From the IMG/VR virus record IMGVR_UViG_3300050821_018287, positions 1 through 64,000 of that record: a stretch of DNA of 64,000 nt. The stretch is one strand, 5' to 3'. Positions 1 to 64,000 of this stretch are shown in pieces. Under the pieces are notes generated by a model. That model was not told the origin of the DNA. It was given only the letters and a program-made list of their open reading frames with translations, and did no database searches. Each line of letters begins with the position of its first letter. Positions within the stretch are counted from its first letter, which is position 1. Source of the DNA: a virus. A program made the position numbers and the translations under genes.

Positions 1-153
1 GTCGCCGTGCGCCTCCTCGAAGCCGGGGGTGTGGATGGTCGTCAGTGCGTGCTTCAGAGCCGCGACGCGGAGCGCGTCGGTGGGCTGGGAGAGGGCCAGA
101 GAACCACGGTCAACAACAAGGAGAAGTATGAGGGAGAGAAGGGGGAAAAGCAA
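1..153 (-). CDS. Partial secreted protein at left edge (C-terminus outside window)
   Basis: An open leftward frame begins at a TTG at 153 just after a TAA in the same frame and runs off the left edge. The first 20 or so residues are Leu/Ile/Val-rich like a signal peptide and are followed by a well-behaved GC-rich coding stretch (LSQPTDALRVAALKHAL). No clear ribosome binding site precedes the TTG. It would be divergent from the HNH gene at 246. The function is unknown and the gene is uncertain because only about 50 codons are visible. Confidence 0.4.
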   Translation of the reverse strand, partial: MLFPLLSLILLLVVDRGSLALSQPTDALRVAALKHALTTIHTPGFEEAHGD

Positions 154-245
154 GCGGAATTAGAAAAAAGGTAGAAAGACCTGCGGTTACTGTAGGTTCC
201 TCTGGGGGCGTTTCCCTCCAGAATCGGACAAGATCTGGGGGATGG
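154..245. promoter_or_regulatory. Divergent intergenic region, AT-rich on its left side
   Basis: This is the only place where a leftward and a rightward gene diverge. Positions about 150-190 are distinctly A-rich (gaattagaaaaaaggtagaa) in an otherwise GC-rich sequence, as expected for a promoter or operator region. No convincing -35/-10 pair could be assigned, so the call rests on gene orientation and composition only. Confidence 0.25.
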
Positions 246-707
246 ATGAAGGAGATCCCTCTCACACAAGGGAAGGTCGCGCTGGTGGATGACGAGGACT
301 ACCCTCACCTCTCCGCTTTCAAGTGGCATCTGAATGCGGGCTACGCCGCGAGGTCTCACCCCTGGGATGGAAAGCGGCGCCGGACTTTCATGCACGATCA
401 GCTCTTGCCCGCCCCGCCAGGCTTCTTCACCGACCACCGGAACCGGAACCGGCTCGACAACCGACGTGAGAACCTCCGGATCTCCACCCGCTCTCAGAAC
501 GCGGCCAACCGGCGCCTTCCGCGCACCAACACCTCCGGATTCCGCGGCGTACACAGATCCGGGCGCGGGTGGGCAGCAACCATCACATGCGCCGGGAAGC
601 ACTACTACCTCGGCACCTTCGACACCCCCGAGGAGGCCGCCACCGCCTACGACAAGAAGGCGCTGGAGCTGTTCGGAGAATTTGCATCCCTGAACAAGGC
701 CCTATAA
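246..707 (+). CDS. HNH homing endonuclease with C-terminal AP2 DNA-binding domain
   Basis: This 153-residue protein has the layout of free-standing phage HNH-AP2 endonucleases. The HNH core is seen at about residues 62-78 (TDHRNRNRLDNRRENL: His64, Asn72, Asn76). An AP2 domain follows at 97-150 (TSGFRGVHRSG, then GTFDTPEEAATAYD). Such enzymes bind and nick DNA and behave as selfish elements. It opens the rightward accessory set. A purine-rich gggggatgg precedes the ATG at 246. Family assignment is firm; the target is unknown. Confidence 0.85.
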   Translation: MKEIPLTQGKVALVDDEDYPHLSAFKWHLNAGYAARSHPWDGKRRRTFMHDQLLPAPPGFFTDHRNRNRLDNRRENLRISTRSQNAANRRLPRTNTSGFRGVHRSGRGWAATITCAGKHYYLGTFDTPEEAATAYDKKALELFGEFASLNKAL

Positions 708-717
708 CGGAGACCGG

Positions 718-942
718 ATGCTGAACCCCTGCGTCAACGAACACGATTTGCAGCCGATGGTGGAGGGTGGCCGCGCGCTCCTCGAAGATGTCCGCGCGCA
801 GACGTGCTCCCCGGAGTGCGCCGGCTTCATGCTCGCGCTCGCGCTCTCCCAGCTCATCGACGAGTGGAACCTGCCGCCGGCCGCGGAGATCGTCGACTTC
901 GCCCGGGTCATCCGGCTCGGTGCCACGCAGGGAGGGAACTGA
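718..942 (+). CDS. Small hypothetical protein
   Basis: The product is a 74-residue acidic protein with two Cys (Cys5 and the TCSPEC pair near residue 31) and a predicted helical C-terminal half. It sits 10 nt after the HNH-AP2 gene and its TGA lies 2 nt before the ATG of the nuclease at 945, so it is probably co-translated with it. No family was recognised. Confidence 0.6.
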   Translation: MLNPCVNEHDLQPMVEGGRALLEDVRAQTCSPECAGFMLALALSQLIDEWNLPPAAEIVDFARVIRLGATQGGN

Positions 943-944
943 AC

Positions 945-1436
945 ATGGGTGGGAGAGCTTCGAGACGGAAGGGCCACGACTGGGAGCGCGAGGTGGTGCG
1001 CATTTTCCGGGAGATCTTCCCCGCCCAGGCCAAGAAGATCTCCCGCGTCCTAGTCCAGAACCGGGACGGCGCGGAGGCGCCGGACGTCGCGGGCGCCCCC
1101 TACTTCTGGATCGAGGCAAAGCACCACGTCCAGGTCAGCATCCAAGGCGCCCTCCACCAGGCGGACACTGCGCGAAAGGCGCTGCGACAGCGCGGAGCCG
1201 GCGCCCCCTACTTCGACGAAGCGGGAAAGCTCCCCCTCGTCGTCGCGAAGGACACCCACCGACCACCCGTCGTGGCGATGTACCTCAGCGACTTCAGAAA
1301 GCTCCTCCGCTCGCTGGCGGAGATCCCGGAGGTGCCCCGTGAGCCGTACCCCACGAACGTTCCTCAGCATCCAGGGTGCCCTAGTCCTAGCCTCGATTTC
1401 CTGCGGTATCCCCCCGATCGGAAGTCCGGAACCTGA
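945..1436 (+). CDS. PD-(D/E)XK nuclease, Holliday-junction-resolvase-like
   Basis: This 163-residue protein begins with a basic stretch and a helix containing WEREVVRIF (the conserved early Glu of the fold). It continues with EAPDV and then FWIEAKHH, matching the Asp ... Glu-x-Lys catalytic signature, followed by a helix. The arrangement resembles archaeal Hjc-type and phage VRR/resolvase nucleases that cut branched DNA. The ATG at 945 is chosen over earlier in-frame starts because GGAGGGA stands just upstream and the preceding gene stops at 942. Its 3' end overlaps the next gene by about 98 nt. Confidence 0.7.
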   Translation: MGGRASRRKGHDWEREVVRIFREIFPAQAKKISRVLVQNRDGAEAPDVAGAPYFWIEAKHHVQVSIQGALHQADTARKALRQRGAGAPYFDEAGKLPLVVAKDTHRPPVVAMYLSDFRKLLRSLAEIPEVPREPYPTNVPQHPGCPSPSLDFLRYPPDRKSGT

Positions 1437-2025
1437 CGCAGCGAGTCAGGAGGACGCGGGGGTGGACCCGGACGCGGGTCCGACACCTGACGCTGGGAAG
1501 GGGTCCTCCGATGCCGGGCTGCCCCGCCCTGACGCGGGGAGCCCTTCCCCCGACGCTGGGCCCTCCCCGGATGCCGGAAGCCCTCCTGGGGACGGTGGCG
1601 CGCTCCAGGACGCAGGAAGCAACTTTGACGCGGGTTTCCCGGGAAGCGACGCGGGCGGCACGCCGGACGCGGGCCCCTGCGGCGGGAAGGACGCGGCTTG
1701 CTGCACCCCCGGAGGAAGCGGAAACCCCTACTGCAACGCGGGGTTGGCCTGCGTCTACGTCGGTGGGAGTGGCTTCCTGTGTGAGGATTGCGGGTACACG
1801 GGAGCGGCCTGCTGCCTCGACAACACCGCCGAGCCGCGCCTTTGCTTCGGGGCGCCCTCCTGCGCTGGGGGAAACTGCTACGAGCTGACGTGCCTCTCGG
1901 GCGTCTGCTACGACATCCCTGGCGGGTGCGACGCGGGGGGCCCGGGGACCGCGGGGCAGAGCTGCTACGGCGCTCAGAACCTCTGCTGCCCGAAGCTCTC
2001 CTGCAACTCGGGCGTTTGCGGGTGA
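1339..2025 (+). CDS. Lipoprotein with Pro-Asp-Ala-Gly repeats and Cys-rich C-terminal domain
   Basis: The 228-residue product has a lipoprotein signal peptide with lipobox about LASISC (Cys22). A low-complexity linker of roughly 90 residues follows, built from PDAG/SDAG/QDAG repeats, then a Cys-rich domain with many CC pairs (for example KDAACCTPGG, GAACCLDN, NLCCPKLSC). Such repeat linkers are typical of Myxococcota surface lipoproteins. A perfect GGAGGT lies 5 nt before the GTG start, which settles the start despite the overlap with the nuclease gene. In a phage it is most simply a moron acting at the host surface; the role is not shown. Confidence 0.75.
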   Translation: MSRTPRTFLSIQGALVLASISCGIPPIGSPEPDAASQEDAGVDPDAGPTPDAGKGSSDAGLPRPDAGSPSPDAGPSPDAGSPPGDGGALQDAGSNFDAGFPGSDAGGTPDAGPCGGKDAACCTPGGSGNPYCNAGLACVYVGGSGFLCEDCGYTGAACCLDNTAEPRLCFGAPSCAGGNCYELTCLSGVCYDIPGGCDAGGPGTAGQSCYGAQNLCCPKLSCNSGVCG

Positions 2026-2249
2026 GCCTCGCGGAAGTCACGCACTACGGACGCGACCAGTTCATCACCACGGACTACGCGCTTTACGGAATCCAACCCG
2101 GACCAAATACCTGGACCGCCTGCCTCGGACATTGGCGAGCGATGACGATGACGGTCCAAGTGACGACAGATCGCGAGAAGGTCACCTGCGAAAGGTGCCT
2201 GGAGAAGCTCGCCGCGCTCGCCGTCGCCGCGCTCCGAGGCGGCGGATGA
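2022..2249 (+). CDS. Small CxxC protein 1 of 3
   Basis: A GTG at 2022 overlaps the lipoprotein stop (GTGA). The 75-residue product ends with a motif REKVTCERCLEKL followed by an Ala-rich helix. The next two genes encode the same Val-Thr-Cys-x-x-Cys module, so the three look like diverged duplicates. A single CxxC pair could ligate zinc in a dimer or form a disulfide. Function unknown. Confidence 0.6.
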   Translation: MSLAEVTHYGRDQFITTDYALYGIQPGPNTWTACLGHWRAMTMTVQVTTDREKVTCERCLEKLAALAVAALRGGG

Positions 2250-2500
2250 GGCACTTCGTGCTGAAGGAGATCGACTCCTGTTGCATGGTCCCCGCCTGCA
2301 AGAGCGGCTACACAGTCCACCGCCGCGGAATGCGGTGGGTCCAGCGGTGGTACCCGGGCCGGATCTGCACCATCACCACGGAGGTCTTCGCCGTGACGTG
2401 CAAGGCGTGCCTCGAAGCGATCCAGCGCGACGTCGCTGAGAGGCTCTCCGGCTTTCCCCGCGTCTACTACTCGTGGGACGGAAAGGCGCCCGAGATTTGA
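2246..2500 (+). CDS. Small CxxC protein 2 of 3
   Basis: The ATG at 2246 overlaps the previous stop (ATGA), giving 84 residues. It shares the C-terminal element FAVTCKACLEAIQRD with its neighbours and has additional Cys residues near the N-terminus (DSCCMVPACKSG), so it may bind one metal on its own. Function unknown. Confidence 0.6.
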   Translation: MRHFVLKEIDSCCMVPACKSGYTVHRRGMRWVQRWYPGRICTITTEVFAVTCKACLEAIQRDVAERLSGFPRVYYSWDGKAPEI

Positions 2501-2712
2501 GCGGCATCCTCCACCACACCCGGGAGCTTTCTGGCCTCCCCCTCGCCCCCTACACAGGCGAACCGAAGCGGTGGTCAGCGTGCATGGAGTGGGTGTCCGT
2601 GGCGGAGAGCACGACCGAGGTCGAGAAGGTCACCTGCGAGAAATGCCGCTACTGGCTCGCGGCAGATGCGCGGGAGCGCCTCGGGGAGATTGTGGGAGAC
2701 CCGTTCGATTGA
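2497..2712 (+). CDS. Small CxxC protein 3 of 3
   Basis: The probable start is the TTG at 2497, which overlaps the previous stop (TTGA) as in the two genes before it; a GTG at 2473 is the alternative. The product of about 71 residues carries EKVTCEKCRYWLA, the same module as its two neighbours. It is the last rightward gene before the convergent leftward operon. Confidence 0.55.
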   Translation: MSGILHHTRELSGLPLAPYTGEPKRWSACMEWVSVAESTTEVEKVTCEKCRYWLAADARERLGEIVGDPFD

Positions 2713-2729
2713 AACTGCCCCGGTGAGCC

Positions 2730-2753
2730 GCGCTTCGGGGGGGATCGAAGCGC
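2730..2753. terminator. Hairpin between convergent gene ends
   Basis: An 8-bp perfect inverted repeat, GCGCTTCG ... CGAAGCGC, with an 8-nt loop lies between the rightward stop at 2712 and the leftward stop at 2803. Its position suits a bidirectional terminator for the two convergent operons. A strong T-run is absent on both sides, so efficiency is uncertain. Confidence 0.45.
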
Positions 2754-2802
2754 ACCCTTTGAGGCCGCCGGGCCGACCTGTTCCGCCGCTCCCCTGAAGC
2801 TC

Positions 2803-3621
2803 CTACGAAGGCGCCGTCCACGCCTCCCAAATTGGGTACCCGCTCATCGGCATCCAGAAGTAGCCCCCAGCGCCCCAGCTCGTCCCCCACTGGTTGACGC
2901 CCTTGTAGAGCTGACGCCCTGCGTCGTAGCCGATGAGGAGGACTCCGTGACCACCGTGGAGCGCCTCCTTCGACGGATCCGGCACCGGCAGCACCCCGCC
3001 CGCGCCCAGGCCCTCGAAGGAGTCGTAGACGGGAATTGCAATCGCAATGGGGAGGCGCGCGTTGAGGACGGCCATCCCATTCTTCGGGTCGTCCAAGTCC
3101 ACCATCGTCGGCTGGCCGATCCGGTATTCCACCGCCGCAGCGTCGGCGATGTTGGGGATGGGCTCGGCGGGATCCTGGTCGTAGGGCATGTCCGTCTCCG
3201 GGCACACCCCGTACGCCTGGAGCACGGCAAACTCGTCGGCCATCGTCGCCCCCGAGTCCGCGGGGAACGTCCCCTCACCCATCCTCGTCCGCGCGTACAG
3301 GTACGCTGGGGAGAGCCGGAGCGGGAGCGGCACCGGCACCATCCCCTCCTTCCACTCCAGCGCCGCCATCTGGACCTCGCGGAACTGCGCGGTGGCGAAG
3401 CCGGTGCACGCACCCTCCCCGCCCTGATTCCGGATGCCCGCGAAGAAGGGGGAGAGATCCGCCCCAGCCGGCGGCGCCACCCCCATCGAGGCCGGGACCG
3501 GCGACGGCAGGCCCTTCGCCCAGCGATCCATCGACGCCTTCACGAGTGGGTGGTTCAGCGGCGACGGGCGCAGCTTGTAGGTGTGTTCCGAAGTCCCGAG
3601 GGGACGGTGGGCGAAGTGCAT
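2803..3621 (-). CDS. Papain-like (C1A) cysteine peptidase
   Basis: The 272-residue protein has all parts of the C1 catalytic machinery in order: RNQGGEGACTGFA with oxyanion Gln66 and nucleophile Cys72, LHGGHGVLLIGYD with His225, and GVNQWGTSWGAGGYF with Asn243. No signal peptide or long propeptide is seen. It is the last gene of the leftward late region, 12 nt after a membrane protein gene. Phages rarely carry C1A peptidases; possible jobs are processing of virion proteins, attack on host proteins or help in lysis. Confidence 0.85.
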   Translation of the reverse strand: MHFAHRPLGTSEHTYKLRPSPLNHPLVKASMDRWAKGLPSPVPASMGVAPPAGADLSPFFAGIRNQGGEGACTGFATAQFREVQMAALEWKEGMVPVPLPLRLSPAYLYARTRMGEGTFPADSGATMADEFAVLQAYGVCPETDMPYDQDPAEPIPNIADAAAVEYRIGQPTMVDLDDPKNGMAVLNARLPIAIAIPVYDSFEGLGAGGVLPVPDPSKEALHGGHGVLLIGYDAGRQLYKGVNQWGTSWGAGGYFWMPMSGYPIWEAWTAPS

Positions 3622-3633
3622 GGCGCTTCCCCC

Positions 3634-4677
3634 CTACCAGCCCAGGTAGAGCGTGTTTCCGCGGATGACTCCCGAGGGGCCCTTGGCGATGCCGACCGGG
3701 GGCGAGTAGGGGCCGAGCGCGAACTGGATGCTGAAGACGAGGAGGAGGAAACCCGGACCGCCCGGGAAGGCTCCGGAAGCGTCGAGCAAGGCGTGCCCGT
3801 AGCCGACGCCCAACAGCGAGTTGAGCGTGGTGAGGGCCACCGCCGCGCTGAGCTGTCCAAACTCCGCGCCGCTGGGCCCAGAGACGAGCTGCCCAAAGGC
3901 CATCCCGCTCACCGCCAGCATGTCGTAGGACTTCCCCAGAAGCGTCATCTGGAGCTGCGGCAGGGAGAAAGAGGCCATCATCCCCGCGCCCGCGCCGACG
4001 CTCGCCGGGTGCGGGTTTTTCCACTCGTACTGGAGGAAGGGGATGGTGGGGCCGACACTCATCGTGAAGGGGCCCACCTGGGTCTCCGCCCGCGCCGGGC
4101 GCGCGTAGAAGAGGCTCCCCACCAGGGCCAAAGCCACCATCGCCTTCACCACCGGCGCCGGGTTGAGCGGAGCCTGGACGCCGAAGATCTTGGTGGCGAG
4201 ATTGAATCCGCCGGCTGCGGTGACTCCGAGGACGAGCCCGTGGACGAGGAAGTTTAGGCTGAACGGAGCGCCCGCGTAGAGGCCGTTGCCGATCGCCGCA
4301 CCGACTCCCATCAGAAGGACGAGGATGGCCCCGCCGCGATCCGTCTTCAGGAAGGGACCCACCGGCGCCGGGATGGACGTCCCGTACTTCTTCGCCGCCC
4401 AGGTCAAACCGATGACCGCGAGCGCCGCCAGCAAGTGGTAGTTCTTCGAGTCGAGCGCCTGGAGGACGAGCTGCGCGTAGGCGTTGCCGTCCGCCGGGCT
4501 CGGAGGAACCGGGGGGATCGGAGGAGACAGGCCCGCATCCTGTCCAAACGCCTTGCTCGCGAGACCGAACACGAGAAGAGGCAGAGCGAAGATCACCGCG
4601 AAGTACACCCCCAACCAGAACGGGCGGCGGTACACCGCGTCCATCGCGTCGTTGAATCCGTCGATCAGCTTTCGCAT
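3634..4677 (-). CDS. Multi-span membrane protein with internal signal-like segment
   Basis: This 347-residue protein has hydrophobic segments at about 20-44, 82-98, 116-134 and 142-158, then a second signal-peptide-like stretch at 178-198 ending in an Ala-x-Ala type site (VGSLFYARPARAETQ). The remaining 150 residues are Gly-rich with alternating hydrophobic strands and end in an aromatic residue (TLYLGW), as in outer-membrane barrels. It may join an inner-membrane part to an outer-membrane part. Its place beside wall hydrolase and lipoprotein genes suggests a lysis role such as holin or envelope fusion; this is inference. Confidence 0.7.
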   Translation of the reverse strand: MRKLIDGFNDAMDAVYRRPFWLGVYFAVIFALPLLVFGLASKAFGQDAGLSPPIPPVPPSPADGNAYAQLVLQALDSKNYHLLAALAVIGLTWAAKKYGTSIPAPVGPFLKTDRGGAILVLLMGVGAAIGNGLYAGAPFSLNFLVHGLVLGVTAAGGFNLATKIFGVQAPLNPAPVVKAMVALALVGSLFYARPARAETQVGPFTMSVGPTIPFLQYEWKNPHPASVGAGAGMMASFSLPQLQMTLLGKSYDMLAVSGMAFGQLVSGPSGAEFGQLSAAVALTTLNSLLGVGYGHALLDASGAFPGGPGFLLLVFSIQFALGPYSPPVGIAKGPSGVIRGNTLYLGW

Positions 4678-4716
4678 CGGACTTCTCCTTTTCGGTGGGC
4701 GGAACCTACTGCACTG

Positions 4717-4878
4717 TCAGCCGTGGATCCAGCCGATGAAGGCTCCACGGAGGTGGAAGTGGTACCTGTTGAAACCGCGGCGGGTGCTGTACCGGCGGAG
4801 GGTGTTCGGCTCCGCCTTGAAGTCGGTGCGGTGAGCCCACCGGAAGCGCCACGCGCGCAGCCAGGACTTCCGGTGCAT
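4717..4878 (-). CDS. Arg/Trp-rich cationic 53-residue protein
   Basis: The start ATG at 4878 overlaps the TGA of the upstream hydrolase gene. The product is strongly basic, with many Arg, His and aromatic residues (KSWLRAWRFRWAHR, then NRYHFHLRGAFIGW). Such composition is typical of membrane-active or nucleic-acid-binding peptides. It is too short for family recognition; its place in the lysis-like cluster is the only functional clue. Confidence 0.5.
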   Translation of the reverse strand: MHRKSWLRAWRFRWAHRTDFKAEPNTLRRYSTRRGFNRYHFHLRGAFIGWIHG

Positions 4879-5390
4879 CAGGAGTGGGTCCAGAATTCGA
4901 GCTGCGGCATCATCGCGGGCGTGAAGACGGAAGTGAAGGAGATCCCGTACCCGCAAGACGCTCCCGCCTGGGCCAAGGTCCAATCCGGCATCACCCACGC
5001 GATGTGGCCGTGGCCCGTCGGGTTCCGCCAGGTGACGAGCGTCGGCTGACCGAGGGCTGCTGCCGCCTTCGCCGCGTCCGCGTCCACCTGGGTCCAGCCG
5101 TAGTCGACACCCTCCGTGCCCAGCCAGAGGATCCCTTCATTGATGACCAGCTCCTGCATCCCGTAGCTGCCGTTGAGGTTGTTCCACCAGTGGGGTACCT
5201 CGCAGCACAGGGCGCGCGAAGCGTCCCAGGCGGCGATGTTGCAGAAGGTGTCCCCGCCCGCCGGCTGGTAGCGAAGGCTCGTGTCAAAGTTGAACTGGCG
5301 CAGCACCGCCTCGTAGCGGGCCGGGCTCCGGTTGTCGTTGCCGTTGGACGACACGAAGCGCATCGGGCGAAGACGATCGAGGACATTCAC
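4878..5390 (-). CDS. Putative cell-wall hydrolase (Cys/His amidase-like endolysin)
   Basis: The 170-residue protein resembles a phage and bacterial Cys/His hydrolase family: GDTFCNIAAWDASRAL with candidate nucleophile Cys50, PHWWNNLNG, and later WRNPTGHGHIAWV with His127 or His129, then an AGASCGYG segment. The order Cys then GHxH is that of NlpC/CHAP-type peptidoglycan amidases and peptidases. No signal peptide is seen, so export would need a holin. It overlaps both neighbours by 1-4 nt. Confidence 0.6.
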   Translation of the reverse strand: MNVLDRLRPMRFVSSNGNDNRSPARYEAVLRQFNFDTSLRYQPAGGDTFCNIAAWDASRALCCEVPHWWNNLNGSYGMQELVINEGILWLGTEGVDYGWTQVDADAAKAAAALGQPTLVTWRNPTGHGHIAWVMPDWTLAQAGASCGYGISFTSVFTPAMMPQLEFWTHS

Positions 5391-5626
5391 GGCGGCGCCT
5401 CCATCGAGATGTTGAACTGCGCGGCCTGCCAGATCTGCTCCGCGTTGCAGGATATCCCCACCTTCGTGCAGTACGTGAGCGAGTCAGCGAGACAGCTCTG
5501 ACGCGCCGCGTAGGGCTCAAGGGAGGAGTTGACGCACATCTCCAACCGCGTGATCGCCTCCTGGCGCAACCCCCACTGAGTGGGGGCGCAACCGAGGAAG
5601 ACGACGAGCGCGAGCGCCCACTTCAT
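5387..5626 (-). CDS. Small lipoprotein A of lysis-like cluster
   Basis: The ATG at 5626 overlaps the preceding stop (ATGA). The 79-residue product begins with a short signal peptide and lipobox LVVFLGC (Cys14) and contains four further Cys residues. Outer-membrane lipoproteins next to endolysins are often o-spanins (Rz1-like), but a paired inner-membrane coiled-coil partner is not adjacent here. Role therefore open. Confidence 0.65.
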   Translation of the reverse strand: MKWALALVVFLGCAPTQWGLRQEAITRLEMCVNSSLEPYAARQSCLADSLTYCTKVGISCNAEQIWQAAQFNISMEAPP

Positions 5627-5811
5627 CGAGACACCGGGCTGCACGTCATCTCCGGCCACTGCCAAACCGGCTCGACGCGACAGAGGTAGCCCGCGTCGTA
5701 AGGATCCCCCGGAAGACTCTCGAAGTGCACCGGCAAGAAGGAGTCGTACGGTGGACTGCGGCCGAGGTAGGCGCAAGAGGACAGCGCCAGCAATGCCAGC
5801 GCCAGCCTCAC
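5623..5811 (-). CDS. Small lipoprotein B of lysis-like cluster
   Basis: A GTG at 5811 within a GTGA overlap gives 62 residues. The signal peptide ends in a lipobox LLALSSC (Cys13). The mature part is Pro/Tyr/Trp-rich with two Cys. It is translationally coupled to lipoprotein A, which suggests they act together in the envelope. Confidence 0.6.
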   Translation of the reverse strand: MRLALALLALSSCAYLGRSPPYDSFLPVHFESLPGDPYDAGYLCRVEPVWQWPEMTCSPVSR

Positions 5812-6254
5812 CGGTATTCGGTGACGCCGACCGCGTTGGCCGAGGTGCCGGCGGCGGAGATGCAGAAGATGTTGCCCAGCGTCGTCGCGGCTGGCGAGAA
5901 GGACGAGGGCGGTGTGGTGGTGAAGCACCCCACATTGAAGGTGACGCAGGAGGGGATCGCCGCGGTGCCCGCGGGGATGACTCGGCCCTGCGTCGGGCCC
6001 ACCGCCGCCGTCACCGTGGACGGGCCACAGAAGATCGCCACCGTGTCACTGTTGCAGATCTCGATGGCCTGCCGAGGCTGCATGCAGGACGCCGGCACTG
6101 CCGTCGCCGTGTTCGCCACCGTCATGTGGATGGAAGCCACCGCAGGCGTCGAGGAAACCATCTGCGCGTGGGCGATGGCCTTCACCCCGACGCACGCAGC
6201 GATGAGCGTGCCGAGGATGAAGGCGGAGACGGCGACGAGCGAGGCGCGGCGCAT
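5808..6254 (-). CDS. Secreted or membrane-anchored protein, unknown
   Basis: The ATG at 6254 gives 148 residues with a signal peptide or anchor at about 6-30 (SLVAVSAFILGTLIAACVG, then IAHAQ). The mature part is Thr/Ala/Val-rich with about six Cys residues, consistent with a small disulfide-stabilised beta domain. The protein at 43597 has a similar plan (signal peptide, Thr/Ala-rich, late Cys). Confidence 0.65.
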   Translation of the reverse strand: MRRASLVAVSAFILGTLIAACVGVKAIAHAQMVSSTPAVASIHMTVANTATAVPASCMQPRQAIEICNSDTVAIFCGPSTVTAAVGPTQGRVIPAGTAAIPSCVTFNVGCFTTTPPSSFSPAATTLGNIFCISAAGTSANAVGVTEYR

Positions 6255-6264
6255 TGGGAGCCTT

Positions 6265-6702
6265 TCAGGTTGCGACGGGGGCCGAAGGCGCTTCCGCCGC
6301 CGGAGGAACAGTGGGAGCCGGCGGCTGGACGCGGATGAGCGCGGGGCCGGTCTCGTCGAAGATCCACCGGCCGGAACCGGCGGGATCCGAACCGTCAATC
6401 CCGTGAGCAGCGGCGACGGTTGTGACGACCTCCTCCAGCTTCTTGGAGTTGGCGGCGACGGATTCGAGAATGGCCTGGCGCTGTTGCTCCGCCGCGCGGA
6501 CTTGAACGTGGGCGTCGGCTAGCATCACCTTCGCCGTGGTGAGGTTGTCCCGAGCCTGCTCCAGGAGCATCTTCTCCGGCTCGGTGAACTCCACCCGCGC
6601 CTCAGTCGGCGGAGGCACCTTCGGCTTCTCCTGCTTCGGTTGAGCGGGCACGGCGTGGAGCTGCTTTCCGTTCTTCTTCCCGTGATCCTTCCACCACGAC
6701 AT
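6265..6702 (-). CDS. Hypothetical coiled-coil protein
   Basis: The ATG at 6702 is preferred over the GTG at 6711 because the GGGGGTG then sits about 7 nt upstream. The 145-residue product has a basic N-terminus, a helical coiled-coil centre at about 40-100 rich in Glu/Ala/Gln, and a Pro/Ala-rich tail. A sigma70-like promoter lies just upstream (6728-6757). Function unknown. Confidence 0.6.
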   Translation of the reverse strand: MSWWKDHGKKNGKQLHAVPAQPKQEKPKVPPPTEARVEFTEPEKMLLEQARDNLTTAKVMLADAHVQVRAAEQQRQAILESVAANSKKLEEVVTTVAAAHGIDGSDPAGSGRWIFDETGPALIRVQPPAPTVPPAAEAPSAPVAT

Positions 6703-6727
6703 TTTTGACACCCCCGGTAGAGCCCTC

Positions 6728-6757
6728 GTTCTACGTCACAGGAGGGACCCTGGTCAA
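6728..6757 (-). promoter_or_regulatory. Candidate sigma70-type promoter (TTGACC-N18-TAGAAC)
   Basis: On the leftward strand TTGACC (6757-6752) and TAGAAC (6733-6728) are 18 nt apart, in a rare intergenic gap and about 25 nt upstream of the gene starting at 6702. A related element (TTGACC, then TGTGAGGTAGTAG) precedes the major capsid gene. Transcription start data are needed to confirm it. Confidence 0.4.
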
Positions 6758-6758
6758 T

Positions 6759-6896
6759 TCAGGGATCCGGCTGGCAACCAGAGCAACGGTAAGGACCCGC
6801 GTCGGGCAGAGTGGACAAGGAAGACGGCAAGGTGGCTCGGATCTCCGCGGCGCAACCGACGAGCGCAAGAAGGACCAAGGCGGCGACAATCTTCAT
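6759..6896 (-). CDS. Very small lipoprotein (45 aa)
   Basis: The ATG at 6896 opens a 45-codon frame with a clean lipoprotein signal peptide (VALVLLALVGC-type lipobox, Cys15) and a C-terminal CSGC pair. Gene size and lipobox resemble Rz1-type o-spanins. It lies between the beta-helix spike and the coiled-coil protein gene. Confidence 0.6.
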   Translation of the reverse strand: MKIVAALVLLALVGCAAEIRATLPSSLSTLPDAGPYRCSGCQPDP

Positions 6897-6910
6897 GATC
6901 GCTCCTAACG

Positions 6911-8512
6911 CTATTGCTTTCCAACGTAGCATCCGTTGGTGAAGACGAGAGGGGGATTGGAGGCGTTGATCGTGGCGTACGAAGTCGTAACGGGAGAGGA
7001 GTCCGCCCCGTTTGCCGTCGCGTTTCCGGTCGCTCCCGTGGCGGACGTGTTCGTGCTCGTGTAGATCGCCCCGGGACCGGGACCGCAGTTGACACCCCAC
7101 GTCCCGGAGTTGCCTGATGCGTTGGCGAAGCCGTTGCCGATTCGAGCAATGGCCCCACGCTGGACCTGGAGCGCCGCGCCGGAGGTTGATGTGGCGTAGG
7201 CGTTGCCGAGGCTGGCGATGCGCACGTACTGGGGACCGATCAGCAAAATCGCCGCAGCGCTGCCGCCGAGGATGTAGGACGAAAGAACGTTGATCTGGCT
7301 GGAGCCGCCCTCGATCTCCAGACCGTTTCCGACCCCCGAGATGAAAACACCGTCGAAGACGGCGCCAAACTTGACTCCCTGGAGGTCCACGGCGCCGCGA
7401 GCTGACCCACCCGCCGTCTGGACCACGGTGCTGCGAATCAGCTCGATGTAGGAGTTGTCCGCGGCCAGAACGCCCTGGTTGTTCACGGCGGTGCTCTGGA
7501 ATTGGCAACCCCAGAAGCGCACATTGGCGGTGTGAACTCCGACGGCAGCGTGACCACCCGGGGTGCTTTGGACGACCCGCACGTAGCGGACCTCCAACGT
7601 GGAGGAAGTGTTCTGGTTGAAACCAGCGATGGAATTGCTCGCGCCCATTCCACCGACATTGGAGATGGAGAGCGTTTCTTGGGGACCGTCCTGACCGATC
7701 CCACCGTCCGCCAACATCGTCTCCGGGTGGAGGATGGTGGACGGCTGCACAATCTCGTATTGCGTCGTGCTGTCCGGAGGTGCCTGCATTGGCTGAGTGG
7801 CGACGTCCGACAGCGTGAGAACCGTCGCCGAATTCGCATCAATCGGCCAAATGTTGGTGTCAGCCGCGGGAGAGATGGACTGCGGGTTGAACCCGCTGCC
7901 CGAGAGGATCTTCACGAACATCCCGGCGAACTGTCCTGGCGTCCACCCAGCGCCGGCCTGGGTGATGGTGATGAGGGACGCGACATCGGTTCCGGACGTG
8001 GCGGCGAACGGGCCAGCAACAATCGTCCCGGGTGAGCCCAACGGCGCGCCTTCGATCAGCACCTTCGGCATGATCGAAGAGGTGTCGAGCGTGGTCACCG
8101 CGGAGCCGCCGTCAGTGGGGTACTCCGGACCGTAGCCGGTGCCCATAATCAGGCCGACGCTGAGATCCGGAAGGTAGCTGGTGAGGGAGAAGGTCCCCGG
8201 GAGACCCTTCTCCAAGTGGCTCGCAGTCACCACGTTGTCGATCAGGTTCGGCGGACCGTAGTAGTTGCCTGCGTCGAGCTGGACCCGCTCCAACGCCTGG
8301 ACAATCTTCGGCAGTTGGGCGAAAGCGAAGTTGGGGCTCTTGCACGGAAAGGTCGTGCCGCACCCACCGACGTCGATTCCCGTGGCCTGGTCCACCGACA
8401 GCAACATGAAGTTGGGGCCGGTCCGGAAGTCGCGAACACGGAGGGAGGAGTTGATGTCGGTGACTTGCCCCAGGACGAGCGTCGTCACGAGAAGCGAAGT
8501 CCACCTTTTCAT
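6911..8512 (-). CDS. Beta-helix (pectate-lyase-like) spike or depolymerase
   Basis: The 533-residue protein starts with a hydrophobic signal-like segment (TSLLVTTLVLG). Its second half consists of repeated short strands with Gly/Asn/Val turns (for example VRFWGCQFQSTAVNN, VFDGVFISGVGNG, NVLSSYILGGSAA), the pattern of right-handed parallel beta-helices found in tailspikes and polysaccharide-cleaving enzymes. It is the last gene of the fibre block. A host-surface glycan is the likely target; the catalytic residues are not recognisable. Confidence 0.6.
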   Translation of the reverse strand: MKRWTSLLVTTLVLGQVTDINSSLRVRDFRTGPNFMLLSVDQATGIDVGGCGTTFPCKSPNFAFAQLPKIVQALERVQLDAGNYYGPPNLIDNVVTASHLEKGLPGTFSLTSYLPDLSVGLIMGTGYGPEYPTDGGSAVTTLDTSSIMPKVLIEGAPLGSPGTIVAGPFAATSGTDVASLITITQAGAGWTPGQFAGMFVKILSGSGFNPQSISPAADTNIWPIDANSATVLTLSDVATQPMQAPPDSTTQYEIVQPSTILHPETMLADGGIGQDGPQETLSISNVGGMGASNSIAGFNQNTSSTLEVRYVRVVQSTPGGHAAVGVHTANVRFWGCQFQSTAVNNQGVLAADNSYIELIRSTVVQTAGGSARGAVDLQGVKFGAVFDGVFISGVGNGLEIEGGSSQINVLSSYILGGSAAAILLIGPQYVRIASLGNAYATSTSGAALQVQRGAIARIGNGFANASGNSGTWGVNCGPGPGAIYTSTNTSATGATGNATANGADSSPVTTSYATINASNPPLVFTNGCYVGKQ

Positions 8513-9453
8513 CAGACGTTCACCACCAGCAAGTAGGAGACGAGCCCATTAGGTACGGTCGTGGGGATGATCGTGTTCTTCACGATGTCGATCGTTCCAC
8601 CCTCCGGCGCGTTGTCGGCGGTGAGCATGGCCTGGTTGTTGACGCACTTCGCGAGGATTCCGAGCCGGCTTCCTCGCCCAAGCGTCGCAACCGCTGCCGA
8701 AGCGCCCTGCGTCGCTTTCGAGACTCCGGAGACGACCGAGAAGGCCACCAGCCCATCCGTCGTCCCGCCGGGGCTGGCCGCGAGGACGTCAACGACCGCC
8801 TGTCCGAATTGGTCCAGTCCGGAGACGGTGAGCGCGCCACCGTCCCATCCGGTTCCGAACGCTGCGCGCACGCACCGCGGAACGTCGGGGTTGGAGAAGC
8901 TCCCTCCCATCACCGCCGACACCTGATTCGCCGGAAAGGCGGCGGCGTTCACCGACACCGAATCGCTGAGGCCCGGGGTGGTGATGGTGACCACCTGGGC
9001 CGCAAAGGAGATCCCCGCCGGAGGAAGCGTCGGGGTGGTGAGAGGAAGCTTGGAGCCGGCCTCGGTGTCCTCGATGAACCAGGGGGAGAGCGGCATCACG
9101 ACATCGCGCGGTCCGCCCGAGGGCTGGATGGCGGTGATGTCGTAGCCGTAGATGCCGGCAAAGGTGTTGCGGAAGTCGGTGGGCTGAAAGGAGAAGGTGA
9201 CGAGCTGGGGGTTGGAGGGGGAGATTTGCCCCAGCGCGTACATAGCCGCAAACGTGTCGCTCGGCTTTTTCTTGACGGTGAGACCAATCGTCCAATTCGT
9301 CAGCCTCACGAAGCTTCCGTTGGGCCGCTGGATCTGGAAGTTGATGGTGAGGGTGATGGACTTCTGGACACGCACAGGCGTGCGCGGGTTTTGTGGGACG
9401 CTCGGCCGGAAGGCAGAGCCGTCGTTGAGGAGCCCGGTAAGGTTGATGACCAA
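8512..9453 (-). CDS. Baseplate or fibre-associated structural protein
   Basis: The 313-residue beta-rich protein has an N-terminal 110-residue part (LTINFQIQRPNGSFVRLTNW ... FAGIYGYDITAIQP) that resembles upper-baseplate BppU-like modules, followed by Gly/Ser/Val-rich strands. It lies between the long fibre and the beta-helix spike genes, so an adaptor or receptor-binding role is plausible. Confidence 0.55.
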   Translation of the reverse strand: MVINLTGLLNDGSAFRPSVPQNPRTPVRVQKSITLTINFQIQRPNGSFVRLTNWTIGLTVKKKPSDTFAAMYALGQISPSNPQLVTFSFQPTDFRNTFAGIYGYDITAIQPSGGPRDVVMPLSPWFIEDTEAGSKLPLTTPTLPPAGISFAAQVVTITTPGLSDSVSVNAAAFPANQVSAVMGGSFSNPDVPRCVRAAFGTGWDGGALTVSGLDQFGQAVVDVLAASPGGTTDGLVAFSVVSGVSKATQGASAAVATLGRGSRLGILAKCVNNQAMLTADNAPEGGTIDIVKNTIIPTTVPNGLVSYLLVVNV

Positions 9454-9456
9454 GAC

Positions 9457-12009
9457 TCAGATCTCCGCGTCTGCGGCCCAGTGACCGGTTCCATCCCCAG
9501 TTGGTGTCTGGTTGGCTCCGCTGTTGTTGACCACCTCAATCGCCCCTGTGGAGATGCCGGCTCCAGCAGCGACGCTACCGGCAGCCCCGGCCAGACCAGC
9601 GATGTCCCATTGCCCGGCCGTGCCGTTGGATCGCCAGAAAGACGCGAACGGAGTCGCTCGCTTCTTCGAAAGAAAGCGCGGCCCGAACGAGTACCGCGTG
9701 CCGTTGGCGTAGACGACCCCGCCGGGCGTAGAGCCTACGAACTCACCCGCTGCGCCGACCGATCCAGGAGCGGTGTCCAAGTCGTAAGTCTTCTCGTAGA
9801 ACCGCTGACAGAGAGCAATCTCTCCCGCCTCGCTGACGCCTGCGAGTGAGTACGGAGGGGCTCCTGCTGCCGAAGCACCTGGGTTGAGCTGAACCTGAGA
9901 AACTTCGAACCAGTCATTGGCGCCAGCAGTCCCGACAGGCGTCCAGTAGAACGCTAGCGACGCCTCGGTGATGCCCGAGCCCAAGGCAGGAATGCTCAAA
10001 GCAAATTGCTGGTACGTGCCGGTGGGCGTGACGGTGGTAGCCAGCGGGGTGGCCGGTCCCGAGTTGTAGGCTAGGGCCACCCCGTTTGAGCTGATGACGT
10101 CCTCACCCGCCGTTCCTGGTGCACCACCAAGACCTGTCCCGCCCCCGGTGTTTGTGCCAGTGGCGAGTTGAACGTTGAGATGTCCACTGGCGCCGCTGAA
10201 ATTCGCGCCGACTCGCGCCCAAAAGACGAGAACGGCTTGCTGTCCGGCCATCTGTTTCACGAAGTCGCGGTCAATCTCCTGGTTCAGGACGATCCGATCC
10301 GTACCAGTGTTGGCATTGTTCCGCTGCACGCGGCAACCGCGAGTCGCCAGGAGTCCCGCAATCGAAGCGACAGGAAAAGCGGGGGTAGATCCCGAGTTGG
10401 CTTGGGCGAGTGTCGCGGTGGTCGCGGCCGAGCCAGTGACGCACTCCCATCGATCCGCCGTGTAGAGAAGAGTCATGGCGGAGGTGACAGGATTTCCCGG
10501 CGCAGTCCGGGTCCCGCTGGTGTTGACAGCGAAGGAGGATCCCCGCTGCCAAAAGTCGAAGCGCGAGTTGATGACGAAGTTGCGCTCACTGTCAGCGTAG
10601 GTTTTCGTCGCCGCGTCCTGCGGGTTTACCGGGTCCAGGACATTCTGGACCGGCCGATTGCCTCCGAGCCCGATGAGCGCGCCCGCGGTGGTGACTTGCC
10701 AGTAGCGGGTGTTGTTGGCGAGGAAGGTGGCGGGGTGGTTGGACGTCGCTCCAAACTCAACGTCACCTACGCCTGACGACTGCACCGCCCACGCGCGCGT
10801 CCCATCCGTCCCGTAGATCACGGAGCCGCCGCGGGCGATGTTGAAGTTGCCGTTGCCGGTGAAGGTGAGATCCCCGTTGGCGTTTTCGAGGATGTTCCAA
10901 TCGGGGAAGTAGATGCCCTGCGTGAGGGAGCCGGACGACTTGAAGCGGAGGCTGCCGATCGAATCCATCGACGTCAGGAGCGTCCCGGCGTTGTTCAACC
11001 ACTGCGACAAGTCCCCCGTCTGCCCCGCGGCGCCCTTGAACTGGAAGAGAGGATTGGCGGCGTTGGCCAGCGCGTTCAGGAATTGAACGGTGCCGGTGAA
11101 GGGAGTGGGAGTCGTGGTGTCGACGCGGAAGGCGTTGGTGAGCGTCCCGCCGGCCCCGAAGATGAGGTAGGGGGCGTTGATGGGAGTGATCTCGAACCCA
11201 CCCACCGCGTCCAGCCACACGTCGCTCGTCCCACCAACAGCGCCCGGACCCATGACGGTGCCGATCTGCCGCTGGATGGTCCCCGCCGTCGTGGAGAGCG
11301 TTGCCGTGTTGGAGACGTAGACCGGCGTGCCGGCCGCCGCGGTGAAGGGCGCGCCCGCGTAGCGGCCGATGTACCTCACCACCATCAGCGCCCCGTTCGC
11401 GACGGTGGTGCTACCGAAGGTGTCCGAGACGACCACTCCAAGCAAGCTGTCCACGTTCGCGAGCGCGGTGGCCGGCGCGGTGACGAAGCCGGGGACGGTC
11501 TCCTGTCCCGGGAGCCCAGTCTTGATGGTGGGGTTGGAGGTGACTTGGACGACAGTGCCGGCGGCGAGCGCACCGCCGCTCTGGTTCAGCCCAACGAAGG
11601 GTGGCGGGTTGGACAACAGCGCGTCGTCTCCGCGCAGCAACGTGTTCATCGACGGCTCGGCCCACCCGCCGGTCGTGCTGTCCTGGATCGTCTCGCCCGG
11701 CGCGGGGAGCCGGTTCCTCGACTTCAGAAGACGGATGCCGACGATCTGCGTGTCGCTCTGCTCTGACGGCAACGTGGCGTTGACGGTGAGCTTGATGAGG
11801 TAGGTGCCCTCCTTCTTCGGGGTGAAGGTGGGATTCTGGATGACCGAGTTGGAGAGGAGATCCGACGGGCCCGGAGGTTGGGTGAGGATGACCCAGGCGT
11901 AGGTAAGCTCACCACCGACGTTCAGGTTGTTGAGCTGAACGATGGTGTTGATCGGGAGGTCGTCGTTGGAGCCGGCGACCGCGTTGATGGTGATCTTCGC
12001 CTGGGCCAT
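9457..12009 (-). CDS. Long tail fibre protein
   Basis: This is the longest product in the window (850 aa). It begins with an immunoglobulin/PKD-like domain (about 20-95, ending YLIKLTVNATLP). The middle is an extended Gly/Thr-rich fibre with FQFKGAAGQTGDLSQWLNN and SIGSLRFKSSG elements common in phage fibres. At about 490 comes NFVINSRFDFWQRG, the entry of a C-terminal receptor-binding module seen in many fibres, followed by a jelly-roll-like region. It probably binds the host surface. Confidence 0.75.
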   Translation of the reverse strand: MAQAKITINAVAGSNDDLPINTIVQLNNLNVGGELTYAWVILTQPPGPSDLLSNSVIQNPTFTPKKEGTYLIKLTVNATLPSEQSDTQIVGIRLLKSRNRLPAPGETIQDSTTGGWAEPSMNTLLRGDDALLSNPPPFVGLNQSGGALAAGTVVQVTSNPTIKTGLPGQETVPGFVTAPATALANVDSLLGVVVSDTFGSTTVANGALMVVRYIGRYAGAPFTAAAGTPVYVSNTATLSTTAGTIQRQIGTVMGPGAVGGTSDVWLDAVGGFEITPINAPYLIFGAGGTLTNAFRVDTTTPTPFTGTVQFLNALANAANPLFQFKGAAGQTGDLSQWLNNAGTLLTSMDSIGSLRFKSSGSLTQGIYFPDWNILENANGDLTFTGNGNFNIARGGSVIYGTDGTRAWAVQSSGVGDVEFGATSNHPATFLANNTRYWQVTTAGALIGLGGNRPVQNVLDPVNPQDAATKTYADSERNFVINSRFDFWQRGSSFAVNTSGTRTAPGNPVTSAMTLLYTADRWECVTGSAATTATLAQANSGSTPAFPVASIAGLLATRGCRVQRNNANTGTDRIVLNQEIDRDFVKQMAGQQAVLVFWARVGANFSGASGHLNVQLATGTNTGGGTGLGGAPGTAGEDVISSNGVALAYNSGPATPLATTVTPTGTYQQFALSIPALGSGITEASLAFYWTPVGTAGANDWFEVSQVQLNPGASAAGAPPYSLAGVSEAGEIALCQRFYEKTYDLDTAPGSVGAAGEFVGSTPGGVVYANGTRYSFGPRFLSKKRATPFASFWRSNGTAGQWDIAGLAGAAGSVAAGAGISTGAIEVVNNSGANQTPTGDGTGHWAADAEI

Positions 12010-12023
12010 TGCGGGCTCTCAGT

Positions 12024-13196
12024 CTAGTAGCTGTAGGCGCCGTTGATGAAGAGGACGGTGGGGTTGGCCAGCGTCGCCGCCGTGTCCGGGTCATCGCGGA
12101 TTCGGAACATGGCGAAGGGCGCGCCCAGGACGGCGCCGGAGCCGATGTCGCCGTTGGTGGGGTTGCTCGACGCGGCGCCGGAGATCCTCGCCAGGTCCGT
12201 CGCAGTGAGGTTGCCGAAGACGGGCGGAGAGAAGCTGAGCTGCTCCTTCGTGGGGCCGGTCGGTGAGACGAAGTTGCCGGTGTCCCCGCCGGGGATGAGC
12301 TGGGTGATGGGGCCGCCGAGGAGGTAGACAAACATCGCCGCTCGCCCGATGTCCACCGAGTCCCCCACGAAAACGACGTTGAGACCCGGGGGCGCGATGA
12401 GCTGGTTGACGGTGGGGAGGTTGGGGCCGCCGCCGGTGGTGGAGATGGACACCTGGGCGGTGAAGGCGCCGACGTTGCCCGGGAGGAGCTGGGCGCGCTG
12501 ATCGACGATGTTGGTGTCGGTGACGCTGACGGTGGCGTTGGTGACGTGGACGCGGGCGATGATGACGTAGCCGGGGGAAGCCGAGGGCACCGCCGCGGTG
12601 CCGACGGTAGCCGCGACACCTACCTTGTAGCCGATGCTGGAGGTGCTGTTGGCTGGTGAGACGACTCGCCCGTGGCGCCCGTTCTGGTTCCAGGCGAGGG
12701 TCTTGTTGACGCTGGTGGAGGTGAAGGCACCGGTGCCGGCGTTGAAGACGTCCCGGTTGGCGGCGTCCTGGAGACGCCGATCGTAGGTCACCTCGATGAT
12801 ATCGTAACGCTCCTGGCCCACGCCCGGCGCTGCGTCGATCGCCACCGTCTCGTCCGCGGTGAGGGAGAGAGGCTTGTAGGCTTGGAGATCGTCCACCCCC
12901 ACGATGCCGCCGATCGCCGCGGGGACGTCGGAGGCGTTGTAGAAGAAGCCCAGGCCCGCCTTCAGAAGGACCGTGAAGGCGGCGGGAGTCGTCGGACGAA
13001 TCCGGAACCCGTCGGCGAGAAAAGCTGCCGTCGGAGGCGGAACCGACGAAGGATCGACGATGGAGTTGCGCTTGGAGAAGACGCGCTGGAGGTACTCCCG
13101 AAAGGACTGGTTCAGGCGGGATTGCGCCGTGTTCAGGTCCGTCGAGGCCGGGCGCTCGTTGAAGTTGAGGATCTCTTGGTCGAAGGCGTTGTTCAT
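12024..13196 (-). CDS. Tail fibre or baseplate-edge structural protein
   Basis: The 390-residue protein has an N-terminal helical part (residues 1-50, Asn/Gln/Arg-rich), then beta-rich Gly/Val/Thr repeats. The element FRIRPTTPAAFTVLLKAGLGF and the following ERYDIIEVTYDRR are typical of proteins that connect fibres to baseplates. It sits directly after the second gpJ-like gene, a usual place for gpI or fibre-adaptor proteins. Confidence 0.6.
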   Translation of the reverse strand: MNNAFDQEILNFNERPASTDLNTAQSRLNQSFREYLQRVFSKRNSIVDPSSVPPPTAAFLADGFRIRPTTPAAFTVLLKAGLGFFYNASDVPAAIGGIVGVDDLQAYKPLSLTADETVAIDAAPGVGQERYDIIEVTYDRRLQDAANRDVFNAGTGAFTSTSVNKTLAWNQNGRHGRVVSPANSTSSIGYKVGVAATVGTAAVPSASPGYVIIARVHVTNATVSVTDTNIVDQRAQLLPGNVGAFTAQVSISTTGGGPNLPTVNQLIAPPGLNVVFVGDSVDIGRAAMFVYLLGGPITQLIPGGDTGNFVSPTGPTKEQLSFSPPVFGNLTATDLARISGAASSNPTNGDIGSGAVLGAPFAMFRIRDDPDTAATLANPTVLFINGAYSY

Positions 13197-13199
13197 GGG

Positions 13200-14774
13200 T
13201 CACTGTCCCGAGAGTTCAATCGTGGCAAAGATCCCCGCTGCCTTCACCTGTTGAAGGGTCTGGTAGAGGGTGTTGTACACCGCATTCTTCTGGACGTCGA
13301 TCCCGTCATAGAAGCCCGGGATCTCCGCCGGATTCAGGCCCGCCGAGGGTACGTCAAACGCGGACGGCGCGCGGTGCCCTCCGGAGACCGGGCTTTGGAG
13401 CTGCTGAGCATTCTCCGCCGTGTCGTCGTACACCATCCCATAGTCGGTGAGCGGCTGGAGGTTGTCGACGAGGACGAAGAAGGCGCCGCGCAGGGTGTTC
13501 TCGTCCAACCACCGGTTTCGAAACGGAGTGGGTGGACGCGGGTCGTCGTAGACGAAGCAGTTGGGGTCGTAGTTGGAGCCGGGGATCGTCGTGTTCGGCG
13601 CGTCCCAGCACGTCTGGAAGGTGATGTTCCAGGTCTCGATGACGGTGAAGTTGGCGCTGAAGGGGGAAAGGATCTGCTTGGCGTTCCGGTTGATCGCGTC
13701 GGGGCTGATGGTGTCCGGAAGCGTCCGGACGCGCGCGCGGTAAGCCGCGTCGATCTCGCCCGCATTGCGGATGATACCGCGGTCCACTCCATGCTGGTCC
13801 AGCGCCGGGTCCGCCCCGCCGGTCGTCGGCTGAGCCTGGGAGACGGTGATGGATGGATCCCCCAACGGTGGGTTTTCGATGAGGGTGGAGATGGTATCGA
13901 TGTCCCCCAGGAGCGCGGTTCCGTCCCCGGCGATGACTGTTCCGGGTACGTTCCACTCGTACCCCTTCGCGACGGCGACGACGGGTACGGTGAAGGGTCC
14001 CAGGTCATTCTGGTTGAAGGTGACGTCCTGCGTCGTGAAGAAGCTCCGACCGCCGCTGCTCGTCGTGACGATCGTCCCCGCCTTGACGGTGACGGTGAAG
14101 GTCACCTCGGACCAGGAGATCTCCCCGTTGTTCACGTCCGGCACCACCGCCGCCGCGTTCACCACGTCGAGGGTGGAGGGGCTGACGAAGGCGGCGATCT
14201 GGAAGGTGCCGTTGTTGGTGAGCGCGTTCGCGTCGGAGATCTGGAGAAACTGGCCCACGTCATTCGCCGTGAAGCCGGAGAGCCCGGTGACGCGCATGTT
14301 CCCCGCTGCCGCACCGGATACGATGGAAGCGGCGGCGCCCTTCGGCCCCAGCGGCACCCCGTTCGTCAGGACCGAGCCGCGCTGAAGCTGGATGTTGCCC
14401 GCCGCGGCCATCCCCCCGGAGGATGTGCTGATGAAGGAGTCACAGCCGAGGTTGGCGAGGGCGGTGGAGAGCCGCGCCATCATCTTCCCGATCGCCTGGA
14501 AGATTTCGTAACCCGGCCCGGGATTCTTGAGCGCAGCGAGGTAGCCCTCCGGGAAGATGCGGCTGAAGAGGGAGAGGAAGTCGGCCTGGGTGAAGGCGGT
14601 GATGGGGCAAGGCAACTGCGGGGAAGCCGTCGCCGCCGCGTTGGGGGGCTGGACGATCGTCGGTGTGACGATGAGCGTCCACGAGAGGGGGTGGTTGGGC
14701 GTCGAGCCCGGGTTGAACGGGTTGAAGCTCGGCGGCGCCGGATTGGGGGCGAAGAAGCTGAAGCTGCCGGGCAT
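13200..14774 (-). CDS. Baseplate J-like protein, large variant
   Basis: The 524-residue protein carries the gpJ signature in its middle: a repeat-like beta domain (TFTVTVKAGTIV, VPVVAVAKGYEWNVPGTV) followed by IDAAYRARVRTLPDTISPDAI, matching the 'E(S)D..YR.R' helix of J/gp47 family proteins. A unique N-terminal 130 residues and a C-terminal extension distinguish it from the shorter J-like protein at 16175. It probably forms a second wedge-type ring of the baseplate. Confidence 0.7.
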   Translation of the reverse strand: MPGSFSFFAPNPAPPSFNPFNPGSTPNHPLSWTLIVTPTIVQPPNAAATASPQLPCPITAFTQADFLSLFSRIFPEGYLAALKNPGPGYEIFQAIGKMMARLSTALANLGCDSFISTSSGGMAAAGNIQLQRGSVLTNGVPLGPKGAAASIVSGAAAGNMRVTGLSGFTANDVGQFLQISDANALTNNGTFQIAAFVSPSTLDVVNAAAVVPDVNNGEISWSEVTFTVTVKAGTIVTTSSGGRSFFTTQDVTFNQNDLGPFTVPVVAVAKGYEWNVPGTVIAGDGTALLGDIDTISTLIENPPLGDPSITVSQAQPTTGGADPALDQHGVDRGIIRNAGEIDAAYRARVRTLPDTISPDAINRNAKQILSPFSANFTVIETWNITFQTCWDAPNTTIPGSNYDPNCFVYDDPRPPTPFRNRWLDENTLRGAFFVLVDNLQPLTDYGMVYDDTAENAQQLQSPVSGGHRAPSAFDVPSAGLNPAEIPGFYDGIDVQKNAVYNTLYQTLQQVKAAGIFATIELSGQ

Positions 14775-15185
14775 CTACGGATTCTCCTGTCCCGTGACGT
14801 CGACCGCGTTGGGGATGAAGGTGGGGGACGCGGGCCACCCGCCGATCCGCAGGATGTTCGCGTACTGGAAACCTCCCGCAATCGCTGTCCGACTTCCGGT
14901 GTAGTTGGCGCTAAAGTTCAAGCCGTCGTGCACCACCTCGTACATCCCCAGGACCGGGTACTGCGCGAGGATGATGATGCTGCGGAAGGCGTTGTTGGCG
15001 GGGCTCGTGACTTGGAAGGCGATGGGGGAGGTGGGCTGAAGCGCGGAGCCGGTCGCCGGGACGATGTTGGAGACGACCGGAGGCGCAGAAGGGCCCGCCA
15101 AGGCGATCCCCAGCTCGATTGAATGCGATCCCACATTGGCGAATTCGATGCCTTTGTGGTTCGACAGCTCGACAGGATTGGCCAC
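14775..15185 (-). CDS. Small beta-rich structural protein
   Basis: The GTG at 15185 follows GAGGAGAG on the coding strand, giving 136 residues. Its strands and Pro-rich turns (PVVSNIVPATGSALQPTSPI) suggest an Ig-like or jelly-roll fold. It is located between baseplate genes. Function unknown. Confidence 0.6.
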   Translation of the reverse strand: MANPVELSNHKGIEFANVGSHSIELGIALAGPSAPPVVSNIVPATGSALQPTSPIAFQVTSPANNAFRSIIILAQYPVLGMYEVVHDGLNFSANYTGSRTAIAGGFQYANILRIGGWPASPTFIPNAVDVTGQENP

Positions 15186-15195
15186 TGCTCTCTCC

Positions 15196-16164
15196 TCAGA
15201 GCGTCGGGTTGGACCCGTCCCAAGGAACGGTGCACTGGTTGATGTAGAGGCGGTCGTTGGTGGTGACCAGCGAACCGACGGAGCCGGTGGGTCGAGGCGC
15301 CGCCGTCGAGCCGGTGCATCCCCAGTAGCAATCCTGGGCGAAACCCTTCGCGAAGATTGGAGCGGTGACTCCCACGAAGAGGATCTCCAAAGCACCGTCT
15401 TTCGCGGTGCTTGGATCCGTCGCCCAGTTGTTCACGTTCGGAGGAGCGGAAGAGGTGACGTTCTGCGCCACACCGCCCACGCTTCCGAACACCCTGGAGC
15501 CTCCCACGATGTCCGAGCCGAAGACGCTGCTGGAGGAAGCCCCGACGTAGTTGAAGATCGGATCCGTGTCGCCCGAGTTGAAGACCGCGGAGGTCACCGG
15601 GTCCGGCGACATGATGAACATGCCGTGGGTCTGAGAGCTGGCGCCGGCCCCAATGGTCCACCCGACGCTGAAGAAGGGGTAGGCGGTGATCGCGGTACCG
15701 ATGCCTCCCGGCTGAACCGCGGTACCAACCGACTGCGCGGCGCAAGAGAAACGGTAGGCGCCGTCCGTGCCGAAGAAGGCGGAGAAGCTCGGCGACGCAT
15801 CCGTTCCAGCTCCGAGCAACGTCTGGCTGTCGGAAGCGCTCGGCACCTGGGTCGCGCTCGGAGAGCCGGTGACAAACTTCGCGAGCGGCGAATAGGTGAC
15901 GCGCCAGTTGGGGTTGGACGTGCCGCGCTGGAAGACGTACTCGCGGCGGGTGCCGGGATCCTGCACCCGGAACCAAGCGCTGTTGTTGGCCAGGCCTCCC
16001 CCGCCAGATCCTCCGCTGGAGATCTGGTTCCCCGACGAGTTGTAGGTGGTGCCGTCCGAGCTGGACTTCACGACCCAACCCGCGGCGATCAACCGTCCGA
16101 GGATGAGAAACATCGCCGCGGCGCCGGTCGCCGGGGTGTTGTTGGTGGAGAATTGCCAGGCCAT
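15196..16164 (-). CDS. Hypothetical virion protein
   Basis: The 322-residue protein is rich in Ser, Gly and Thr with short strands and several aromatic residues. An early Gly-Ser stretch (GNQISSGGSGGGGLANN) looks like a flexible linker after an N-terminal attachment domain of about 45 residues. Position in the baseplate/fibre operon implies a virion component. Confidence 0.6.
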   Translation of the reverse strand: MAWQFSTNNTPATGAAAMFLILGRLIAAGWVVKSSSDGTTYNSSGNQISSGGSGGGGLANNSAWFRVQDPGTRREYVFQRGTSNPNWRVTYSPLAKFVTGSPSATQVPSASDSQTLLGAGTDASPSFSAFFGTDGAYRFSCAAQSVGTAVQPGGIGTAITAYPFFSVGWTIGAGASSQTHGMFIMSPDPVTSAVFNSGDTDPIFNYVGASSSSVFGSDIVGGSRVFGSVGGVAQNVTSSAPPNVNNWATDPSTAKDGALEILFVGVTAPIFAKGFAQDCYWGCTGSTAAPRPTGSVGSLVTTNDRLYINQCTVPWDGSNPTL

Positions 16165-16174
16165 TTATCGGTCC

Positions 16175-17386
16175 TCAGTGCGAGACGACAAAAGCGTCAG
16201 GGTTGTTGCCGGTGATGATCGGCTGGTTGTTCTGCGCAGCGGTCGCCGCCACGAGCCCCAGCGTCGTACGGATGACCTGAAGCGGCGTGGGGGTGATGTT
16301 CCCGGCCGGCGACAGAAGCTCGCTGCCGGTGAATTGGAGGCCCGGGACGAGCTTGATGAGGGCCAGGAGGTTCAGCGCGACGAAGGGCGCGCCGGGAGGA
16401 AGCGCGTTGACGTAGTTGACCACCGTCCCGCGTGCCAGGAGCGCCGTCGCGTTCACGTCCGCGCCCGCGATGAAGGTGAGCGCGAGCTGGATCGCCTGGA
16501 GGATGACGTTGGCCACGGTCACCTGGACGAAGATCCCCGCCGGTCGAACGTCCGACAAAGCGTCGAAGACGTTGGTGGCGATGAGCTGGCTTTGGATCTG
16601 GTACGCGGGTGGGACCACCGACGTGTTGACGAACTGCTGCGCGAAAGCGTCCGCCACCACCAGCTCCACCAGGCGCGCCGGTCGCCCCGAAACGTCCACC
16701 GCTTCGAACGCGGTGGCGGTGCGGATGCCAGGAACGGCGAGCGCCGCCGCCTGGAGCGCGGCCAGGGTGCCTCGGCGCGCAGTGGTGAAGAAGCGCCGGG
16801 CCCTGTCTCTGAGGCTGTCGTCCGACTCTGCGTCATCGGCACCGGTCGTGGCGACGATGTTGTTGACGACGAGGTTGGTGGGCTGACCCGAGATCTGGCT
16901 GGTGATGCTGGTGATGGTGCCGATCTTGGCGGCCTGGTTCGCGCCGGCCAGGATGCTCCGCACAGCCACCGTCAGCGGGCCCAACGTCCCGGCAACGAAG
17001 ATCCCGTCAGCGGTGGTGATGTACTGAATGCCGTCCGTCGTCGAGAGCTGGGTGCCGGTAGGGATGGTGAAGGTGGCTCCGGCCGGAGTGGGGGTGGAGA
17101 ACTGGACGGAGCCGATGGCCGCTGCCGCCGCCTTCCGGAGGAGCCCGTAGCGATCGAATACGAGCCGGTCCAGATCCGAGCCGGAAGCCGAGTCCAGGAA
17201 GAGGGACGCGGCGAGATCCGTGATGGAGCCCACCACCTGATCCGCGGCGGCGGAAGCTCCGGCGATGATGATATTGGCGTCGGCGCCGTCCCGCTCCACA
17301 GCGTCCCGGGAGATGCGCGGGTTGCGCGAGAGGATCTCATCCCGGCCGGCGCGGAAGAGGTCAGTGAATGTGGGCAAGTCAGGCAT
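16175..17386 (-). CDS. Baseplate J-like wedge protein
   Basis: The 403-residue protein matches the gpJ/gp47 family along its length: helical N-terminus, ASGSDLDRLVFDRYGLLRK, a beta domain with FTIPTGTQLSTTDGIQYIT, then the hallmark AESDDSLRDRARRFFTTARRG and a helical C-terminal half. In contractile tails J proteins form the wedge that opens on contraction. It follows the gp25-like gene, the standard order W-J. Confidence 0.85.
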   Translation of the reverse strand: MPDLPTFTDLFRAGRDEILSRNPRISRDAVERDGADANIIIAGASAAADQVVGSITDLAASLFLDSASGSDLDRLVFDRYGLLRKAAAAAIGSVQFSTPTPAGATFTIPTGTQLSTTDGIQYITTADGIFVAGTLGPLTVAVRSILAGANQAAKIGTITSITSQISGQPTNLVVNNIVATTGADDAESDDSLRDRARRFFTTARRGTLAALQAAALAVPGIRTATAFEAVDVSGRPARLVELVVADAFAQQFVNTSVVPPAYQIQSQLIATNVFDALSDVRPAGIFVQVTVANVILQAIQLALTFIAGADVNATALLARGTVVNYVNALPPGAPFVALNLLALIKLVPGLQFTGSELLSPAGNITPTPLQVIRTTLGLVAATAAQNNQPIITGNNPDAFVVSH

Positions 17387-17398
17387 CGCCTTCGTCCT

Positions 17399-18535
17399 CT
17401 AAAGCGCCAGCGTAGCAGGGACCGTGACCGACACGGGCTCCCCGGTTGCTTTGTCCACTCCGTCCGCCGTCAGAAGAAGCTCATTCGTGCTGGGGTCCAG
17501 TAGCATTGAAACGTTGACCGACGCCACCTCCGGCTCCTGGAGGATCTGTTGCTCGGCGAGCGCCTTCAGCTTCGTCAGATCCGTCGTCGGAAGCGCCTCC
17601 TTCACCCTCAACCCCACCCCGTAGTTGGGGAGGTGGAAAAACTCGCTCGGCTTCGTCGTCAGCCGGCGCAGCATCAGCTTCCTCGTGAGCGCGGGACCGG
17701 AAACCGTCTTGTAGTCCCCCGAACCGTCCACAATCATCGTTCCGCCGATGAGCGTGCTGGCGGTGCCAGAGACGGGGGTGTTGGCGAAGTCGGTGGAGGT
17801 GACCTTCCGTTGCGCGAGACGCGCGGTGTTGGAGATGGTGTTGAAGTCCACCAGGCCCGCGAAGTTGGCTTGACGCGGTGCGACGAGGACGTGCCCACCG
17901 GTGTCGAGGAGGGTGGTGGAAGAGATCTGGTGGAGGACGTTGGACGGAGCGAACGGCTCCAGCGTCATCACCCCGAAGGACGTGGGGGAGAACTGCTCCA
18001 CCTCCACCGCGTGGAAGACGAAGCCCGTGTCCAGCCGTTGGATGAGCCAGGTGGCCGGGTTGAGCGCGTCCCCGGGCACCACCGCCGACGTCGCCAGCGG
18101 GGGCTCGGACAGGATGATGCGGACCTCGTGCGTGGAGATCGCCACGGCCGAAACAACGTGGACCCCTACACCAATCTCCGTCGATCCGTAGGGCGTGATG
18201 CCGAACGGATCCAGCCCCCACCCGAGCGGCGAGGCGAGGACGGAGATCGAGAGAAGATCCCCCAACTGGAGACCCACCGTGTCCTGGACGGTGAAGGATT
18301 GGGTACCCGGGGTGTTCAGGACACCGAAGAAGGTGTGCACCCCCGCGTCACCGCCGGTGAAGGTGTAGTCGGCGGGGAGCACCGCCGCCGGATCCGACGA
18401 GGTGAAGTGGACGGTTCCGGTGTAGCCGGCCTGGACGTTTCCGCTCGCGTCGAGCGCGGTGACGATGAGCGCGCCCTTCACGCCCCCGACGATCGGGGTG
18501 GGGAAGTTGGTGATGAGGAAGTGGTCCAGGGCCAT
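17399..18535 (-). CDS. gp25/W-like baseplate protein fused to N-terminal Ig-like domains
   Basis: The last 120 residues of this 378-residue protein are gp25-like (FFHLPNYGVGLRVKEAL, then LKALAEQQILQEPEV and a strand pair). This lysozyme-like fold organises the inner baseplate. Typical gp25 proteins are about 110-140 aa; here 230 extra residues precede it, beginning with a bacterial Ig-like domain (ADYTFTGGDAGVHTF). The fusion probably adds an outward or ring-forming module. It lies between J and the spike genes as expected. Confidence 0.75.
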   Translation of the reverse strand: MALDHFLITNFPTPIVGGVKGALIVTALDASGNVQAGYTGTVHFTSSDPAAVLPADYTFTGGDAGVHTFFGVLNTPGTQSFTVQDTVGLQLGDLLSISVLASPLGWGLDPFGITPYGSTEIGVGVHVVSAVAISTHEVRIILSEPPLATSAVVPGDALNPATWLIQRLDTGFVFHAVEVEQFSPTSFGVMTLEPFAPSNVLHQISSTTLLDTGGHVLVAPRQANFAGLVDFNTISNTARLAQRKVTSTDFANTPVSGTASTLIGGTMIVDGSGDYKTVSGPALTRKLMLRRLTTKPSEFFHLPNYGVGLRVKEALPTTDLTKLKALAEQQILQEPEVASVNVSMLLDPSTNELLLTADGVDKATGEPVSVTVPATLAL

Positions 18536-18538
18536 TGG

Positions 18539-18964
18539 TTAGGGGATCGTGGTGTTGTTGGTGTCGACGCGCCGCCAGTTGGTCCCGTCGCTGTAGACGG
18601 GCTGACCCGCCGCGCCGAGGCTCGAAACGAGGGCCATTCCACCGGGCCAGGTCGCCGCGGAGGGAAGCGCAGCTCCGTTAGCGAAGACGGGGAGCTGGGC
18701 AGGGAGCGTCGGAGTCGCCCCGCTGCTGCCCTCCTGAACCCGGAGCAGAGCCAAAAGCCCGGCGATGAACGAGGTCACCATGCCTGGAGGGACCTGCGAA
18801 GAAGCAACACCACCAAGCGGTGACGGAAGAGTCGTCGATGGGATCGCCAACCAAGTAAAGTTGGACGGTGCGGTGGCTCCATTGGCGAAGATGTTGATCA
18901 TCTCTGTCGCAATGGCGTTCGCCTTTGCGAGATCTGCGGCTGTGAAAACGCTTGGGGCTGGCAT
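18539..18964 (-). CDS. Hypothetical baseplate-region protein
   Basis: The 141-residue protein has an Ala-rich helical N-terminus (FTAADLAKANAIATEMINIF) and a Gly/Pro/Ser-rich beta C-terminus ending VYSDGTNWRRVDTNNT. That ending is a motif frequent at the ends of phage tail proteins. It lies between gp25-like and spike genes. No family was named. Confidence 0.55.
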   Translation of the reverse strand: MPAPSVFTAADLAKANAIATEMINIFANGATAPSNFTWLAIPSTTLPSPLGGVASSQVPPGMVTSFIAGLLALLRVQEGSSGATPTLPAQLPVFANGAALPSAATWPGGMALVSSLGAAGQPVYSDGTNWRRVDTNNTTIP

Positions 18965-18975
18965 AGGGTTCTTCT

Positions 18976-19839
18976 CTAAGGAGTCAGACTCACGCTCTGG
19001 GAGAGGTAGGGGGCTGAAGCGGCGTTGGTCTCGAAGGTGCCGATCGCCGTCCCCATCGCTGTGTCCGCCCCGAGGACGGTGGTGTGTCCAGCGGCGAGCG
19101 CCGGCATCCCCGCCGTGAAAAGGGCCCCGGCGGCAGCGATGAATGGGGCTGCAAACATCGATCCAAAGATCGGTATGAGCATGAATCCGGCGGCCGTCGC
19201 CATCAGGCCCCCCGCTGCGGCCATTGCTGTCGCCGCTGTCACTGCCGCCGTTTCACCGCCGACCGCGACGGCGAGCTGGGCCTGAAGCTGGGAGTCGAGT
19301 TGCGCCTGGGCGGTGCGGTAGAGATCTCCGTTTACCGCGTGCTGGTTCGGATCCTCCGCGCCGAGGTTCACCTTGGGTGAGGTGAGGACCACCTTCGTGT
19401 CGCTGTTGAGGTAGGACTTCCCTTGGCCGTGGGTGATCCACCGGAGCATCTTGTCCGTCTTGGCGACGAAGACGATGTCCTCCGGGTTGTTGATCGCCTC
19501 CTGCGGAAGAGGCGTGGCCACGTCGAAGGTGCGCCCGGTGACGACGCAGCCGTGCATCGGATCCCCTGCGGGGACCTCAATCTCCAGCTCGTCGTCTTCG
19601 TAGATCTTCGCGTAGAAGCCGAAGCCGATTCCGGAGTAGGGGGAGGCGACCCGCGCCGTCACCACCAGGCCCGACGGCGCCAGCGTCACCTCGACGAAGT
19701 GACCGTCAGCCGACGGAACCGAGTCAGCCATCGCGTACCCCAGGCTGTTCCAGGTCCGCGTGTCCATCCCCGGGCGCGCCAACGCCTCGCCGATCCGGCT
19801 GATGTCGGGTGTGCGCGCCACTCTGGATCGTCGAAGCAC
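18976..19839 (-). CDS. Baseplate spike protein, gpV/gp45-like, with hydrophobic C-terminal region
   Basis: Residues 40-100 form the OB-fold of puncturing-device proteins (FVEVTLAPSGLVVTARVASP, FGFYAKIYEDDELEIEVPAGD). They are followed by KVVLTSPKVNLGAEDPN, the usual short beta-helix and link. The C-terminal part is unusual: residues about 198-250 are a long Ala/Gly/Met hydrophobic stretch that could form membrane helices. Gene order hub-spike-W-J supports the assignment. Confidence 0.7.
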   Translation of the reverse strand: MLRRSRVARTPDISRIGEALARPGMDTRTWNSLGYAMADSVPSADGHFVEVTLAPSGLVVTARVASPYSGIGFGFYAKIYEDDELEIEVPAGDPMHGCVVTGRTFDVATPLPQEAINNPEDIVFVAKTDKMLRWITHGQGKSYLNSDTKVVLTSPKVNLGAEDPNQHAVNGDLYRTAQAQLDSQLQAQLAVAVGGETAAVTAATAMAAAGGLMATAAGFMLIPIFGSMFAAPFIAAAGALFTAGMPALAAGHTTVLGADTAMGTAIGTFETNAASAPYLSQSVSLTP

Positions 19840-19841
19840 GT

Positions 19842-21581
19842 TCAGCCTCCCGGGGAGTCGCTCTCCACGTCGTACCGCGCAACGATGTAGTTTTGGAAGT
19901 CGAAGTCCACCCCCACCCCTGACTCCGAGTCCCAGGCAAACTTCACGTTGCTGACGCGGAAGGTGGTTTGGAGAGCGGTGATGGATTGGCGCGCGGTGTG
20001 GGCGAGCACCTTCGCGATGTTCATGTCCCCGAGGCGGGCGTTGATCGCCGAGGCCAGCTCACCCTCGCTCAGGCTCGCCTGGTTCGTAATCTCCGTGACG
20101 ACCGGCGGCAGGCCGTAGGGTGCGTTGGCGTTGGCGAGGATCTCCACCGCGTCCCCCGGCTGAATGTGGAGCAAGTCCGGGTCGTCATTCGAGCCCCCGA
20201 AGCTGGACAGGTCCATCGTCGAGATGCTCCCGCCCACCTCCTGCCGGGAGATCTGCTCGCGGTACTGCTTGGCGATCTCCTGGAGGCGCGCCTTCGACGA
20301 GATGCCCGGGACGGGGATGCGGAGGATCTCCGTTTGGGACGTGTCGCCCGATGGCGCCACCGTCGTCACCTTCGCCCCGCTCACGCGCTGGTTGGTGCCG
20401 GCCTCGTCGGGCCACTGGGCGGTGATGAGCCGGGACACCCCACGCACCGCGTTGGATGTGTCGACCGAAACACACTCCACCACCGGCACCTTCGTTCCAC
20501 CGAGCTTCCGCCCAAACTTCAGCGAGTGGATGTCCGCCCCGTAGACCATCCGCCGGTACGCGACGTCCACCGACTTCGAGCCCGCGCCGCTCACCAGCTT
20601 CAGGCTCCGCTTCGCGCCACCCTTGAAAGGAGTCTTCCCGCCGCCCGTCGGATCCGAGCTGGTGTCGTCCTTCTGGAAGTCGAAGAGACTCCTGGCACGT
20701 CGAATACGTAGGGTTCGTCCGATGAAGTGGGGGATGGCCCCGACGAGGAAGCAGTACTGAGTGATGATGTCCCAGAAGCTCAGCGTGTTCGGATCCCCCT
20801 GCGTCTTGACGGTGGGGTTGTTCCCGGTGACGCCGGAGTGCACCCGGGTCAAGTCCCCCTGCACGGCAACGGTGGGCACGCCATCGGGCCAATCCGCGTC
20901 GTAAGCCTGGACGTCGATGTCTCCGCCGAGCGGAACGAGGGAGACGATCTGGCTCACCACATCGTCAATCCGTTCGTCCAACTTCAGCTTTTGGAGCGTG
21001 GACGGGCGGATCTTCAGGTCCATGAAGATGCCGCGGAGATCTCTCCCTTCGAGGTGGACGAGGGTGCCGCTGTCGTTCATCTCCACCGTCATCTCATCGC
21101 CGGTGCCGGAGAGGAGGAGGTTGTTGTCCGTCGGGTTCACCACCGACACCCGGCGCCCGCTCGTCTTCCCCTTCGAGTTGACCCCGAGGGTGGAGGTGAG
21201 CCCTTCAGCGAAGTCGTCCTCACTCACCGCGTCGAGGAAGATCTCCACCCCCAGCGCGCGGATGGCCCGGGGGTCAAACGGGAAGTCCCGAAACTCCAGC
21301 TCCATCCGCCACTTCCCGGCCTGGTGGTAGCCGGGCAGCTCCACGTCACACTTCTTCGGGACGACGGCGAAGACCTGGCTGAACTGATCCGCCTGTCCCG
21401 CGAGGAGCGCGGGCTGGAGGGCTTGCTTGATGGTGGAGCCGATGCTGGCGGCGATGCCCTGATTGCTCGCCATGTCGTCCACGCTGTTAGCGGACGGCTC
21501 GGAGCCACCGATGATCGCTTGCTCGAAGCGGATCCGGAAGTTGACCGCGCACGACGGGTAGTAGAAGGGCATCGCCGTCAT
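19842..21581 (-). CDS. Baseplate hub protein, gpD/gp27-like
   Basis: The 579-residue protein has features of the late-control D family: a long beta N-terminal half (MRMELEFRDFPFDP-like strands), LKIRPSTLQKLKLDERIDD, a central FWDIITQYCFLVGAIPHF segment, and a C-terminal part with LLHIQPGDAVEILANANAPYG. Hub trimers link tube and spike. It overlaps the LysM-protein gene by 4 nt and precedes the spike gene. Confidence 0.75.
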   Translation of the reverse strand: MTAMPFYYPSCAVNFRIRFEQAIIGGSEPSANSVDDMASNQGIAASIGSTIKQALQPALLAGQADQFSQVFAVVPKKCDVELPGYHQAGKWRMELEFRDFPFDPRAIRALGVEIFLDAVSEDDFAEGLTSTLGVNSKGKTSGRRVSVVNPTDNNLLLSGTGDEMTVEMNDSGTLVHLEGRDLRGIFMDLKIRPSTLQKLKLDERIDDVVSQIVSLVPLGGDIDVQAYDADWPDGVPTVAVQGDLTRVHSGVTGNNPTVKTQGDPNTLSFWDIITQYCFLVGAIPHFIGRTLRIRRARSLFDFQKDDTSSDPTGGGKTPFKGGAKRSLKLVSGAGSKSVDVAYRRMVYGADIHSLKFGRKLGGTKVPVVECVSVDTSNAVRGVSRLITAQWPDEAGTNQRVSGAKVTTVAPSGDTSQTEILRIPVPGISSKARLQEIAKQYREQISRQEVGGSISTMDLSSFGGSNDDPDLLHIQPGDAVEILANANAPYGLPPVVTEITNQASLSEGELASAINARLGDMNIAKVLAHTARQSITALQTTFRVSNVKFAWDSESGVGVDFDFQNYIVARYDVESDSPGG

Positions 21582-22732
21582 GCGTCACCCGTCGTGAGGC
21601 GCGGCACCAAGACGAGCTGCCCAGCAAAAAGAAGGCTCGTCGATAGCCCGTTGAACTGCATGATCTGCTGCCAGTTGTCCGGGGTGCCGTAGTAGGTGAC
21701 GGAGATCCGCCGAAGGTCCGTGTTGTCCGAGGCGGTGAAGATGGCGATGATGTCCTGTTGCTCGGCCTGGACCCGGAATTGGTCCGCCTGGTCCGCCGCC
21801 GTCGCCTTCATGTCCTGGGCCGCGCGAATGACGCTGCGGCTGTACTTCGCGGAGGCGAGCGCGTCCCCCTCCCCGAGCGAGGGGAGAGGCTCGTTGATGA
21901 GCCCGAGGGAAGGGACGCTCTGAAGCGAATCGATGATGACGTTGGAGTTGTCGATCACGCTCTGGCAGGCGGCGATCCCGATGCGCAACGAGTCCACCGG
22001 CGCCAGCACCGCGATCGTCATGTTCGCGATTGCGTTTTGGATGGAGTTGACCGCGTCCTGGATGTCGCTGGTGGCGGTGACCACGGTGTCGAAGACGGTG
22101 AAGAGAGCGTCGAAGGGTGGCTGGATCTTCGCGAGGAGCTTGGAGAGTTTCGTCTGGAGGTTGGCGAGGAGCCCGGCCTGGTCCCCTTGGGTGTGGAAGC
22201 CGACCGGCGGAGGTGCCTGCTCGATGGAGATCCACTCGAAGGTGATCTCCCACTCCAAGTCTTCGTGCCGGTGCCACTTCTTCCGAAACTTCTTCATGTA
22301 CCCGTAGCGCGACTCCGTATCCCAGGACACCTGGAGGAGCTGGCCGCGGCGGCGGATCGTGTCAATGAACTTGGCGAGGGTGGCGACGTCCGCCGCCTGC
22401 ACCCCGTCGATGAGCGCGACGCCTTCCGGTTGGACCGGGACGCTGCCGGTTCCGCCGAAGACGGTGACGCCCGAGTCGGTGACCGGCGAAATGAAGACGT
22501 CCTTCCACATCCCGTTGATGGTGGATTCGTCCTCCTTCGAGCCGAGCATCTGGAGCGTGGCGACCGGCGAGCCCGGGTACCACGTCACCGTCGCGCGCAT
22601 CTCCCCCGACACCTCGTAGGGGCGGTACGGGAGAGCGCGCCCGGCGAGAATGACTGAGTGGAGCCCGGCGGCGCCCGTCTGGGAGGAGACCTCCTGGATG
22701 GTGTAGCTGGTGGCGGTCCCGCCGTCCGGCAT
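21578..22732 (-). CDS. LysM-containing baseplate/tail protein (gp53-like)
   Basis: The N-terminal 150 residues are beta-rich with GSKEDESTINGMWKD and KKFRKKWHRHEDLEWEITF, a pattern common to phage tail proteins next to the tape measure. A helical middle follows. The C-terminal 50 residues are a LysM domain (LRRISVTYYGTPDNWQQIM, then LFAGQLVLVP). LysM tails in this gene position join the hub to the tube. It overlaps the tape-measure stop by 1 nt. Confidence 0.7.
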   Translation of the reverse strand: MPDGGTATSYTIQEVSSQTGAAGLHSVILAGRALPYRPYEVSGEMRATVTWYPGSPVATLQMLGSKEDESTINGMWKDVFISPVTDSGVTVFGGTGSVPVQPEGVALIDGVQAADVATLAKFIDTIRRRGQLLQVSWDTESRYGYMKKFRKKWHRHEDLEWEITFEWISIEQAPPPVGFHTQGDQAGLLANLQTKLSKLLAKIQPPFDALFTVFDTVVTATSDIQDAVNSIQNAIANMTIAVLAPVDSLRIGIAACQSVIDNSNVIIDSLQSVPSLGLINEPLPSLGEGDALASAKYSRSVIRAAQDMKATAADQADQFRVQAEQQDIIAIFTASDNTDLRRISVTYYGTPDNWQQIMQFNGLSTSLLFAGQLVLVPRLTTGDA

Positions 22733-24582
22733 CAGCGCACCCCGTAGATCGGGGCGAAGCCGGACTGGAGCCGGCGCTCACCCAGCGCGGCGAGATCGTT
22801 CGTGAAGGCCACCGCCATCCGATCCGGGTCAAACCCCTCGGCAAACTTCTGCTCGATGTTGAAGCGGCTTCCGCGGAAGTCGAAGGTGGGTGGGCCGCTT
22901 CTCCCGTCGGGCGTCTTCCGCGACAGCGTGCGCTCCGTGGAGCGGTGCTTCGCTTCCTCCTCGGCGATCCGTCCCAGGACGCGGAAGGTGTCGGAGAAGG
23001 TGCCGAAAGCCTCGGAGAGGAAGGGCTTCGTAGCGGTGCGCTTCTTCTGCTCGTCCTGGAGGTACTTCTCCATCGGCCCGGCCAGGTTCGTCTTCAACCC
23101 GCCCATGCCCGGGATCTTCGCCACCGCCGCCGTCACGTTGTCGATGACCCGGAGGAAGAAGATCCCCAGGTTCATGAACACGTCGAAGGCGACGTGGCCG
23201 AAGGTCTCCAACGCCTGCTTCGCGCCGAGCTTGAACAGCTCCCAGAATTGGGGGAAGGCGATGCCGATGGTGCGGATGACGCGGATGAAACCCTCGGTGT
23301 ACTTCAGGTAGAGGATCAGCGCCTTCGGGATGAGGGTGATGAAGAAGCGGCCGATCCCCCCGTCCGGCCCGAAGATGCGCTTCACCCGCTCCCACACCGC
23401 GTCCAGCCCGCCGAAGCCGGACAGGATGGAGTCGACCTGGACCATGATCTTGTCCCAGGTGGCGAGAAGCTCTGTGCGAACCCCGCCCACATCATCCCGG
23501 AAGGCGACGAAGGTGGCGTAGGCGGCGGCGAGCACCAAAGCAACGGCCCCCACGACGGCGAGGACGGGCCCCACGGCGGCAACGATGCCCGCCACCCCAC
23601 CTCCGGCCTGCCCGTAGGCGAACGCCCCTCCCATCGCCATCTGGGAGCCTTTGCCGATGGCGCGACCAGCCCACCCGGTCATCCCCATCCCCGTCGCCTT
23701 CATCAGGCCGTAGTTGAGGAGGAGCACCTTGCCGATGTTGAGGATGAGCTTCCCGTGCTTCTCCAGGACCCTCCCCAGCACCTCCCCAAATTCCGCGGCC
23801 TTGTCCACCCAGTGGTCCAGGTTGTCGGAGACGTGGCCCATCAGCTTCTCGATGACGGGGAAGAGGCGGGTGCCGATGGCGACTTTGATGTGCTCCCAGC
23901 CCTCGGCGATCTTGTTCTTCGACTCCTCGATCCGTCGCATCTGCTGGACGGTGGAGGCGTGGACGGCGATGTTGGACTTGGACACCTTGTCGATGGCCGC
24001 TTTCATCGCCGCCGGCCCACGCTCCAGCACCCGCATCAAGTCGAGCGCTTGACGCGGGGCCACCCCCAGCATCATCGCCACCTGCCCCACCCCCATCTTC
24101 CCCTTCTGGACCTGGCGGGACATCTGCTCCAGGGCGTGCTCCGGGCCCTTGGAGATGTCGATCCCCATCTGCCGGTAGACGTTGACCAGGGCCCCGGCGT
24201 GGCCGGTGGCGCCCTGCATAGACATCTCCAGCATCGCGCCCTTCTTCGACATGCGCGTGAGGATCCGCTCGGCCTCCTCGCCGTGGACCCCGTACTGGTT
24301 CATCAGCGAGACGAGCCCGTGGGTGCGCTCAGTCGTTTCGCCGGTGATTTGCGAGACGCGATCGATGGTGCGGACGAACTCCATCGACCCGCGGATGACT
24401 TCCTCGAAGCCGAAGGCGGCGCCGATCCCGCCGAGGAGCCCCCCCATCATCCCCACCGCCTCGGACGCCTTGTTGAAAAGCTCGGTGGTCTTGGTGAGGG
24501 ACTTCTGGATCGCGGAAAGGTGCTTTGTCGCGTGGTCCGCGATGGTGATGTGTTCTTCGACTCTGTGCTGTACGTCGGCCAC
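22732..24582 (-). CDS. Tail tape measure protein
   Basis: The 616-residue protein is largely helical with Gln/Lys/Glu-rich ends and a central hydrophobic part (about 310-360, including AAVGPVLAVVGAVALVLAAAYATF). It sits directly after the frameshifted chaperone pair, the invariant place of tape measures. The GTG at 24582 is preceded by GAGGGAG. By the usual 0.15 nm per residue the tail would be roughly 90 nm. Residue motifs for a lytic enzyme were not found. Confidence 0.85.
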   Translation of the reverse strand: MADVQHRVEEHITIADHATKHLSAIQKSLTKTTELFNKASEAVGMMGGLLGGIGAAFGFEEVIRGSMEFVRTIDRVSQITGETTERTHGLVSLMNQYGVHGEEAERILTRMSKKGAMLEMSMQGATGHAGALVNVYRQMGIDISKGPEHALEQMSRQVQKGKMGVGQVAMMLGVAPRQALDLMRVLERGPAAMKAAIDKVSKSNIAVHASTVQQMRRIEESKNKIAEGWEHIKVAIGTRLFPVIEKLMGHVSDNLDHWVDKAAEFGEVLGRVLEKHGKLILNIGKVLLLNYGLMKATGMGMTGWAGRAIGKGSQMAMGGAFAYGQAGGGVAGIVAAVGPVLAVVGAVALVLAAAYATFVAFRDDVGGVRTELLATWDKIMVQVDSILSGFGGLDAVWERVKRIFGPDGGIGRFFITLIPKALILYLKYTEGFIRVIRTIGIAFPQFWELFKLGAKQALETFGHVAFDVFMNLGIFFLRVIDNVTAAVAKIPGMGGLKTNLAGPMEKYLQDEQKKRTATKPFLSEAFGTFSDTFRVLGRIAEEEAKHRSTERTLSRKTPDGRSGPPTFDFRGSRFNIEQKFAEGFDPDRMAVAFTNDLAALGERRLQSGFAPIYGVR

Positions 24583-24586
24583 GCGC

Positions 24587-25179
24587 TTACTCCCTCTCGA
24601 TCGCCTTGTTCTCCTCGGTCACGATCCTGTCCGTCTCCTCCGCCAGCATCCTCAACCGGCTCATCGGCAGTCGAAGGGAGACATCCGCGGGCTGGTGGGC
24701 GTAGCGTCCGAGGTAGGCGACGAGCTTGAAGATCCGCCGCTCGTAGCTGTCTCGCCCCACCATCCGCGAGAAGTGGAAGGCGAAGACCCCGAGGCTCAGC
24801 CCACCTTCACCTTCCTTGACTGCAAAAAATCGTTGGCGTCCTCCTCTGGCGGCGTGTGGATGTCGGAGTAGGCGCGCATGACGAGGTTGCGGAGCCGCGA
24901 CCCCATCTCATTCCACGCCTTGTCCGCGCTCCCGTCGGCCAGAGACAGCTTCGCGCCGTTGAGTCCAACCAGCGACGTCTTCGCCATCTCGAACGCGAGG
25001 CGCACGTTGTCCGAGCGCGAGCGCTTCGCCGCGTCCAGCTCCTCGTCCGCGGTCAGCTCCACCAGCTCGATCGTCCCAAGCTTCGAGGTGAAGACGTGGA
25101 CCGGGCGCACGGGCGCCGGTGGCGGGACGATCCCCATCTGCGGCTGCGACGGCTTCGCTTGCTGCGGTGCTCCTGCCAT
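24587..25179 (-). CDS. Tail assembly chaperone GT, made by -1 frameshift
   Basis: Reading starts at 25179, follows the G frame for 119 codons to the slippery T TTT TTG (24829-24823), then shifts to the -1 frame and continues 78 codons to a TAA at 24587-24589. That gives about 197 residues. The -1 frame is open without a stop and encodes a charged helical domain (DSYERRIFKLVAYLGRYA, ending TEENKAIERE). In lambda-like and Mu-like phages such G/GT pairs coat the tape measure during tail assembly. Ribosomal shifting is inferred from sequence. Confidence 0.8.
24796..25179 (-). CDS. Tail assembly chaperone G (unshifted product)
   Basis: The 127-residue product has a Pro/Gln-rich N-terminus (PQQAKPSQPQMG) and a folded part with FTSKLGTIELVELTADEELDA, resembling tail chaperones of Mu-like phages (the 'T domain' being supplied only after the frameshift). 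It lies between tube and tape measure genes. Its last codons contain the slippery site. Confidence 0.75.
   Translation of the reverse strand: MAGAPQQAKPSQPQMGIVPPPAPVRPVHVFTSKLGTIELVELTADEELDAAKRSRSDNVRLAFEMAKTSLVGLNGAKLSLADGSADKAWNEMGSRLRNLVMRAYSDIHTPPEEDANDFLQSRKVKVG
24823..24829 (-). promoter_or_regulatory. -1 ribosomal frameshift slippery heptamer T TTT TTG
   Basis: On the coding strand the zero-frame codons read GAT TTT TTG CAG, which gives a perfect X XXY YYZ heptamer nine codons before the G stop. The six consecutive T are preserved as Phe-Leu codons in a genome that normally prefers TTC and CTC, which argues for selection. Confidence 0.8.
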
Positions 25180-25216
25180 GTTGCTCTCCTTTGTGAAGCC
25201 CCCTGGAGAGGGCGGT

Positions 25217-25648
25217 TTAGAGGAAGGACACCCCGGCAGCCTCGCCGTCCAGCTTCAACGTGCCGTAGTCCTGGCGCGTGGGGAAGTTGAAGGGCATGTC
25301 GCCGAAGAAGATGTTCTGCACCACCGCGCGCACACGCTGGCCGTTGGGGAAGTTGAAGGCCCCTTTGGCGTTGATGACGGTGCCGGGGGTGCGCCGACGC
25401 GCCCGGTTCAGGACGCTCGTGACGAGGTTGAAGACGTCCGAGTTTTCGTAATGCAGCTCGGCCGCGACGCGGACGCCTTTGAAGATCTCGTCGTAGCGAT
25501 CGGTCGTCTCGCCCAGGTACCCTTCCTGGAGCCGGTCAAACTTCAGCGTCAGCTCGAAGCTCCGGAAGTCGGTGATGGTCTGCTGGACGGCCCCGTTCAC
25601 CACCAGGAGGAGGGATACCTCCTGCCCTTTGATTCTTTGATCTGCCAC
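25217..25648 (-). CDS. Tail tube protein
   Basis: The 143-residue protein follows sheath and precedes the chaperones, the tube position in contractile tails. It shows the tube-like strand order (ADQRIKGQEVSLLLVVNGAV, FELTLKFDRLQEGYLGETTDRYDE-type loop, RVAAELHYE, and a C-terminal KLDGEAAGVSFL). The GTG at 25648 is chosen because GGAAGGAGAAGG stands just upstream. An intrinsic terminator lies 30 nt before it. Confidence 0.75.
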   Translation of the reverse strand: MADQRIKGQEVSLLLVVNGAVQQTITDFRSFELTLKFDRLQEGYLGETTDRYDEIFKGVRVAAELHYENSDVFNLVTSVLNRARRRTPGTVINAKGAFNFPNGQRVRAVVQNIFFGDMPFNFPTRQDYGTLKLDGEAAGVSFL

Positions 25649-25677
25649 GGCCCTTCTCCTTCCCTCCACGAAGACGC

Positions 25678-25725
25678 AAAAAAAGCGCGCAAGGATCCGG
25701 GGAGGGGGGACGGATCCTCGCGCGC
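25678..25725 (-). terminator. Intrinsic terminator between sheath/tRNA and tube genes
   Basis: A 15-bp stem with a single A.C mismatch (right arm 25711-25725, left arm 25685-25699, G-rich loop on the + strand) is followed on the leftward transcript by seven T (25684-25678). Strong stem plus T-run is the full rho-independent signature. It would end or attenuate transcripts from the sheath and tRNA before the tube gene. Confidence 0.85.
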
Positions 25726-25818
25726 CCTATCCCGTCCTGCCCAAAGGGGACGGTGAAGCGTGCGTCAAGTTGAGGGCGACAGCTTCGCTCTACATCGGTG
25801 TCCTTTGCCTCGTAACCT

Positions 25819-25890
25819 TTGCGCCGGGGGGAGTTGAACCCCCTACCTCCGGGTTATGAGCCCAGCGAGCTACCGTTGCTCCACGGCACG
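25819..25890 (-). tRNA. tRNA-fMet (initiator-like), anticodon CAU
   Basis: The 72-nt sequence folds as a cloverleaf. The acceptor is CGTGCCG/CGGCGCA with discriminator A73 and no encoded CCA. The D arm is GAGC-AACGGTA-GCTC, the anticodon arm CTGGG-CTCATAA-CCCGG and the T arm GGGGG-TTCAACT-CCCCC. Two initiator hallmarks are present: a C1:A72 mismatch at the acceptor end and three consecutive G:C pairs (29-41, 30-40, 31-39) in the anticodon stem. The D loop is two nucleotides shorter than in E. coli tRNA-fMet. It lies between sheath and the terminator. Confidence 0.9.
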
Positions 25891-25929
25891 GAGAGGGACG
25901 GTACCAATCGTCCCTCTCCCACGTCAAGC

Positions 25930-28155
25930 CTACTGCGACTTGACCTGGACGGTGCCGTTGCCGACCTGGGCCTGGATGACGATGAAGTCGGCGGTGGCCA
26001 GCATCTGGACCTGGACGATGATGACGAAGACACCCTGCGCGGTCAGATCCGGCGTGTTGCCCGAGATGTCGTCCACCGCGAACGCCTGGATGCGCTGCGC
26101 GGCTGGGTTGTCCGGGGAGAGGAGCGTGTTGAGGAAGGTGGTGGTCTCCTCCGTCGCCGCATCCTGGAGCCCCTGAGTGAGAGGGAGCTTCGAGATCGGC
26201 TTCAGCCCCACCGCCAGGCTGTCCTCGATGAAGTCGGCCATCCTCCGACGGTTGACGTTGGTGGTGTTCGCCACCAAGGAAGTCGTCACTCCCGACTGGA
26301 TGATCGGCCCAACATCGGCGTCGATCTTCAGCGCCATGATGCCGTTCTGCCGGTAGGCGATGTAGTCGTTCATCGCCAGCGGAGTCGTCACGTTGCGCTG
26401 GATGCCGGTGATGGGAGCCAGGACGGTGGTGACCGGCGGAGACTCCTGCGCCGGGTTCCGCTCGGGAGCGAGGTTGGAGTAGATGGAGGCGATCCACCCG
26501 TCCAGGTGCGTGTCGAGGATGCCGTTGGTGTAGAAGTTTCCGTCAGCACCCTTGATGTTGGTGAAGCCGACCGCCTCCGGAACGAAGGTGGTGCCCCCTG
26601 GCCAACCGTAGCTCACGCGCTCGTCGCGGTTGCCTCCGGCGCCCGGGTCCGTCGCGCCGATGGCCGCGGAGGTGGTGTTCACCGAGCTGAACTCCGGCGA
26701 GAGGATCGTGGTCATCCCGCGTCCGAGCGCGGAGCGCTGGTCCACCAGGGTCCGCAGCGCGGATCGGATGTTGGCGGAGTGGCGCGCGGCGAAGGTGACG
26801 TTGGTGTTGTGGGCGGGGTTCTGCTCCGAGAGCATCGCGTTGATGGCGGTGGAGTAGAGGGTGTCGATGGCCGCGGCGTTGACCGCGTTCGGTCCCTGGA
26901 CGGCCGCCGTGAAGGTCAGGCCACCCGCCTGGGTAATCATCGTCAAGCCCGACAGCGGATCCCACGTCGAAGCGGTGGGGGCCGGCGGGATGATCGTCGG
27001 AGGGAGCTGGGTGTTGGCGGGAATCGTCGCGTCCAGCGGTCGGGCGGGGACGGTGAAGCCGGCCGCGGCGCTGAAGATCTGCTGCCCGCCGGTGTCGCCG
27101 TCCGTGGCCGGCTGGAGCCGCCAGGGGAGAGCCGCTCCGGCGACCCAGTTGGAGGCGGTGAAGTTGCTCCCGTTCAACTGCTCGATGACGAGATCTCCGG
27201 TGTCGGTGAAGGCGTTGACGCGGTAGGTGCCCGCGTCAGTCCCCAGCGCTCCACCTCCAGAGAGGACGCCCAGGACGAGCATGTCACCGACCTGGACCGG
27301 CTGACCGTTGTTGGCGGTCTTGAAGCTGGTGAGGGAGAGGTACTCCACCGCCGTCGAGGCGACGTTGGAGCCGGTCTGGTTGAAGGTGAAGGTCGTCCCG
27401 GTGACTCCCGGGAGGACCGTCACCGGCCCGGCCGGGAAGTTGGCCTCACCGGGGGCGATGAAGAGGGTGACGCCCGCGACGATCCACGAGGGCACCGCCG
27501 CGACGGTCGCCGTGACGAGGTTTCCGCCGGTCCGCACCAACCCGCCGATCCCCACCGACAGGCCGATGGAGAAGACTTGGGTGGCGGCGGGAAGCCCGGT
27601 GGGCACCACGTTGCCGTCGATGTTCGCGACGTAGGGGCCGAAGTTGGTGAAGGCGACGCGGCCCGCGTTGCGGACGCGGTTGCTGCCGTTCTGGAACTGC
27701 TTTCCCGCGAGCACCACCGCGCCCTGGCCCGGGACGACGGGCTGCGGCTGGGTGGCGGAGATGTTGGTGGGAAGCTGGCGGATGTAGCGGACGGCTTGGG
27801 CCGAAGCGAGGTTGACCGGGACGATGACGAGGGAGGTGTAGATCTTGTTTCGGAGGGCCACGAAGCCGCTGCCGCCCGCGTTCCCGAAGTCGCCCAGAAA
27901 TTCGTCGAAGGGGCCGGCCTTGTTCAGGTAGTCCTGGGAGCTGAAGACCTGGGTGGGGTTCGGCGCGGTGGAGACGACTCCGCCGGACACCGACACCCCG
28001 TAGGTCATGTCGGCGAATTCCCCGACGCAAGCCACCTGTCCGCCGTTGACGCCGTTGATCGCCCCAGGCGGCGGGAGGTCGACGATGATCACACCTTCGA
28101 TGAGGGTGATCTGCTGGACGGTGGGGAAGAAATTGAAGCGTCGGACGAAGCTCAC
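25930..28155 (-). CDS. Contractile tail sheath protein
   Basis: The 741-residue protein has sheath family features: an N-terminal strand region, a large variable outer region, and a conserved C-terminal half with LHLDGW-like segments (DTHLDGWIASIYSNLAP), LAMNDYIAYRQNGIMALK, ANTTNVNRRRMADFIEDSL and a final strand DFIVIQAQVGNGTVQVK. That last strand donates to neighbouring subunits. Typical sheaths are 400-700 aa, so insertion domains are likely. It is followed by tRNA and terminator. Confidence 0.8.
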   Translation of the reverse strand: MSFVRRFNFFPTVQQITLIEGVIIVDLPPPGAINGVNGGQVACVGEFADMTYGVSVSGGVVSTAPNPTQVFSSQDYLNKAGPFDEFLGDFGNAGGSGFVALRNKIYTSLVIVPVNLASAQAVRYIRQLPTNISATQPQPVVPGQGAVVLAGKQFQNGSNRVRNAGRVAFTNFGPYVANIDGNVVPTGLPAATQVFSIGLSVGIGGLVRTGGNLVTATVAAVPSWIVAGVTLFIAPGEANFPAGPVTVLPGVTGTTFTFNQTGSNVASTAVEYLSLTSFKTANNGQPVQVGDMLVLGVLSGGGALGTDAGTYRVNAFTDTGDLVIEQLNGSNFTASNWVAGAALPWRLQPATDGDTGGQQIFSAAAGFTVPARPLDATIPANTQLPPTIIPPAPTASTWDPLSGLTMITQAGGLTFTAAVQGPNAVNAAAIDTLYSTAINAMLSEQNPAHNTNVTFAARHSANIRSALRTLVDQRSALGRGMTTILSPEFSSVNTTSAAIGATDPGAGGNRDERVSYGWPGGTTFVPEAVGFTNIKGADGNFYTNGILDTHLDGWIASIYSNLAPERNPAQESPPVTTVLAPITGIQRNVTTPLAMNDYIAYRQNGIMALKIDADVGPIIQSGVTTSLVANTTNVNRRRMADFIEDSLAVGLKPISKLPLTQGLQDAATEETTTFLNTLLSPDNPAAQRIQAFAVDDISGNTPDLTAQGVFVIIVQVQMLATADFIVIQAQVGNGTVQVKSQ

Positions 28156-28168
28156 GGATGGGCCTCCT

Positions 28169-28897
28169 TCAACTGAAAACCTTGGTGTTTGGTCCTATCA
28201 CGAGAGGACCGGAATTGACATTGGGAGCTGCGGACCCGGCGCCTTTGACCACGGGCTTCGCCGGCATGTAGCGGACCGCCTTCGCCACCGGCACCTGCGC
28301 CTGAACGAAGATGGAGGCGCGCCGGTAGCGCCGATCCACGTTCTCCTCGTCGTCCAGGTACCGCATCCGCTCCATCGAGTAGGTGGCGCGCTCGTTGAAG
28401 TAGTGGGGGAGATCCAGCCGAAACCCGTACATGAAATCGACCGGGTTGAAAGCCGCCTCGCACATCGCCATCAGCTCCCGGCGCATCGCCCGGTCCACCG
28501 CCCAGATGTCGACGATGATGGGGAGTGTGAACTCCGCCAGCTTCAGGAGGTAGGGGCCGTCGATGTCGGTGCCGATCTTGTAGCGAGGATCCAGCGTCGG
28601 AGTGAAGCTGTGCGCGTCGTAGATGCCTTCCTCCTGGCTCCACACCGCCGCCGACGGGTACTCCGCCTGGGACTCGGCGTCCGCCCACTCGGAGAAGACC
28701 TTGTTGAAGCGGACTTCGCGCCCACCCACCGCCACCGCCTTCAGCGTCAGGAGGTACTCGGCGAGCCCCCGCGTCAGCGCCGTCCGCGCGTCCGTCTCGC
28801 GGTTCAGCGTGTAGGCCACCGGCTTCGTGTCGGAGGTGACGAGGGTGGTGCCGGGGATCGGCGAGAGGTCCACGCCTTCCGAGGGGAGATCGCTCAA
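28169..28897 (-). CDS. Neck/tail-region protein, unknown
   Basis: A TTG at 28897 overlaps the upstream stop (TTGA); the product has 242 residues. It has an early PIPGTTLVTSDTKPVAYTLN, central FNPVDFMYGFRLDLPHYF and a basic C-terminal part. The place just before sheath is where tail terminator or connector proteins are found. No family was recognised. Confidence 0.6.
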   Translation of the reverse strand: MSDLPSEGVDLSPIPGTTLVTSDTKPVAYTLNRETDARTALTRGLAEYLLTLKAVAVGGREVRFNKVFSEWADAESQAEYPSAAVWSQEEGIYDAHSFTPTLDPRYKIGTDIDGPYLLKLAEFTLPIIVDIWAVDRAMRRELMAMCEAAFNPVDFMYGFRLDLPHYFNERATYSMERMRYLDDEENVDRRYRRASIFVQAQVPVAKAVRYMPAKPVVKGAGSAAPNVNSGPLVIGPNTKVFS

Positions 28898-29415
28898 CGG
28901 ATCACCCCCAACCCGGACATCGCGCGGTCCAACGCCCGGCGGATCTCCTCGTGAATGAAGCGGGTGATCTCCTTCCGCGCGCCGGTGAGGACGCGCCGCG
29001 CGCGCAAGCCACGCTTCCCGATTGCCTTCGAGACGGGGAACGCCGCACCCTCCGCCTCCGACTTCGAGAGCCCCGCGCGCCTCTGCAACCAATGAGCGAT
29101 CGGGGCGAGCGGAGGCGGGCGCGCCCCGCGGCGCCGGCCGAACTCGATGACACCCGAGTAGGGCATGAGGTTGAAGACGAGAGCGCCGGTGGGGGTGGGC
29201 TCCGACTTCCAGCCGCGAGCGTAGTCGCCGGTGTTGAAGGCGCCCACCTGTCCCTTCGGGCTGGCCGGCTTCGCTGTGCGGGCGCGGGTGTGGAGAAGCG
29301 GAAGCGCGCGCAGAGCGCCGGAGACGATGCCCTTTCGGGCCTCGTGTTTGAAGCTCTGGCCGAGCGCCTTGTAGTGCTTCTCCAGGCCCTTCAGGGAGAT
29401 CTTGACCGTAATCAT
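28894..29415 (-). CDS. HK97 gp10-like neck/tail completion protein
   Basis: The ATG at 29415 overlaps the preceding stop (ATGA), giving 173 residues. The segment VFNLMPYSGVIEFGRRRGARPPPLAP matches the signature of gp10-like tail completion proteins (N-x-x-P-Y-x-x-x-x-E-x-G). N-terminal ISLKGLEKHYKAL and the Arg-rich C-terminal helix are also typical. It would join the head to the tail. Confidence 0.65.
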   Translation of the reverse strand: MITVKISLKGLEKHYKALGQSFKHEARKGIVSGALRALPLLHTRARTAKPASPKGQVGAFNTGDYARGWKSEPTPTGALVFNLMPYSGVIEFGRRRGARPPPLAPIAHWLQRRAGLSKSEAEGAAFPVSKAIGKRGLRARRVLTGARKEITRFIHEEIRRALDRAMSGLGVIR

Positions 29416-29969
29416 CAGAAGCCCGGCTGCCCATCCCGCGCGCGATCCTCGTGCGCCTTCTCCAGCGTCACCTGCCACTGAAACTTGCCGGCGAAGAACT
29501 GCGGCGCGGCGCGAAGCTGAAAGCGGCGCTTCTGCCCCGAGAGGCCGTCCGAGCGAAGGAATTCCACCTCCCAGAAAATCTCCTGGTCGTTCGGAATGGG
29601 CGTGCCGTCGTCGTCGATCCCGCGGAGCTGCTCCTCCGTGAGCTGCCCGGAGATCTGCGTGACGAGAATGGAGCCCACTTCGTCGAGGCCCACCGGCTGG
29701 ACGATCTCCTGGACCCCGGCGAGATCCGTCATCTTCGGCGTCGGCAGGAGGAGAAACTCCGAGCCCGGGATGAGGTTGGGCATCCCGAGCCCGCGAGAGC
29801 CTCCGGACCACTGCACCCGAACGATCTTCACCGTGTACGGACGCATCCCGAATACGCTCAGCAAATCCCTCAGCTTGTCGGCGACAGGGAGCAACGTCCG
29901 CTGGAGCGTCTTCGCGAGCTGGAGCCCGGTGACCACCGTGAAGGGCCCGCCCTGTTGAGGAAGGGACAT
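29415..29969 (-). CDS. Head-tail connector region protein
   Basis: The 184-residue product is a mixed alpha/beta protein with an N-terminal helix (VTGLQLAKTLQRTLLPVADKL), strands around LIPGSEFLLLPTP, and a C-terminal strand pair (WEVEFLRSD, FQWQVTLEKA). It lies in the connector block between the gp10-like gene and the adaptor-like gene at 29970. Name by position only. Confidence 0.6.
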   Translation of the reverse strand: MSLPQQGGPFTVVTGLQLAKTLQRTLLPVADKLRDLLSVFGMRPYTVKIVRVQWSGGSRGLGMPNLIPGSEFLLLPTPKMTDLAGVQEIVQPVGLDEVGSILVTQISGQLTEEQLRGIDDDGTPIPNDQEIFWEVEFLRSDGLSGQKRRFQLRAAPQFFAGKFQWQVTLEKAHEDRARDGQPGF

Positions 29970-30383
29970 TTACCCGTTCCTCGTGGGAATGGAGCCGGCG
30001 CGGCCCGGCCCGCCGACGGTGCGGTAGCGCATCGAATAGGCGTAGACGGGGACCCCGAGGATGTCCGCGAGGCGATACCCCCACCGGCGGTATTCGTCCT
30101 CCAGCCGCTCCAGCTCGTCCGAGCGCAGGGTCAGGTCGTCGAGCTTGTCCGCGGCGAGCCGATCCTGCCCGGCGATCAGCTTCGTCTCGATCCCGTCCAT
30201 GATGTTGATGTAGCGGCGCACGCGATCCTCCGCGTACGGCACCAGCAACGTCACCGCCGACTCGAAGAGGAAGGCGGTTTGAATGGGCCGGGGGATGCCG
30301 AACTGGATTGACGCCGCCGGCTGCACCTCTGGGTAGCCGAGGTGGTACCGGCAGCGCTCAATCTCGGGCTGTGAAAGGGCCAT
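29970..30383 (-). CDS. Head-tail adaptor-like protein
   Basis: The 137-residue, mostly helical product (IERCRYHLGYPEV, DRVRRYINIMDGIETKLI, DDLTLRSDELERLEDEYRRW) resembles the all-helical head completion adaptors (gp6/gp15 class) in length and place after the capsid genes. Sequence identity to a specific family was not recognised. Confidence 0.55.
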   Translation of the reverse strand: MALSQPEIERCRYHLGYPEVQPAASIQFGIPRPIQTAFLFESAVTLLVPYAEDRVRRYINIMDGIETKLIAGQDRLAADKLDDLTLRSDELERLEDEYRRWGYRLADILGVPVYAYSMRYRTVGGPGRAGSIPTRNG

Positions 30384-30408
30384 TCCTACCGCTCACGTCG
30401 AGGAGCGG

Positions 30409-30699
30409 TTACCCCTCGATCGGCTCCATCTCCACCTTCGCCAGCTTCAGGTACTCGACGTCGTGTGAGTGGCTCGTCACCACCTGGCCGGCGGCGAAGA
30501 AGTGGATCGCGCCGTTGTAGTTGATGTGGCGGCCGACCTTCACCCGGTACTTCTTCGGGCCCTCTTCCTTCTGCGGAGCGGCTTCCTCGGCAGGCTTGGA
30601 CTCCGGCACGGCGACCGCGGACACCTCCACCTTCGCGTCGCCTTCCGCCGGGGCCGCCACTTCCGACTCGCCACCATCGATCTTCACGCGCTTGCCCAT
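30409..30699 (-). CDS. Small acidic protein after capsid genes
   Basis: The ATG at 30699 follows GAGGAGAAGC. The 96-residue product has a Glu/Ala/Pro-rich disordered middle (KPAEEAAPQKEEGPKK) and a C-terminal basic-then-beta part (YRVKVGRHINYNGAIHFFAA) like that of small head-associated proteins. Function unknown. Confidence 0.6.
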   Translation of the reverse strand: MGKRVKIDGGESEVAAPAEGDAKVEVSAVAVPESKPAEEAAPQKEEGPKKYRVKVGRHINYNGAIHFFAAGQVVTSHSHDVEYLKLAKVEMEPIEG

Positions 30700-31154
30700 G
30701 TGAGCTTCTCCTCGGTCAAGGAAAGTGGAGGTGGAACGCTGAGGTGAACTCTCGGGAATCCGGTCTGACCCGACCGTGGGGGGATGTCCGCGAGTACGAT
30801 CCTCTTGTTCCGACCTCCGATGTGAAGCGGTTCCGTGGCAAAAGCCAGGGTTTGCTTCACGTGGGGACGTGTCGAAACCTGGGCAGCAAGCCCGAGGGCG
30901 CAGTGATTCGGTACGCAGATGACAGGCAGTGACCGACCGCCAGGCGTCGAGCGTACAGGCACAATGCTGGTGACGCGTCCGTGGACCACCTCGTTGGAGT
31001 AGCTCTCGATTGGGGAGAGCATCGTGGTGGTGGAGCCGTGGAGCGACACTCCATGTGCGCTTGGGGCCCCGTTGTAGGTTGGCACGAGGCCAACACATTC
31101 GACGACGGCGGGGGCGCCCGCGGGTGCTTCCACTCTGGCGCCGCTCTCCGTCAA
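30684..31154 (-). CDS. Possible unknown protein with strong SD and TTG start
   Basis: A very strong AAGGAGA lies six bases before a TTG at 31154 and opens 156 codons that overlap the next gene start by 16 nt. The sequence is Pro/Val/Ser/Thr-rich with no recognised domain. Its third-position GC is visibly lower than in neighbouring genes, so it could be an acquired gene or a chance frame. If it is not translated, 30700-31230 is an untranslated region after the capsid gene. Confidence 0.45.
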   Translation of the reverse strand: MTESGARVEAPAGAPAVVECVGLVPTYNGAPSAHGVSLHGSTTTMLSPIESYSNEVVHGRVTSIVPVRSTPGGRSLPVICVPNHCALGLAAQVSTRPHVKQTLAFATEPLHIGGRNKRIVLADIPPRSGQTGFPRVHLSVPPPLSLTEEKLTWASA

Positions 31155-31177
31155 AAGGATCTCCTTCTGTACTGCGA

Positions 31178-31215
31178 GGGGGGTGGCGCGAATCGCAGAA
31201 ACCGCGCCACCTCCC
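31178..31215 (-). promoter_or_regulatory. Strong 13-bp hairpin after the major capsid gene
   Basis: On the leftward transcript GGGGAGGTGGCGCG pairs with CGCGCCACCCCCC over 13 pairs including one wobble, with a 12-nt loop. It starts 17 nt past the capsid stop and ends 24 nt before the TTG at 31154. No T-run follows, so it may act as an mRNA 3' stabiliser or partial terminator rather than a classical terminator. Confidence 0.55.
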
Positions 31216-31231
31216 CTGGCCCTGGCAAGGC

Positions 31232-32617
31232 TTAGCCGTGCTCGATGGCGACGAAGCGCTTGTAGCGCGCGGCGTCGCCGGTGGTGGCGTCCGTCCGGAT
31301 CGGCCAGTCACCCATGAACTTCCAGCTCGCGGACACCAAGTCCTGGAGCCGGTTCAGCGGCGAGCGGAGGAGGAGCTGGATGCGCTCGGTGTTCACCTCG
31401 ATGCCGTTGTTGCTGATGCGCGGCTCGCCCACCTTCCCGGTGACACCGGCCTCGGTCAAGAGCAGCGCGAGGTCGATGTAGTACTCCATGATGCCGCCCT
31501 GGCCGGTGAACAGCGCCCGGTGGACCGGCACGGAGCTGGCGTTGAGCAGCTCTCCCGGGAACGGATCCGTGAGGATGTAGTTGCCGGACTTGTCGCCCAC
31601 GGTCTCCTTCAGCGGCGACTCCGTGTTGCGGAAGAAGGCGACACCGAGGATGTAGCCGATGCCGAACTGCTTGTACATGAAGTAGTCCGGCAAGGACGTG
31701 TGGAGGCGCTGCCACTCGGGATCCGCGAAGATCTCCGACTCGGACGTCGGGTCCAGGTGGCAGTGGAAAGCGCCGTCGGTGTGCTCCGGGACGTTCTCCT
31801 GGCGCATGCGGGAGACCGCGGAGCGGACCGCCTGCATCGTGAGCAGCGAGCCCGCGTTGATCGAGTCGATCGAGTTGCCTCCGCCGACGCGCACTAGCAC
31901 CGAGGCGTCGTTGGAGATGACCGGATCGCGGGAGGAGAACGTCTGCGCCACGTCGAGCGTCAGCGTTCCCGGCCCCACCTCATCCCCGGGGTTGGTCGAG
32001 GAGAAGCCGATCACGTTCACCGAGAGCGGCACGCCCGCGTGGATGATGTTGATGGGGAGGGGGTTGTTGCCGGTGACGACGCTGAACTGCACCGGGCTTC
32101 CCAGCGCCAGATCCGGCCGGCGGGAGCGGGTGAAGCCGTTCAGCCGGACCACCGGCAGCGACGTGGTGGCCGCGCCGGAGGCCGAAGCCACCGTGTTGCC
32201 CGACAGCGCCGCGTTGAACATCCTGTTGCGGACGATCCGGTTCAACGTCTGTCCCGCGGCGAGCCCGAGCTGCTGAGCGTTGCGCAGGAAGAGGTTGGCG
32301 ATGGCGACGATGCTCGTCGGCATGTGGGTGTCGATCGTCTGCGCGTACTGCTGGACGATCGCGTTCCACTGCTCCTCGGTGTACGTCTGAGGAATCGGGT
32401 CCTGGCCGGGGACGATGGGCTGTCCGTTCGGCGGGATGAGCCCGGTGCCGGTGAAGAACATCGAATCACCGACGTTCCCCGGGAAGATGACGGGGGCTGC
32501 CTCGCCTCGGTACAACAAGCGGGGGAAGAGAGCATCATGGAACGCACGCTCCAGGATTCCATCCTGCACCAGGGCGCGGATGTTGGGATCCTGGAGAATG
32601 ACGGTAAAGTCGGCCAT
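31232..32617 (-). CDS. Major capsid protein (HK97-fold, N4-gp56-like)
   Basis: The 461-residue protein follows a scaffold gene and resembles N4-gp56-type capsid proteins: an N-terminal arm (PNIRALVQDGILERAFHDALFPRLLY), TGTGLIPPNG, helical NIVRNRMFNAAL-like segment, and a C-terminal A-domain with FHCHLDPTSESEIFADPEW, FGIGYILGVAFFRNTES and GQGGIMEYYIDLALLLTEAG. A promoter-like element stands in the gap upstream and a strong hairpin downstream, fitting high expression. Confidence 0.8.
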   Translation of the reverse strand: MADFTVILQDPNIRALVQDGILERAFHDALFPRLLYRGEAAPVIFPGNVGDSMFFTGTGLIPPNGQPIVPGQDPIPQTYTEEQWNAIVQQYAQTIDTHMPTSIVAIANLFLRNAQQLGLAAGQTLNRIVRNRMFNAALSGNTVASASGAATTSLPVVRLNGFTRSRRPDLALGSPVQFSVVTGNNPLPINIIHAGVPLSVNVIGFSSTNPGDEVGPGTLTLDVAQTFSSRDPVISNDASVLVRVGGGNSIDSINAGSLLTMQAVRSAVSRMRQENVPEHTDGAFHCHLDPTSESEIFADPEWQRLHTSLPDYFMYKQFGIGYILGVAFFRNTESPLKETVGDKSGNYILTDPFPGELLNASSVPVHRALFTGQGGIMEYYIDLALLLTEAGVTGKVGEPRISNNGIEVNTERIQLLLRSPLNRLQDLVSASWKFMGDWPIRTDATTGDAARYKRFVAIEHG

Positions 32618-32652
32618 CGGTTTGACTCCTCGTACGGTGGAAAAACGTGGTG

Positions 32653-32684
32653 CTACTACCTCACATCCCAGGCCGTGAGGTCAA
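32653..32684 (-). promoter_or_regulatory. Candidate promoter upstream of major capsid gene
   Basis: In the 106-nt gap before the capsid gene the leftward strand shows TTGACC (32684-32679) and, 20 nt on, TAGTAG within TGTGAGGTAGTAG. The element TGTGASGTAGWA recurs in the promoter-like gap at 6728. The spacing is longer than ideal for sigma70, so a phage-specific factor is possible. Confidence 0.35.
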
Positions 32685-32723
32685 CTGCTCCGCCGTGATT
32701 TCCACCGTCGAGGGCCCTGCGAC

Positions 32724-33611
32724 CTAGGTCGGAACGGTCATCCCGCGCCTGCGGATTTCCGCTGCGAACTCAGGTCCCGACAGCTTCTTCACGTCAAGGC
32801 CGTTGCCCTTCCCGCCTCCGGCAATTTCCCCGGGCTTCGGAGGAGTCTGCTCTCCCCCCTTCGTCCCGGTTGTGGCGGGCTTCGTCACCTTTGGCGCTTC
32901 ACCGAACAGGTACGGGCGATCCGTCTTGAGCTGTTCGAGCCACTTCGACTCGTCGAACCCCTTCAGATCCTCCTCCGACTTCCCCTTCAACTCCGTGCGC
33001 AGGAGGAAGACGGCCACCGGAACATCCTTGACACCGGCCTTGTAGCAGGCGTCGCGGATGGCCATTTCGGTCTCCGTACCTTCCTTCTCCCGCTCGGCCC
33101 GCTTCCGGGCTTCGGCCTCTTGTCGGGCCTTTCGAGCGAGTCCCTGACGCTCCTTGTCCCACTCCGCGCGGTCCCGCTGGTAGCGGGCCCAGGCCCGCCG
33201 GTCGTTCCGGCCTCCTGGGGGTGGCTTCGGCTCGCCGTTGGAGGTGGTGGTCTCCCGGGTCTCCCGGGTCTCCCGCCGCTCTCCGCCCTTCGGGGACGGA
33301 GCGGACAGCTTGGCCAGGACATCATCGAAGGACTGGAAGCCGGCCTTCTTGATCTTCTCCTGGAACTCCGCGAGCGCTTCCTTGCGTCCGCGGTCCTTGC
33401 TGTCGTCCAACCGCTTCTTCAGCGCCTTCGATGGGATGACGACGTTTTTCCCGTCGCCCACCACCGTATCGCCACCGGCTCCGGCAGCCTTCGCCGCCGC
33501 TGCCTTGTCTGCCGCTTCCTTCGCCGCCGCTTCGGCCGCTGCTGCTGCCGCTGCATCGGGTGGGGGAGGTGTACCTGCTCCTGGTCCTGCTCCGTCTTTC
33601 GCGTCCGGCAT
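32724..33611 (-). CDS. Scaffolding protein
   Basis: The 295-residue, highly charged, low-complexity helical protein precedes the capsid gene, as scaffolds do. It has an Ala/Pro-rich start, a Lys/Glu-rich coiled region (ARKARQEAEARKRAEREKEG), a compact middle (AIRDACYKAGVKDVPVAVFL) and a conserved-looking C-terminal helix (LSGPEFAAEIRRRGMTV) that may bind the coat protein. No protease domain is seen in it or next to it. Confidence 0.75.
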   Translation of the reverse strand: MPDAKDGAGPGAGTPPPPDAAAAAAAEAAAKEAADKAAAAKAAGAGGDTVVGDGKNVVIPSKALKKRLDDSKDRGRKEALAEFQEKIKKAGFQSFDDVLAKLSAPSPKGGERRETRETRETTTSNGEPKPPPGGRNDRRAWARYQRDRAEWDKERQGLARKARQEAEARKRAEREKEGTETEMAIRDACYKAGVKDVPVAVFLLRTELKGKSEEDLKGFDESKWLEQLKTDRPYLFGEAPKVTKPATTGTKGGEQTPPKPGEIAGGGKGNGLDVKKLSGPEFAAEIRRRGMTVPT

Positions 33612-33792
33612 CGCTTCCTCGTGGAAGCCCTCTGGGTTTACTCCGTCCGGTCATTCCGGCTGTTTACCGCCGCCGTCCGCGTGGACGACAGAGACAACTT
33701 GCCGGGCTGGCGAATGGCGATAGTCCCAGACGCTTTTGGCTATTCGCCGGAGGGCGCTCTGTCCCCCCGGGTACGTTGAACTGCCGCTCCTT
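33612..33792. other. Intergenic gap without a gene
   Basis: No convincing frame was found in these 181 bases. An imperfect hairpin (GGCGA-A-TAG paired with CTATCGCC on the leftward strand) lies past the stop at 33793 and GAGGAAGC is the binding site for the scaffold ATG. No clear promoter was seen. Confidence 0.4.
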
Positions 33793-34278
33793 CTAGAACT
33801 CGGCCTGAACCGAGGTCATGTTGACCGCGGGACGGGGGATGTACTCGATGACGAAGCCGGTGACGGCCGCCTCGAAGGTGAGGGTGGTGCCGTCGTCTGA
33901 CAACACCGCCACGCCCGGGCCACCCGCGTCGCCCGCCAGCGGGGTTCCGCCGGAGTCCACCACGATGCGCGAGCCCGCGAAGGCGGCGCCCGCGGTGACG
34001 CGGAGGGAGGTGACCGAGAGGATTGCCGGGAGGAAGGTGGCCGGGGGCTCGACGTTGGTGTTGACGCCGGGGGTGGCAAAGGCGGCGGCGGCGATGGCCG
34101 CGGCGTTGTTCCCGAACACCTGCTGCGCCGCCGCCGAGGTCAGGCCCGAGAAGGTCTGCTTCTGGGGGGTGAGGTGCGTCCCGAGCTTCACCTGCCGCAG
34201 GAGGTCCGGCACGAGGTTCGGATCGGCGTTGTCGAGGAGGTTCTGCGGGGTCTCGGTGATGGTGCGGGTGGAAGCCAT
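33793..34278 (-). CDS. Putative capsid decoration or head protein
   Basis: The 161-residue product has an N-terminal helical region (TPQNLLDNADPNLVPDLLRQ) and a beta-rich second half (LPAILSVTSLRVTAGAAF, VAVLSDDGTTLTF, TGFVIEYIPRPAV). Together with the gene at 34308 it sits upstream of scaffold, a usual place for cement or decoration proteins. Confidence 0.55.
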   Translation of the reverse strand: MASTRTITETPQNLLDNADPNLVPDLLRQVKLGTHLTPQKQTFSGLTSAAAQQVFGNNAAAIAAAAFATPGVNTNVEPPATFLPAILSVTSLRVTAGAAFAGSRIVVDSGGTPLAGDAGGPGVAVLSDDGTTLTFEAAVTGFVIEYIPRPAVNMTSVQAEF

Positions 34279-34307
34279 TGCGTCGTTGCTCCTTGTGAAG
34301 GCGGGAC

Positions 34308-34706
34308 CTACGCGGTCTGCCCGAGGAATACATCAACTGTGGTCACTTGACCAGCGAGTCGAGTGAGGCTCAGCGCCGTGTAGGGCACCGTGTGGGAAAT
34401 GAGGGCCAGGAATCCGTCCACAGGAATCACCTGAGAAGTGCCGTCCGCGCTCGTCAGCACCGCGTCGATCTTTAGGGAGGGCGACTTGATGATGATGATG
34501 TTGGCACCGCCGGGGGTCACCGTCCCCACCGCGCCGAAGGGAACCGCCTGCGGGCTGTCCGCGTTGAGCTGGAGCCCGGAGACGAGCTGTTTGGCGAGGA
34601 GTTGGTACTCCTCGTCGATCGGCGCGACGAGATCCGCGATCGTGGAAGGCGCGCCGACGTTGGGCGTCGTCGTGTAGCTTCCGGTGAGCGCGAAGTTGTC
34701 GGCCAT
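34308..34706 (-). CDS. Beta-rich head-region protein
   Basis: The 132-residue product is strand-rich (ANIIIIKSPSLKIDAVLTSADG, TTVDVFLGQ). There is no Shine-Dalgarno before its ATG; instead a perfect 10-bp hairpin ends 9 nt upstream (34716-34750). Its neighbours suggest a head accessory protein. No family was recognised. Confidence 0.6.
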   Translation of the reverse strand: MADNFALTGSYTTTPNVGAPSTIADLVAPIDEEYQLLAKQLVSGLQLNADSPQAVPFGAVGTVTPGGANIIIIKSPSLKIDAVLTSADGTSQVIPVDGFLALISHTVPYTALSLTRLAGQVTTVDVFLGQTA

Positions 34707-34715
34707 GAAAGGAGT

Positions 34716-34750
34716 GGTCGGGCCGTCTCGAAAGAGCTACCGGCCCGACC
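34716..34750 (-). promoter_or_regulatory. Perfect 10-bp hairpin just upstream of the gene at 34706
   Basis: GGTCGGGCCG and CGGCCCGACC form an uninterrupted 10-bp stem with a 15-nt loop. No T-run follows on the leftward transcript. Since the next gene lacks an SD, the hairpin may influence its translation, or be a terminator of the small genes before it. Confidence 0.5.
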
Positions 34751-34763
34751 GGGGCGTGATGGT

Positions 34764-34961
34764 TTACCGCCCGCTGGGCGTCATCGGCCCGACGGTGAAG
34801 GGGGAGGGATCCGTGCCCTTCGGCATCTGGCTCTCCTGGAGGAGATCCTTCTGCGGCACCTTCGCCACGACATCCTCGTACTTCCCGTGCTTCTTGTCGT
34901 AGGTCTCCGCCGCGTTGGGCGTCTCGCCTTGCAGGAGATCTTGGTTGGGGGTGTCGCTCAT
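34764..34961 (-). CDS. Small 'YDxKHGKY' protein 1
   Basis: The 65-residue hydrophilic product contains TPNAAETYDKKHGKYED followed by VVAKVPQKDLLQ. The next upstream gene encodes AHEAYDSKHGKYDGSKVM, and the one at 35164 a weaker AQHYDESEALAAKG. These are tandem duplicates, probably intrinsically disordered. They may be minor head or DNA-binding proteins; unknown. Confidence 0.6.
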   Translation of the reverse strand: MSDTPNQDLLQGETPNAAETYDKKHGKYEDVVAKVPQKDLLQESQMPKGTDPSPFTVGPMTPSGR

Positions 34962-34986
34962 CTTCCTTCTCCGGGGTGGATGCGGG

Positions 34987-35151
34987 CTACTTCCCGCCCT
35001 TCATGCTCAACGGCTGGTGGGTCTCGGCGCTCTGCTTGACGGCCTTCGCCTTCGCGGTCATCACCTTCGAGCCGTCGTACTTCCCGTGCTTCGAGTCGTA
35101 CGCCTCGTGAGCCTTCGGGAGATCTCCGCTGACCAGATCCTCATTGCACAT
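34987..35151 (-). CDS. Small 'YDxKHGKY' protein 2 (54 aa)
   Basis: The ATG at 35151 to TAG at 34987 gives 54 codons. The product shares with its downstream neighbour the pattern EDLVSGDLPKAHEAYDSKHG, aligned to QDLLQGETPNAAETYDKKHG, then a Lys/Ala-rich tail. The shared motif supports both genes. Function unknown. Confidence 0.6.
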   Translation of the reverse strand: MCNEDLVSGDLPKAHEAYDSKHGKYDGSKVMTAKAKAVKQSAETHQPLSMKGGK

Positions 35152-35163
35152 GGTTCGCTCTCC

Positions 35164-35442
35164 CTACTTCACGGTGAACGGGGTGTCCAGGCCCCCGGTG
35201 GTGGGCTTCACGACGTTGCCCTTGGCAGCCAGCGCCTCGGACTCGTCGTAGTGTTGGGCGGTGACGCCGGGGAGATCCGTCCCCGCGACCGGCGAGCCGA
35301 TCTGCGGGTCGATCGTCATCTGCGGTCCGGCGTTGAACATCTTGGAATCGGTGCCCTTCTCCAGGGCGCGCATCCGCGGAGAGCGCGGCGTGCTCACCGA
35401 GCCCGCGATGCCCTTGCCTGCAAACGGCCTCTCGCTCGCCAT
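35164..35442 (-). CDS. Small hydrophilic protein, related to YDxKHGKY pair
   Basis: The 92-residue Gly/Pro/Lys-rich product is probably unstructured in its first half. The later segment TAQHYDESEALAAKGNVV resembles the motif of the two following genes and the end (LDTPFTVK) resembles SPFTVGPM in the protein at 34764. It is part of the same small gene group. Confidence 0.55.
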   Translation of the reverse strand: MASERPFAGKGIAGSVSTPRSPRMRALEKGTDSKMFNAGPQMTIDPQIGSPVAGTDLPGVTAQHYDESEALAAKGNVVKPTTGGLDTPFTVK

Positions 35443-35453
35443 CGTCGTCTCCT

Positions 35454-35837
35454 TTACTTCTTCACCGGCCGGGAGCCCAGAACGAAGGGCGCTGCCGGCG
35501 ACTCGACTGAGTGCCGAGAGGGGAAATCGCGTTGGTAGTCCGCGCCCGCGAAGCCCAGGTCACCCTTCGCCCGGCGCTCGGTGTGCTCCCGGGGGACACC
35601 CTCGAAACCCAGCGCGTCGTTCGCGAAGGCGTGCTTGGCGCCGTCCCGAGTCTCCCAGTTCAACGGGCGCTCCGCCGGCCACTGCTGCTCCTGGAACGGC
35701 TCGTACCCGTACTCGTTCACCATCTTCGGCTCCTTGAAGACGGAGATGGGGCGCTCCTGCGGCGCGCGCTGCTCGTCCGGCACCATCACATGGAGCTTCT
35801 CGGGTGCTGGGGCCTTGGGGAGAGCCATGCGCGCCAT
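35454..35837 (-). CDS. Hypothetical protein of head region
   Basis: The 127-residue product (or 124 from a second ATG at 35828) is charged and Pro-rich with aromatic patches (NEYGYEPFQEQQWPAERPLNWE). It has no recognised domain, lies in a run of small uncharacterised genes, and ends with SPAAPFVLGSRPVKK. Confidence 0.55.
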   Translation of the reverse strand: MARMALPKAPAPEKLHVMVPDEQRAPQERPISVFKEPKMVNEYGYEPFQEQQWPAERPLNWETRDGAKHAFANDALGFEGVPREHTERRAKGDLGFAGADYQRDFPSRHSVESPAAPFVLGSRPVKK

Positions 35838-35868
35838 CGTACACGCCGCGCCGCGGCGTACGCAAGAG

Positions 35869-36303
35869 CTACTCCTCTGCCGCGCTGCGCTGGCGCTTCG
35901 CTGCCGCGGCGGCGCGCTGGGGCGTGGCGATCTTCCCGTCCACTATGGCTTGGTAAATGGAGGTAATCAGCGCGTCACGCCGATCGTCCCCCTCTTTGAT
36001 GTTGCTGAGCGCCAACTCGTGCTCCTTCTCGTGGACAGCGATCTCCTCCTGGACGTCCTTGTGGAGCTGAGCGACGGCCTTGTTCGAGGAGGTGACGGTC
36101 CACCCGGCGATCCCCACGCCGATCATCAGCGCCACTCCGAGCGTCCCACCGAGGATGGTGAGGAGGCGCCCGTAGCTGACGAAGTGCTGGTCCAGCTTTT
36201 CGAGCCGCTTCAGGACATCGCGCACCGCAACGCGGACACGGGGATCCGTGTTCTGCTCCACGAGGTCCCGAGTGGGGTGCTCCTCGGAAGAGTCGATCGC
36301 CAT
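35869..36303 (-). CDS. Single-span membrane protein with coiled-coil
   Basis: The 144-residue product has a charged N-terminus, one transmembrane segment at about 47-69 (LLTILGGTLGVALMIGVGIAGW) and a long helical C-terminal part (HKDVQEEIAVHEKEHELAL). The plan fits an i-spanin-like or holin-accessory protein, but it is far from the lysis-like cluster. Confidence 0.6.
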   Translation of the reverse strand: MAIDSSEEHPTRDLVEQNTDPRVRVAVRDVLKRLEKLDQHFVSYGRLLTILGGTLGVALMIGVGIAGWTVTSSNKAVAQLHKDVQEEIAVHEKEHELALSNIKEGDDRRDALITSIYQAIVDGKIATPQRAAAAAKRQRSAAEE

Positions 36304-36327
36304 GCCCCTACCTCCGGATGCGCGTGC

Positions 36328-36858
36328 TCAGTCGTCGTCGCCTTCATCTCCGCCGTCGCCGCCGCCCTCACCACCGTCACCACCCTTACCGCCGCCTTTG
36401 AACTTTCCGCCGAGCTGCTTGTAGGCGTAAGCCACCACCGCCACCGGATCATCCAGCTCGTCCCACTTCGGCTCGACGGCATTCTTGGCCTTGTGCCACT
36501 TGCCCTCGTCCTGCACGAAGTCGGGGGGCTCGTCGCCGTCCCCGTCGTAGTCCTGGAGGTGGTGCTCGATCTCCTTGTCCGCGGCGTTCTCCGCGTCCTC
36601 GGTGGCCTGGTCGAGATCTACGTGATGCTCGCCTCCATCGTCACCACCATCGTCTCCCCCGTGGGGCTTGCCTTTGCCCTTTCCTCCATCACCGTCTCCC
36701 TTGCCCCCGCCGTGCTTACCCCCGTGGCCGCCCTCACCCTCATCCCCGTCATCTCCCCCGTCGCCATCGTCACCACCGTCGTGGTCCTCGTCGCGCTCAT
36801 CCTCGTCGTCCTTGTCGTGGTCGGCGAAAGCCTTCAGCTTCTTCGGATGGATGGCCAT
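36328..36858 (-). CDS. Extremely acidic Asp/Gly/His-rich low-complexity protein
   Basis: The 176-residue product has long stretches of Asp, Gly, His and Lys (for example DEDHDGGDDGDGGDDGDE), a short folded-looking middle (VEPKWDELDDPVAVVAYAYKQLGG) and another Gly/Asp tail. Composition suggests metal or cation binding, or DNA mimicry. The opposite strand is also open over a long distance because of the same codon bias, but has no SD and is taken as a shadow. Confidence 0.6.
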   Translation of the reverse strand: MAIHPKKLKAFADHDKDDEDERDEDHDGGDDGDGGDDGDEGEGGHGGKHGGGKGDGDGGKGKGKPHGGDDGGDDGGEHHVDLDQATEDAENAADKEIEHHLQDYDGDGDEPPDFVQDEGKWHKAKNAVEPKWDELDDPVAVVAYAYKQLGGKFKGGGKGGDGGEGGGDGGDEGDDD

Positions 36859-36906
36859 TTCGGGGGAGTCCTTTCGCGGGCAACGTACAGGCGCGCGGAA
36901 TCTGCG

Positions 36907-37326
36907 TCAATCTTCCAGCTCGTAGCGGCGATTCGCCTTCGACCAGATCTCCACGGCCGCGCGACAAGACGGATCCTTCAGCACCTTCGCCGCGTCCAGC
37001 TCGACGCTCGGGTTGTACGCCTTGAAGTCGTCGCCGTGCCCGATGCGGATGTGGCACTCCAGCGGACCCATGCAAAGCGTGATGAGGTTCCTCGGGTCCA
37101 GCTCCAGCGCCGGGTCCAGATGGAACGGCTTCATGTGGTGGACGTTCAGCCGCGCGGATCCGCCGCACGCCGCGCACGTGGGGTGCAACGCGCGAAAGGC
37201 GTGCTCGACGCCCGGCCACTTCGAGGAACGCGGGGGCTCCCCCGTCAGCTTCTGGGCGAGCTTCGAGCCGCGCTTTGCTTGCTCACGAAGGGTGGAATGC
37301 GCAACGCGGAGGAGGTGGGAAAGCAT
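36907..37326 (-). CDS. HNH endonuclease
   Basis: The 139-residue protein contains a zinc-type HNH core: HPTCAACGGSARLNVHHMKP (Cys pair and His-His), DPRNLITLCMGPLECH (Asn and second Cys/His pair) and HGDD. HNH genes near terminase and portal often take part in packaging; this one is within the head cluster. Homing is the alternative. Confidence 0.75.
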   Translation of the reverse strand: MLSHLLRVAHSTLREQAKRGSKLAQKLTGEPPRSSKWPGVEHAFRALHPTCAACGGSARLNVHHMKPFHLDPALELDPRNLITLCMGPLECHIRIGHGDDFKAYNPSVELDAAKVLKDPSCRAAVEIWSKANRRYELED

Positions 37327-37339
37327 CGTCCGAATCCTA

Positions 37340-37990
37340 TCACAGCCCCGGGCATTCGTGCCCGATGCGATCTTGGAGACCTACCAGCGCCGGGTGGAAG
37401 TGGTGCTTCAGGGCTTCGTTGAACGCGCGAGCGCACCCCCACCCGTTCCGTCGACGCCACTTGAAGATCTCGTAGCCGGTCCGATCCTGCCCGTGGGAGC
37501 AATGAATTCCCACCCCCATCGAGCGGTAGAGGCTGATCAGCTCCTGAATCCGCTCGTCTTGAGCGGAGGACGGGCCCTGGACGTCCTGCTGCACGTCCTG
37601 AACGATGTTGGTCCCGTCGAAGGGTGGGATGGGGAGCTTGATGAGGGAGATCCCCGCCTCCACCGCCAGCTCGTCGCTCCCCTCGTCGTCGGAGTTGAGC
37701 TTGACGATGACGTGGACGTTGTAGTTGTCGTGGAGGTACTTCCACGGCTCCAGGCCCGCCTTCGGATCCGGCTGACCGAAGCGGACCACCGCCGGCTTCC
37801 CCGCGTCGCCCCACTCCACGACGTCGAGGTTGGGAACGCCGTGCACGTAGCGCATCGGGGAGCACGCGCCCAGAACCATCGCCAGTACCGCCACCCACCC
37901 CGTCAACCAGCGCGGGTGGAGATTGAACTCCGAGAAGATGCGCGCGTTTTCCAGCATGCTCAGCCCCAGTCGTCGATCCTTCGCCGTCAT
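37340..37990 (-). CDS. Lipoprotein tyrosine/dual-specificity phosphatase
   Basis: The 216-residue product has a lipoprotein signal (GWVAVLAMVLGAC, Cys43) and then a phosphatase domain with the P-loop VGIHCSHGQDRTGYE (Cys164, Arg170), the exact H-C-x5-R-T/S form, preceded by LPIPPFDGTN. PTP activity on the periplasmic or outer-membrane side would be unusual for a phage. The ATG at 37990 overlaps the Pth2-like gene stop. Substrate unknown. Confidence 0.75.
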   Translation of the reverse strand: MTAKDRRLGLSMLENARIFSEFNLHPRWLTGWVAVLAMVLGACSPMRYVHGVPNLDVVEWGDAGKPAVVRFGQPDPKAGLEPWKYLHDNYNVHVIVKLNSDDEGSDELAVEAGISLIKLPIPPFDGTNIVQDVQQDVQGPSSAQDERIQELISLYRSMGVGIHCSHGQDRTGYEIFKWRRRNGWGCARAFNEALKHHFHPALVGLQDRIGHECPGL

Positions 37991-38400
37991 CGCAAAGCCT
38001 CCAGGATGAACTTGAACCGCTCGGTGTCGTTGGGGAGGTTCTGGAGCCACTGGCGCACCGCCTCCGCGGACATCGGCGCCTTCTTCCACAGAGTCAGCTC
38101 GCAGTAGTTGGAGAGCTGCTCCAACGACGCCCGCGCCGGCTCTCCTGCCACCGCCACACCGATCGACGTGAGCGAGCCGGCCATCTGCCCGTCCGTCTCG
38201 ACGATCGCCTTGTACGCGTAGCCGAGCGTGTCGAGGCCGGCCTTGAACTTCAGCATCCGCTCCTTCGTGCCGACGAGGATGGTCGCGCGCTCGTCCTCGG
38301 TGGGACGCACAAAGGGTGCCTCTCGCGCCGCGTGGGCGAGCTGGGCCAAGAGCTGACCCCCGTTCAACTTGTCCCGGAGCACCGCAAAGAAAAACGTCAC
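37987..38400 (-). CDS. Peptidyl-tRNA hydrolase 2 (PTH2)-like protein
   Basis: The GTG at 38400 overlaps the upstream stop (GTGA), giving 137 residues. The order of elements follows the PTH2 fold: early strand and KLNGGQLLAQLAHAAREA (basic residue, Gln, AHAA helix), ATILVGTKERMLKFKAGLDT, then AIVETDGQMAGSLTSIGVAVAG (the 'D-G-x-T ... T-x-x-G-I' strand pair). PTH2 releases peptides from tRNA. The match is by pattern only; an unrelated role of the fold is possible. Confidence 0.5.
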   Translation of the reverse strand: MTFFFAVLRDKLNGGQLLAQLAHAAREAPFVRPTEDERATILVGTKERMLKFKAGLDTLGYAYKAIVETDGQMAGSLTSIGVAVAGEPARASLEQLSNYCELTLWKKAPMSAEAVRQWLQNLPNDTERFKFILEALR

Positions 38401-39488
38401 AGGTCCACCTGCCTCCCCCCGCGCATCTCCCAGGCGGGAACTCCCCACCCCGGGCGCCAAGGCGCGAGAATGGCCCTATCATTGGGCCGGTTCGGGGGAA
38501 AAAGCCACTGCTTCCCCCACATCTTCGTGTCCACGTCCGGATCCCTCGGCATCGTGAACGAGACGCCCGCCGGGACCGCCTGACCGTGCATGGCGATGGA
38601 GTCGGCCCCCACCCGGTCGTCGAGCGGAGCGTAGGTGGCGTCGTCCACGTGCTCGCTCCAGCGCGTACGCAAGTCCTCCAGCTCCTTCGCCGCCTCCACG
38701 AAACTGTCGTGATGCGATGCGTTGAAGGCCCAGGCCGTTTCCGTCCTGACGATGCGCTCCCCTTGCCACCACTCCGCCGCGGCCACCTCGGGGATCCGCG
38801 CGATGGCCTCTTCGGTGGTCTCCCCCGCCACCAGGGAGAGCGTGAGCTGATCGTGCACGTCCTCGAAGAGGCGCGTCCCCCACCGGGCCATCGACTTCCT
38901 GTGCATGTCGTCCAGCTCGGGCCGGCGCTTCTGGACGAGCGTCTGGAGCTTCACGGCCTCGTCGATTCGAAGGGGGACGGCGGCGCCGGTGAAGGTCTTC
39001 TCCAGCTTCCGCAAGTCCTTCGCGAAGGCTTCGATGGCTTCCGTCTGCGCCTCACGGGAGATGTCCCCCAGCTCTCCGGAAAGCTTCCGCGCGAGGAGCA
39101 CCTGGCCCTGTTTGATCTGCGCGAGCGCCACCTGGCGCTGGTAGGCGGTGAACGAATCCTTCATCCCGCTTCGCAGGACGGCGCGCAGCCGCGCCTCCAC
39201 CTCGCGGTACGCCTCGTCGTAGACCTTCTTCATCCGAGCCACCCCGCGGCGGTCCACGAGGCGATCCAACCGCGCGCGGTGCTCGTCCAGGACAGCTTCG
39301 TACGCTTTCGGCGCGTGGCCTTTGGCCGGCTTCAGCGCAGCCGCTGCCAGTTCGACGATCTGCCCGAGCCCGCCGCCCTGCGCGGCGCGGGTCTCGTCGA
39401 TCCACTTCTCAGCCGACTTGCGCGACGGGTGGTGGGAGGTGATCCACCCACCCGCCTTGTTCGCTACGCGCGCTTCGTACTTGTCCAC
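38397..39488 (-). CDS. Mu F-like head morphogenesis protein
   Basis: The 363-residue protein has a long helical N-terminal part and the conserved C-terminal MuF/SPP1 gp7 domain: RIVRTETAWAFNASHHDSF, RWSEHVDDATYAPLDDRVGA, DSIAMHGQAVP and WLFPPNRPNDRAILAPWRP. These minor capsid proteins assist head assembly around the portal and are sometimes ejected with DNA. Confidence 0.8.
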   Translation of the reverse strand: MDKYEARVANKAGGWITSHHPSRKSAEKWIDETRAAQGGGLGQIVELAAAALKPAKGHAPKAYEAVLDEHRARLDRLVDRRGVARMKKVYDEAYREVEARLRAVLRSGMKDSFTAYQRQVALAQIKQGQVLLARKLSGELGDISREAQTEAIEAFAKDLRKLEKTFTGAAVPLRIDEAVKLQTLVQKRRPELDDMHRKSMARWGTRLFEDVHDQLTLSLVAGETTEEAIARIPEVAAAEWWQGERIVRTETAWAFNASHHDSFVEAAKELEDLRTRWSEHVDDATYAPLDDRVGADSIAMHGQAVPAGVSFTMPRDPDVDTKMWGKQWLFPPNRPNDRAILAPWRPGWGVPAWEMRGGRQVDL

Positions 39489-39511
39489 GGCGGGCGACGG
39501 GGCGAGGCCAA

Positions 39512-39970
39512 CTACTCCTCGTCTTCGTCCTCACCCTCGTCGCCGCCCTCCTCGGAGCCTTCCTCCGAGTCTGGTTTGGTTTCCTCTTCCTCGTCACCCT
39601 CGCCGTCGAGGTCGCTGAACGCTTCCCACTCGTCCGGCGGAGTCGCTTCGCCGTCCTTCGGATCGAAGAGGTTGCAGCACCCCTTCTTCTCCGAGACGTA
39701 GGACTGGACCGCGGTGTTGGCGCAGTAGGCGCCCTCGATGAGGAAGCGGCAGTTGCCGCAGGAGAAGCCTTTCCCCTTCGCGCTCTCGATCTCCATGTAC
39801 CCCACGTGGGGCTCCTGGAGCCGGTGCTGCATCGCCTCGCGCGAGAGGTTGTCGGGCATGTCCAGCCCGGCGTCGCCCGCCGAACCTTCACCCTGCTCCG
39901 CGGGAGCGTCGAAGGCTTCCTGGCCCTCGCTCTCCGCGAAGTTTTGCAGCGCCAAAGGATTCAGTCCCAT
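39512..39970 (-). CDS. Cys-cluster protein with acidic tail
   Basis: The 152-residue product contains FSCGNCRFLIEGAYCANTAV followed by KKGCCNLFDPKDG, a cluster of five Cys that could hold an iron-sulfur or zinc site, and a tail of about 45 mainly acidic residues (EGDEEEETKPDSEEGSEEGG). Such proteins are found between portal and head morphogenesis genes in other phages; role unknown. Confidence 0.6.
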   Translation of the reverse strand: MGLNPLALQNFAESEGQEAFDAPAEQGEGSAGDAGLDMPDNLSREAMQHRLQEPHVGYMEIESAKGKGFSCGNCRFLIEGAYCANTAVQSYVSEKKGCCNLFDPKDGEATPPDEWEAFSDLDGEGDEEEETKPDSEEGSEEGGDEGEDEDEE

Positions 39971-39982
39971 GCTGCCTCCGGC

Positions 39983-40825
39983 TTACGGGAAGTTGATGAC
40001 GTCCCAGTCCACGGTCGAGGTGTCCGCGCCGGAGGAGCTGGTGATGATGAAGGAGCCGTTGCCCGAGCCGGGGGTGCGCGACGCAGCCGCGGCCTTCAGG
40101 TTGCCCTGGGTGCCTCCCACCGTGTTGGTGGTGAGGCCGATCACCGCGCCGGCCGCGAGCCACTGGTTGCTGATGGTGATGGACCCCGCGGTCATCGCCG
40201 CCGACGTCCCCTTCACCGCCGCCGGCATGAAGGCCATCGACGTGGTGCCGATCACCATCGCGCCGTTGGTGGTGATGACCCAACGGCTCTTGTTCCAGAG
40301 AGTGCCTTCCGAAACGCGGATCTCGCTGGCACCGTGGATGAAACCGGTGGCCCAGTCGATCGCGCGCTGGAGCTGCCACGGAGTGGAAGCGGAGCCGAGC
40401 GAGAGGACGTTGTAGACGCCGTTGTCCACGCCCGCCGCGCCGACCGCGAGGAGGACACGATCCCCCACCGCCAACGTCACGCCGTCCTGCGCCGCCAGGG
40501 CGCCGTTCGCGTTCGCCGTCAGCAACCCCAGCACCCCCAACAGGCCGTTGTTGGTGTAGGCGGGGAGGGCGGTGGCGATGGCCGCGCGGACGCCGAGCGC
40601 CGTGCTCGCCGCGCCGCCCGCCACCGGGAAGATGACTCCGGGCTCGAAGTCGGGGACCTGGCTCAGCTCCAGGAAAGTCGAGGGCGGGTTGCCCAGGGCC
40701 GCCTGAACGTTCGCGAGCAAGTCCTGGACGATGACGCTGCCACCCGGCTGAAGGGTCGGGTTGGGGCCGTAGATGTCGGGGATGCCAACGGGGAAGCCAG
40801 TGTGGTTGCGGACGAGCACGGCCAT
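39983..40825 (-). CDS. Fibre- or decoration-like virion protein
   Basis: The 280-residue product has a small N-terminal domain and a module (VTLAVGDRVLLAVGAAGVDN, GVYNVLSLGSASTPWQL) that is frequent in phage tail fibres and spikes ('VLLxxQ...NGxY'). Gly/Thr strands follow. Encoded amid head genes, it may be a head fibre or decoration. Confidence 0.55.
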   Translation of the reverse strand: MAVLVRNHTGFPVGIPDIYGPNPTLQPGGSVIVQDLLANVQAALGNPPSTFLELSQVPDFEPGVIFPVAGGAASTALGVRAAIATALPAYTNNGLLGVLGLLTANANGALAAQDGVTLAVGDRVLLAVGAAGVDNGVYNVLSLGSASTPWQLQRAIDWATGFIHGASEIRVSEGTLWNKSRWVITTNGAMVIGTTSMAFMPAAVKGTSAAMTAGSITISNQWLAAGAVIGLTTNTVGGTQGNLKAAAASRTPGSGNGSFIITSSSGADTSTVDWDVINFP

Positions 40826-40855
40826 GAGTTTGGTCTCCGGGAGAGGGTGCGAGCT

Positions 40856-41278
40856 TCAGCGCTGATCCGACTGCTTATCACCTTCGGGCTTGACTTGGGA
40901 AGAGTCATCCCCATCCTCGCGCGCCTCTTCGTGGATGTCGTCGTGGCACTTGTCGCAGATGACGGCGATGTTGTTGGGGTCGTTGGAGTGGCCCTTCTTG
41001 GAGAGCCACTTCGACTTCACGATCCCGCCCTTGTGGTGGAGGGAGAGGTTTTCCCGCAGGCCGCAGCGCTTGCACCGGTACTCGTCCCGCCGGAACACCC
41101 CCAGGACGAGCGACGAGGGCAGCCCACCCTTCCCCTCGTTCGCCAGCGTCGCGCCGTGCTCCTCCGCCTCCGCGAGGAGCTTCTTGTACGCGCGCTGCTC
41201 CCCCGGGCCGTCTTCCTTCTCCTTCTTCTTCTCGGGCTTCTCGGTGGACTTCATCCACCGGTGGGTCAGCTCGCTCAC
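40856..41278 (-). CDS. HNH endonuclease
   Basis: The 140-residue protein has VFRRDEYRCKRCGLRENLSL then HHKGG, and DPNNIAVICDKCHDDIHEE, the zinc-stabilised HNH pattern (two CxxC pairs, His-His, Asn, His). Ends are highly charged. It may be a packaging-associated or homing nuclease. Confidence 0.75.
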   Translation of the reverse strand: MSELTHRWMKSTEKPEKKKEKEDGPGEQRAYKKLLAEAEEHGATLANEGKGGLPSSLVLGVFRRDEYRCKRCGLRENLSLHHKGGIVKSKWLSKKGHSNDPNNIAVICDKCHDDIHEEAREDGDDSSQVKPEGDKQSDQR

Positions 41279-41682
41279 GTACCCACCTTGTCCTGCGTCC
41301 CGTCCCAGACGAATTCCCCCTCAGCTCCGACGGGGAAATGGGCGTGGCACCCGACACAGAAGGTGGAGCCGTAAAACTGCGGATTTCGGGCGTACGTCTC
41401 GGCGATGGCCTGTCCCATCCGCGTCACCACCCCGCACTTCGTGTGGATGTAGCTGTTGCGCACGGGACGGACGAAACCCTTCGCGCGCTCCTCCTCGGAG
41501 AGGATGTAGTACGCCTCGTGCTGTCCGTCCGGGCGCGCGGGCGCGGGCACGCCCTTGTCCTCGAAGCCGGGGCGCGGAGGGAGCCCGTCCGTCGTCGCCC
41601 GACCGACGAGCCGCTGTCTCGCGTCTTCCGCCTTCCGTTTCGCGTCGTCTTCCACCATCCGCCTCCAGCGCTCGCGGCTCAC
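41275..41682 (-). CDS. Conserved phage protein with zinc-type Cys/His cluster
   Basis: The GTG at 41682 overlaps the previous stop. The 135-residue product has YYILSEEERAKGFVRPVRNS, HTKCGVVTRMGQAIAETYAR, NPQFYGSTFCVGCHAHFPV and a final EFVWDGTQDKVG, a composition I associate with a widespread phage family of unknown function. Cys/His spacing suggests a zinc ribbon. Confidence 0.6.
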   Translation of the reverse strand: MSRERWRRMVEDDAKRKAEDARQRLVGRATTDGLPPRPGFEDKGVPAPARPDGQHEAYYILSEEERAKGFVRPVRNSYIHTKCGVVTRMGQAIAETYARNPQFYGSTFCVGCHAHFPVGAEGEFVWDGTQDKVGT

Positions 41683-42083
41683 GCGAGTTGTGAATTGATG
41701 GGCACTTGCGACACGGGACTCATCTTCGGGGGCCCGCGATCGATGTCGACGAGAACCCAACTCGGTCCTTTCGCCGCCTGCTTTTCGGCGGTCACCTTGC
41801 ACCGGTCGCAGGCGTAGATGTTGGAGATCAACAGCATCTCCCCGTTGACGGTTTTCACCGTCGGGAGGAAGGGCCCATTGGGGTTCATCGCCATCAGCCG
41901 CGCCACCAGGCCCGGGTTCCTCTTCACCATCTCGTCGACCGGAGCGAAAGTCTTGATGCGGATGGCCGGGGGGCCTCCGCACCCGAGACACTTCCCGCCC
42001 GCGAAGGCAAGGCGCCGGTGCATCTCTTCGGGCGTCTCCTTCCCGTCAGCGAATTTCTTGATGTGGTGGACTTTCTGTTTCAC
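41679..42083 (-). CDS. Hypothetical protein with two CxxC pairs
   Basis: The GTG at 42083 overlaps the HAD-like gene stop. The 134-residue product has AGGKCLGCGGPPAIRIKTF and later YACDRCKVTAEKQA, which could form a four-Cys zinc site around a small beta domain. It is translationally coupled to both neighbours. Unknown role. Confidence 0.6.
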   Translation of the reverse strand: MKQKVHHIKKFADGKETPEEMHRRLAFAGGKCLGCGGPPAIRIKTFAPVDEMVKRNPGLVARLMAMNPNGPFLPTVKTVNGEMLLISNIYACDRCKVTAEKQAAKGPSWVLVDIDRGPPKMSPVSQVPINSQLA

Positions 42084-42541
42084 GCGCTGCCCCCTGTCGC
42101 CCCTAGGTATACCCGCTCGCCGAAAGCCCGTCCAATCTCCTCCCAGTTCATCGCCGTCGGGCCGCTTCCGCAGCGCAGCGCCTTGTCGTCGATGAAGAGA
42201 TCCAGGCCGCTCTTGTCTGCCGTAACGGCGGAGAAAACGCCCGGCACCTCCCGGTGTACGAAGTCGAGCATCTGGAGATAGCGGATGATGTGAAGCTCGT
42301 ACTCGTCGTCCTCCGGGTACCAGGGCTCGAAGTCGTCGCGCAGGGTGAGGGTGTAGGTGTTCTCCCCGGTGAGGAGCCGCTTCGAGGCGCGGGAGCTGAA
42401 GAGGACGAGCACGTGTCCCGCGGCGGCGAGCGACAGGAGGCCGTCCTTGGCGTCGGGGAGCCACTCCAGCGGAGTCGTCACGTCCTCGTAGGCCGTGTCC
42501 TGCCTGACGAGCGTCTTGTCGAAATCAACCCCGATCCGCAT
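42080..42541 (-). CDS. HAD-superfamily phosphatase-like protein
   Basis: The 153-residue protein begins with MRIGVDFDKTLVRQD, the HAD nucleophile motif D-x-D-x-T. It continues with HVLVLFSSRASKRLL (motif II Ser) and ends with SGLDLFIDDKALRCG (motif IV Asp-Asp). Small phage HAD enzymes often dephosphorylate nucleotides or polynucleotide 3' ends. It lacks a cap domain of size. Confidence 0.75.
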   Translation of the reverse strand: MRIGVDFDKTLVRQDTAYEDVTTPLEWLPDAKDGLLSLAAAGHVLVLFSSRASKRLLTGENTYTLTLRDDFEPWYPEDDEYELHIIRYLQMLDFVHREVPGVFSAVTADKSGLDLFIDDKALRCGSGPTAMNWEEIGRAFGERVYLGATGGSA

Positions 42542-42698
42542 TCGCCTTTTCCATCCGCTCCAGCTCGTGCCTCAGCCACTTCGAAACCGTCTCGGGATCC
42601 TTCCCCGTCTTCTCCTCCAGCGTCTTCAACGTCCGGTGCAGGGTACGAATGAGCGCGCCCCGGAGCCCGTAGAGCTGGACGAGCGATTCACCTTCCAC
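42525..42698 (-). CDS. Small helical protein (57 aa)
   Basis: A GTG at 42698 with upstream GGAGG opens 57 codons ending 17 nt inside the HAD-like gene. The product is amphipathic-helical (LYGLRGALIRTLHRTLKTLE, then KDPETVSKWLRHELERME). It fills the gap between two GTGA-coupled genes, which supports it. Function unknown. Confidence 0.5.
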   Translation of the reverse strand: MEGESLVQLYGLRGALIRTLHRTLKTLEEKTGKDPETVSKWLRHELERMEKANADRG

Positions 42699-42702
42699 CG
42701 AG

Positions 42703-43077
42703 CTACTGCCTCCGAACGATGGCCTTCACCCTCCACTTTACTTGAACCGTCGGAAAGCCGGGACTCGCGGTGTGGGCGGAGAGGCGCCAGTAGCTGGCGA
42801 GCGGATTGGGCCCAATCTCGAAGGAGCACTGGGAGAGCGGCGGCGCGGTGGCTGTCTGGGTCTTCCCAGTCACCGGATCCGAGTCGGGCGAAACCCCGTC
42901 CTCGCTCCGGTCCAGGATGACCGTCAGGGGATTCGCCGCGTCGAGGTTGACCACCGCAAAGAGGAGCCCGCCGGTGTGCGGCCAGCTCGTGAAAGGGAGG
43001 AGCGCCGTCAACACCGACACGCTCACCGGCGCGGAGAAGTCGATGAGGATGTCGGTGTCGCTGTAGGGGAGCGTCAC
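42703..43077 (-). CDS. Beta-rich structural-type protein
   Basis: The GTG at 43077 overlaps the previous stop. The 124-residue product is made of strands (ILIDFSAPVSVSVLTALL, GLLFAVVNLDAANPLTVIL, TVQVKWRVKAIVRRQ) like small tail or neck proteins. It is coupled to the basic protein gene at 43074. Confidence 0.6.
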   Translation of the reverse strand: MTLPYSDTDILIDFSAPVSVSVLTALLPFTSWPHTGGLLFAVVNLDAANPLTVILDRSEDGVSPDSDPVTGKTQTATAPPLSQCSFEIGPNPLASYWRLSAHTASPGFPTVQVKWRVKAIVRRQ

Positions 43078-43310
43078 GCGAGGAGCTTCCTCATCATCTC
43101 CCGGAAGCCCCAAGGCTCGGGCCGGTGGGCCTGGAAGAGGGCGCGCTGGACGCGCTGGAAGATGGCGGTGCGCCGCTGGTCCATGTCGTAGCGGCGCGGA
43201 CGGAAGCCTTTGCTGGTGGGCTTCTCGTCGAGGAGGGCCAGCTCATGGCGGATCTGCTCCTGGGCCTGCCGCAGGACAATCCCCAGGAGCGGCTTTCGGA
43301 TGAAGATCAC
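43074..43310 (-). CDS. Small basic helical protein
   Basis: The GTG at 43310 overlaps the upstream stop. The 78-residue, Arg/Gln-rich helical product (GIVLRQAQEQIRHELALLDE, then MDQRRTAIFQRVQRALFQA) has no recognised domain. Confidence 0.55.
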   Translation of the reverse strand: MIFIRKPLLGIVLRQAQEQIRHELALLDEKPTSKGFRPRRYDMDQRRTAIFQRVQRALFQAHRPEPWGFREMMRKLLA

Positions 43311-43582
43311 GGGGTGACTGTCGTCACCTTGAACTTCATTCCGGCGATGTCGCTCTTGAAATCCGTCTCCATGTACACACCGGTCACGACGCAGTACACC
43401 CACCCGTTGCCGGTGTTGAAGGCGAAGTTGACCACCGCACCGAGCAACACCTGATAGAGGACGGTGATTGCGCCTCCGGCCGCGGTGAAGATTGCCTCCG
43501 CCTCCGCCTTGGAGGTGGTGATGGTGCTGGCGTGGACCGAAAGCGAGAACAGCAACGCTGCAAGCAGGAAAAACCGTTTCAT
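43307..43582 (-). CDS. Secreted small protein
   Basis: The ATG at 43582 gives 91 residues with a typical Sec signal peptide (FFLLAALLFSLSVHAST, cleavage after VHA). The mature part is beta-rich with one Cys (NGWVYCVVTGVYMET). It belongs to a three-gene group of exported proteins (43307-46388). An envelope or virion role is possible. Confidence 0.6.
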   Translation of the reverse strand: MKRFFLLAALLFSLSVHASTITTSKAEAEAIFTAAGGAITVLYQVLLGAVVNFAFNTGNGWVYCVVTGVYMETDFKSDIAGMKFKVTTVTP

Positions 43583-43596
43583 TGAGAACCTCCAGT

Positions 43597-44055
43597 TTAC
43601 GGCGCGCAGTAGTAGCAGGCGGAGAGGTTGAAGGAGACGGAGGCGATCGCCGCGTTGCTCACGATCGTCGTCGCCAGGGCGTTGCTCACGGCCTTGATTG
43701 GGGTGGCCGGGATGCGCGAGTTGTTGGCGATGATTCCGGCGGTCGCGGTGACGGCCGACTGGAGCGCGAGCCCGTTCAGGTTGGTGGTGGTGGTGGTCGC
43801 GAGCCCCGCGGTCGGCGCGGCGGAGGTGGCCACGTCGGACCAGATCCCCGTGATGTAGGCGTACTGGCCGCCGGGGCAGATTGGGATGGTGATGGTCTGC
43901 TGGGTGGTGCCCTGCGCGTTGAGGCAGATCGCCGCGTCGTTGCGCGTGGACGACTGCGCCACGAGAGTCGCGCCCGGAGGGAGGATGTCGCCACGCGCGA
44001 GCATCGGCAGAGCGAGGAGGGAGATGAGGATCGCGTAACGCTTCCAGTTCTTCAT
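43597..44055 (-). CDS. Secreted Thr/Ala-rich protein
   Basis: The 152-residue product has a signal peptide (RYAILISLLALPMLARGD) and a mature beta-rich Thr/Ala/Gly part with Cys pairs (AAICLNAQGTTQQTITIPIC, and LSACYYC at the end). Similar in plan to the protein at 5808. Function unknown. Confidence 0.6.
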   Translation of the reverse strand: MKNWKRYAILISLLALPMLARGDILPPGATLVAQSSTRNDAAICLNAQGTTQQTITIPICPGGQYAYITGIWSDVATSAAPTAGLATTTTTNLNGLALQSAVTATAGIIANNSRIPATPIKAVSNALATTIVSNAAIASVSFNLSACYYCAP

Positions 44056-44066
44056 GTGCTTCTCCT

Positions 44067-46388
44067 TCAGGGTTGGCAGTTGGAGCGGCGGACAGCATTA
44101 CACCGCTGGAGCAGCGGATTCAAAGGCTGAAGGACGACGTTGGTTACGCCGCTCCACGGTAGGGAATTGGACGCCTGGCTCGGGAGGAACGGGTCCAAGC
44201 CCGTAGCCACGACGAGCCCGCCGCGCTGCGCGGATTGCGCCTGGGCCACTTGTCCCGGGGAGAGCGACGGCTGAGGAACGTTGTAGACGCCCGCCACTAG
44301 CGCCGGGTACGCCTGGGCTTGAAGCTCGATGGCTGCGGTCTGGAGGAATGTGTCGGAGCCGTTGGTGCCGATGGTGAGGGTACCGGAAGTTGTCGAGGCG
44401 ACGGTTGAGTGCGCCGTCCCGAAGGAGTTGCCGTTGCCGACGTCCTGAGAGGTGACGTCGAAGGTGGTGGTGGAGAGCGTCGTCCCCGGGAGGCCCACAC
44501 CGGTATTACCGTCCACGAAGGCTGCGATGACCCAGGAGCCGGCCTGGACGCTGAGCGCAGTCGAGTCCACCGGAAGCGCCGCCCCGGACACCCAACTGCG
44601 CCCGCCCTTCGCGCCGACGGTCTGGCTCGCGTTCGCGAAGGAGTAGATGCTGAACTCCCCGGAGAGCAGGACGGTGGCGGAGTTGGTGGCGGTGATGGTG
44701 TCGTTGATGAGGGTGCTGGCGGAGTACGCGGTCCAGACGGCCGCGCCCGCGGCGTTGGGAGACTCGATGTTCTCCACCTGCTTCGTCCAGGTCAGGCCCG
44801 CCGCGTCGGAGATGGTGACGGGGTAGACCGTCGTCCCAGCGGCGGCGAAAGTGACCGCCACCACCAATACTCGTCCCGCGCCTCCCGTCGAGAAGGCGGC
44901 GGAAGTGAGCGTCCGGGTGTTGACCCGGTTGAGCGTTGCGTTGACGGGAAAACCGGTATCAAGCGTCGGTGAGGGCGCAGTGCCCGAGGAGACGGGCCCA
45001 CCCACGATGAACGGCCCCATCCCCGCATTCGCCGTCACCGTCCCCGTCACCGAAGCCGTTCCGCCGTCGAGCGTCACCGCGTGTGGCTGGACGGGGATGG
45101 CCTGGGAGATGTGGTCAACATCCGTGGCCACGCGCCCGTCGAGCCCTTTTGGGAGCTTCGTGGAAGCGGAGAGCGCGGCGAGCTGATTCTGGACCGCGGC
45201 GAGCTGCGCCTGAAGCTGCGCCAGGCTCACCCCCGCGTCGAAGTCCTGCGTGGCCTGGACCGCGGGGAAGGAGTCTGACGACACGGTGACGCGCGGCACT
45301 CCCGCTCCGCTCGCTCCCGTCCCAGTAACCACAGGGTTTCCCCCGAATTGAGTGACGTTGGTGCTGGCGTTGGCGGGCGGTGACGTCGTGACGGTCCCGG
45401 AGACCGGGACGGGCTGCCCGCCGGAAACCCCCTGAATCGTCTCCACAGTCGTGGACGGGCTCCCAGCCGTGCCTTGGACCGCGGTCTGGTTGGCGGCGGT
45501 GGCCGCGCCGGTGGGCAGAGGAAGGGAGGACGCGGAGATTGGCTGAGTCGTCGTCCCCGTCGGGTCCACACGTACTGGGTGCGCCGCCGTCCCAAGCACA
45601 TTCGTCCCGTCGGTCACCTCGACCGGCCAGGAGTTGGCCGCGGTGTTGGGGGTGCCTTGGTTCGCCGTTACCGTCCCACTCACTGGCTGAGTCCCGGGGA
45701 AGTTGGACACCGAGACGGATCCGAGCGCATTCGAGCCGGCTGGGAGGGGTGAGTTGGGGCTGAGACCCACGACGAGCGCCGGATCCGCGGCTGCCGCGGC
45801 CGTGCTCGCCGCCTTCACTGCCACCGGCCCGTTGGTCCCGTCGGTGAGTTTCTGGGGCCAGGCATTCGCGAGGGTGTTGGGGGAGCCCTGGTTGTCCGTC
45901 ACGGTCCAGGAGCCACTCTGGGAGACGCTCCAGGGCGGAGTGCCCTGCTGGACTGTCCACGTCCCGGATTGCGTCACACTCCAGGCGCCTCCGCCCTGAA
46001 GGACGGTGAGCCGGCCGGAGGCGTCGATGGAGAGCTGATTCGTGCCGCCGGAGTCGAGGAGCTTGACGCTCCAGGTGCCCGACTGGAGTGACGCCACCGG
46101 GAGCGGGTTGGCAGCGGACACCCCCACGAGGTTCCCGCCGGAATTGAAGCCGGTGTAGTTGGCGTCAGCCGGCACTGCCGCGCCCGTTGCGCTGGAGGCG
46201 TTGTCTCCGCCACCCCCTCCACCGCCCGCGCTCGTCTTCAGCGTACCGTCCGCGGCGACCGAGGCGCACTGCGGGGGGCTCGCCGTCGCGTCGCAGATCT
46301 TCGTGAGCTGGATCTGCGGTTGCTGCGCGAGCGCGGCCAGGCCCAGGAGCAGACTAAGGGCGGCGAGACGTGAGGCGCAGCTCATCAT
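44067..46388 (-). CDS. Large fibre-like protein with N-terminal signal peptide
   Basis: The 773-residue product begins with a signal peptide (SRLAALSLLLGLAALAQQ). A long repeat region follows, with the elements GTWSV, SGTWTVQQGTPPWSVSQSG and SGTVTANQGTPNTAANSW, as in phage fibres that bind carbohydrates. A C-terminal jelly-roll-like part ends the protein. Fibres are normally assembled in the cytoplasm, so an export signal is unexpected. The start overlaps the preceding gene by 35 nt. Confidence 0.65.
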   Translation of the reverse strand: MMSCASRLAALSLLLGLAALAQQPQIQLTKICDATASPPQCASVAADGTLKTSAGGGGGGGDNASSATGAAVPADANYTGFNSGGNLVGVSAANPLPVASLQSGTWSVKLLDSGGTNQLSIDASGRLTVLQGGGAWSVTQSGTWTVQQGTPPWSVSQSGSWTVTDNQGSPNTLANAWPQKLTDGTNGPVAVKAASTAAAAADPALVVGLSPNSPLPAGSNALGSVSVSNFPGTQPVSGTVTANQGTPNTAANSWPVEVTDGTNVLGTAAHPVRVDPTGTTTQPISASSLPLPTGAATAANQTAVQGTAGSPSTTVETIQGVSGGQPVPVSGTVTTSPPANASTNVTQFGGNPVVTGTGASGAGVPRVTVSSDSFPAVQATQDFDAGVSLAQLQAQLAAVQNQLAALSASTKLPKGLDGRVATDVDHISQAIPVQPHAVTLDGGTASVTGTVTANAGMGPFIVGGPVSSGTAPSPTLDTGFPVNATLNRVNTRTLTSAAFSTGGAGRVLVVAVTFAAAGTTVYPVTISDAAGLTWTKQVENIESPNAAGAAVWTAYSASTLINDTITATNSATVLLSGEFSIYSFANASQTVGAKGGRSWVSGAALPVDSTALSVQAGSWVIAAFVDGNTGVGLPGTTLSTTTFDVTSQDVGNGNSFGTAHSTVASTTSGTLTIGTNGSDTFLQTAAIELQAQAYPALVAGVYNVPQPSLSPGQVAQAQSAQRGGLVVATGLDPFLPSQASNSLPWSGVTNVVLQPLNPLLQRCNAVRRSNCQP

Positions 46389-46602
46389 CCCGACTTTCGT
46401 ACCACGTCTGGAGAGCGTGCGCACGACGGTCCAACGGTACAACCTGCGTCTGTAGGAGATCCACATCCACCCTCAGCCGAGCATTCTCATCCCGCTTCGA
46501 CTGGATCTCCTCTTGACGCGCTGCGTCCCGCCCGAGGATGAAGCCGCCAAAGCCCGCGGCGCCGGCCAACGCGAAGGCCACCAGCACCCCCCAGCCATTC
46601 AT
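46354..46602 (-). CDS. Membrane-anchored coiled-coil protein (i-spanin-like)
   Basis: The ATG at 46602 overlaps the portal stop (ATGA). The 82-residue product has one transmembrane segment (VLVAFALAGAAGFGGFILG) followed by a periplasmic coiled coil (EEIQSKRDENARLRVDVDLL). That architecture is the one used by inner-membrane spanins, but no o-spanin is adjacent. Role uncertain. Confidence 0.55.
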   Translation of the reverse strand: MNGWGVLVAFALAGAAGFGGFILGRDAARQEEIQSKRDENARLRVDVDLLQTQVVPLDRRAHALQTWYESRDDELRLTSRRP

Positions 46603-48326
46603 TTCCAGTCCTTGTCCGAGATGGGTTTGTCGAAGGACATCCCGCCTCCGCCGCCCTTCCCACCACCTCCGCCGCCACCCTTGCCCCCGCCACCCATCAT
46701 CAGCGCGTCCATCTCCTCCTGGCGCTCTTTCGTCTCCTTCTTGATCCGCTCCAGGAGGCTCGACACATCCTCCACCCGGAAGAAGGGCGCGACAAACTTC
46801 GAGGCGTGCTCGTCGTCGATGAGTGCGCCGGCCTTGGCCTGGACCGCGGCGGTGACGGACTGAACCACGTCGGAGATGACCGGCTCGAAGTAGGGGGGCC
46901 ACTGGAGCTTCAGCTCGGCGTCGAGCGCGTTCGGCCCCATCACCAGCTCCTCCATCGTCGTCTTGTCCCCCTTCTTCACCGCCTTCTTCGGGAGGAGGAG
47001 GCCCTTGGACACGGAAGTCTCGTTGCCCTCCTCGTCCGTCTCCGTCTCCGGCTGGGCCAGCTTCGCCGCAGCTTTCAACATCATCCGCAGGAGCGGCTTG
47101 ACGCCCTTCTCGCCGTACTGCTCACGGAGGATGTCCGCCTTCGCCAGCATCGAGCTGAACACGCGGTCAATCTCCGTCGCGGTCCGGTTCGCCATCTGCG
47201 GGTGTTCCAGGACGCACTGTGCCACTTCGAGCGCGAAGGCGCGGAGCTTGTCCACCATCTCCAGCGCCGCCTTCGAGCCCGAGCCGGTCATCTCCATGTA
47301 CCCGGCCGAGCCGCCCACCGGCACCTTCAGGGTCCAAGAGCTGCCCTTCTTCACCTCGGGGAGATCCGCGTTGGTCTCCACCATCAGCGTCGGATCGCAG
47401 TTGGCCAGGGTGCCCTTGTGCGCCTGGGCGATGAGCTGATCCATCCCCTCCATGATCTCGAAGATGCCCTGGCAGTCGGGATCCCCGTCCACGTCATCCA
47501 CCACCGGGAGATTCTGGACCCACACCACGGGGCAGAAGCCCAGCCCGTGCGTCACCGCGTCCTCCACCTCCCAGTGGGGCTCCTCCTCGGTGACGATGGC
47601 GGGCTTGAAGAGGATGTCCTGCTGGTCGGTGATGATCCGCCGGTACCAGAATTTCACCTCAACGTAGAGCCCGGTCTTCGGGTCCTTGATCTCCCTGGGG
47701 TACTGGTAGCGCTTCTCGATGCCCTTGAGGGTGAGAGTCGTCCGGTCCGCCCACTCCGCGTGGGTCCAGCGCGCGTCGTGGATCTCGATGAGGGGCTTGC
47801 CGTCGATGAACTTGAAGCCAATGGCCACTGTCCCCTGGCCGCCGCCGAAAGCCCGCGCCTGGATCATCGCCGCCCAGAGCCGCGCCGCCTCCGCGAGCGC
47901 GCGCACGTACTCCTCCGTCTCGGGATCTCCCTCCACGCGGATTTGGGGGTGGTGGCGCTCGGAGAAGAGGAGGCCCGTGAAGCGGTCCACGATGACCTTG
48001 CACAGGTTGTACGGGGCGCTCGGCCGCCGAAACTTCAGAGGCATCGTCTGGGCCCCGGCGTCTACGAAGCCGGGTGGGATCTGCTGGCCGGTGGCGATGG
48101 CCTCGTGGTCCAGAGCGTCAGCGTGCTCCGAGCCGTCCCAGTTGAACTTGCAGGGCTCGTAGTGGGCGCACTTGTACCAGCTCCACAGCCAGTTCAAGAG
48201 CTGCTGGCGCGGCGTCATCCCGAGCCGGCGGATCTTCTCCATCGCGTCGTCAGGGATGATCTGCCCGCCGGTGCCGGCGATGACGGAGCGGCCTGCGTCG
48301 GCCTCGACGACGGTAGCGCTGGACAT
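46599..48326 (-). CDS. Portal protein
   Basis: The 575-residue protein lies between terminase and head morphogenesis genes and shows portal-like elements: RPSAPYNLCKVIVDRFTGLL, the wing/stem helices (GIFEIMEGMDQLIAQAHKG and ALEMVDKLRAFALEVAQCVL), and a Gly/Lys-rich C-terminal crown tail. It would form the dodecameric DNA channel. Confidence 0.8.
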   Translation of the reverse strand: MSSATVVEADAGRSVIAGTGGQIIPDDAMEKIRRLGMTPRQQLLNWLWSWYKCAHYEPCKFNWDGSEHADALDHEAIATGQQIPPGFVDAGAQTMPLKFRRPSAPYNLCKVIVDRFTGLLFSERHHPQIRVEGDPETEEYVRALAEAARLWAAMIQARAFGGGQGTVAIGFKFIDGKPLIEIHDARWTHAEWADRTTLTLKGIEKRYQYPREIKDPKTGLYVEVKFWYRRIITDQQDILFKPAIVTEEEPHWEVEDAVTHGLGFCPVVWVQNLPVVDDVDGDPDCQGIFEIMEGMDQLIAQAHKGTLANCDPTLMVETNADLPEVKKGSSWTLKVPVGGSAGYMEMTGSGSKAALEMVDKLRAFALEVAQCVLEHPQMANRTATEIDRVFSSMLAKADILREQYGEKGVKPLLRMMLKAAAKLAQPETETDEEGNETSVSKGLLLPKKAVKKGDKTTMEELVMGPNALDAELKLQWPPYFEPVISDVVQSVTAAVQAKAGALIDDEHASKFVAPFFRVEDVSSLLERIKKETKERQEEMDALMMGGGGKGGGGGGGKGGGGGMSFDKPISDKDWK

Positions 48327-48329
48327 TGG

Positions 48330-48653
48330 CTAGTGGCTCTCGCCCGAGGTGCTGGTGGAGATGATGTAGGTGCCGCCCGGCGCGAGGAACGGATTGGGCG
48401 CAGTGGCCGGCCCCGGAGGCACGATGCCGATCGGCGCGGCCCCCGGCAGCGCCGGCCCTGGGACGAAGCCGGGGATGCCCCACGGGATCGGCGCAGCACC
48501 AACCCCGCCAATCATCCAGTTGGCCGGGACATCCCCGATGAGAGCCGAGCGCGCGAGATCCGCCTTCAGCTCGGAAAGCTCCTCGCGCAGAGCTTTCACC
48601 TTCTTCTTCAGGGTGCGGTAGCGCTTGACCAACTTTCGGAGGAGCGGGATCAC
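48330..48653 (-). CDS. Hypothetical protein, basic helix and Pro/Gly-rich tail
   Basis: The 107-residue product has a very basic N-terminal coiled coil (RYRTLKKKVKALREELSELK) and a hydrophobic Pro/Gly/Ala-rich second half (PGFVPGPALPGAAPIG). It precedes the portal gene by 3 nt. No recognised family. Confidence 0.55.
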   Translation of the reverse strand: MIPLLRKLVKRYRTLKKKVKALREELSELKADLARSALIGDVPANWMIGGVGAAPIPWGIPGFVPGPALPGAAPIGIVPPGPATAPNPFLAPGGTYIISTSTSGESH

Positions 48654-48982
48654 GGCTCCAGCTTACCCCGCGGCGCGTCCGAAAACATCGCCGACGCTTC
48701 CGGCCGGCGCAAGCCCGGGAAGACGCGGGGCACGTACACCTCGCTCCCGCTCAACGTCTGGCCCGGGTTGAACTGCGTCTTCGTTTGCATCCGCAGGTTC
48801 AGCTTCCCGTGGAACAGGATGCGCAGCCGGTCCAGGAAGGACACCCTCACCTCGACTCGGGTGTGGATGGCGTTCGTCCACAGGACACCCCCGAGCGCCT
48901 CCGCGGCCAGCGACGCGCGGTTGTGCGGGGTGTCCGCCACCCCCGACAACCCACCGGCTTCCTCTTTCGGGAGAGCATTCAC
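48650..48982 (-). CDS. Hypothetical protein before portal
   Basis: A GTG at 48982 within GTGA gives 110 residues. The middle is amphipathic (TRVEVRVSFLDRLRILFHGK, LNLRMQTKTQF), and the end is Arg/Pro-rich. Coupled on both sides. Unknown. Confidence 0.55.
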   Translation of the reverse strand: MNALPKEEAGGLSGVADTPHNRASLAAEALGGVLWTNAIHTRVEVRVSFLDRLRILFHGKLNLRMQTKTQFNPGQTLSGSEVYVPRVFPGLRRPEASAMFSDAPRGKLEP

Positions 48983-49164
48983 CGATCCTTCTCCACTACG
49001 TCCTGAAGATGAGGATCCCCCATCGAGCCCTGGACGAGAGGCCCGTTGATCTTCCCCAGGACTTTGACGATCGTGTCCAGCACCCATTCCGTAAGGCGAC
49101 CAATACGCGTGTCTACCCGGACCTCGATGAACCAGCTCGCCACCGGCACCCGGACGACCCTCAC
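48979..49164 (-). CDS. Small hypothetical protein (61 aa)
   Basis: A GTG at 49164 overlaps the upstream stop. The short product has strands and a helix (RVDTRIGRLTEWVLDTIVKV) and no recognised motif. It is part of the coupled string between terminase and portal. Confidence 0.5.
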   Translation of the reverse strand: MRVVRVPVASWFIEVRVDTRIGRLTEWVLDTIVKVLGKINGPLVQGSMGDPHLQDVVEKDR

Positions 49165-49814
49165 GGCTGCCTCTTGTAGAAGGAGTCCCGCCAAGCCTCC
49201 GCGGCCTTCTTCCACGTCGGGTCCGCGTTGTCCCAGCTTCCCCCGTGAGCGTTGGAGAGAAGCCCCCAAGCCACGTCCAGCGCGTGCTGATCCGGCGCGG
49301 GTGTCCGCGCCACCGCCCGGTCGCCAAGCCGATCCGCCTCAACGGCGAAACCGAGCGCCTTGCCGATGGCCTCGATGTTCCGGAGCGTCGTCGCCGTGTC
49401 CAGGCCCTTTCCCTTCGAGATGGCCACGGCGCCAGCGGCGAGGATGTCCTGGGCCGCCTTGAGCAGGCCCGCCGCCACCAGCTTCGCCAGGGCTGCCTGC
49501 TGCGTCTCCAGCCCCGCCAGCATCTTCGCCTGAAGCTCGGGGCTCAGCTCAGTCCCCGCTTGCGACGTCGGGCTCGGCTGGGCGGGGTGGACTGGGCTCA
49601 CCTCCGCCTCCGGGTGCTCCGGGCAGCTCTCCCCGGACGACAGCTTCCGGCCGCAGTGCTTGCAGTACCGCGCCGTCACCGCCTCCGGCCCCGTCGGCGT
49701 TCCCCCGTACAGGGACGTCGGATCCCCCGTCACCCGGCGGTCCGGCATGCTCGCCTCCACTTTCTTTCGCTTCGCGTCGTCCGCCAGCGCCCTCTCCAGC
49801 TCCGTGCCTTCCAT
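49161..49814 (-). CDS. Zinc-ribbon protein near terminase
   Basis: GGAGGAG lies 4 nt before the ATG at 49814. The 217-residue product has an N-terminal helix, a zinc ribbon-like YCKHCGRKLSSGESCPEH, then long Ala-rich helices (GLLKAAQDILAAGAVAIS) and a Trp-containing C-terminus. DNA-binding or packaging-related roles fit location, without proof. Confidence 0.6.
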   Translation of the reverse strand: MEGTELERALADDAKRKKVEASMPDRRVTGDPTSLYGGTPTGPEAVTARYCKHCGRKLSSGESCPEHPEAEVSPVHPAQPSPTSQAGTELSPELQAKMLAGLETQQAALAKLVAAGLLKAAQDILAAGAVAISKGKGLDTATTLRNIEAIGKALGFAVEADRLGDRAVARTPAPDQHALDVAWGLLSNAHGGSWDNADPTWKKAAEAWRDSFYKRQP

Positions 49815-49974
49815 TCGACTCCTCCGCTTTGGTGCAGGCCTCACACCAGAGAATGAACGTCTCGTGCGCAGCTTCCTTCCTCCGGTACGCCTGGAGGGCA
49901 TCGGGAAAGACCTCCTGCCCGCAGGCGGTGAAGCCGTTGGGAAGGATGATGTGACCGCTCGCGTCTTCGACCAC
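49549..49974 (-). CDS. Possible zinc-binding protein overlapping the zinc-ribbon gene
   Basis: A GTG at 49974 with AGGGGGT upstream opens 141 codons. The first 50 residues look real (GFTACGQEVFPDALQAYRRK, then LWCEACTKAEES, a C...CxxC pattern). The rest overlaps the gene at 49161 by 266 nt and is Gly/Glu/Arg-rich, as expected of a shadow frame. It may be a short genuine domain followed by an unconstrained tail. Confidence 0.4.
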   Translation of the reverse strand: MVEDASGHIILPNGFTACGQEVFPDALQAYRRKEAAHETFILWCEACTKAEESNGRHGAGEGAGGRREAKESGGEHAGPPGDGGSDVPVRGNADGAGGGDGAVLQALRPEAVVRGELPGAPGGGGEPSPPRPAEPDVASGD

Positions 49975-50023
49975 CGTACACCCCCTGAAGGGAATACCCC
50001 TACCACCGAGCCGGCCTCCCGCG

Positions 50024-51544
50024 CTACCTCACCGTCAAGTTGCCGGGGAGCACCGACACCTTCTCCGCGCCCATTCGGATGCCCTCGCGCGCGAACCACG
50101 CCGCCATCATCCGGTCCGGCGTGTGGCCGTCGGGCTTGTAGAACAGCATGTCCTGGATCCACACCGCCACTTCCTTCTCCACCTTCCCCTGCCCCAGCAC
50201 GTTCGGCGGCGGGCACATGATGGGGCCGGTGGAGGGGATGGCCCATTTCCCCTGGCTCATCTCCGCGGCGATGGACTCGATGCCGAATTCCGGGTGCGCC
50301 TTGTTCCGGCCGGTGGTGTGGGCCCGGAGCGGAAGCGCGGCCTGGTTGCGGGTGAACTGGAGGATGAAGTCCTGGGCGGCGTTGTTCTCCACGACGACGA
50401 AGGAGAAGAAGCGCCGGTTGACGTCGATGATGCGATCCACAATCTCCGGCCCGGTCCACTTCCCCGCGAGGATCTCCAGCGGCACCCGCGTCTGGTCCGG
50501 CAAGAGGAGGAGCGTGAAGAACACGGTCCAGTCCGCCGCCGCGTGCTGCTGAACCGCGAGGTCCACCCCCGTGTACGTCTTACACCCGGGGGGCATCGTC
50601 TGGAGCCCGTAGCACTGGAGCCCATTCCACAGGGCGAAATTCTTGAACTTCACGGGCGCGTCCGCCCCCGCGGCGATGCACCGGTCAATCCACTCACGCT
50701 TGAAGCGGGCCTCGGCGTCGTCCCGCGCCAGGCACAGAAACTGCCGCGCGAATTCGATCGGCGGCATGATGGCCTTCTTCGCCGCAATCCGCTCCTCCGG
50801 CCAGGCCGCCTTCCACCGCGGCTTCCCCTCGTTGTCCACGACGGGGTACCGGAAGCTGGACCAGCCCGGCGACTTCGCCAGCCGGTGCATCAAGTCTTCC
50901 GGATGGAAGGCGGTGCCGACGAAGATGATTCGGGCGTCCTTCGTGAGCCGGCCTTCGAGGGTGGCGTGGAACCAGTCGTACAAGTCCTGCATCGCCGTGG
51001 CGGTCCGGCAATTCTCGAAGTCGAGGATGTCGTCGAGGATGAGCCTGTCAATACGGGCGCCGAGGATGGTGCCGTGGACGCCCACCGCCTGGACGCTGGG
51101 ATCCTTCGAGCGGTTCCCCACCACGTAGAGCTGCTGGTTGGTCCAGGGCGTGGCCGGGCGCAGCTCCGGGAAAACCTCGTGCAGCTCCGGGCTCGTCTCG
51201 ATGTACTGCCCCACCATCCTCACCAGCTTCTCCGACTGCTTGTAGGCGTTGGAGACGATGGCGCAGCGCAACGTCGGGTCTTTCCCCAACTCGTGCAGCG
51301 TCCGGGCGATGGAGAGCTGAGTGGTCTTCCCGTGCTCGACCGCGCTCCAGAGGATGAGGCGGTTGTTCTTGTCCGCCAGCTCGTGCCACGCCTGGTGCAC
51401 CGGGGCCTGACGCAAGGGTCGCCCCGTCTTCTCGTCGCGCATGACGGCGGTGACGAAGGAGTTGATGTCGGTCCGCGCGTGGCGGAAGACGAGCGCGCGC
51501 GGGCTTCGGTCCAGCGGTGTCGTGAGGAGCGGGGAGAAGCTCAT
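50024..51544 (-). CDS. Terminase large subunit
   Basis: The 506-residue protein has an ATPase part with Walker A-like SAVEHGKTT (about 67-75) and Walker B LILDDILD (Asp171-Asp172; the usual Asp-Glu is replaced by Asp-Asp). The coupling motif VGTAFHPEDL follows. The RNase-H-like nuclease has TYTGVDLA (Asp328) and VVVENNAAQDF (Glu386). This motor cuts and pumps DNA into the head. It overlaps the preceding small gene by 4 nt. Confidence 0.85.
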   Translation of the reverse strand: MSFSPLLTTPLDRSPRALVFRHARTDINSFVTAVMRDEKTGRPLRQAPVHQAWHELADKNNRLILWSAVEHGKTTQLSIARTLHELGKDPTLRCAIVSNAYKQSEKLVRMVGQYIETSPELHEVFPELRPATPWTNQQLYVVGNRSKDPSVQAVGVHGTILGARIDRLILDDILDFENCRTATAMQDLYDWFHATLEGRLTKDARIIFVGTAFHPEDLMHRLAKSPGWSSFRYPVVDNEGKPRWKAAWPEERIAAKKAIMPPIEFARQFLCLARDDAEARFKREWIDRCIAAGADAPVKFKNFALWNGLQCYGLQTMPPGCKTYTGVDLAVQQHAAADWTVFFTLLLLPDQTRVPLEILAGKWTGPEIVDRIIDVNRRFFSFVVVENNAAQDFILQFTRNQAALPLRAHTTGRNKAHPEFGIESIAAEMSQGKWAIPSTGPIMCPPPNVLGQGKVEKEVAVWIQDMLFYKPDGHTPDRMMAAWFAREGIRMGAEKVSVLPGNLTVR

Positions 51545-51813
51545 TCCAGCGAGCCCACCGTGGGGAGCCGCGGGGAGCACGCCCAACGACGACACAGCGA
51601 CAGCCTCCCCGCCAACGCGTGGGTGTGAGGGATGGCGCCGATGGGGTTGACGTCGGTGTGACGGGAGACGAGGTGGCGAAGGAGATCGTCCGCGTCCTCC
51701 CGCGTCATCTTCATCTCGTTCAGCTTCCCCTCGATCGGCTCCCACCCGCTCATCATCAGGAGCGCATCCAGCTCGTCGAGGAGCGGCGCCGCGAGGACAG
51801 GGTGAAAGCTCAC
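51541..51813 (-). CDS. Small hypothetical protein before terminase
   Basis: The GTG at 51813 with GAGGGG upstream gives 90 residues; a GTG at 51825 is possible. The product contains LLDELDALLMMSGWEPIEGK and a His-rich DDLLRHLVSRHTDVN. It is coupled to the large terminase gene. Unknown. Confidence 0.55.
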   Translation of the reverse strand: MSFHPVLAAPLLDELDALLMMSGWEPIEGKLNEMKMTREDADDLLRHLVSRHTDVNPIGAIPHTHALAGRLSLCRRWACSPRLPTVGSLE

Positions 51814-51814
51814 G

Positions 51815-52489
51815 TCACCCCTCACAGAGCAAGTAGCGATCCGTCTCCGGACGATCCGCGAAGCCCGAGTCAGCGCGCTCCGCGCGGACGTGAACGTGAA
51901 GCTCCTCGCTCACCAAGCCCTTCCGATGCAGAGCCCAGATCGCCCCGCGTACCTCTTCGGCGGTGAACGTCCCGGCGTTGAGCGCCCGCTCCAACACCGC
52001 ATTCGGCGCGCCCAACCGCGCCAAAGCCTCCAGCTCCAGAACGAGCGGGACGCTGGCGCCGGTGGAGCAGAAGACTTTGCCCATGACCTTCTCGAAACCC
52101 TTCGCTCGCTTCGCTACAGCCACTCCCGCCGCCGCCGCCTCGTCACAGCATACGCGGGCATTCTTCCCTGGATCGAACGGAGCCGCGGGCCGAACGAGCG
52201 GGTGGATTCCGGATACGAATCCCCAGCCGGTGCCGGTGGGGAGCTTCGTGTAGCCTGTCTGCTTACACCAATCGGGAACGTGGAACGTGGGTGCTGGAGC
52301 CTCACCGCGGGCGACCCGCCCCAGGTTCGCCTGGTAGACCGGAACGTCCCCCGAGCCCACTACCTTCCAGCCGGCCGCCTTCTCCAGCGCAGCTTTGAGT
52401 GTCCGGATCTTCGAAACCGTGAGGGGCCCAACCCTCAGTTCCAAGTCAGTGGACGGCCCCATTGCCGGTACTTTGAACTGGTACGCCAT
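51815..52489 (-). CDS. Hypothetical protein of the packaging block
   Basis: The 224-residue product has a beta N-terminal half (VPAMGPSTDLELRVGPLTV), a possible substrate-like pocket (TGTGWGFVSGIHPLVRP), scattered Cys, and a C-terminal helix-turn-helix-like part (LERALNAGTFTAEEVRGAIW, then LHRKGLVSEELHV). Overlaps the gene at 52446 by 44 nt. No family recognised. Confidence 0.55.
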   Translation of the reverse strand: MAYQFKVPAMGPSTDLELRVGPLTVSKIRTLKAALEKAAGWKVVGSGDVPVYQANLGRVARGEAPAPTFHVPDWCKQTGYTKLPTGTGWGFVSGIHPLVRPAAPFDPGKNARVCCDEAAAAGVAVAKRAKGFEKVMGKVFCSTGASVPLVLELEALARLGAPNAVLERALNAGTFTAEEVRGAIWALHRKGLVSEELHVHVRAERADSGFADRPETDRYLLCEG

Positions 52490-53438
52490 CGCTTTCCGCC
52501 CCTGCGCCTTCGCGCTCCTTCTTTTCCCTCGCCCGCCGCACGGAGTCTAGCGCCGCCTCCGCCCAAGTCTCCTCCTCCTCCAGCGTCGCCTCCTCCACCA
52601 TCGACAACCCCGCCACCTCGGTCGGCTCCCCCACCCTGAGACGTTCCACCTGAAGCGCGAGCATGACGCTGCGCTCCGCGGCCATCGCGAAGTGGCCCAG
52701 CTCCCGCAAGCATCGGACGATCTGGAGCGGCGTCAAAACCGTCGCCTTGTCCTCGATGAGCGTCTTCAGCCGCGCGGCCAGGGCGCGCCCCTGCTGGAGC
52801 GTCTCCGTGGCCACCGCCACCGCAGTCACCGCTACCTTCCGCCCGAGCTTCGCCCCCACCGCCTCGTCCGCCATCGTCTCCGCGGCGTCCACCTTCGCCT
52901 TGTCGAGCAAGTCCGCCATCCGCCGCTTCGCGTCCTGCTCTGCCTGGGCCAGGCGCGCCGTCGCGGCAGTCTCAGCCTCGGCCGCCTTCTGGAGCGCGAG
53001 CGCCTCCGCCTCCTTCAGCTTCAGCTCCGCGCCGGAGAGCTTCCCCTCGGCGTCAGCCAGGCCCGACTCAGCCAAGGCGCGCAGCTCGGCCGCTTCCTTC
53101 GCCGCGGCGACCCGGAGCGCCTCCGCTTCCGCCTCCGCCTTCTCGCGGATGGCGGTGGCCTCCAGCGCGGCCTCGGAGGTGGCCTTGGCGATGATGCTCT
53201 CACGCAGCCCTTCCGCGGTCAGCTCCTGGCGCGCGGCGCGGAGCGCCAGGTGCTCGTCCTTCAGGACTTGCTCAATGGCGGAGAAGCCGTGTTGGGCCCA
53301 CCCCCGCGCCCAGCCCCGGCGCGCTGTCTCGAAGGCGCAGCCGGCGGCCACCGCGGCGTAGCGATGCTGACCGGGCGCCTCCCGGTACGCCTTCAGGAGC
53401 GCCTCGTAGAATTCTTTCGTGATGGGACGGCGAGCCAC
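52446..53438 (-). CDS. Candidate small terminase with long Ala/Glu coiled coil
   Basis: The 330-residue protein has an N-terminal helix-turn-helix-like part (ITKEFYEALLKAYREAPGQ, then YAAVAAGCAFETARRGWARG) typical of small terminases. Around 160 residues of Ala/Glu/Lys coiled coil (AEAEALRVAAAKEAAELRAL and so on) follow, with an acidic C-terminus. Location three genes before the large terminase supports the call. A GGAAAGG precedes the GTG start. Confidence 0.5.
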   Translation of the reverse strand: MARRPITKEFYEALLKAYREAPGQHRYAAVAAGCAFETARRGWARGWAQHGFSAIEQVLKDEHLALRAARQELTAEGLRESIIAKATSEAALEATAIREKAEAEAEALRVAAAKEAAELRALAESGLADAEGKLSGAELKLKEAEALALQKAAEAETAATARLAQAEQDAKRRMADLLDKAKVDAAETMADEAVGAKLGRKVAVTAVAVATETLQQGRALAARLKTLIEDKATVLTPLQIVRCLRELGHFAMAAERSVMLALQVERLRVGEPTEVAGLSMVEEATLEEEETWAEAALDSVRRAREKKEREGAGAESDGVPVQSTGNGAVH

Positions 53439-53509
53439 GGAGCCTTTCCAGCCTCCCGCATCTTACAGGACGGGTCAAGCTCCCCGCCAATTCGGAAGAA
53501 TGCAAGCCC

Positions 53510-53824
53510 CTAGGAACGCTTGAGAACCAGCATCACCGCCGCCGCCTTCACCGCCTCCACCAACCCATTCATCGTCATGTGGTACTGCACTTCCCGCTCC
53601 TCCACTTCGAGCCGCCACGGTCTCCACGCCACCCGGGACACCACCAGCAAGCACTCCCCCGTCTTGGTCTCAAAAGTTATGTAAAATTTCCCCAGGCGTT
53701 GCCGCCGCTGCGACTTCCGGGCTGGAACCACTTCCCATCCGCCCGGTGGATACGCGGCGGTGGACACGAGGCCCGTCTCCGCCTTCAGGAGGCCCATCAC
53801 GCGATTTGCTTCATTCTCGGACAA
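53510..53824 (-). CDS. Array gene A1 (subfamily A)
   Basis: A TTG at 53824 with GGAG 8 nt upstream gives 104 residues. It has the subfamily A plan: N-terminal helix (NEANRVMGLLKAETGLV), beta-rich centre with aromatics (GKFYITFETKTGECLLVV), and C-terminal helix (GLVEAVKAAAVMLVLKRS). It is the last gene of the array (53510-58419). No known family; see the findings. Confidence 0.6.
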   Translation of the reverse strand: MSENEANRVMGLLKAETGLVSTAAYPPGGWEVVPARKSQRRQRLGKFYITFETKTGECLLVVSRVAWRPWRLEVEEREVQYHMTMNGLVEAVKAAAVMLVLKRS

Positions 53825-53825
53825 G

Positions 53826-54176
53826 CTACTGGCTCCCTCGGAGCCAAGCCCGCGCAATTCTTACCTTCATCTCCCAGACGACATCCCGGAGCGTCGCATG
53901 CTTCGAGTCGGGCTCATTCCGGTAGACGAGGGAGATGCTCAGCACCCACCGCGCCTTGTCCCGGTAGAGCCAGCCCTCGTGGATGGGGGGAGGCTCCATG
54001 TGGGTGATGCGGATCCACGCAATCGGCCCCACCGTCCCGAAGGTGAAGACGACCGCCCGTGCACCTTTCACTCCTGGCGTCCCAGAGGTTCCAATAACCT
54101 CCGACTGCCAGAAGGTGCCCCGCTCGAACTAAGCCTTCACCGCCTTCAGGACTCTCCCCGCCGAGGTCAGCTTCAT
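53826..54176 (-). pseudogene. Array gene A2, interrupted by in-frame TAG at codon 16
   Basis: The frame from ATG 54176 to TAG 53826 is 116 codons long except for one internal TAG (54129-54131). Codons before and after it align to the neighbouring A3: SAGRVLKAVKA, stop, FERGTF against SARRVIRVVLARFEPGTF. The rest has the family plan and ends VVWEMKVRIARAWLRGSQ. Either the gene is broken, or only a shorter product from the GTG at 54071 (81 aa) is made. TAG is used as a normal stop elsewhere, so recoding is unlikely. Confidence 0.65.
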
Positions 54177-54583
54177 CCCACCTCCAGGGCCCGCCGCGCC
54201 ATCTGCGCTTTCATTTCTTGTACAACTTCTGAAAGCCGACGGTGGTAGGTGCTGGGACCGTCCACTACCACCGATCTCTCCCCCATCCCAGCGTCCGGGT
54301 TGCGTTTGAGCCCGGAGAGGTTCCACCCCTTCAAGAAGCCCACCGGGCTCTCCCACGTCACGAAGCTCCCCATTCTCCCCTTTGGATCCAGCCGGTTGAG
54401 AAGGAAGCGCGCCCACCCATCCCAGGACGGGAGGGTGAAGGAGATCGCCCGCGGAGAAGCCTCTCCCCCACCCTTCGACTGGCGCTCCCGAAGCGGGGGA
54501 ACCACCTGCCCATGCCGGAAGGTCCCCGGCTCGAAGCGGGCCAGCACCACCCGAATGACGCGGCGCGCCGAGGAGGGTGTCAT
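54173..54583 (-). CDS. Array gene A3 (subfamily A)
   Basis: The ATG at 54583 overlaps the previous stop. The 136-residue product has the N-terminal helix SARRVIRVVLARFEPGTF, a Trp/Phe-rich beta centre (FTLPSWDGWARFLLNRLD), and the C-terminal helix LSEVVQEMKAQMARRALEVG. It is the closest relative of the interrupted A2. Confidence 0.6.
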   Translation of the reverse strand: MTPSSARRVIRVVLARFEPGTFRHGQVVPPLRERQSKGGGEASPRAISFTLPSWDGWARFLLNRLDPKGRMGSFVTWESPVGFLKGWNLSGLKRNPDAGMGERSVVVDGPSTYHRRLSEVVQEMKAQMARRALEVG

Positions 54584-54879
54584 AGGCCCGACAGTGCCCG
54601 GTACGCGAGGTGGGCCTGAATCGCCTGGACAGCCTCCAGAAGCGTCCGAACGGGGATGTTGGGCTCCGCGTACCGGAACGCGCTCACAATCCAACAGCGG
54701 CCCGCCAAGAGCTTCTGGCGCTGCAACGTGTAGACGACCTCCCCGCTCGTCCCGGCCACCGGAAATTCGAGCGTCTCCCCCGCCCGGTTCGCCCACCACC
54801 GCACGCTCGGGTGCGCGAAGGCTCCCGAGAGCCGCCTCTGCACCGCGTACACCACCCGCCAGGCCGAAGCGTGGGTCAC
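54580..54879 (-). CDS. Array gene A4 (subfamily A)
   Basis: A GTG at 54879 overlaps the upstream stop. The 99-residue product starts with ASAWRVVYAVQRRLSGAF and ends with LLEAVQAIQAHLAYRALSGL, the same helices as A3, around a short beta part (EVVYTLQRQKLLAGRCWIVS). Confidence 0.6.
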   Translation of the reverse strand: MTHASAWRVVYAVQRRLSGAFAHPSVRWWANRAGETLEFPVAGTSGEVVYTLQRQKLLAGRCWIVSAFRYAEPNIPVRTLLEAVQAIQAHLAYRALSGL

Positions 54880-55214
54880 GGCCTCTCCAAGCACATCCGC
54901 GCCAGCTCCGCCTGGACGAGCCCGACGACCTGGGAGAGGTTCAAAATCCAGCCCGTCGGATCCTCCGAGGTCCAATGGAGCTGTCGGACGGAGTGGCGCA
55001 CCTGCCACACCCGGCGGTACTTCGGGCTGTTGGAGGGAAAGAGCTGGGGGAAGATGTGCCTCGGGAGCCGAATGCGCCGAAGGATGAAGACGCAGGGATC
55101 CCCCGGAGCCTGGACGTGCACGGTCAAGTCGTGCCAGTCCGAGCTGGACAAGACGCACCGAAAGCCCGGCCCGAGGGCACGGTTCAGCACCTCCATCACC
55201 AACCGCTCCGTCAC
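54876..55214 (-). CDS. Array gene A5 (subfamily A)
   Basis: A GTG at 55214 overlaps the upstream stop. The 112-residue product has ERLVMEVLNRALGPGF, a beta centre (DLTVHVQAPGDPCVFILRRI) and the C-terminal helix LSQVVGLVQAELARMCLERP. Function unknown. Confidence 0.6.
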   Translation of the reverse strand: MTERLVMEVLNRALGPGFRCVLSSSDWHDLTVHVQAPGDPCVFILRRIRLPRHIFPQLFPSNSPKYRRVWQVRHSVRQLHWTSEDPTGWILNLSQVVGLVQAELARMCLERP

Positions 55215-55588
55215 GACAGCCTCAGAACGTGCTCGGCCACGCGTGCCTGAAGCTCGCAGTGCAGCTCCCGAAGGTGCTCGAACCGCCAAGGTACGAGCCG
55301 CCGTCCTTTCCCGAAGGGACCTTCATCCACGTACAGCCACCAAGAGGTGCCCCGCTCCTTGTCCACTCCGGGCCGGAAGGGGCGCCGATGGATCTCGAAG
55401 CGCTGCTCGGGCGTCCGGAATTCCACCGCAGGACGGATGATGCCAGTGCCGGGGATCGTCGAGTGGAGCTGGACCTGGACACACACCGTCCCGTCGTTGC
55501 GCTGCTCCACCCCAGCCCACCCCGCGTCGGAGGAGCCGAGAAGCTTGAGGACGAGCTGCATCGTTCGGTGGGCGCAACGCAGTGTCAT
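55211..55588 (-). CDS. Array gene A6 (subfamily A)
   Basis: The ATG at 55588 overlaps the upstream stop. The 125-residue product has CAHRTMQLVLKLLGSSD, beta strands (TVCVQVQLHSTIPGTGIIRP, GTSWWLYVDE) and the C-terminal helix HLRELHCELQARVAEHVLRL. Function unknown. Confidence 0.6.
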   Translation of the reverse strand: MTLRCAHRTMQLVLKLLGSSDAGWAGVEQRNDGTVCVQVQLHSTIPGTGIIRPAVEFRTPEQRFEIHRRPFRPGVDKERGTSWWLYVDEGPFGKGRRLVPWRFEHLRELHCELQARVAEHVLRLS

Positions 55589-55869
55589 TCCCCGCGCCTC
55601 AGCGCCCGATGCGCCTGATCCGCCTGAATCAGCTCGACCGCGGTGCGGAGACTCCGAGCGAAGTCGGCCAACCAAGGTGCCAACGTTCCCGTCTGCTGCT
55701 CCACCATCCACCCCCGGTGGCCCCGAACGATGGCCTTGTACAAGAGAAACTTCACCTTGGAGACGTACAGGATGAAACGCCCGTACCCGTCCGAGTGGAC
55801 CAGCTCCCCGCGAAGCTTGTCCGACATCAGGTGCACGCACCGAGCCTGCCTCGCGCGGGTCCAGCTCAA
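55585..55869 (-). CDS. Array gene A7 (subfamily A)
   Basis: A TTG at 55869 overlaps the upstream stop (TTGA). The 94-residue product has ARQARCVHLMSDKLRGEL, then strands (GRFILYVSKVKFLLYKAIVR) and the C-terminal helix SLRTAVELIQADQAHRALRR. Function unknown. Confidence 0.6.
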   Translation of the reverse strand: MSWTRARQARCVHLMSDKLRGELVHSDGYGRFILYVSKVKFLLYKAIVRGHRGWMVEQQTGTLAPWLADFARSLRTAVELIQADQAHRALRRGE

Positions 55870-56177
55870 TCCAGCACCGTCGGATGCAAGTCGTGATTCT
55901 TCAGCACCCTCAGCGCCTCCGCCGCGCGCACCCGACGCTCCGCCCACTTCTTCGCCGCCTCCCGCGTCTTGTAGCGGCGCGCTGGTGGAATCGGCCATCC
56001 CCACCTCCAACCCTGCCGCTGGAAAAGGACGAGGAAGCGCCCCGTCACGAAATGGTAGGTGGACTCGTAGATGGTAGCGATGGCCCGCCAGGGCTCGAAC
56101 GGTCGCTCTCCGCGATCCCCGTCCAACAGGTACTCCTTGCCGCCGACCTCGCCCAAGCTGTTCCACTGAAGGTTCAC
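55866..56177 (-). CDS. Array gene B1 (subfamily B)
   Basis: A GTG at 56177 overlaps the upstream stop. The 103-residue product lacks the N-terminal helix and has strands with many aromatics (TYHFVTGRFLVLFQRQGWRW) and then the helix YKTREAAKKWAERRVRAAEA that typifies subfamily B. Function unknown. Confidence 0.6.
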   Translation of the reverse strand: MNLQWNSLGEVGGKEYLLDGDRGERPFEPWRAIATIYESTYHFVTGRFLVLFQRQGWRWGWPIPPARRYKTREAAKKWAERRVRAAEALRVLKNHDLHPTVLD

Positions 56178-56491
56178 CGCTCCGACTCCAACGCGTGTCG
56201 AACCTCCGCGGCCATCTTCCCGTGGATCCGCCTCAGCCAGACCGCTCTCCACTTCTTCCAGCTCTCCGGCGATTCGACCGCGTAGTACACCCCGCCCTTT
56301 GGACCCATCGGCGCACCGAGAAGCGCGCCGAAGGTGTGGGCCGATCGCATCATGCTCGGAGAGAGCCGAGCGTAGTGGATGGGTCCTTTGAAAACGCCGC
56401 GGATCTCCAGCCACCAATCGAGCGGCATGTAGCAGCCGGACGGCGCAGGGGGCTTCGCCGGCACCCGAAGGGACGCGCTCCAGTCCGTCAA
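56174..56491 (-). CDS. Array gene B2 (subfamily B)
   Basis: A TTG at 56491 overlaps the upstream stop. The 105-residue product has aromatic strands (PLDWWLEIRGVFKGPIHYAR) and a C-terminal helix SPESWKKWRAVWLRRIHGKM. Function unknown. Confidence 0.6.
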   Translation of the reverse strand: MTDWSASLRVPAKPPAPSGCYMPLDWWLEIRGVFKGPIHYARLSPSMMRSAHTFGALLGAPMGPKGGVYYAVESPESWKKWRAVWLRRIHGKMAAEVRHALESER

Positions 56492-56856
56492 GGCGCGTAC
56501 CCCACTGCGCTCGCCTTGATCCGCGCGCGGAAGTCGTCGTCCGACTCCCCCGGCAACCGAGACATCCCGTACAGGATGCCCGCGACGTTGAGCGCGTCCC
56601 CGGTCGTCGTCGGGGACAGAATGTCGTCGTCCCCGTCCTTGAGCCGCGCCTCCGCGTCTTCGGCAAGGATCTGCCGGTCCACCTCCGCGCGAGCCTCTTC
56701 GGGCGTGGCGAAGGTCTCGCCTGTGTCCACCACCACCCAGTTGTCGCCGATCTGGAAGACCGCGCGGAGCGGCTTCGGATCGTCTTGCCGGCGCCACCCA
56801 CCCATCGCGAGTGACACCCACTTCCCGATCCGCTGTTGGTTGAAGAAGTACATCAC
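56488..56856 (-). CDS. Array gene B3 (subfamily B, with C-terminal extension)
   Basis: A GTG at 56856 overlaps the upstream stop. The 122-residue product has strands (AVFQIGDNWVVVDTGETF), the helix FATPEEARAEVDRQILAEDA, and an extra 45 residues ending in RLPGESDDDFRARIKASAVG. That acidic/Arg motif recalls phage baseplate J proteins; significance unknown. Confidence 0.6.
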   Translation of the reverse strand: MMYFFNQQRIGKWVSLAMGGWRRQDDPKPLRAVFQIGDNWVVVDTGETFATPEEARAEVDRQILAEDAEARLKDGDDDILSPTTTGDALNVAGILYGMSRLPGESDDDFRARIKASAVGYAP

Positions 56857-57134
56857 ACGCCTCGCTGGAGAAGGATCCGCGCCATGTGGGCGCGCACGCT
56901 ATCCTCCAGGTACTTCTGCGCCGCCTGCATCGTCGAGAAGACCGACGAAACTTCGATGTCCGGCTTCGCGTCCTCACCGACGAACACGTGAGCCACGTAC
57001 GTCCCGACCTTCGCGATGTCGATCCGCCCGAAGCGCACCCCCACCGTCGAGGGTGGGATGTTGAAGAAGAGGAGGTAGCGCTGCGTGCCCCCCGAGCGAT
57101 CGTAGCGGTACTCCAACATGAACGGGTCATCCAT
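56853..57134 (-). CDS. Array gene B4 (subfamily B)
   Basis: The 93-residue product starts at ATG 57134, with GCCCGAGG upstream. Strands (TQRYLLFFNIPPSTVGVRF, VGTYVAHVFVGED) are followed by the helix FSTMQAAQKYLEDSVRAHMA. Function unknown. Confidence 0.6.
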   Translation of the reverse strand: MDDPFMLEYRYDRSGGTQRYLLFFNIPPSTVGVRFGRIDIAKVGTYVAHVFVGEDAKPDIEVSSVFSTMQAAQKYLEDSVRAHMARILLQRGV

Positions 57135-57468
57135 CCTCGGGCCCCTTCATTTTGCGAAGCGCCGCCTCGGCCATCCTCGCCAGCTTCTCCTTCTCCACCT
57201 CCTCCTTCGCCTTGTCGAGGCTCTGGAAGTAGCCGATGCGACACTCGGCGCTGAGGGCTCCCTGGAACACGAAGCCCGCCCAGCCGAAGGAGGCGATGCT
57301 GCTCATGTGGTGCGCGCGGAAGCAGGAAGGGTAGACCACCCCGTCGTAGGCGGGACGACCGCCCAACCCGAGCGTCGCCCGGTGCATCTCCCCTGTGCGG
57401 GCCACTCCGAGGCGGTCCACCAGCTTCTCCTGCATGTTGTAGGCTGCCGACTCCCAGTTGAAGGTCAC
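57127..57468 (-). CDS. Array gene B5 (subfamily B)
   Basis: A GTG at 57468 overlaps the upstream stop (an earlier GTG at 57474 is possible). The 113-residue product has strands and His/Cys (VVYPSCFRAHHMSSIASFGW) and the C-terminal helix FQSLDKAKEEVEKEKLARMA. Function unknown. Confidence 0.6.
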   Translation of the reverse strand: MTFNWESAAYNMQEKLVDRLGVARTGEMHRATLGLGGRPAYDGVVYPSCFRAHHMSSIASFGWAGFVFQGALSAECRIGYFQSLDKAKEEVEKEKLARMAEAALRKMKGPEDG

Positions 57469-57857
57469 GGCCACACCAGCGGACCGTTCAGATTCTCCCC
57501 CAACGCCGCTCGCGCGAGCCGGGAGAGGACTTCCGCCTCAGCCGCATCCTGCGCGATTTTGGAGGTGCTGTAGCCGGAGCCGATGATCTGGAGGTCCCCG
57601 ATGTTGACCCCGTGGAGTCTCTGGATCCACTCCCCGTCGTCGTTCTTGTAGGAGTCGAAGCGCTCTCCCGCGCCCCAAAGCCCGAACGCCGCCCAATACC
57701 CGCCACCCTGCTCTGCGATGACCGCGAGCCCCCGCCAAAGCGCCCGATGCTTTTCGTCCTCTGGGCGCTCCTGCCCACCGATGAAAACGAAGCCGCCCGA
57801 AAGCCCGTAGTGCTCCGGCGAGCCGTACAACCGCGTTTCGAGCCATTCGAGCGCCAT
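57465..57857 (-). CDS. Array gene B6 (subfamily B)
   Basis: The ATG at 57857 shares a base with the upstream stop (TGATG). The 130-residue product has a Gly/Tyr/Trp-rich beta part (GGYWAAFGLWGAGERFDSYK) and the helix SKIAQDAAEAEVLSRLARAA. It is the longest member of the B group without an extension. Confidence 0.6.
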   Translation of the reverse strand: MALEWLETRLYGSPEHYGLSGGFVFIGGQERPEDEKHRALWRGLAVIAEQGGGYWAAFGLWGAGERFDSYKNDDGEWIQRLHGVNIGDLQIIGSGYSTSKIAQDAAEAEVLSRLARAALGENLNGPLVWP

Positions 57858-58150
57858 CAGTCCACCGATGGATCCCCAAGCCGCCACCGCGCGCTCATGA
57901 TGGCGTCCTCCCGCTCCCGCTCCTTCGTTTCCTCCTCCACCCAATCCATTGCCGCTTCGACTGTGGTGAAGAGGCGCCGAGACGGCTCCCGACGCAAAGA
58001 AGGGTGCAGCCGGCCCTCGAAGCGCGGCATGCGCAGAAGCGACTTCGGATCCGAAACAGGCCAGACCGAGCCGACCGAGCCCGAGTATTGCACCGTCTCC
58101 GAAGCGACGAGGTAGCGCGCCTCCGGGTTGATCTGCCACTCCAGCTTCAT
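57857..58150 (-). CDS. Array gene B7 (subfamily B)
   Basis: The ATG at 58150 overlaps the upstream stop. The 97-residue product has strands (EARYLVASETVQYSGSVG) and the long helix LFTTVEAAMDWVEEETKERE. Function unknown. Confidence 0.6.
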   Translation of the reverse strand: MKLEWQINPEARYLVASETVQYSGSVGSVWPVSDPKSLLRMPRFEGRLHPSLRREPSRRLFTTVEAAMDWVEEETKEREREDAIMSARWRLGDPSVD

Positions 58151-58419
58151 GTTGGTGCCCCCAAGCGATCCCTCGCGTCCTCTGCCTTGATGACCAGCTC
58201 CGCCTCCGCCCGCGCCTCTTCGATCGTCTCGTACTCCTCGTCGAACATCCTCACCCGCCGAAGCCGGCCGCTGAGACAAAGCTTCCACTTCCCCTCCTGC
58301 GTCTTGAAGAAAGCGACGTTGAGGTCATGCCCGTTAACCTGCACTGGCCGGTCCGTCGGAAGGTACCAGCCCTGAAAGTACAACTCATCCTCCCCGAGGT
58401 AGACGAGCCCCGACGACAC
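58147..58419 (-). CDS. Array gene B8 (subfamily B), first gene of array
   Basis: The 90-residue product shows the B plan most clearly: strands (GLVYLGEDELYFQGWYLP, NVAFFKTQEGKWKLCLSG), then YETIEEARAEAELVIKAEDA. It begins the array downstream of the methylase gene at 58438. Confidence 0.6.
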   Translation of the reverse strand: MSSGLVYLGEDELYFQGWYLPTDRPVQVNGHDLNVAFFKTQEGKWKLCLSGRLRRVRMFDEEYETIEEARAEAELVIKAEDARDRLGAPT

Positions 58420-58437
58420 AAGGGAGCCTTGTTCGGG

Positions 58438-58971
58438 CTAGGGGGAAACGCCCCGCCAGATGACGTGGACGTTGGGGAAGGTGGCACAGTCGCGACCCAC
58501 CCCCAACGGGTTCCCCGGCGCCCCATGTGTAACGCGCCCCTTCAGGAATCGGAGCTGAGGCCCTCCGGCCAGCTCCCGGTAGGGCTCGATGTACTTGTGC
58601 CACCAGGCGCGATCCGTCCAGGAGGGGAGGTGCGCGACGACGAGCTTGCACCCGAGGCTCAGCTCGCGCATCGCCTTCTCCAACCACTCGCCGATGTTGG
58701 AGTAGGGCGGGTTGAGGAAAACGCGGTGGCCAACCCACGACTGGACGAGCCCGTTGTCCGCCTCTCCGTACCACCGTCCGATGAGCTGCGCACTGAAGCA
58801 CTCCGCCGAGGCGCACGGGTCCAACGTGAAGCGAAACTCGTCGTGGAGGGGAATGAGCACCTCGCGCGGAGTGAATTGGTAGTCGAGATCCGTCACCAAC
58901 GGGATCGCCGGCTCCAGGAGCGAGAGCTGCTCCCCCTTCAGGATCGGGCCAGGGTTTGCTGTGTCACCCAC
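58438..58971 (-). CDS. DNA N6-adenine methyltransferase (phage Dam-like)
   Basis: The 177-residue protein has FTLDPCASAECFSAQL (phage N6-methylase family start, D-P-C), the catalytic motif VFLNPPYSNIGEWLEKAM (N-P-P-Y), VVAHLPSWTDRAWWH, and LRFLKGRVTHGA. This size and motif order is that of phage adenine methylases, which protect DNA from host restriction. A GTG at 58971 overlaps the previous gene by 34 nt. Confidence 0.8.
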   Translation of the reverse strand: MGDTANPGPILKGEQLSLLEPAIPLVTDLDYQFTPREVLIPLHDEFRFTLDPCASAECFSAQLIGRWYGEADNGLVQSWVGHRVFLNPPYSNIGEWLEKAMRELSLGCKLVVAHLPSWTDRAWWHKYIEPYRELAGGPQLRFLKGRVTHGAPGNPLGVGRDCATFPNVHVIWRGVSP

Positions 58972-59168
58972 GCGACTGCCTCCTCAACAACGTCCTTCCG
59001 GTAGAGGATCTCCCTCGTCCCGTCATTCCCCCGGCGCGTCATCCTCATCGCCGACAGCTCCTCCGGGCTCATCCACGACTGCCGATACAACGCCGCTCGC
59101 AACGAGAAGACGCTGACCTCGTACACCGCCGCTGCAACCGCCAGCGTCATCCACTCGATTTCAGCCAT
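58938..59168 (-). CDS. Small helix-turn-helix-like protein
   Basis: The ATG at 59168 gives 76 residues with a helical N-terminus (AVAAAVYEVSVFSLRAALYR) and REILYRKDVVEEAVAWV, resembling excisionase or MerR-type small DNA-binding proteins. It overlaps both neighbours. May regulate the block or bind DNA for the methylase. Confidence 0.5.
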   Translation of the reverse strand: MAEIEWMTLAVAAAVYEVSVFSLRAALYRQSWMSPEELSAMRMTRRGNDGTREILYRKDVVEEAVAWVTQQTLARS

Positions 59169-59689
59169 GGCCTGACGATCGCCAAGAGGTCTTCCGGACT
59201 TTGGCCCGCGTTCAGCTCCAGCCGCCTCTCGAAAGTCTCGGCGAAGCGCGCGGATTTCGTCTTGCGGCCCTTCACCCAGGACGGATTCTGATTGCTGCCC
59301 CGACGCAACCGGCGCCGGTGCACCTCCTCCTCGTCCGCGAAAAGGAGTACGCACCTCAAGACCGTCGGTGGGCAGCTCAGCAGAACGTTGCGATTGTCGA
59401 AGTAGCGGACCACCTTCGCGTTGGAGAAGCGATCCCCGTCGAAGATGGTGAGCGTGCAACGCTGCGCGAGAAACTCCGACCAGAAGTCCAGCGCCTTCCC
59501 GACTCCGTTGTAGGGTACGGTGTCCGCGCCGTCGAAAGTCGCGCCCGTGTAATGGCCTCCGGCACAGACCGTAGGACCCACCGTCCACTTCGGCTTAGAG
59601 ACGATCGTCGAGTTGGACTCCAGGAGTCCCTTCACCAGCGTCGTCTTCCCCACGCCCGGCTCACCCACCACCCAGAGGATCTGGTTCAC
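59147..59689 (-). CDS. P-loop kinase, candidate modified-base kinase
   Basis: The 180-residue protein has a Walker A loop WVVGEPGVGKTTLVKGL, a second motif CTLTIFDGDRFSNAKV and an Arg-rich lid (EEEVHRRRLRRGSNQ, then GRKTKSARFAE). It looks like a small nucleotide or DNA-base kinase. In phage thymine-hypermodification clusters such kinases phosphorylate hydroxymethyl bases in DNA. The neighbouring TET/JBP-like and transferase-like genes favour that role. Confidence 0.6.
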   Translation of the reverse strand: MNQILWVVGEPGVGKTTLVKGLLESNSTIVSKPKWTVGPTVCAGGHYTGATFDGADTVPYNGVGKALDFWSEFLAQRCTLTIFDGDRFSNAKVVRYFDNRNVLLSCPPTVLRCVLLFADEEEVHRRRLRRGSNQNPSWVKGRKTKSARFAETFERRLELNAGQSPEDLLAIVRPWLKSSG

Positions 59690-60111
59690 GGTTGCCTCCG
59701 CCGGGAGTCGAAGCCCTGTTTGAAAGGAGACTTTCTACGTTCGTCCGGACCCGCCTTGAACGCTCCCGGCGACGCCTGCCGGCCACGATTTGCCGCCGAG
59801 ATCTTAGCCCGCGCCTCTGGTGAATGCTTTCGCCCGCGCTGCGCTGTGCTCATCCGCAGCCGCGTCTCCGGTCGAATGACCTTCCCCCGATGGTGGTGAC
59901 TCTGGTGGCAAGACCGGTGGCACAAAGCCCAATTGTTCGGCGTGTCGTTGTCGTGGTTGTGGTCCTTGTGGTGAACGACGGGCTCCAACGGATCGCGAAA
60001 GGGCGGGCCTACCTCCACGACTCCGCCGCAAAAGAAACAGACCCAAGGACCGAAGCCCATCGTTCGAAAGAACAGCCACCAACCCGAGAACGTATGCCGC
60101 TTACCGGACAA
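59686..60111 (-). CDS. HNH homing endonuclease with NUMOD-type repeats
   Basis: The TTG at 60111 lies 6 nt after AAAGGAG, giving 141 residues. The HNH core is WVCFFCGG ... VVHHKDHNHDNDTPNNWALC then HRSCHQSHH. Two NUMOD3-like segments follow (RLRMSTAQRGRKHSPEARAK, ISAANRGRQASPGAF), as in homing nucleases of T4-like phages. It sits within the modification block and could have carried DNA there. Confidence 0.75.
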   Translation of the reverse strand: MSGKRHTFSGWWLFFRTMGFGPWVCFFCGGVVEVGPPFRDPLEPVVHHKDHNHDNDTPNNWALCHRSCHQSHHHRGKVIRPETRLRMSTAQRGRKHSPEARAKISAANRGRQASPGAFKAGPDERRKSPFKQGFDSRRRQP

Positions 60112-61030
60112 GGAGGGCTCCTTTGTCTCGGTAGACCTTGAGACGCTCAGAATCGACCCCTGACCAACCACCCAGCTCTCCGAGATAGTCCACAGGAAAC
60201 GATTCGAGCCGAGCCTGCTGCATACGGTCGCCACACTCAGCGACGTGGCTCATTTGGAGATCGATGTCCGTCCCGGAATAGTAATGCCCGCGACAGAGAG
60301 AGTTGAAGTCGCAAAGCGCGGTCTCGAATTGGTCGAGCCCGGAGAAGAGAACCGCCTTCAGCGCCTCAGCGTAAGCTTGCTTCTGGATGTCAGGATTCGC
60401 AAGACACTCCTGGATGGAAAGCCCGCACACCCGCGCGAGCCCCGCGTAAGGCCCCGTCTCCTCCCCACCGCGCGGTTCCCCAATGTCCGGAGCGACGATG
60501 AGCGCGCCGTGAACGTTTTTAAGAAGGTCCGACCACTTGTAGCTAGCCCAGCCCCCGTTGCCCGGGATCTGCTGAAAAGCGAAGCGCGCTCGGTCCCAAC
60601 CCTGAGTGCTCGAAACGCTGTCGCAACAAGCCTCCACCCACCGATCGAATTGTCCGCCTCGGGTGAAGTGGAAGGCGTAGTTGATGTGGAGGCGCGCCTT
60701 GTCGTTGCCGCGGAAGCCGCGCCGCTCCACTCCCGTCGGGAGACCCAAAAGTGGCTCGTGGATCTCCGTCGGCTCCGGATACTTCGTCCAAACGATCTCC
60801 GCCGAACGGAGGTTGTAGAAGGTGACGTAGAGGAACGTCCTCCACAGCGCGGTGTTCAGCGGAAGCTTCTCCAGTTCGTAGAGCCGGCGCAGCACCGGAT
60901 ACGTCGGGTCCAAGTCGCCTGACCAGAGCTGCGTCTTGGAGAAAGTGCAGAAGTCGACCCACAAATGCTCACGCGTGATCGCTCGCTCGCCGAAGAAGAC
61001 AAACTGCTTCCCCTTGTCGGCCATCGGCAT
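60101..61030 (-). CDS. Amino-acid:DNA transferase / aGPT-pyrophosphorylase-like protein
   Basis: The 309-residue protein has an N-terminal helical part (YPVLRRLYELEKLPLNTALW, then RTFLYVTFYNLRSAEIVWTK), GNGGWASYKWSDLLKNVHG, TGPYAGLARVCG and ALCDFNSLCRGHYYSGTDID. These recall enzymes that attach amino acids or polyamines to phosphorylated hydroxymethyl bases in phage DNA (aGPT-PPlase/AADT and HMUDK-helical group). Family match is by motif memory. It shares one base with the dioxygenase stop (TGATG). Confidence 0.5.
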   Translation of the reverse strand: MPMADKGKQFVFFGERAITREHLWVDFCTFSKTQLWSGDLDPTYPVLRRLYELEKLPLNTALWRTFLYVTFYNLRSAEIVWTKYPEPTEIHEPLLGLPTGVERRGFRGNDKARLHINYAFHFTRGGQFDRWVEACCDSVSSTQGWDRARFAFQQIPGNGGWASYKWSDLLKNVHGALIVAPDIGEPRGGEETGPYAGLARVCGLSIQECLANPDIQKQAYAEALKAVLFSGLDQFETALCDFNSLCRGHYYSGTDIDLQMSHVAECGDRMQQARLESFPVDYLGELGGWSGVDSERLKVYRDKGALLVR

Positions 61031-61842
61031 CACGGCTTCTTGCCTCGCTTCTCGGAGCGGATCGTACCCAGTCTCCGCGCCCGGTCCAACTCCTCGGCCG
61101 GCGACTGGCAATGGCACATCCCCCGAAGCGAGTAGAAAACGACGGTGTAACGGTAGGAGCGCGGGGAGAGACTCCGGATGGGTGTCACCCCGTGGAGGAG
61201 GGAAGACCCGTCGAAGAGGATGAGCGAGCCGGGAATGAACTTGAAACCAATGCCGAGCTGAGGCACCGCGAGGTGCCCGCCGTCAATGTCCTTCGTGAAG
61301 GCAAACATCGCACTCCAGAAGCCCGGGAAGTTGCCCGCGTCGCGGTGGTAATAGAGCTGGTTGTTCCAGTTTGCGATCCCCGAGGTGTAGATGCTCCCCG
61401 GTAGCACCCACCCCGGCTGCACCTTCTCCCAAATGAGCTGGGCCTGCGCCACGTACTGCTCCGGCACCTCCTTCTCAAAGTACCGGGAGGCGAGCGACGC
61501 GAGAGAGCAGATCTTCGCATGCGCCTCCGGGTTCTCCATCGCCACCACCGAGCAATAGCAGTAGTCCTGGCGCAGAGGATTGCGGGGCATGAAGCCCACG
61601 GTCCTGTCCTGGTGTCGCAGACCCGACGTCCGGTAGGCGCGGTGGTAGCGAAGCGCTTGAAACGCCTCCACCATCCCCGAAAGGTTTTCTTCCGGCTGGA
61701 GGTAGGCGATGCGGAGGGTGTTCTCCTCGTAGATGAGGGTGGGCTTGTCGATGAGCACCGCGAAGTCTTGCTCATGCGCGGGGACCTTCCGCGCGAGCGC
61801 CTTCACGTCGACTTCAATTCGCTGGAGTCGTACGTGTTGCAT
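61030..61842 (-). CDS. TET/JBP-like 2-oxoglutarate/Fe(II) dioxygenase
   Basis: The 270-residue protein has an N-terminal part with SGLRHQDRTVGFMPRNPLRQ, then WNNQLYYHRDAGNFPGFW (metal ligands His166 and Asp168), AMFAFTKDIDGGHLAVPQLG, LILFDGSSLLHGVTPI (His217) and RSYRYTVVFYS (2OG-binding Arg, 228 or 231). This is the TET/JBP pattern, whose members hydroxylate 5-methylcytosine or thymine in DNA. It overlaps the ParB-like gene by 29 nt and is followed directly by the transferase-like gene. Confidence 0.7.
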   Translation of the reverse strand: MQHVRLQRIEVDVKALARKVPAHEQDFAVLIDKPTLIYEENTLRIAYLQPEENLSGMVEAFQALRYHRAYRTSGLRHQDRTVGFMPRNPLRQDYCYCSVVAMENPEAHAKICSLASLASRYFEKEVPEQYVAQAQLIWEKVQPGWVLPGSIYTSGIANWNNQLYYHRDAGNFPGFWSAMFAFTKDIDGGHLAVPQLGIGFKFIPGSLILFDGSSLLHGVTPIRSLSPRSYRYTVVFYSLRGMCHCQSPAEELDRARRLGTIRSEKRGKKP

Positions 61843-62473
61843 CGAACAAGTCCAGCAGCTTGAGGACGGCCTCGGTATGGCTCTGGACCCCATGGGCTTC
61901 CATCACCGCTTTCAGCCGCGCCAACGCCACGTCATAGGCCGCACCCTCGAAGTAGAGGACGACTTGCTTGATGTTGGCGGAGAGAAAACCCGGGAGAAGC
62001 TCCGCCGGAGTCGCCCCCACCTCCGTCTTCGGAGGCTCCACCGAGCGGAGGAGCGCGTCCACATCCGTCGGCTCGTAGCCAGTGCCAGCGAGGAGATCCC
62101 CCGTGTTGAGCCGGCCCAGCATCTCCGCCAGCGCCTTCTCGTCCCACCCGCCGACCTCGGTGAGCCGGTTGGAGGCGATGACATACGCTTCGGCCTCGGT
62201 GTCGTCCTTCGAAGCCCACCCGGTCAGGACTGGAACGAACCACCGGCCGTCCCTCACCTCCACCCCCGCTGGCACCTCACCCCGCTTCTTCAGCTCCAGA
62301 AGCGCCTCCCGCCGGCCGTGCCCCGCCACCATCCGCCCCGTCCGCTGGTCCACCACGATCGGCTCGGTAAAGCCGAAGCGGCGAATGGAAGCCTGGATGT
62401 CGGCCTGTGCGTGAGTCTTCGGGTTGCGCTCGGCCGTCTTGAGCGAATCCAAGTCTGTCGCGACGATCTTCAT
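61814..62473 (-). CDS. ParB-like nuclease-domain protein
   Basis: The 219-residue protein has a ParB/Srx-type domain: DLDSLKTAERNPKTHAQADI, then RRFGFTEPIVVDQRTGRMVA, the box GHGRREALLELK, and AYVIASNRLTEVGGWDE. It lacks the helix-turn-helix arm of partition ParB. Such proteins accompany DNA methylases and base modification enzymes in phages, possibly as DNA-guiding or CTP/ATP-binding subunits. Confidence 0.8.
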   Translation of the reverse strand: MKIVATDLDSLKTAERNPKTHAQADIQASIRRFGFTEPIVVDQRTGRMVAGHGRREALLELKKRGEVPAGVEVRDGRWFVPVLTGWASKDDTEAEAYVIASNRLTEVGGWDEKALAEMLGRLNTGDLLAGTGYEPTDVDALLRSVEPPKTEVGATPAELLPGFLSANIKQVVLYFEGAAYDVALARLKAVMEAHGVQSHTEAVLKLLDLFDATRTTPAN

Positions 62474-64000
62474 GCTGCCCCCTGAAGTTGTCCGCCTTCA
62501 ATCCTCCACTTCACAGTGGGCCCGAGCTGGAGGCGGCCGGCAATGTAGTCGGAGTGGGTGATGACTACCACCGCCCGCTCCTTTGCGAGGTCCACCAGGA
62601 CCGCCGCCAGAGCGTCCTGCCCGTCCACGTAGAGCGAGTCAAACACCTCGTCGAAGAAGAGGGTGCCAGCGCCCAGGCCACCGGAGAGTGCGCCGAGAGC
62701 GAAGAGGAGCGCCACATCAATCCGCCGCCGCTCCCCCGCTGACGCGCCACGGTAGCCCTCCCCGCCGCCAGCACCCTCCACCTCCAAACTGATTGCATCC
62801 GTCACCCCACCCGTCTTCTTCTCGGTGTAGGACTTGAGGCGGACCGAGAGCGCCGGGACGGGGCCCGCCGCCGTGACGCGCGGGGCACCGGAGATCCGCG
62901 CGAGCCAGCCGTTGGCCGCCGCCTCGACTGCGCCGAGCGCCCTCCCGAGGATGTGTGCGCGCACCCCCTTCGTCCCCAAGACAACCTCCACCGCCCCCAA
63001 CTCCTGCAACGTCTTCTCCAGAGTACCCGCCTCGGTGTCCGCGTCAGCAAATTGCTGCTTTGTCTTTTTCAGATCCGCTTCGGCCTGGGCCAGAGCCCGG
63101 TACGCGCGGTCCAGCTCACCCTTCCGGCGAGCGTGCGCAGCCACCCCCGCCTCCGCGGAACGAATCCGCTCACGCAACTTCGCATGGCGCTCGTTGAGCG
63201 CGGCGAGAATCCCGTCCAGCTCCTTGAGCTGTTCGTCGATCTCCAGGACAGCCTCGACGCTCTTGGCCTGGGTCGCCTCAGCCTCCTTCTTCAGCTTCCC
63301 GATCGCCTGGACCAGATTCCCCCTGAGTTTCGCGGGAATCTCCTGCCCGCAGGCGGAACACGTGCCTGTGTCCCCAAGCTTCTGGAGCTGACGCTTGAGC
63401 GCGTCCATGTTGGCCTGAACGCCGCCGTCCGAGCTGCGCAGGTTCATCGCCTTCGAGTACTCCGCGCGCCGGCTCGCCTCCGTTTTGTCGATGGCCTTCT
63501 TCACCTCCGTCGCCTGCGTCTGAAGCGCGAGAGGAGATTCCGTCTCCTCATCCCCGAAACTAAGCGGCGGAACCGAGGCCCCGGTGACCGTCTCCGTGCA
63601 CTGAAGCACCGACCGCGCCGCACCCTTCACCCGCTCGTCGAGGATTGCGGCCTGACGCCGGCACTCGTCCCACTGTCGCGTCGCCGCCTTCAGATCTGTC
63701 CTACACTTCTCCAAGGCCACATCGAAGCGCCCGAGCTGGAGGAGCCCCTCCAGAAAACGCTTCCGCTCCGAGTCGGTGGCCTCAGTGAAGCGTGCCGCAT
63801 CCGACGAGCTGAACACGTGCCTCCAGCGCCAAGTCTCGAAGGAGCCGATCCGCTCCTCCAGGGCTTCCTGCGCCTTGGAGTTGGTTTCGTACTCCGCCGA
63901 GGGCCCGTCATTCGTCGACCAGTCCAGCGCGGATCTCCCGCCCGCAGTCCTCGTCCGCGTCACCCCCAACCCCTCCGCGAGGAGCCGGAGCATTCCCGCC
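62470..64000 (-). CDS. SbcC/Rad50 (gp46)-like recombination ATPase, N-terminus outside window
   Basis: The visible 507+ residues hold the coiled-coil arms with a central zinc-hook CSACGQE (near residue 230 of the visible part) and the C-terminal ATPase half: signature YRGASAGERRRIDVALLFAL, Walker B LFFDEVFDSLYVDGQ and the switch AVVVITHSDYIAG. The Walker A part is beyond 64000. With an SbcD/gp47 nuclease it would process DNA ends in recombination or host DNA degradation. Confidence 0.85.
   Translation of the reverse strand, partial: AGMLRLLAEGLGVTRTRTAGGRSALDWSTNDGPSAEYETNSKAQEALEERIGSFETWRWRHVFSSSDAARFTEATDSERKRFLEGLLQLGRFDVALEKCRTDLKAATRQWDECRRQAAILDERVKGAARSVLQCTETVTGASVPPLSFGDEETESPLALQTQATEVKKAIDKTEASRRAEYSKAMNLRSSDGGVQANMDALKRQLQKLGDTGTCSACGQEIPAKLRGNLVQAIGKLKKEAEATQAKSVEAVLEIDEQLKELDGILAALNERHAKLRERIRSAEAGVAAHARRKGELDRAYRALAQAEADLKKTKQQFADADTEAGTLEKTLQELGAVEVVLGTKGVRAHILGRALGAVEAAANGWLARISGAPRVTAAGPVPALSVRLKSYTEKKTGGVTDAISLEVEGAGGGEGYRGASAGERRRIDVALLFALGALSGGLGAGTLFFDEVFDSLYVDGQDALAAVLVDLAKERAVVVITHSDYIAGRLQLGPTVKWRIEGGQLQGAA

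Follow-up and report, generated by a model that had tools for sequence, protein, structure and literature searches.

A tandem array of fifteen small, highly divergent genes between a predicted DNA hypermodification module and the terminase of an uncultured phage

Locus organization

The GC-rich genome of this uncultured phage carries a single run of 15 minus-strand open reading frames (ORFs), each of 90-136 codons, spanning 58419-53510 of the window (the whole 64,000-nucleotide stretch of DNA that was analysed). The array comes immediately after a predicted DNA hypermodification module and before the terminase, and an HNH gene is found near it in the accessory zone. The genes are given below, with E-values from leave-one-out profile tests for the array members (g1 to g15).

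61030..61893, minus: TET/JBP dioxygenase (PF12851, E=4e-11; phage homologues annotated as Tet-like or thymidine hydroxylase)
60101..61117, minus: amino acid:DNA transferase (ADDT; PF18724, E=1.7e-8)
59147..59689, minus: P-loop nucleotide kinase (PF18751, E=7e-7)
58438..58971, minus: Dam-type DNA adenine methyltransferase (PF05869, E=5e-15)
58147..58419, minus: g1, B-type, 90 aa, pI 4.8 (E=2e-6)
57857..58150, minus: g2, B-type, 97 aa (E=0.28, weak)
57465..57857, minus: g3, B-type, 130 aa (E=0.05)
57127..57468, minus: g4, B-type, 113 aa (E=0.016)
56853..57134, minus: g5, B-type, 93 aa (E=0.13; AlphaFold, five strands and C-terminal helix)
56488..56853, minus: g6, B-type with C-terminal extension, 121 aa, pI 4.5 (E=2e-7)
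56503..56622, minus: g6 C-terminal extension (RLPGESDDDFRARI), baseplate J/wedge-like motif (phrog_5857, E=8e-4)
56174..56491, minus: g7, 105 aa, relationship to the other 14 not demonstrable (not found by leave-one-out)
55866..56177, minus: g8, B-type, 103 aa, pI 10.1 (E=8e-5)
55585..55869, minus: g9, A-type, 94 aa, pI 10.6 (E=0.016, top-ranked)
55211..55588, minus: g10, A-type, 125 aa, weakest A member (E=2.1, 4th)
54876..55214, minus: g11, A-type, 112 aa (E=0.27, 2nd)
54580..54879, minus: g12, A-type, 99 aa (E=0.016, top-ranked; AlphaFold, helix, strands and C-terminal helix)
54173..54583, minus: g13, A-type, 136 aa, pI 11.4 (E=2e-6; phmmer to g14, E=5e-7)
53826..54176, minus: g14, A-type, TAG-interrupted (E=7e-4; profile match spans the stop)
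53510..53824, minus: g15, A-type, 104 aa, pI 9.7 (E=0.25, 2nd)
52446..53438, minus: coiled-coil protein in the small-terminase position (no PHROG or Pfam match; same position in L007, a distant relative)
50024..51745, minus: terminase large subunit (phrog_38, E=2e-61)

In order, the array junctions are overlaps of 4, 1, 4, 8, 1, 4, 4, 4, 4, 4, 4, 4 and 4 nt, followed by a 1-nt gap between g14 and g15. GC by codon position is coding-like in all 15 ORFs (about 0.58-0.71, 0.39-0.56 and 0.78-0.89 for the three positions), and every frame was called by a codon model trained on the window's other genes. The ORF coordinates and codon-position GC thus bear out the first-pass annotation, which had described 15 small tandem genes with overlaps of 1-8 nt and one single-base gap. 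The array would form one translationally coupled run, and we infer co-transcription and the timing of its expression. Searches inside it for DNA repeats of note, promoter-like sites and terminator-like sites found none. In the neighbouring module, the combination of TET/JBP dioxygenase, P-loop kinase, ADDT and Dam methyltransferase is predicted from sequence to hypermodify DNA.

Relatedness and predicted folds

At the profile level, the members divide into seven A-type (g9-g15) and seven B-type proteins (g1-g6 and g8), with g7 outside both. In leave-one-out tests ranked among 884 genome ORFs, with L007 members included in the B-type profile, g9, g12, g13 and g14 were each the top A-type match and g10, g11 and g15 were marginal (ranks 2-4 among the 884 ORFs). 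Recovery of the B-type members was clear for g1, g6 and g8 and weaker for g4, g3, g5 and g2, and g7 was not found by the B-type profile. The earlier claim of subfamilies of seven and eight therefore stands for the seven A-type genes and must be reduced to seven for the B-type, since the leave-one-out comparison supports the kinship of most members, marginally so for g10, g11 and g15, and does not extend to g7. The subdivision itself holds, as hhalign finds no match between the A and B profiles (probability 1.2%); their HMM cross-scores lie weakly above controls (p ~1e-3). Most array members probably descend from one or two ancestral mini-proteins, diverged almost beyond recognition, and the array may represent one family or two related families. 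Identity in the A-type alignment is 34% and 31% in the helices versus 21% in the sheet, while in the B-type alignment helix and sheet differ little (27% versus 26%).

AlphaFold models of g12 (A-type; pLDDT 81.6, pTM 0.72) and g5 (B-type; pLDDT 80.0, pTM 0.70) both contain a five-stranded antiparallel sheet and a C-terminal helix, to which the A-type adds an N-terminal helix. The two models, one of each type, share the order of their elements, in agreement with the initial view of high divergence with the plan kept. That no known family would be recognised was likewise confirmed in Pfam, NCBIfam, PHROG and the PDB, apart from the g6 tail: ten members scanned per library gave no credible Pfam or NCBIfam match, PHROG held no credible family for any array member except through that tail, and neither model had a significant fold match in the PDB. 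The likeness to DUF2188 (PF09954) consists of small size and a weak match of g1 (E=0.18), which at 12.4 bits falls below the Pfam gathering threshold of 22 bits. Among BFVD models, uncharacterised phage mini-proteins such as A0A6J5M0A2, A0A2Z4Q9N7 (Gordonia phage Trine) and A0A097EYM5 (mycobacteriophage Carcharodon) have a similar predicted sheet-plus-helix fold, the best match reaching E=3.8e-3 with a TM of 0.56 and none reaching E<=0.001. A C-terminal A..RL motif common to otherwise unrelated small proteins was considered as a general tag and rejected, being enriched in G003 (11 versus a shuffled mean of 1.9) and not in G000 (4 versus 2.3); many of the 11 are array members.

Some of these features would suit nucleic-acid-binding accessory factors in transcription, replication or packaging, with a different site for each. 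The A model's best PDB resemblance is to PUR-alpha (E=0.14) and the B model weakly resembles a WGR domain (E=0.35), neither significantly; the A-type proteins are basic, and arrays at the same locus in two related phages, described below, look HTH-like or zinc-ribbon-like. We nevertheless regard this role as rather unlikely, as six B-type members are neutral or acidic (pI 4.5-7.8), and no significant fold match, motif or structure demonstrates nucleic-acid binding.

The g6 product is chimeric, with approximately residues 71-119 matching phage baseplate J/wedge proteins. Its tail matches baseplate and tail proteins by tblastn (E 4e-3 to 0.05), over some 34-50 residues that include the RLPGESDDDFRARI motif and not over a full-length J/wedge domain. 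This motif, the adjoining terminase, the conserved A-type N-terminal helix and the strong basicity of g8 and all A-type members (pI 9.7-11.4) could point to small structural, packaged or injected virion proteins, which would be produced alongside the late genes, incorporated into or attached to the particle by their shared helices and delivered with the DNA. However, g1, g2, g3 and g6 are acidic, the capsid genes lie away from the array at ~31-46 kb, and a T4-type (gp21-type) [LI]xE cleavage site after the N-terminal helix is missing from residues 1-45 of all seven A-type members, bar a single chance occurrence in g13. We consider such a virion role unlikely, and the terminase-side location, high A-type pI and g6 tail equally allow virion-associated or nucleic-acid-binding roles.

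Copies beyond the array and related phages

Members of the family also occur outside the array. In the phage's own genome, the B profile identifies further copies outside its training set at 80039-80245 (E=7e-7) and 81094-81294 (E=2e-5). In L007, whose terminase is 53% identical, ~12 B-profile members surround the terminase genes: nine upstream, between the Dam methylase and the terminase as in the window, and three just downstream. No clear one-to-one orthology links the window and L007 copies.

In two other phages of this terminase clade, G053 and L008, the corresponding locus is occupied by tandem arrays of different mini-proteins, which look zinc CxxC (zinc-ribbon-like) or HTH-like; the G053 array adjoins two TET-associated glycosyltransferases. 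The small genes of G061 (L118) are not claimed as an array, no pair being similar at E<0.02. A search with a TerL alignment returned 65 loci, and a single TerL query one short relative only. Nucleotide comparison with 50,697 phages gave no match, tblastn in phages found nothing for g1 or for one L007 member and only E>=0.2 for g13, and the B-type profile found nothing below E=0.2 in 27 further sheath-sharing records. A genome-contig scan turned up two proteobacterial MAG contigs, both distant, and did not assign a host.

Within the array, the reading frame of g14 is interrupted by a TAG at codon 16 (54129-54131). Recoding of TAG was rejected because it ends 21 of the 95 called window genes and also closes g14 and g15 themselves; the nonsense codon suggests that this copy, at least, may be dispensable. 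The interrupted g14, the lack of clear orthology with L007 and the accessory zone with its nearby HNH gene might indicate near-neutral leftovers of tandem duplication in a recombination-prone region, with most copies redundant and drifting. This is distinctly improbable, given that 14 of the 15 frames remain uninterrupted and keep a coding-type GC3 even though they have diverged so extremely, that fold order and helices are conserved, and that different phages repeatedly show expansions at this one locus.

Discussion

We tentatively favour the view that the array is tandemly expanded and fast-diverging and encodes small proteins, diversifying as a set, that interact with the host or its defences. 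Each copy would retain the scaffold and its terminal helix or helices but vary the surface of the sheet, and would thereby meet a different host factor. Because a hypermodification module lies next door, the likeliest targets would be nucleases and further defence systems acting against DNA that is modified or foreign, in analogy to the T4 internal proteins and the duplicated anti-CRISPR genes discussed below; we infer the link to host defence, the targets and the mechanism alike. The coupled coding ORFs, profile relatedness, shared fold order and extra copies argue for this view, as do the greater similarity of A-type helices than sheet, the hypermodification module and the recurring arrays at the locus. 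Against it, no array member is known to resemble an anti-defence protein, early anti-defence genes do not usually lie next to the terminase, g14 bears a nonsense codon, and B-type helix and sheet identities are nearly equal.

Similar to the array, the internal proteins of T4 (Ip1, Ip2 and Ip3) are several small, highly variable proteins in one genome of a modified-DNA phage, and each of the three disables one GmrSD system, without cross-protection (PMC12373910). Their targets, modification-dependent nucleases, are of the class proposed here. The array differs in having no sequence link to them and in placing fifteen genes in one run beside the terminase. The virion reading would overlap in purpose with our preferred one, being T4 Ip-like, and differs in delivery. 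In rudiviruses, AcrID1 genes are duplicated and functional diversification has been suggested (PMC11065993), offering another case of clustered paralogues of a small protein, in this instance anti-defence. These belong to archaeal viruses, however, with no sequence similarity known, and divergence within the array appears far greater.

A bolder extension of the host-interaction view, which we hold to be a long shot of much the same standing as the virion role, is that the site between the DNA-modification genes and the terminase is a hotspot of the clade. Each phage would expand another scaffold (sheet-plus-helix, zinc CxxC or HTH-like) into a coupled tandem array, each copy neutralising a separate modified-DNA nuclease or sensor, as a counter-defence repertoire resembling antigenic variation. 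If the host-interaction view is right, a single operon would supply a natural collection of related proteins that evolved to act on many host targets, and this collection could help both to uncover further defence systems and to follow how a single scaffold acquires new targets. Such collections could then be located in uncultured phages by a simple genomic rule, namely that different arrays return at one and the same locus.

Organization of the array

The virus record totals 92,257 bases at 66% G+C, with the window covering bases 1-64000. On the minus strand, from 58419 to 53510, we recovered the tandem run of 15 small genes claimed by the first-pass annotation: 15 ORFs (g1 to g15 in that order), with neighbors sharing 1-8 nt, most commonly as a 4-nt ATGA, GTGA or TTGA overlap, and a single base separating g14 from g15. 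All 15 frames have coding-like GC at codon positions 1, 2 and 3, and all are predicted on the minus strand, some from a later start, by a codon model trained on the window genes other than the array. No promoter- or terminator-like site was found anywhere inside the array sequence, which is consistent with a single coupled message. Codon 16 of g14 is an in-frame TAG (54129-54131). As homology to g13 is present on both sides of it, this TAG is either a nonsense codon or an error in the sequence; in the window, TAG serves as an ordinary stop, terminating 21 of the 95 called genes.

Relatedness and predicted folds

Pairwise similarity among the array products is slight, with only g13/g14 (E 2e-7) and g1/g6 (E 1e-4) standing out and several further pairs at E 1e-3 to 1e-2. 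The first-pass annotation had made all 15 genes kin, in subfamilies of seven and eight, and had proposed profile comparison and structure prediction as checks. Leave-one-out profiles, scored against the 884 ORFs of the phage's own genome, were judged a fairer test than pairwise comparison. Among the A-type genes (g9-g15), g13, g14, g9 and g12 were each ranked first by the profile from the remaining members, and g11, g15 and g10 came second to fourth with poor E-values. For the B-type genes (g1-g6 and g8), whose profiles included members from the related phage locus L007, g1, g6 and g8 were clear, g2, g3, g4 and g5 were weaker, and g7 was missed among the same 884 ORFs. By these profiles, the proposed kinship holds for most of the genes and cannot be demonstrated for g7. 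The B profile also picked up copies on which it had not been trained, two in the phage's own genome at about 80-81 kb, with E 7e-7 and 2e-5, and three ORFs directly downstream of the terminase in the L007 record; this is good evidence against a likeness from composition alone. The A and B profiles were not linked by hhalign (probability 1.2%), and their HMM cross-scores slightly exceed those of control proteins (p about 1e-3).

Structure prediction with AlphaFold2 was run on one product of each type. The g12 model, from seven A sequences (pLDDT 81.6, pTM 0.72), has a helix (3-17), five strands (27-31, 34-43, 46-57, 60-68 and 75-77) and a second helix (80-97), and the g5 model, from twenty B sequences with the doubtful g7 among them (pLDDT 80.0, pTM 0.70), has strands at 6-14, 17-25, 33-42, 45-52 and 59-66 followed by a helix (69-91). 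Except for the N-terminal helix of the A type, the elements come in the same order in both models, and, judged from that order, the two types likely have a common fold. Searches against the PDB gave nothing significant for either model (best E 0.14 for A and 0.2 for B). The viral models closest to the B model belong to phage proteins that are uncharacterised, the best at E 3.8e-3.

Arrays in related phages

A terminase-based search recovered 65 related loci. The most informative relative, L007 (a 93.8-kb record; terminase 53% identical), has nine B-type genes between its Dam (DNA adenine methyltransferase) and terminase genes and three additional ones just past the terminase on the downstream side. 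Two further phages of the terminase clade have different mini-proteins in tandem at the same position:

L008, 12-4928: zinc-type array with the VTCxxC motif, upstream of the terminase
L120 (genome G053), 8018-11493: small-gene array with the WIxxEEAA segment, upstream of the terminase and near two TET-associated glycosyltransferases

The former comprises at least 10 genes (pairwise E to 7e-14) and the latter ten, most with an HTH-like WIxxEEAA start (pairwise E to 2e-7); "zinc" and "HTH" are motif-based labels, with no significant family matches. Since most other relatives examined have no array, it is a recurrent, non-universal feature of the clade. The named phages searched gave no match.

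The window's own record holds a second cluster of small genes (80042-81363, 84122-84328 and 84960-85265), where two copies, and probably a third, are B-type and others are zinc-type mini-proteins with the VTCxxC motif; one zinc-type protein closes with a helix of the same kind (ATDARRRLGG). Three clustered VTCxxC mini-proteins of the L008 kind are found at 2022-2712 (plus strand). The product of 1462-2025 (plus strand) is rich in Asp-Ala-Gly and Cys and presumably resembles myxobacterial secreted proteins, a hint of a Myxococcota host. The product of 39983-40825 (minus strand) has a K1-lyase_C domain (PF24146, E 1e-9) and is probably a structural protein.

Probable DNA modification neighborhood

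The genes upstream of the array, also on the minus strand, include one that is SbcC-like, a TET/JBP dioxygenase (PF12851, E 4e-11), an amino acid:DNA transferase (ADDT; PF18724, E 2e-8), a P-loop nucleotide kinase (PF18751, E 7e-7), an HNH gene and a Dam methylase.

58438-61893, minus strand: probable module for hypermodification of DNA bases (TET/JBP dioxygenase, ADDT, P-loop kinase, Dam methylase)

Phage homologs of the dioxygenase are annotated as Tet-like or thymidine hydroxylase, so its PHROG label, queuine tRNA-ribosyltransferase, is probably wrong. A homolog of the kinase is present in the L007 phage, which also encodes an ADDT (E 9e-22), a PLP-dependent enzyme and radical SAM enzymes; the glycosyltransferases of G053 match at E 7e-32 and 8e-46, and another relative, G061, has 7-deazaguanine synthesis genes. 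Judged from known enzyme roles, the window phage and these relatives probably carry modified DNA bases. Such bases are open to attack by type IV restriction enzymes.

Proposed role

Neither the clustering of small accessory genes nor the duplication of inhibitors is new in kind. In the literature searched, with partial coverage, we found no earlier description of the array protein family, no such extreme divergence inside one operon, and no precedent for the modification/array/terminase layout with a scaffold differing by phage. A working precedent for a variable set of small inhibitors is T4: it has three small internal proteins, and each of them disables a single subtype of the modification-dependent nuclease GmrSD, without cross-protection (PMC12373910); the duplicated anti-CRISPR of rudiviruses is a second (PMC11065993). 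A search for the T4-type cleavage signal in the seven A-type products gave nothing beyond one chance site, in g13. Computed pI is strongly basic for the A type (9.7-11.4) and mixed for the B type (4.5-10.1), so the products may bind nucleic acid or be packaged with the DNA. The class of target is a guess from context. The best reading is that the array would supply many copies of a small inhibitor or host-interacting protein, varied from one to the next, with a fixed scaffold and a divergent sheet.

Follow-up and report, generated by a model that had tools for sequence, protein, structure and literature searches.

Hypermodification systems of the kind considered here were reportedly predicted by Iyer et al. 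in 2013. The actinophage set of a ParB-like protein, a TET/JBP dioxygenase, an amino acid:DNA transferase (AADT) and a P-loop kinase has already been termed a thymine hypermodification system (Rhodococcus phage Tonitrus, PMC11955845), and the cassette as such is not new. These families recur, for the most part in that order and tightly packed near the terminase, in Gordonia phages CaiB and LittleMunchkin, Mycobacterium phage Reprobate and Microbacterium phage Kozie; in the loci that we opened in these phages, in Tonitrus and in LilMcDreamy, they stand in similar order before the terminase. The DNA of Pseudomonas phage M6 contains 5-(2-aminoethyl)-dU (PMC6449724), and its pathway combines an AADT and a P-loop DNA kinase with nucleotide-level formation of hydroxymethyl-dU (ThyA-type gp58) and with PLP and radical-SAM tailoring, and has no TET. 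In Pseudomonas phage PaMx11, gp46 is a glycinyltransferase of 5-phosphomethyl-dU (5-PmdU), known as PUGT (PDB 8z2m/8z2n; Wen et al. 2024, as cited in PMC11946847) and deposited together with a flavin-dependent lyase (8z2o/8z79). In trypanosomes, the TET/JBP enzymes JBP1/2 hydroxylate thymine within DNA, as we predict for the phage studied here; in base J the next step is glucosylation, whereas phosphorylation and amino-acid transfer are predicted for the phage system.

We analysed a window of 64,000 bases, the first part of a virus record of 92,257 bp (IMGVR_UViG_3300050821_018287), with a G+C content of about 66% and nearly all genes on the minus strand. From about 65.2 kb in the record leftward, the genes encode a radical SAM protein, an SbcC-like ATPase with an N-terminal Walker A motif, a ParB-like protein, a TET/JBP dioxygenase, an AADT, an HNH/NUMOD3 protein, a P-loop kinase, a 74-residue product and a Dam-type methylase (Table 1). 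About 7 kb separate the cassette from the terminase large subunit gene downstream of it, and a terminase scan gave a single match, a short relative. A candidate array of small-ORF paralogues at 53-58 kb was discarded, the similarities being weak.

Table 1. Features of the locus (window positions unless marked as record positions)
Feature	Position	Strand	Match
Radical SAM protein	record 64206-65180	same as sbcC	PHROG 9298, E 2.7e-45
SbcC-like ATPase	62470..63993, continuing beyond the ORF start and the window edge to about record 64191	-	PHROG 77, E 2.2e-38
ParB-like (Srx/ParB fold) protein, 219 aa	61814..62473	-	PHROG 620, E 1.9e-34
TET/JBP 2-oxoglutarate dioxygenase	61030..61893	-	PF12851
AADT/PUGT-like amino acid:DNA transferase	60101..61030 (longest ORF from 61117)	-	PF18724
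HNH + NUMOD3 protein	59686..60234	-	NUMOD3 above cut-off; HNH 18.5 bits (cut-off 21.4)
P-loop kinase	59147..59689	-	PF18751 Ploopntkinase3
74-aa ORF	58938..59162	-	no family match
Dam-type N6-adenine methyltransferase	58438..58971	-	PF05869, 56.1 bits; PHROG 111, E 1.5e-30
Terminase large subunit (landmark)	50024..51745	-	PHROG 38, E 1.8e-61

The four genes named in the original prediction (ParB, TET/JBP, AADT and kinase) were found on the minus strand where it had put them, with TET, AADT and kinase above the Pfam cut-offs and the ParB-like protein recognised by its PHROG match. Their order had been described as overlapping. This holds for tight packing and for the TET stop and AADT start, which share a TGATG that sets the AADT start at the ATG at 61030; it needs refinement in that the HNH/NUMOD3 ORF separates AADT from kinase, the GTG start of the kinase overlapping the HNH stop. 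The HNH/NUMOD3 protein, absent from the earlier list, is probably a homing endonuclease inserted between the two genes; none of the other cassette loci holds a relative, and the protein is outside the conserved cassette. The Dam-type methylase, just beyond the interval first described and likewise missing from that list, is a separate adenine modification, and a distant homologue is also present in another cassette locus, L135. Pfam and PHROG searches with the 74-residue ORF gave no match.

With ParB, TET, AADT and kinase in one gene run, the locus is of the actinophage type. It differs from the actinophage cassettes in having no flavin enzyme or other fifth gene, in the HNH insert and the Dam methylase, in adjoining sbcC, and in an AADT that comes from another clade. 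All four families were present together in 74 of 164 loci, and this co-occurrence, in loci fetched with TET or AADT queries, is far beyond chance; the commonest orders were ParB-TET-AADT-kinase (44 loci) and ParB-AADT-kinase-TET (19 loci). The AADT and the P-loop kinase are also shared with M6, and the closest relatives of the window AADT sit in M6-type clusters, but the record of the window phage lacks proteins of the gp58, PLP and gp53 types.

From the gene families, the TET residues, the AADT fold, the conserved context and the complementarity with the hydroxymethylase route, we infer, with a probability of about 0.7, a cassette for post-replicative hypermodification of thymine with glycinylthymidine as its product. 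The ParB-like protein would probably bring the TET/JBP enzyme to the DNA or keep it there; TET/JBP would hydroxylate the thymine of the phage DNA at its methyl group, giving 5-hydroxymethyl-dU; the P-loop kinase would convert this to 5-phosphomethyl-dU; and in the AADT reaction the amino group of an amino acid, likeliest glycine, would displace the phosphate to yield N-alpha-glycinylthymidine, which presumably protects the phage DNA from host nucleases. This succession of hydroxylation, phosphorylation and aminoacylation after replication had been proposed in the original prediction and is supported by the Pfam matches, the alignment, the structure models and the conserved context.

The TET/JBP protein passed PF12851 with 43 bits (cut-off 34.9), and an alignment with nine phage TETs showed H183-R184-D185, H234 and R248 to be invariant and intact, so that the complete His-x-Asp...His...Arg set first read from the sequence is indeed there. 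Its AlphaFold2 model (pLDDT 90.2) found NgTET1, CMD1, CcTET and TET2 as best Foldseek matches; residues 1 to about 18 were poorly modelled, and the true start may be an internal ATG near 61842. Relatives were found in 97 phage records, and 254 relatives in uncultivated viral contigs, the latter with an alignment query, since a single-sequence query gave 0 matches. The enzyme most likely oxidises the 5-methyl group of thymine in DNA; we know of, and found in the literature searched, no experiment that shows a phage TET/JBP acting on thymine.

The product starting at 60101 had been called aGPT/AADT-like. The AADT half of this name stands, with 34.9 bits against PF18724 (cut-off 26.2) and a family profile that matches PDB 25qc (E 6.7e-22) and 8z2m (E 1.7e-11); the aGPT-pyrophosphorylase identity is rejected because of that Pfam match and of a PUGT fold that stands out clearly. 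In fact, the model (pLDDT 92.9) matched 8z2m/8z2n with Z 19.7 and rmsd 2.8 over 236 residues, while the next entry, a different protein, reached only 9.2, and thus the product is not placed in an unrelated family. The fold is the same as that of PaMx11 gp46, with some 20% of the structurally aligned residues identical and with ERR and ETxxC motifs common to both; no relatives of the lyase of the PaMx11 system were found in the window phage record. On the basis of this model, the AADT most likely transfers glycine to 5-PmdU in DNA, the fold and the neighbouring genes being what points to glycine as the likeliest amino acid. Among phage records there were 17 AADT matches, all in actinophages, and 77 in uncultivated viral contigs.

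The kinase passed PF18751 (29.4 bits, cut-off 27) with an intact P-loop GEPGVGKTT, and GxPGxGK, D56 and G85xR87 were conserved across 25 aligned kinases. The profile checks suggested at the outset thus held for the TET and AADT families; PF18748 (HMUDK_HMUD1), matched by M6 gp54, was not among the Pfam matches of the window kinase, and the ParB-like protein fell below its Pfam cut-off and was positive with PHROG. That the kinase lies outside the characterised HMUDK family counts against a thymine cassette. No relative of M6 gp55, the HMUDK_hel partner, was found in the record. The closest kinase relative, at 40% identity, is that of L135, a ParB-TET-kinase-AADT locus. Judged by its context, the window kinase is predicted to be a 5-hydroxymethyl-dU DNA kinase.

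For the ParB-like protein, Pfam ParB_N (PF02195) gave 11.8 bits against a cut-off of 26.3, and the PHROG match was clear. In 112 of 142 TET loci, the gene immediately before TET was a ParB gene, as opposed to none of seven hydroxymethylase-route loci, so that ParB tracks oxidation within DNA and not the transfer step; this suggests a DNA-binding partner or loader of TET. In a related 91.8-kb contig (L175), which has PolA, SbcD and SbcC in common with the window phage, SbcC-ParB-TET is found without AADT or kinase, and the front end seems therefore able to travel by itself.

The original prediction had noted no C5-cytosine methylase or dUMP hydroxymethylase and had left the substrate open between thymine and 5-methylcytosine. 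The absence holds for the entire 92,257-bp record, with no C5 methylase and 0 matches to the ThyA family, to which dUMP hydroxymethylase belongs, and as to the substrate the comparative evidence favours thymine. In a census of 50 records with both TET and AADT (32 measuring 30 kb or more, and six being finished phage genomes), none had a ThyA-family gene. Conversely, the family was found in 6 of 10 AADT records without TET, among them M6 and every one of the five records that reach 30 kb (Fisher p 4e-6, with related contigs that are non-independent). The lack of TET in those ten records was checked with a Tet_JBP model that gave 0 positives in control genomes and yet matches the window TET, and a local TET model found nothing in the flanks. 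Most viral contigs are fragmentary and three of the hydroxymethylase-route loci are near-copies; given the non-independence of related contigs, the AADT tree weighs more than the p value. In this tree, a quick build in which a very long branch leads to M6, hydroxymethylase-route and TET-route sequences were interspersed, and branches with good support require a minimum of four changes of route. The window AADT grouped with support 100 with four hydroxymethylase-route sequences (three of them identical) at 42-46% identity. The loci of these four are M6-type, with PLP, radical SAM and hydroxymethylase-like proteins that are 34-52%, 55-59% and 31-45% identical to those of M6, the hydroxymethylase-like gene not being found in the short locus L095. 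Taken together, the complementary distribution and the tree suggest that thymine itself is most likely hydroxylated by TET, in place of the step at the nucleotide level. On the simplest reading, the enzyme most likely yields the same intermediate, 5-hydroxymethyl-dU, by way of thymine in DNA. A UDG domain carried by the DNA polymerase of the phage was considered as a further sign of hydroxymethyl-dU and rejected, since related polymerases (whole-protein relatives) occur in related phages without TET.

In a different scheme, TET would oxidise 5-methylcytosine made by a methylase of the host or by one that escaped detection, and kinase and AADT would decorate 5-hydroxymethylcytosine. The TET structures matched by our model are 5-methylcytosine oxidases, and Burke (2021) reportedly found phage TETs that use 5-methylcytosine and are accompanied by a C5 methylase. 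A C5 methylase match was present in 8 of the 50 TET+AADT records (6 over the cut-off), and L135, with its similar kinase, carries besides the Dam gene a C5 methylase about 1.6 kb from the AADT on the opposite strand; a host enzyme or a gene beyond this record could play the same part. However, neither the record nor any of six finished actinophage genomes that carry the cassette yielded a C5 methylase, the AADT is folded like a 5-PmdU enzyme, and the closest AADT relatives belong to loci with a ThyA-type hydroxymethylase, so that we hold cytosine to be quite an unlikely substrate. Still less credible is 5-hydroxymethyl-dU as the end product, with kinase and AADT inactive or serving another reaction. 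Its one precedent would be L175, with neither gene; in the window both proteins retain all the family-invariant residues and are encoded in one overlapping gene run.

An extra gene was found beside the AADT in 73 of 78 TET+AADT loci: a flavin enzyme adjoined it in 55 (about 70%), an aspartyl/asparaginyl-hydroxylase-like enzyme was present in 18, and an acetyltransferase-like gene additionally in 7. Two of the flavin enzymes matched the solved phage flavin-dependent lyase 8z2o/8z79, a glycinyl-thymidine lyase, with weak E-values (3.5e-4 and 3e-3). Models of these families (FAD1, FAD2, X18 and GNAT) had no match in the 92-kb record, which places the window phage among the 5 of 78 loci lacking all of them, and BLAST found no relative of the M6 gp53-type radical SAM or gp52-type PLP enzyme in it. 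With no flavin lyase and no M6-type radical SAM or PLP enzyme in the record, N-alpha-glycinylthymidine is the predicted end product. The radical SAM gene upstream of sbcC could conceivably tailor the adduct further, to a product other than glycinylthymidine: its end lies about 15 bp from sbcC, which is on the same strand and is followed by ParB-TET, it had no BLAST relative among 25 fetched loci with related SbcC, and radical SAM enzymes are said (Lee, 2022) to tailor thymine adducts in M6-type phages. Nevertheless, BLAST shows no kinship to M6 gp53; only 1 of the 50 TET+AADT records gave a radical SAM match, with a model that scores the window gene below its cut-off too; and the phage homologues are from Bacteroides, archaeal and other phages, with none among the TET/AADT matches listed. 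We regard such tailoring as unlikely, and as similarly improbable a wider scenario in which phage TETs are thymine hydroxylases of DNA, swapped repeatedly and in both directions with dUMP hydroxymethylase before a shared kinase-aminoacyltransferase back end, ParB is the dedicated loader of TET and the radical SAM enzyme builds an unseen base derived from an amino acid.

The thymine pathway proposed here would be a version of an established viral means of hiding DNA from bacterial nucleases. What is added is that TET and dUMP hydroxymethylase occur in a complementary pattern beside the same aminoacyltransferase family, which points to thymine as the substrate and makes a specific, testable prediction; the culturable actinophages Tonitrus, CaiB, Kozie and Reprobate are directly assayable. 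If true, phages would possess a module that hydroxylates thymine at the level of DNA and can be combined with different amino-acid chemistries; it would be of use in labelling bases, and the finding would help to explain how they evade nucleases.

The public labels carried by the TET/JBP dioxygenase (TET) and P-loop kinase genes of three of the loci compared (L002, L010 and L011) and of related records are misleading annotation: the TETs are entered as "queuine tRNA-ribosyltransferase", and the kinases as either "terminase small subunit" or "adenylate kinase". Besides the modification cassette, the virus record carries several other genes, which are listed in the table below together with examples of a gene found next to the amino acid:DNA transferase (AADT) elsewhere.

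Other genes of the record, and a gene adjoining AADT in other loci (L005 and L006, stretches of the record; L011 and L053, other loci)
Feature	Position	Position in locus	Remark
Papain-family cysteine protease	window 2803-3621		close to the window's low-coordinate end
Family A DNA polymerase	record 72188-74737	L005:9189-11738	uracil-DNA-glycosylase domain at N-terminus
Second ParB-like gene	record 84332-84970	L006:3333-3971	Pfam ParB_N, over cut-off; not adjoining a TET
DUF2201 metallopeptidase/VWA gene with MoxR-type AAA gene	record 88648-91480	L006:7649-10481	the two genes side by side
Aspartyl/asparaginyl beta-hydroxylase-like gene		L053:5387-6538	adjoining AADT
Aspartyl/asparaginyl beta-hydroxylase-like gene		L011:2656-3759	adjoining AADT

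This beta-hydroxylase-like gene takes the place of the flavin enzyme in 18 TET+AADT loci, and is a candidate for additional tailoring of the amino-acid adduct.

Whereas a survey of jumbo phages reported no TET/JBP (PMC7824862), the jumbo-size viral contig L115 (327 kb) holds two TET and three ParB-like genes (L115:14044-17446). In L175, a 91.8-kb contig, SbcC, ParB and TET genes are found at 12920-17394 without AADT or kinase. About 2 kb past them lies a gene that, in our impression, looks like a glycosyltransferase, and for which a Pfam search returned zero matches. Taken with this gene, the SbcC-ParB-TET arrangement of L175 might possibly serve a base-J-like modification.
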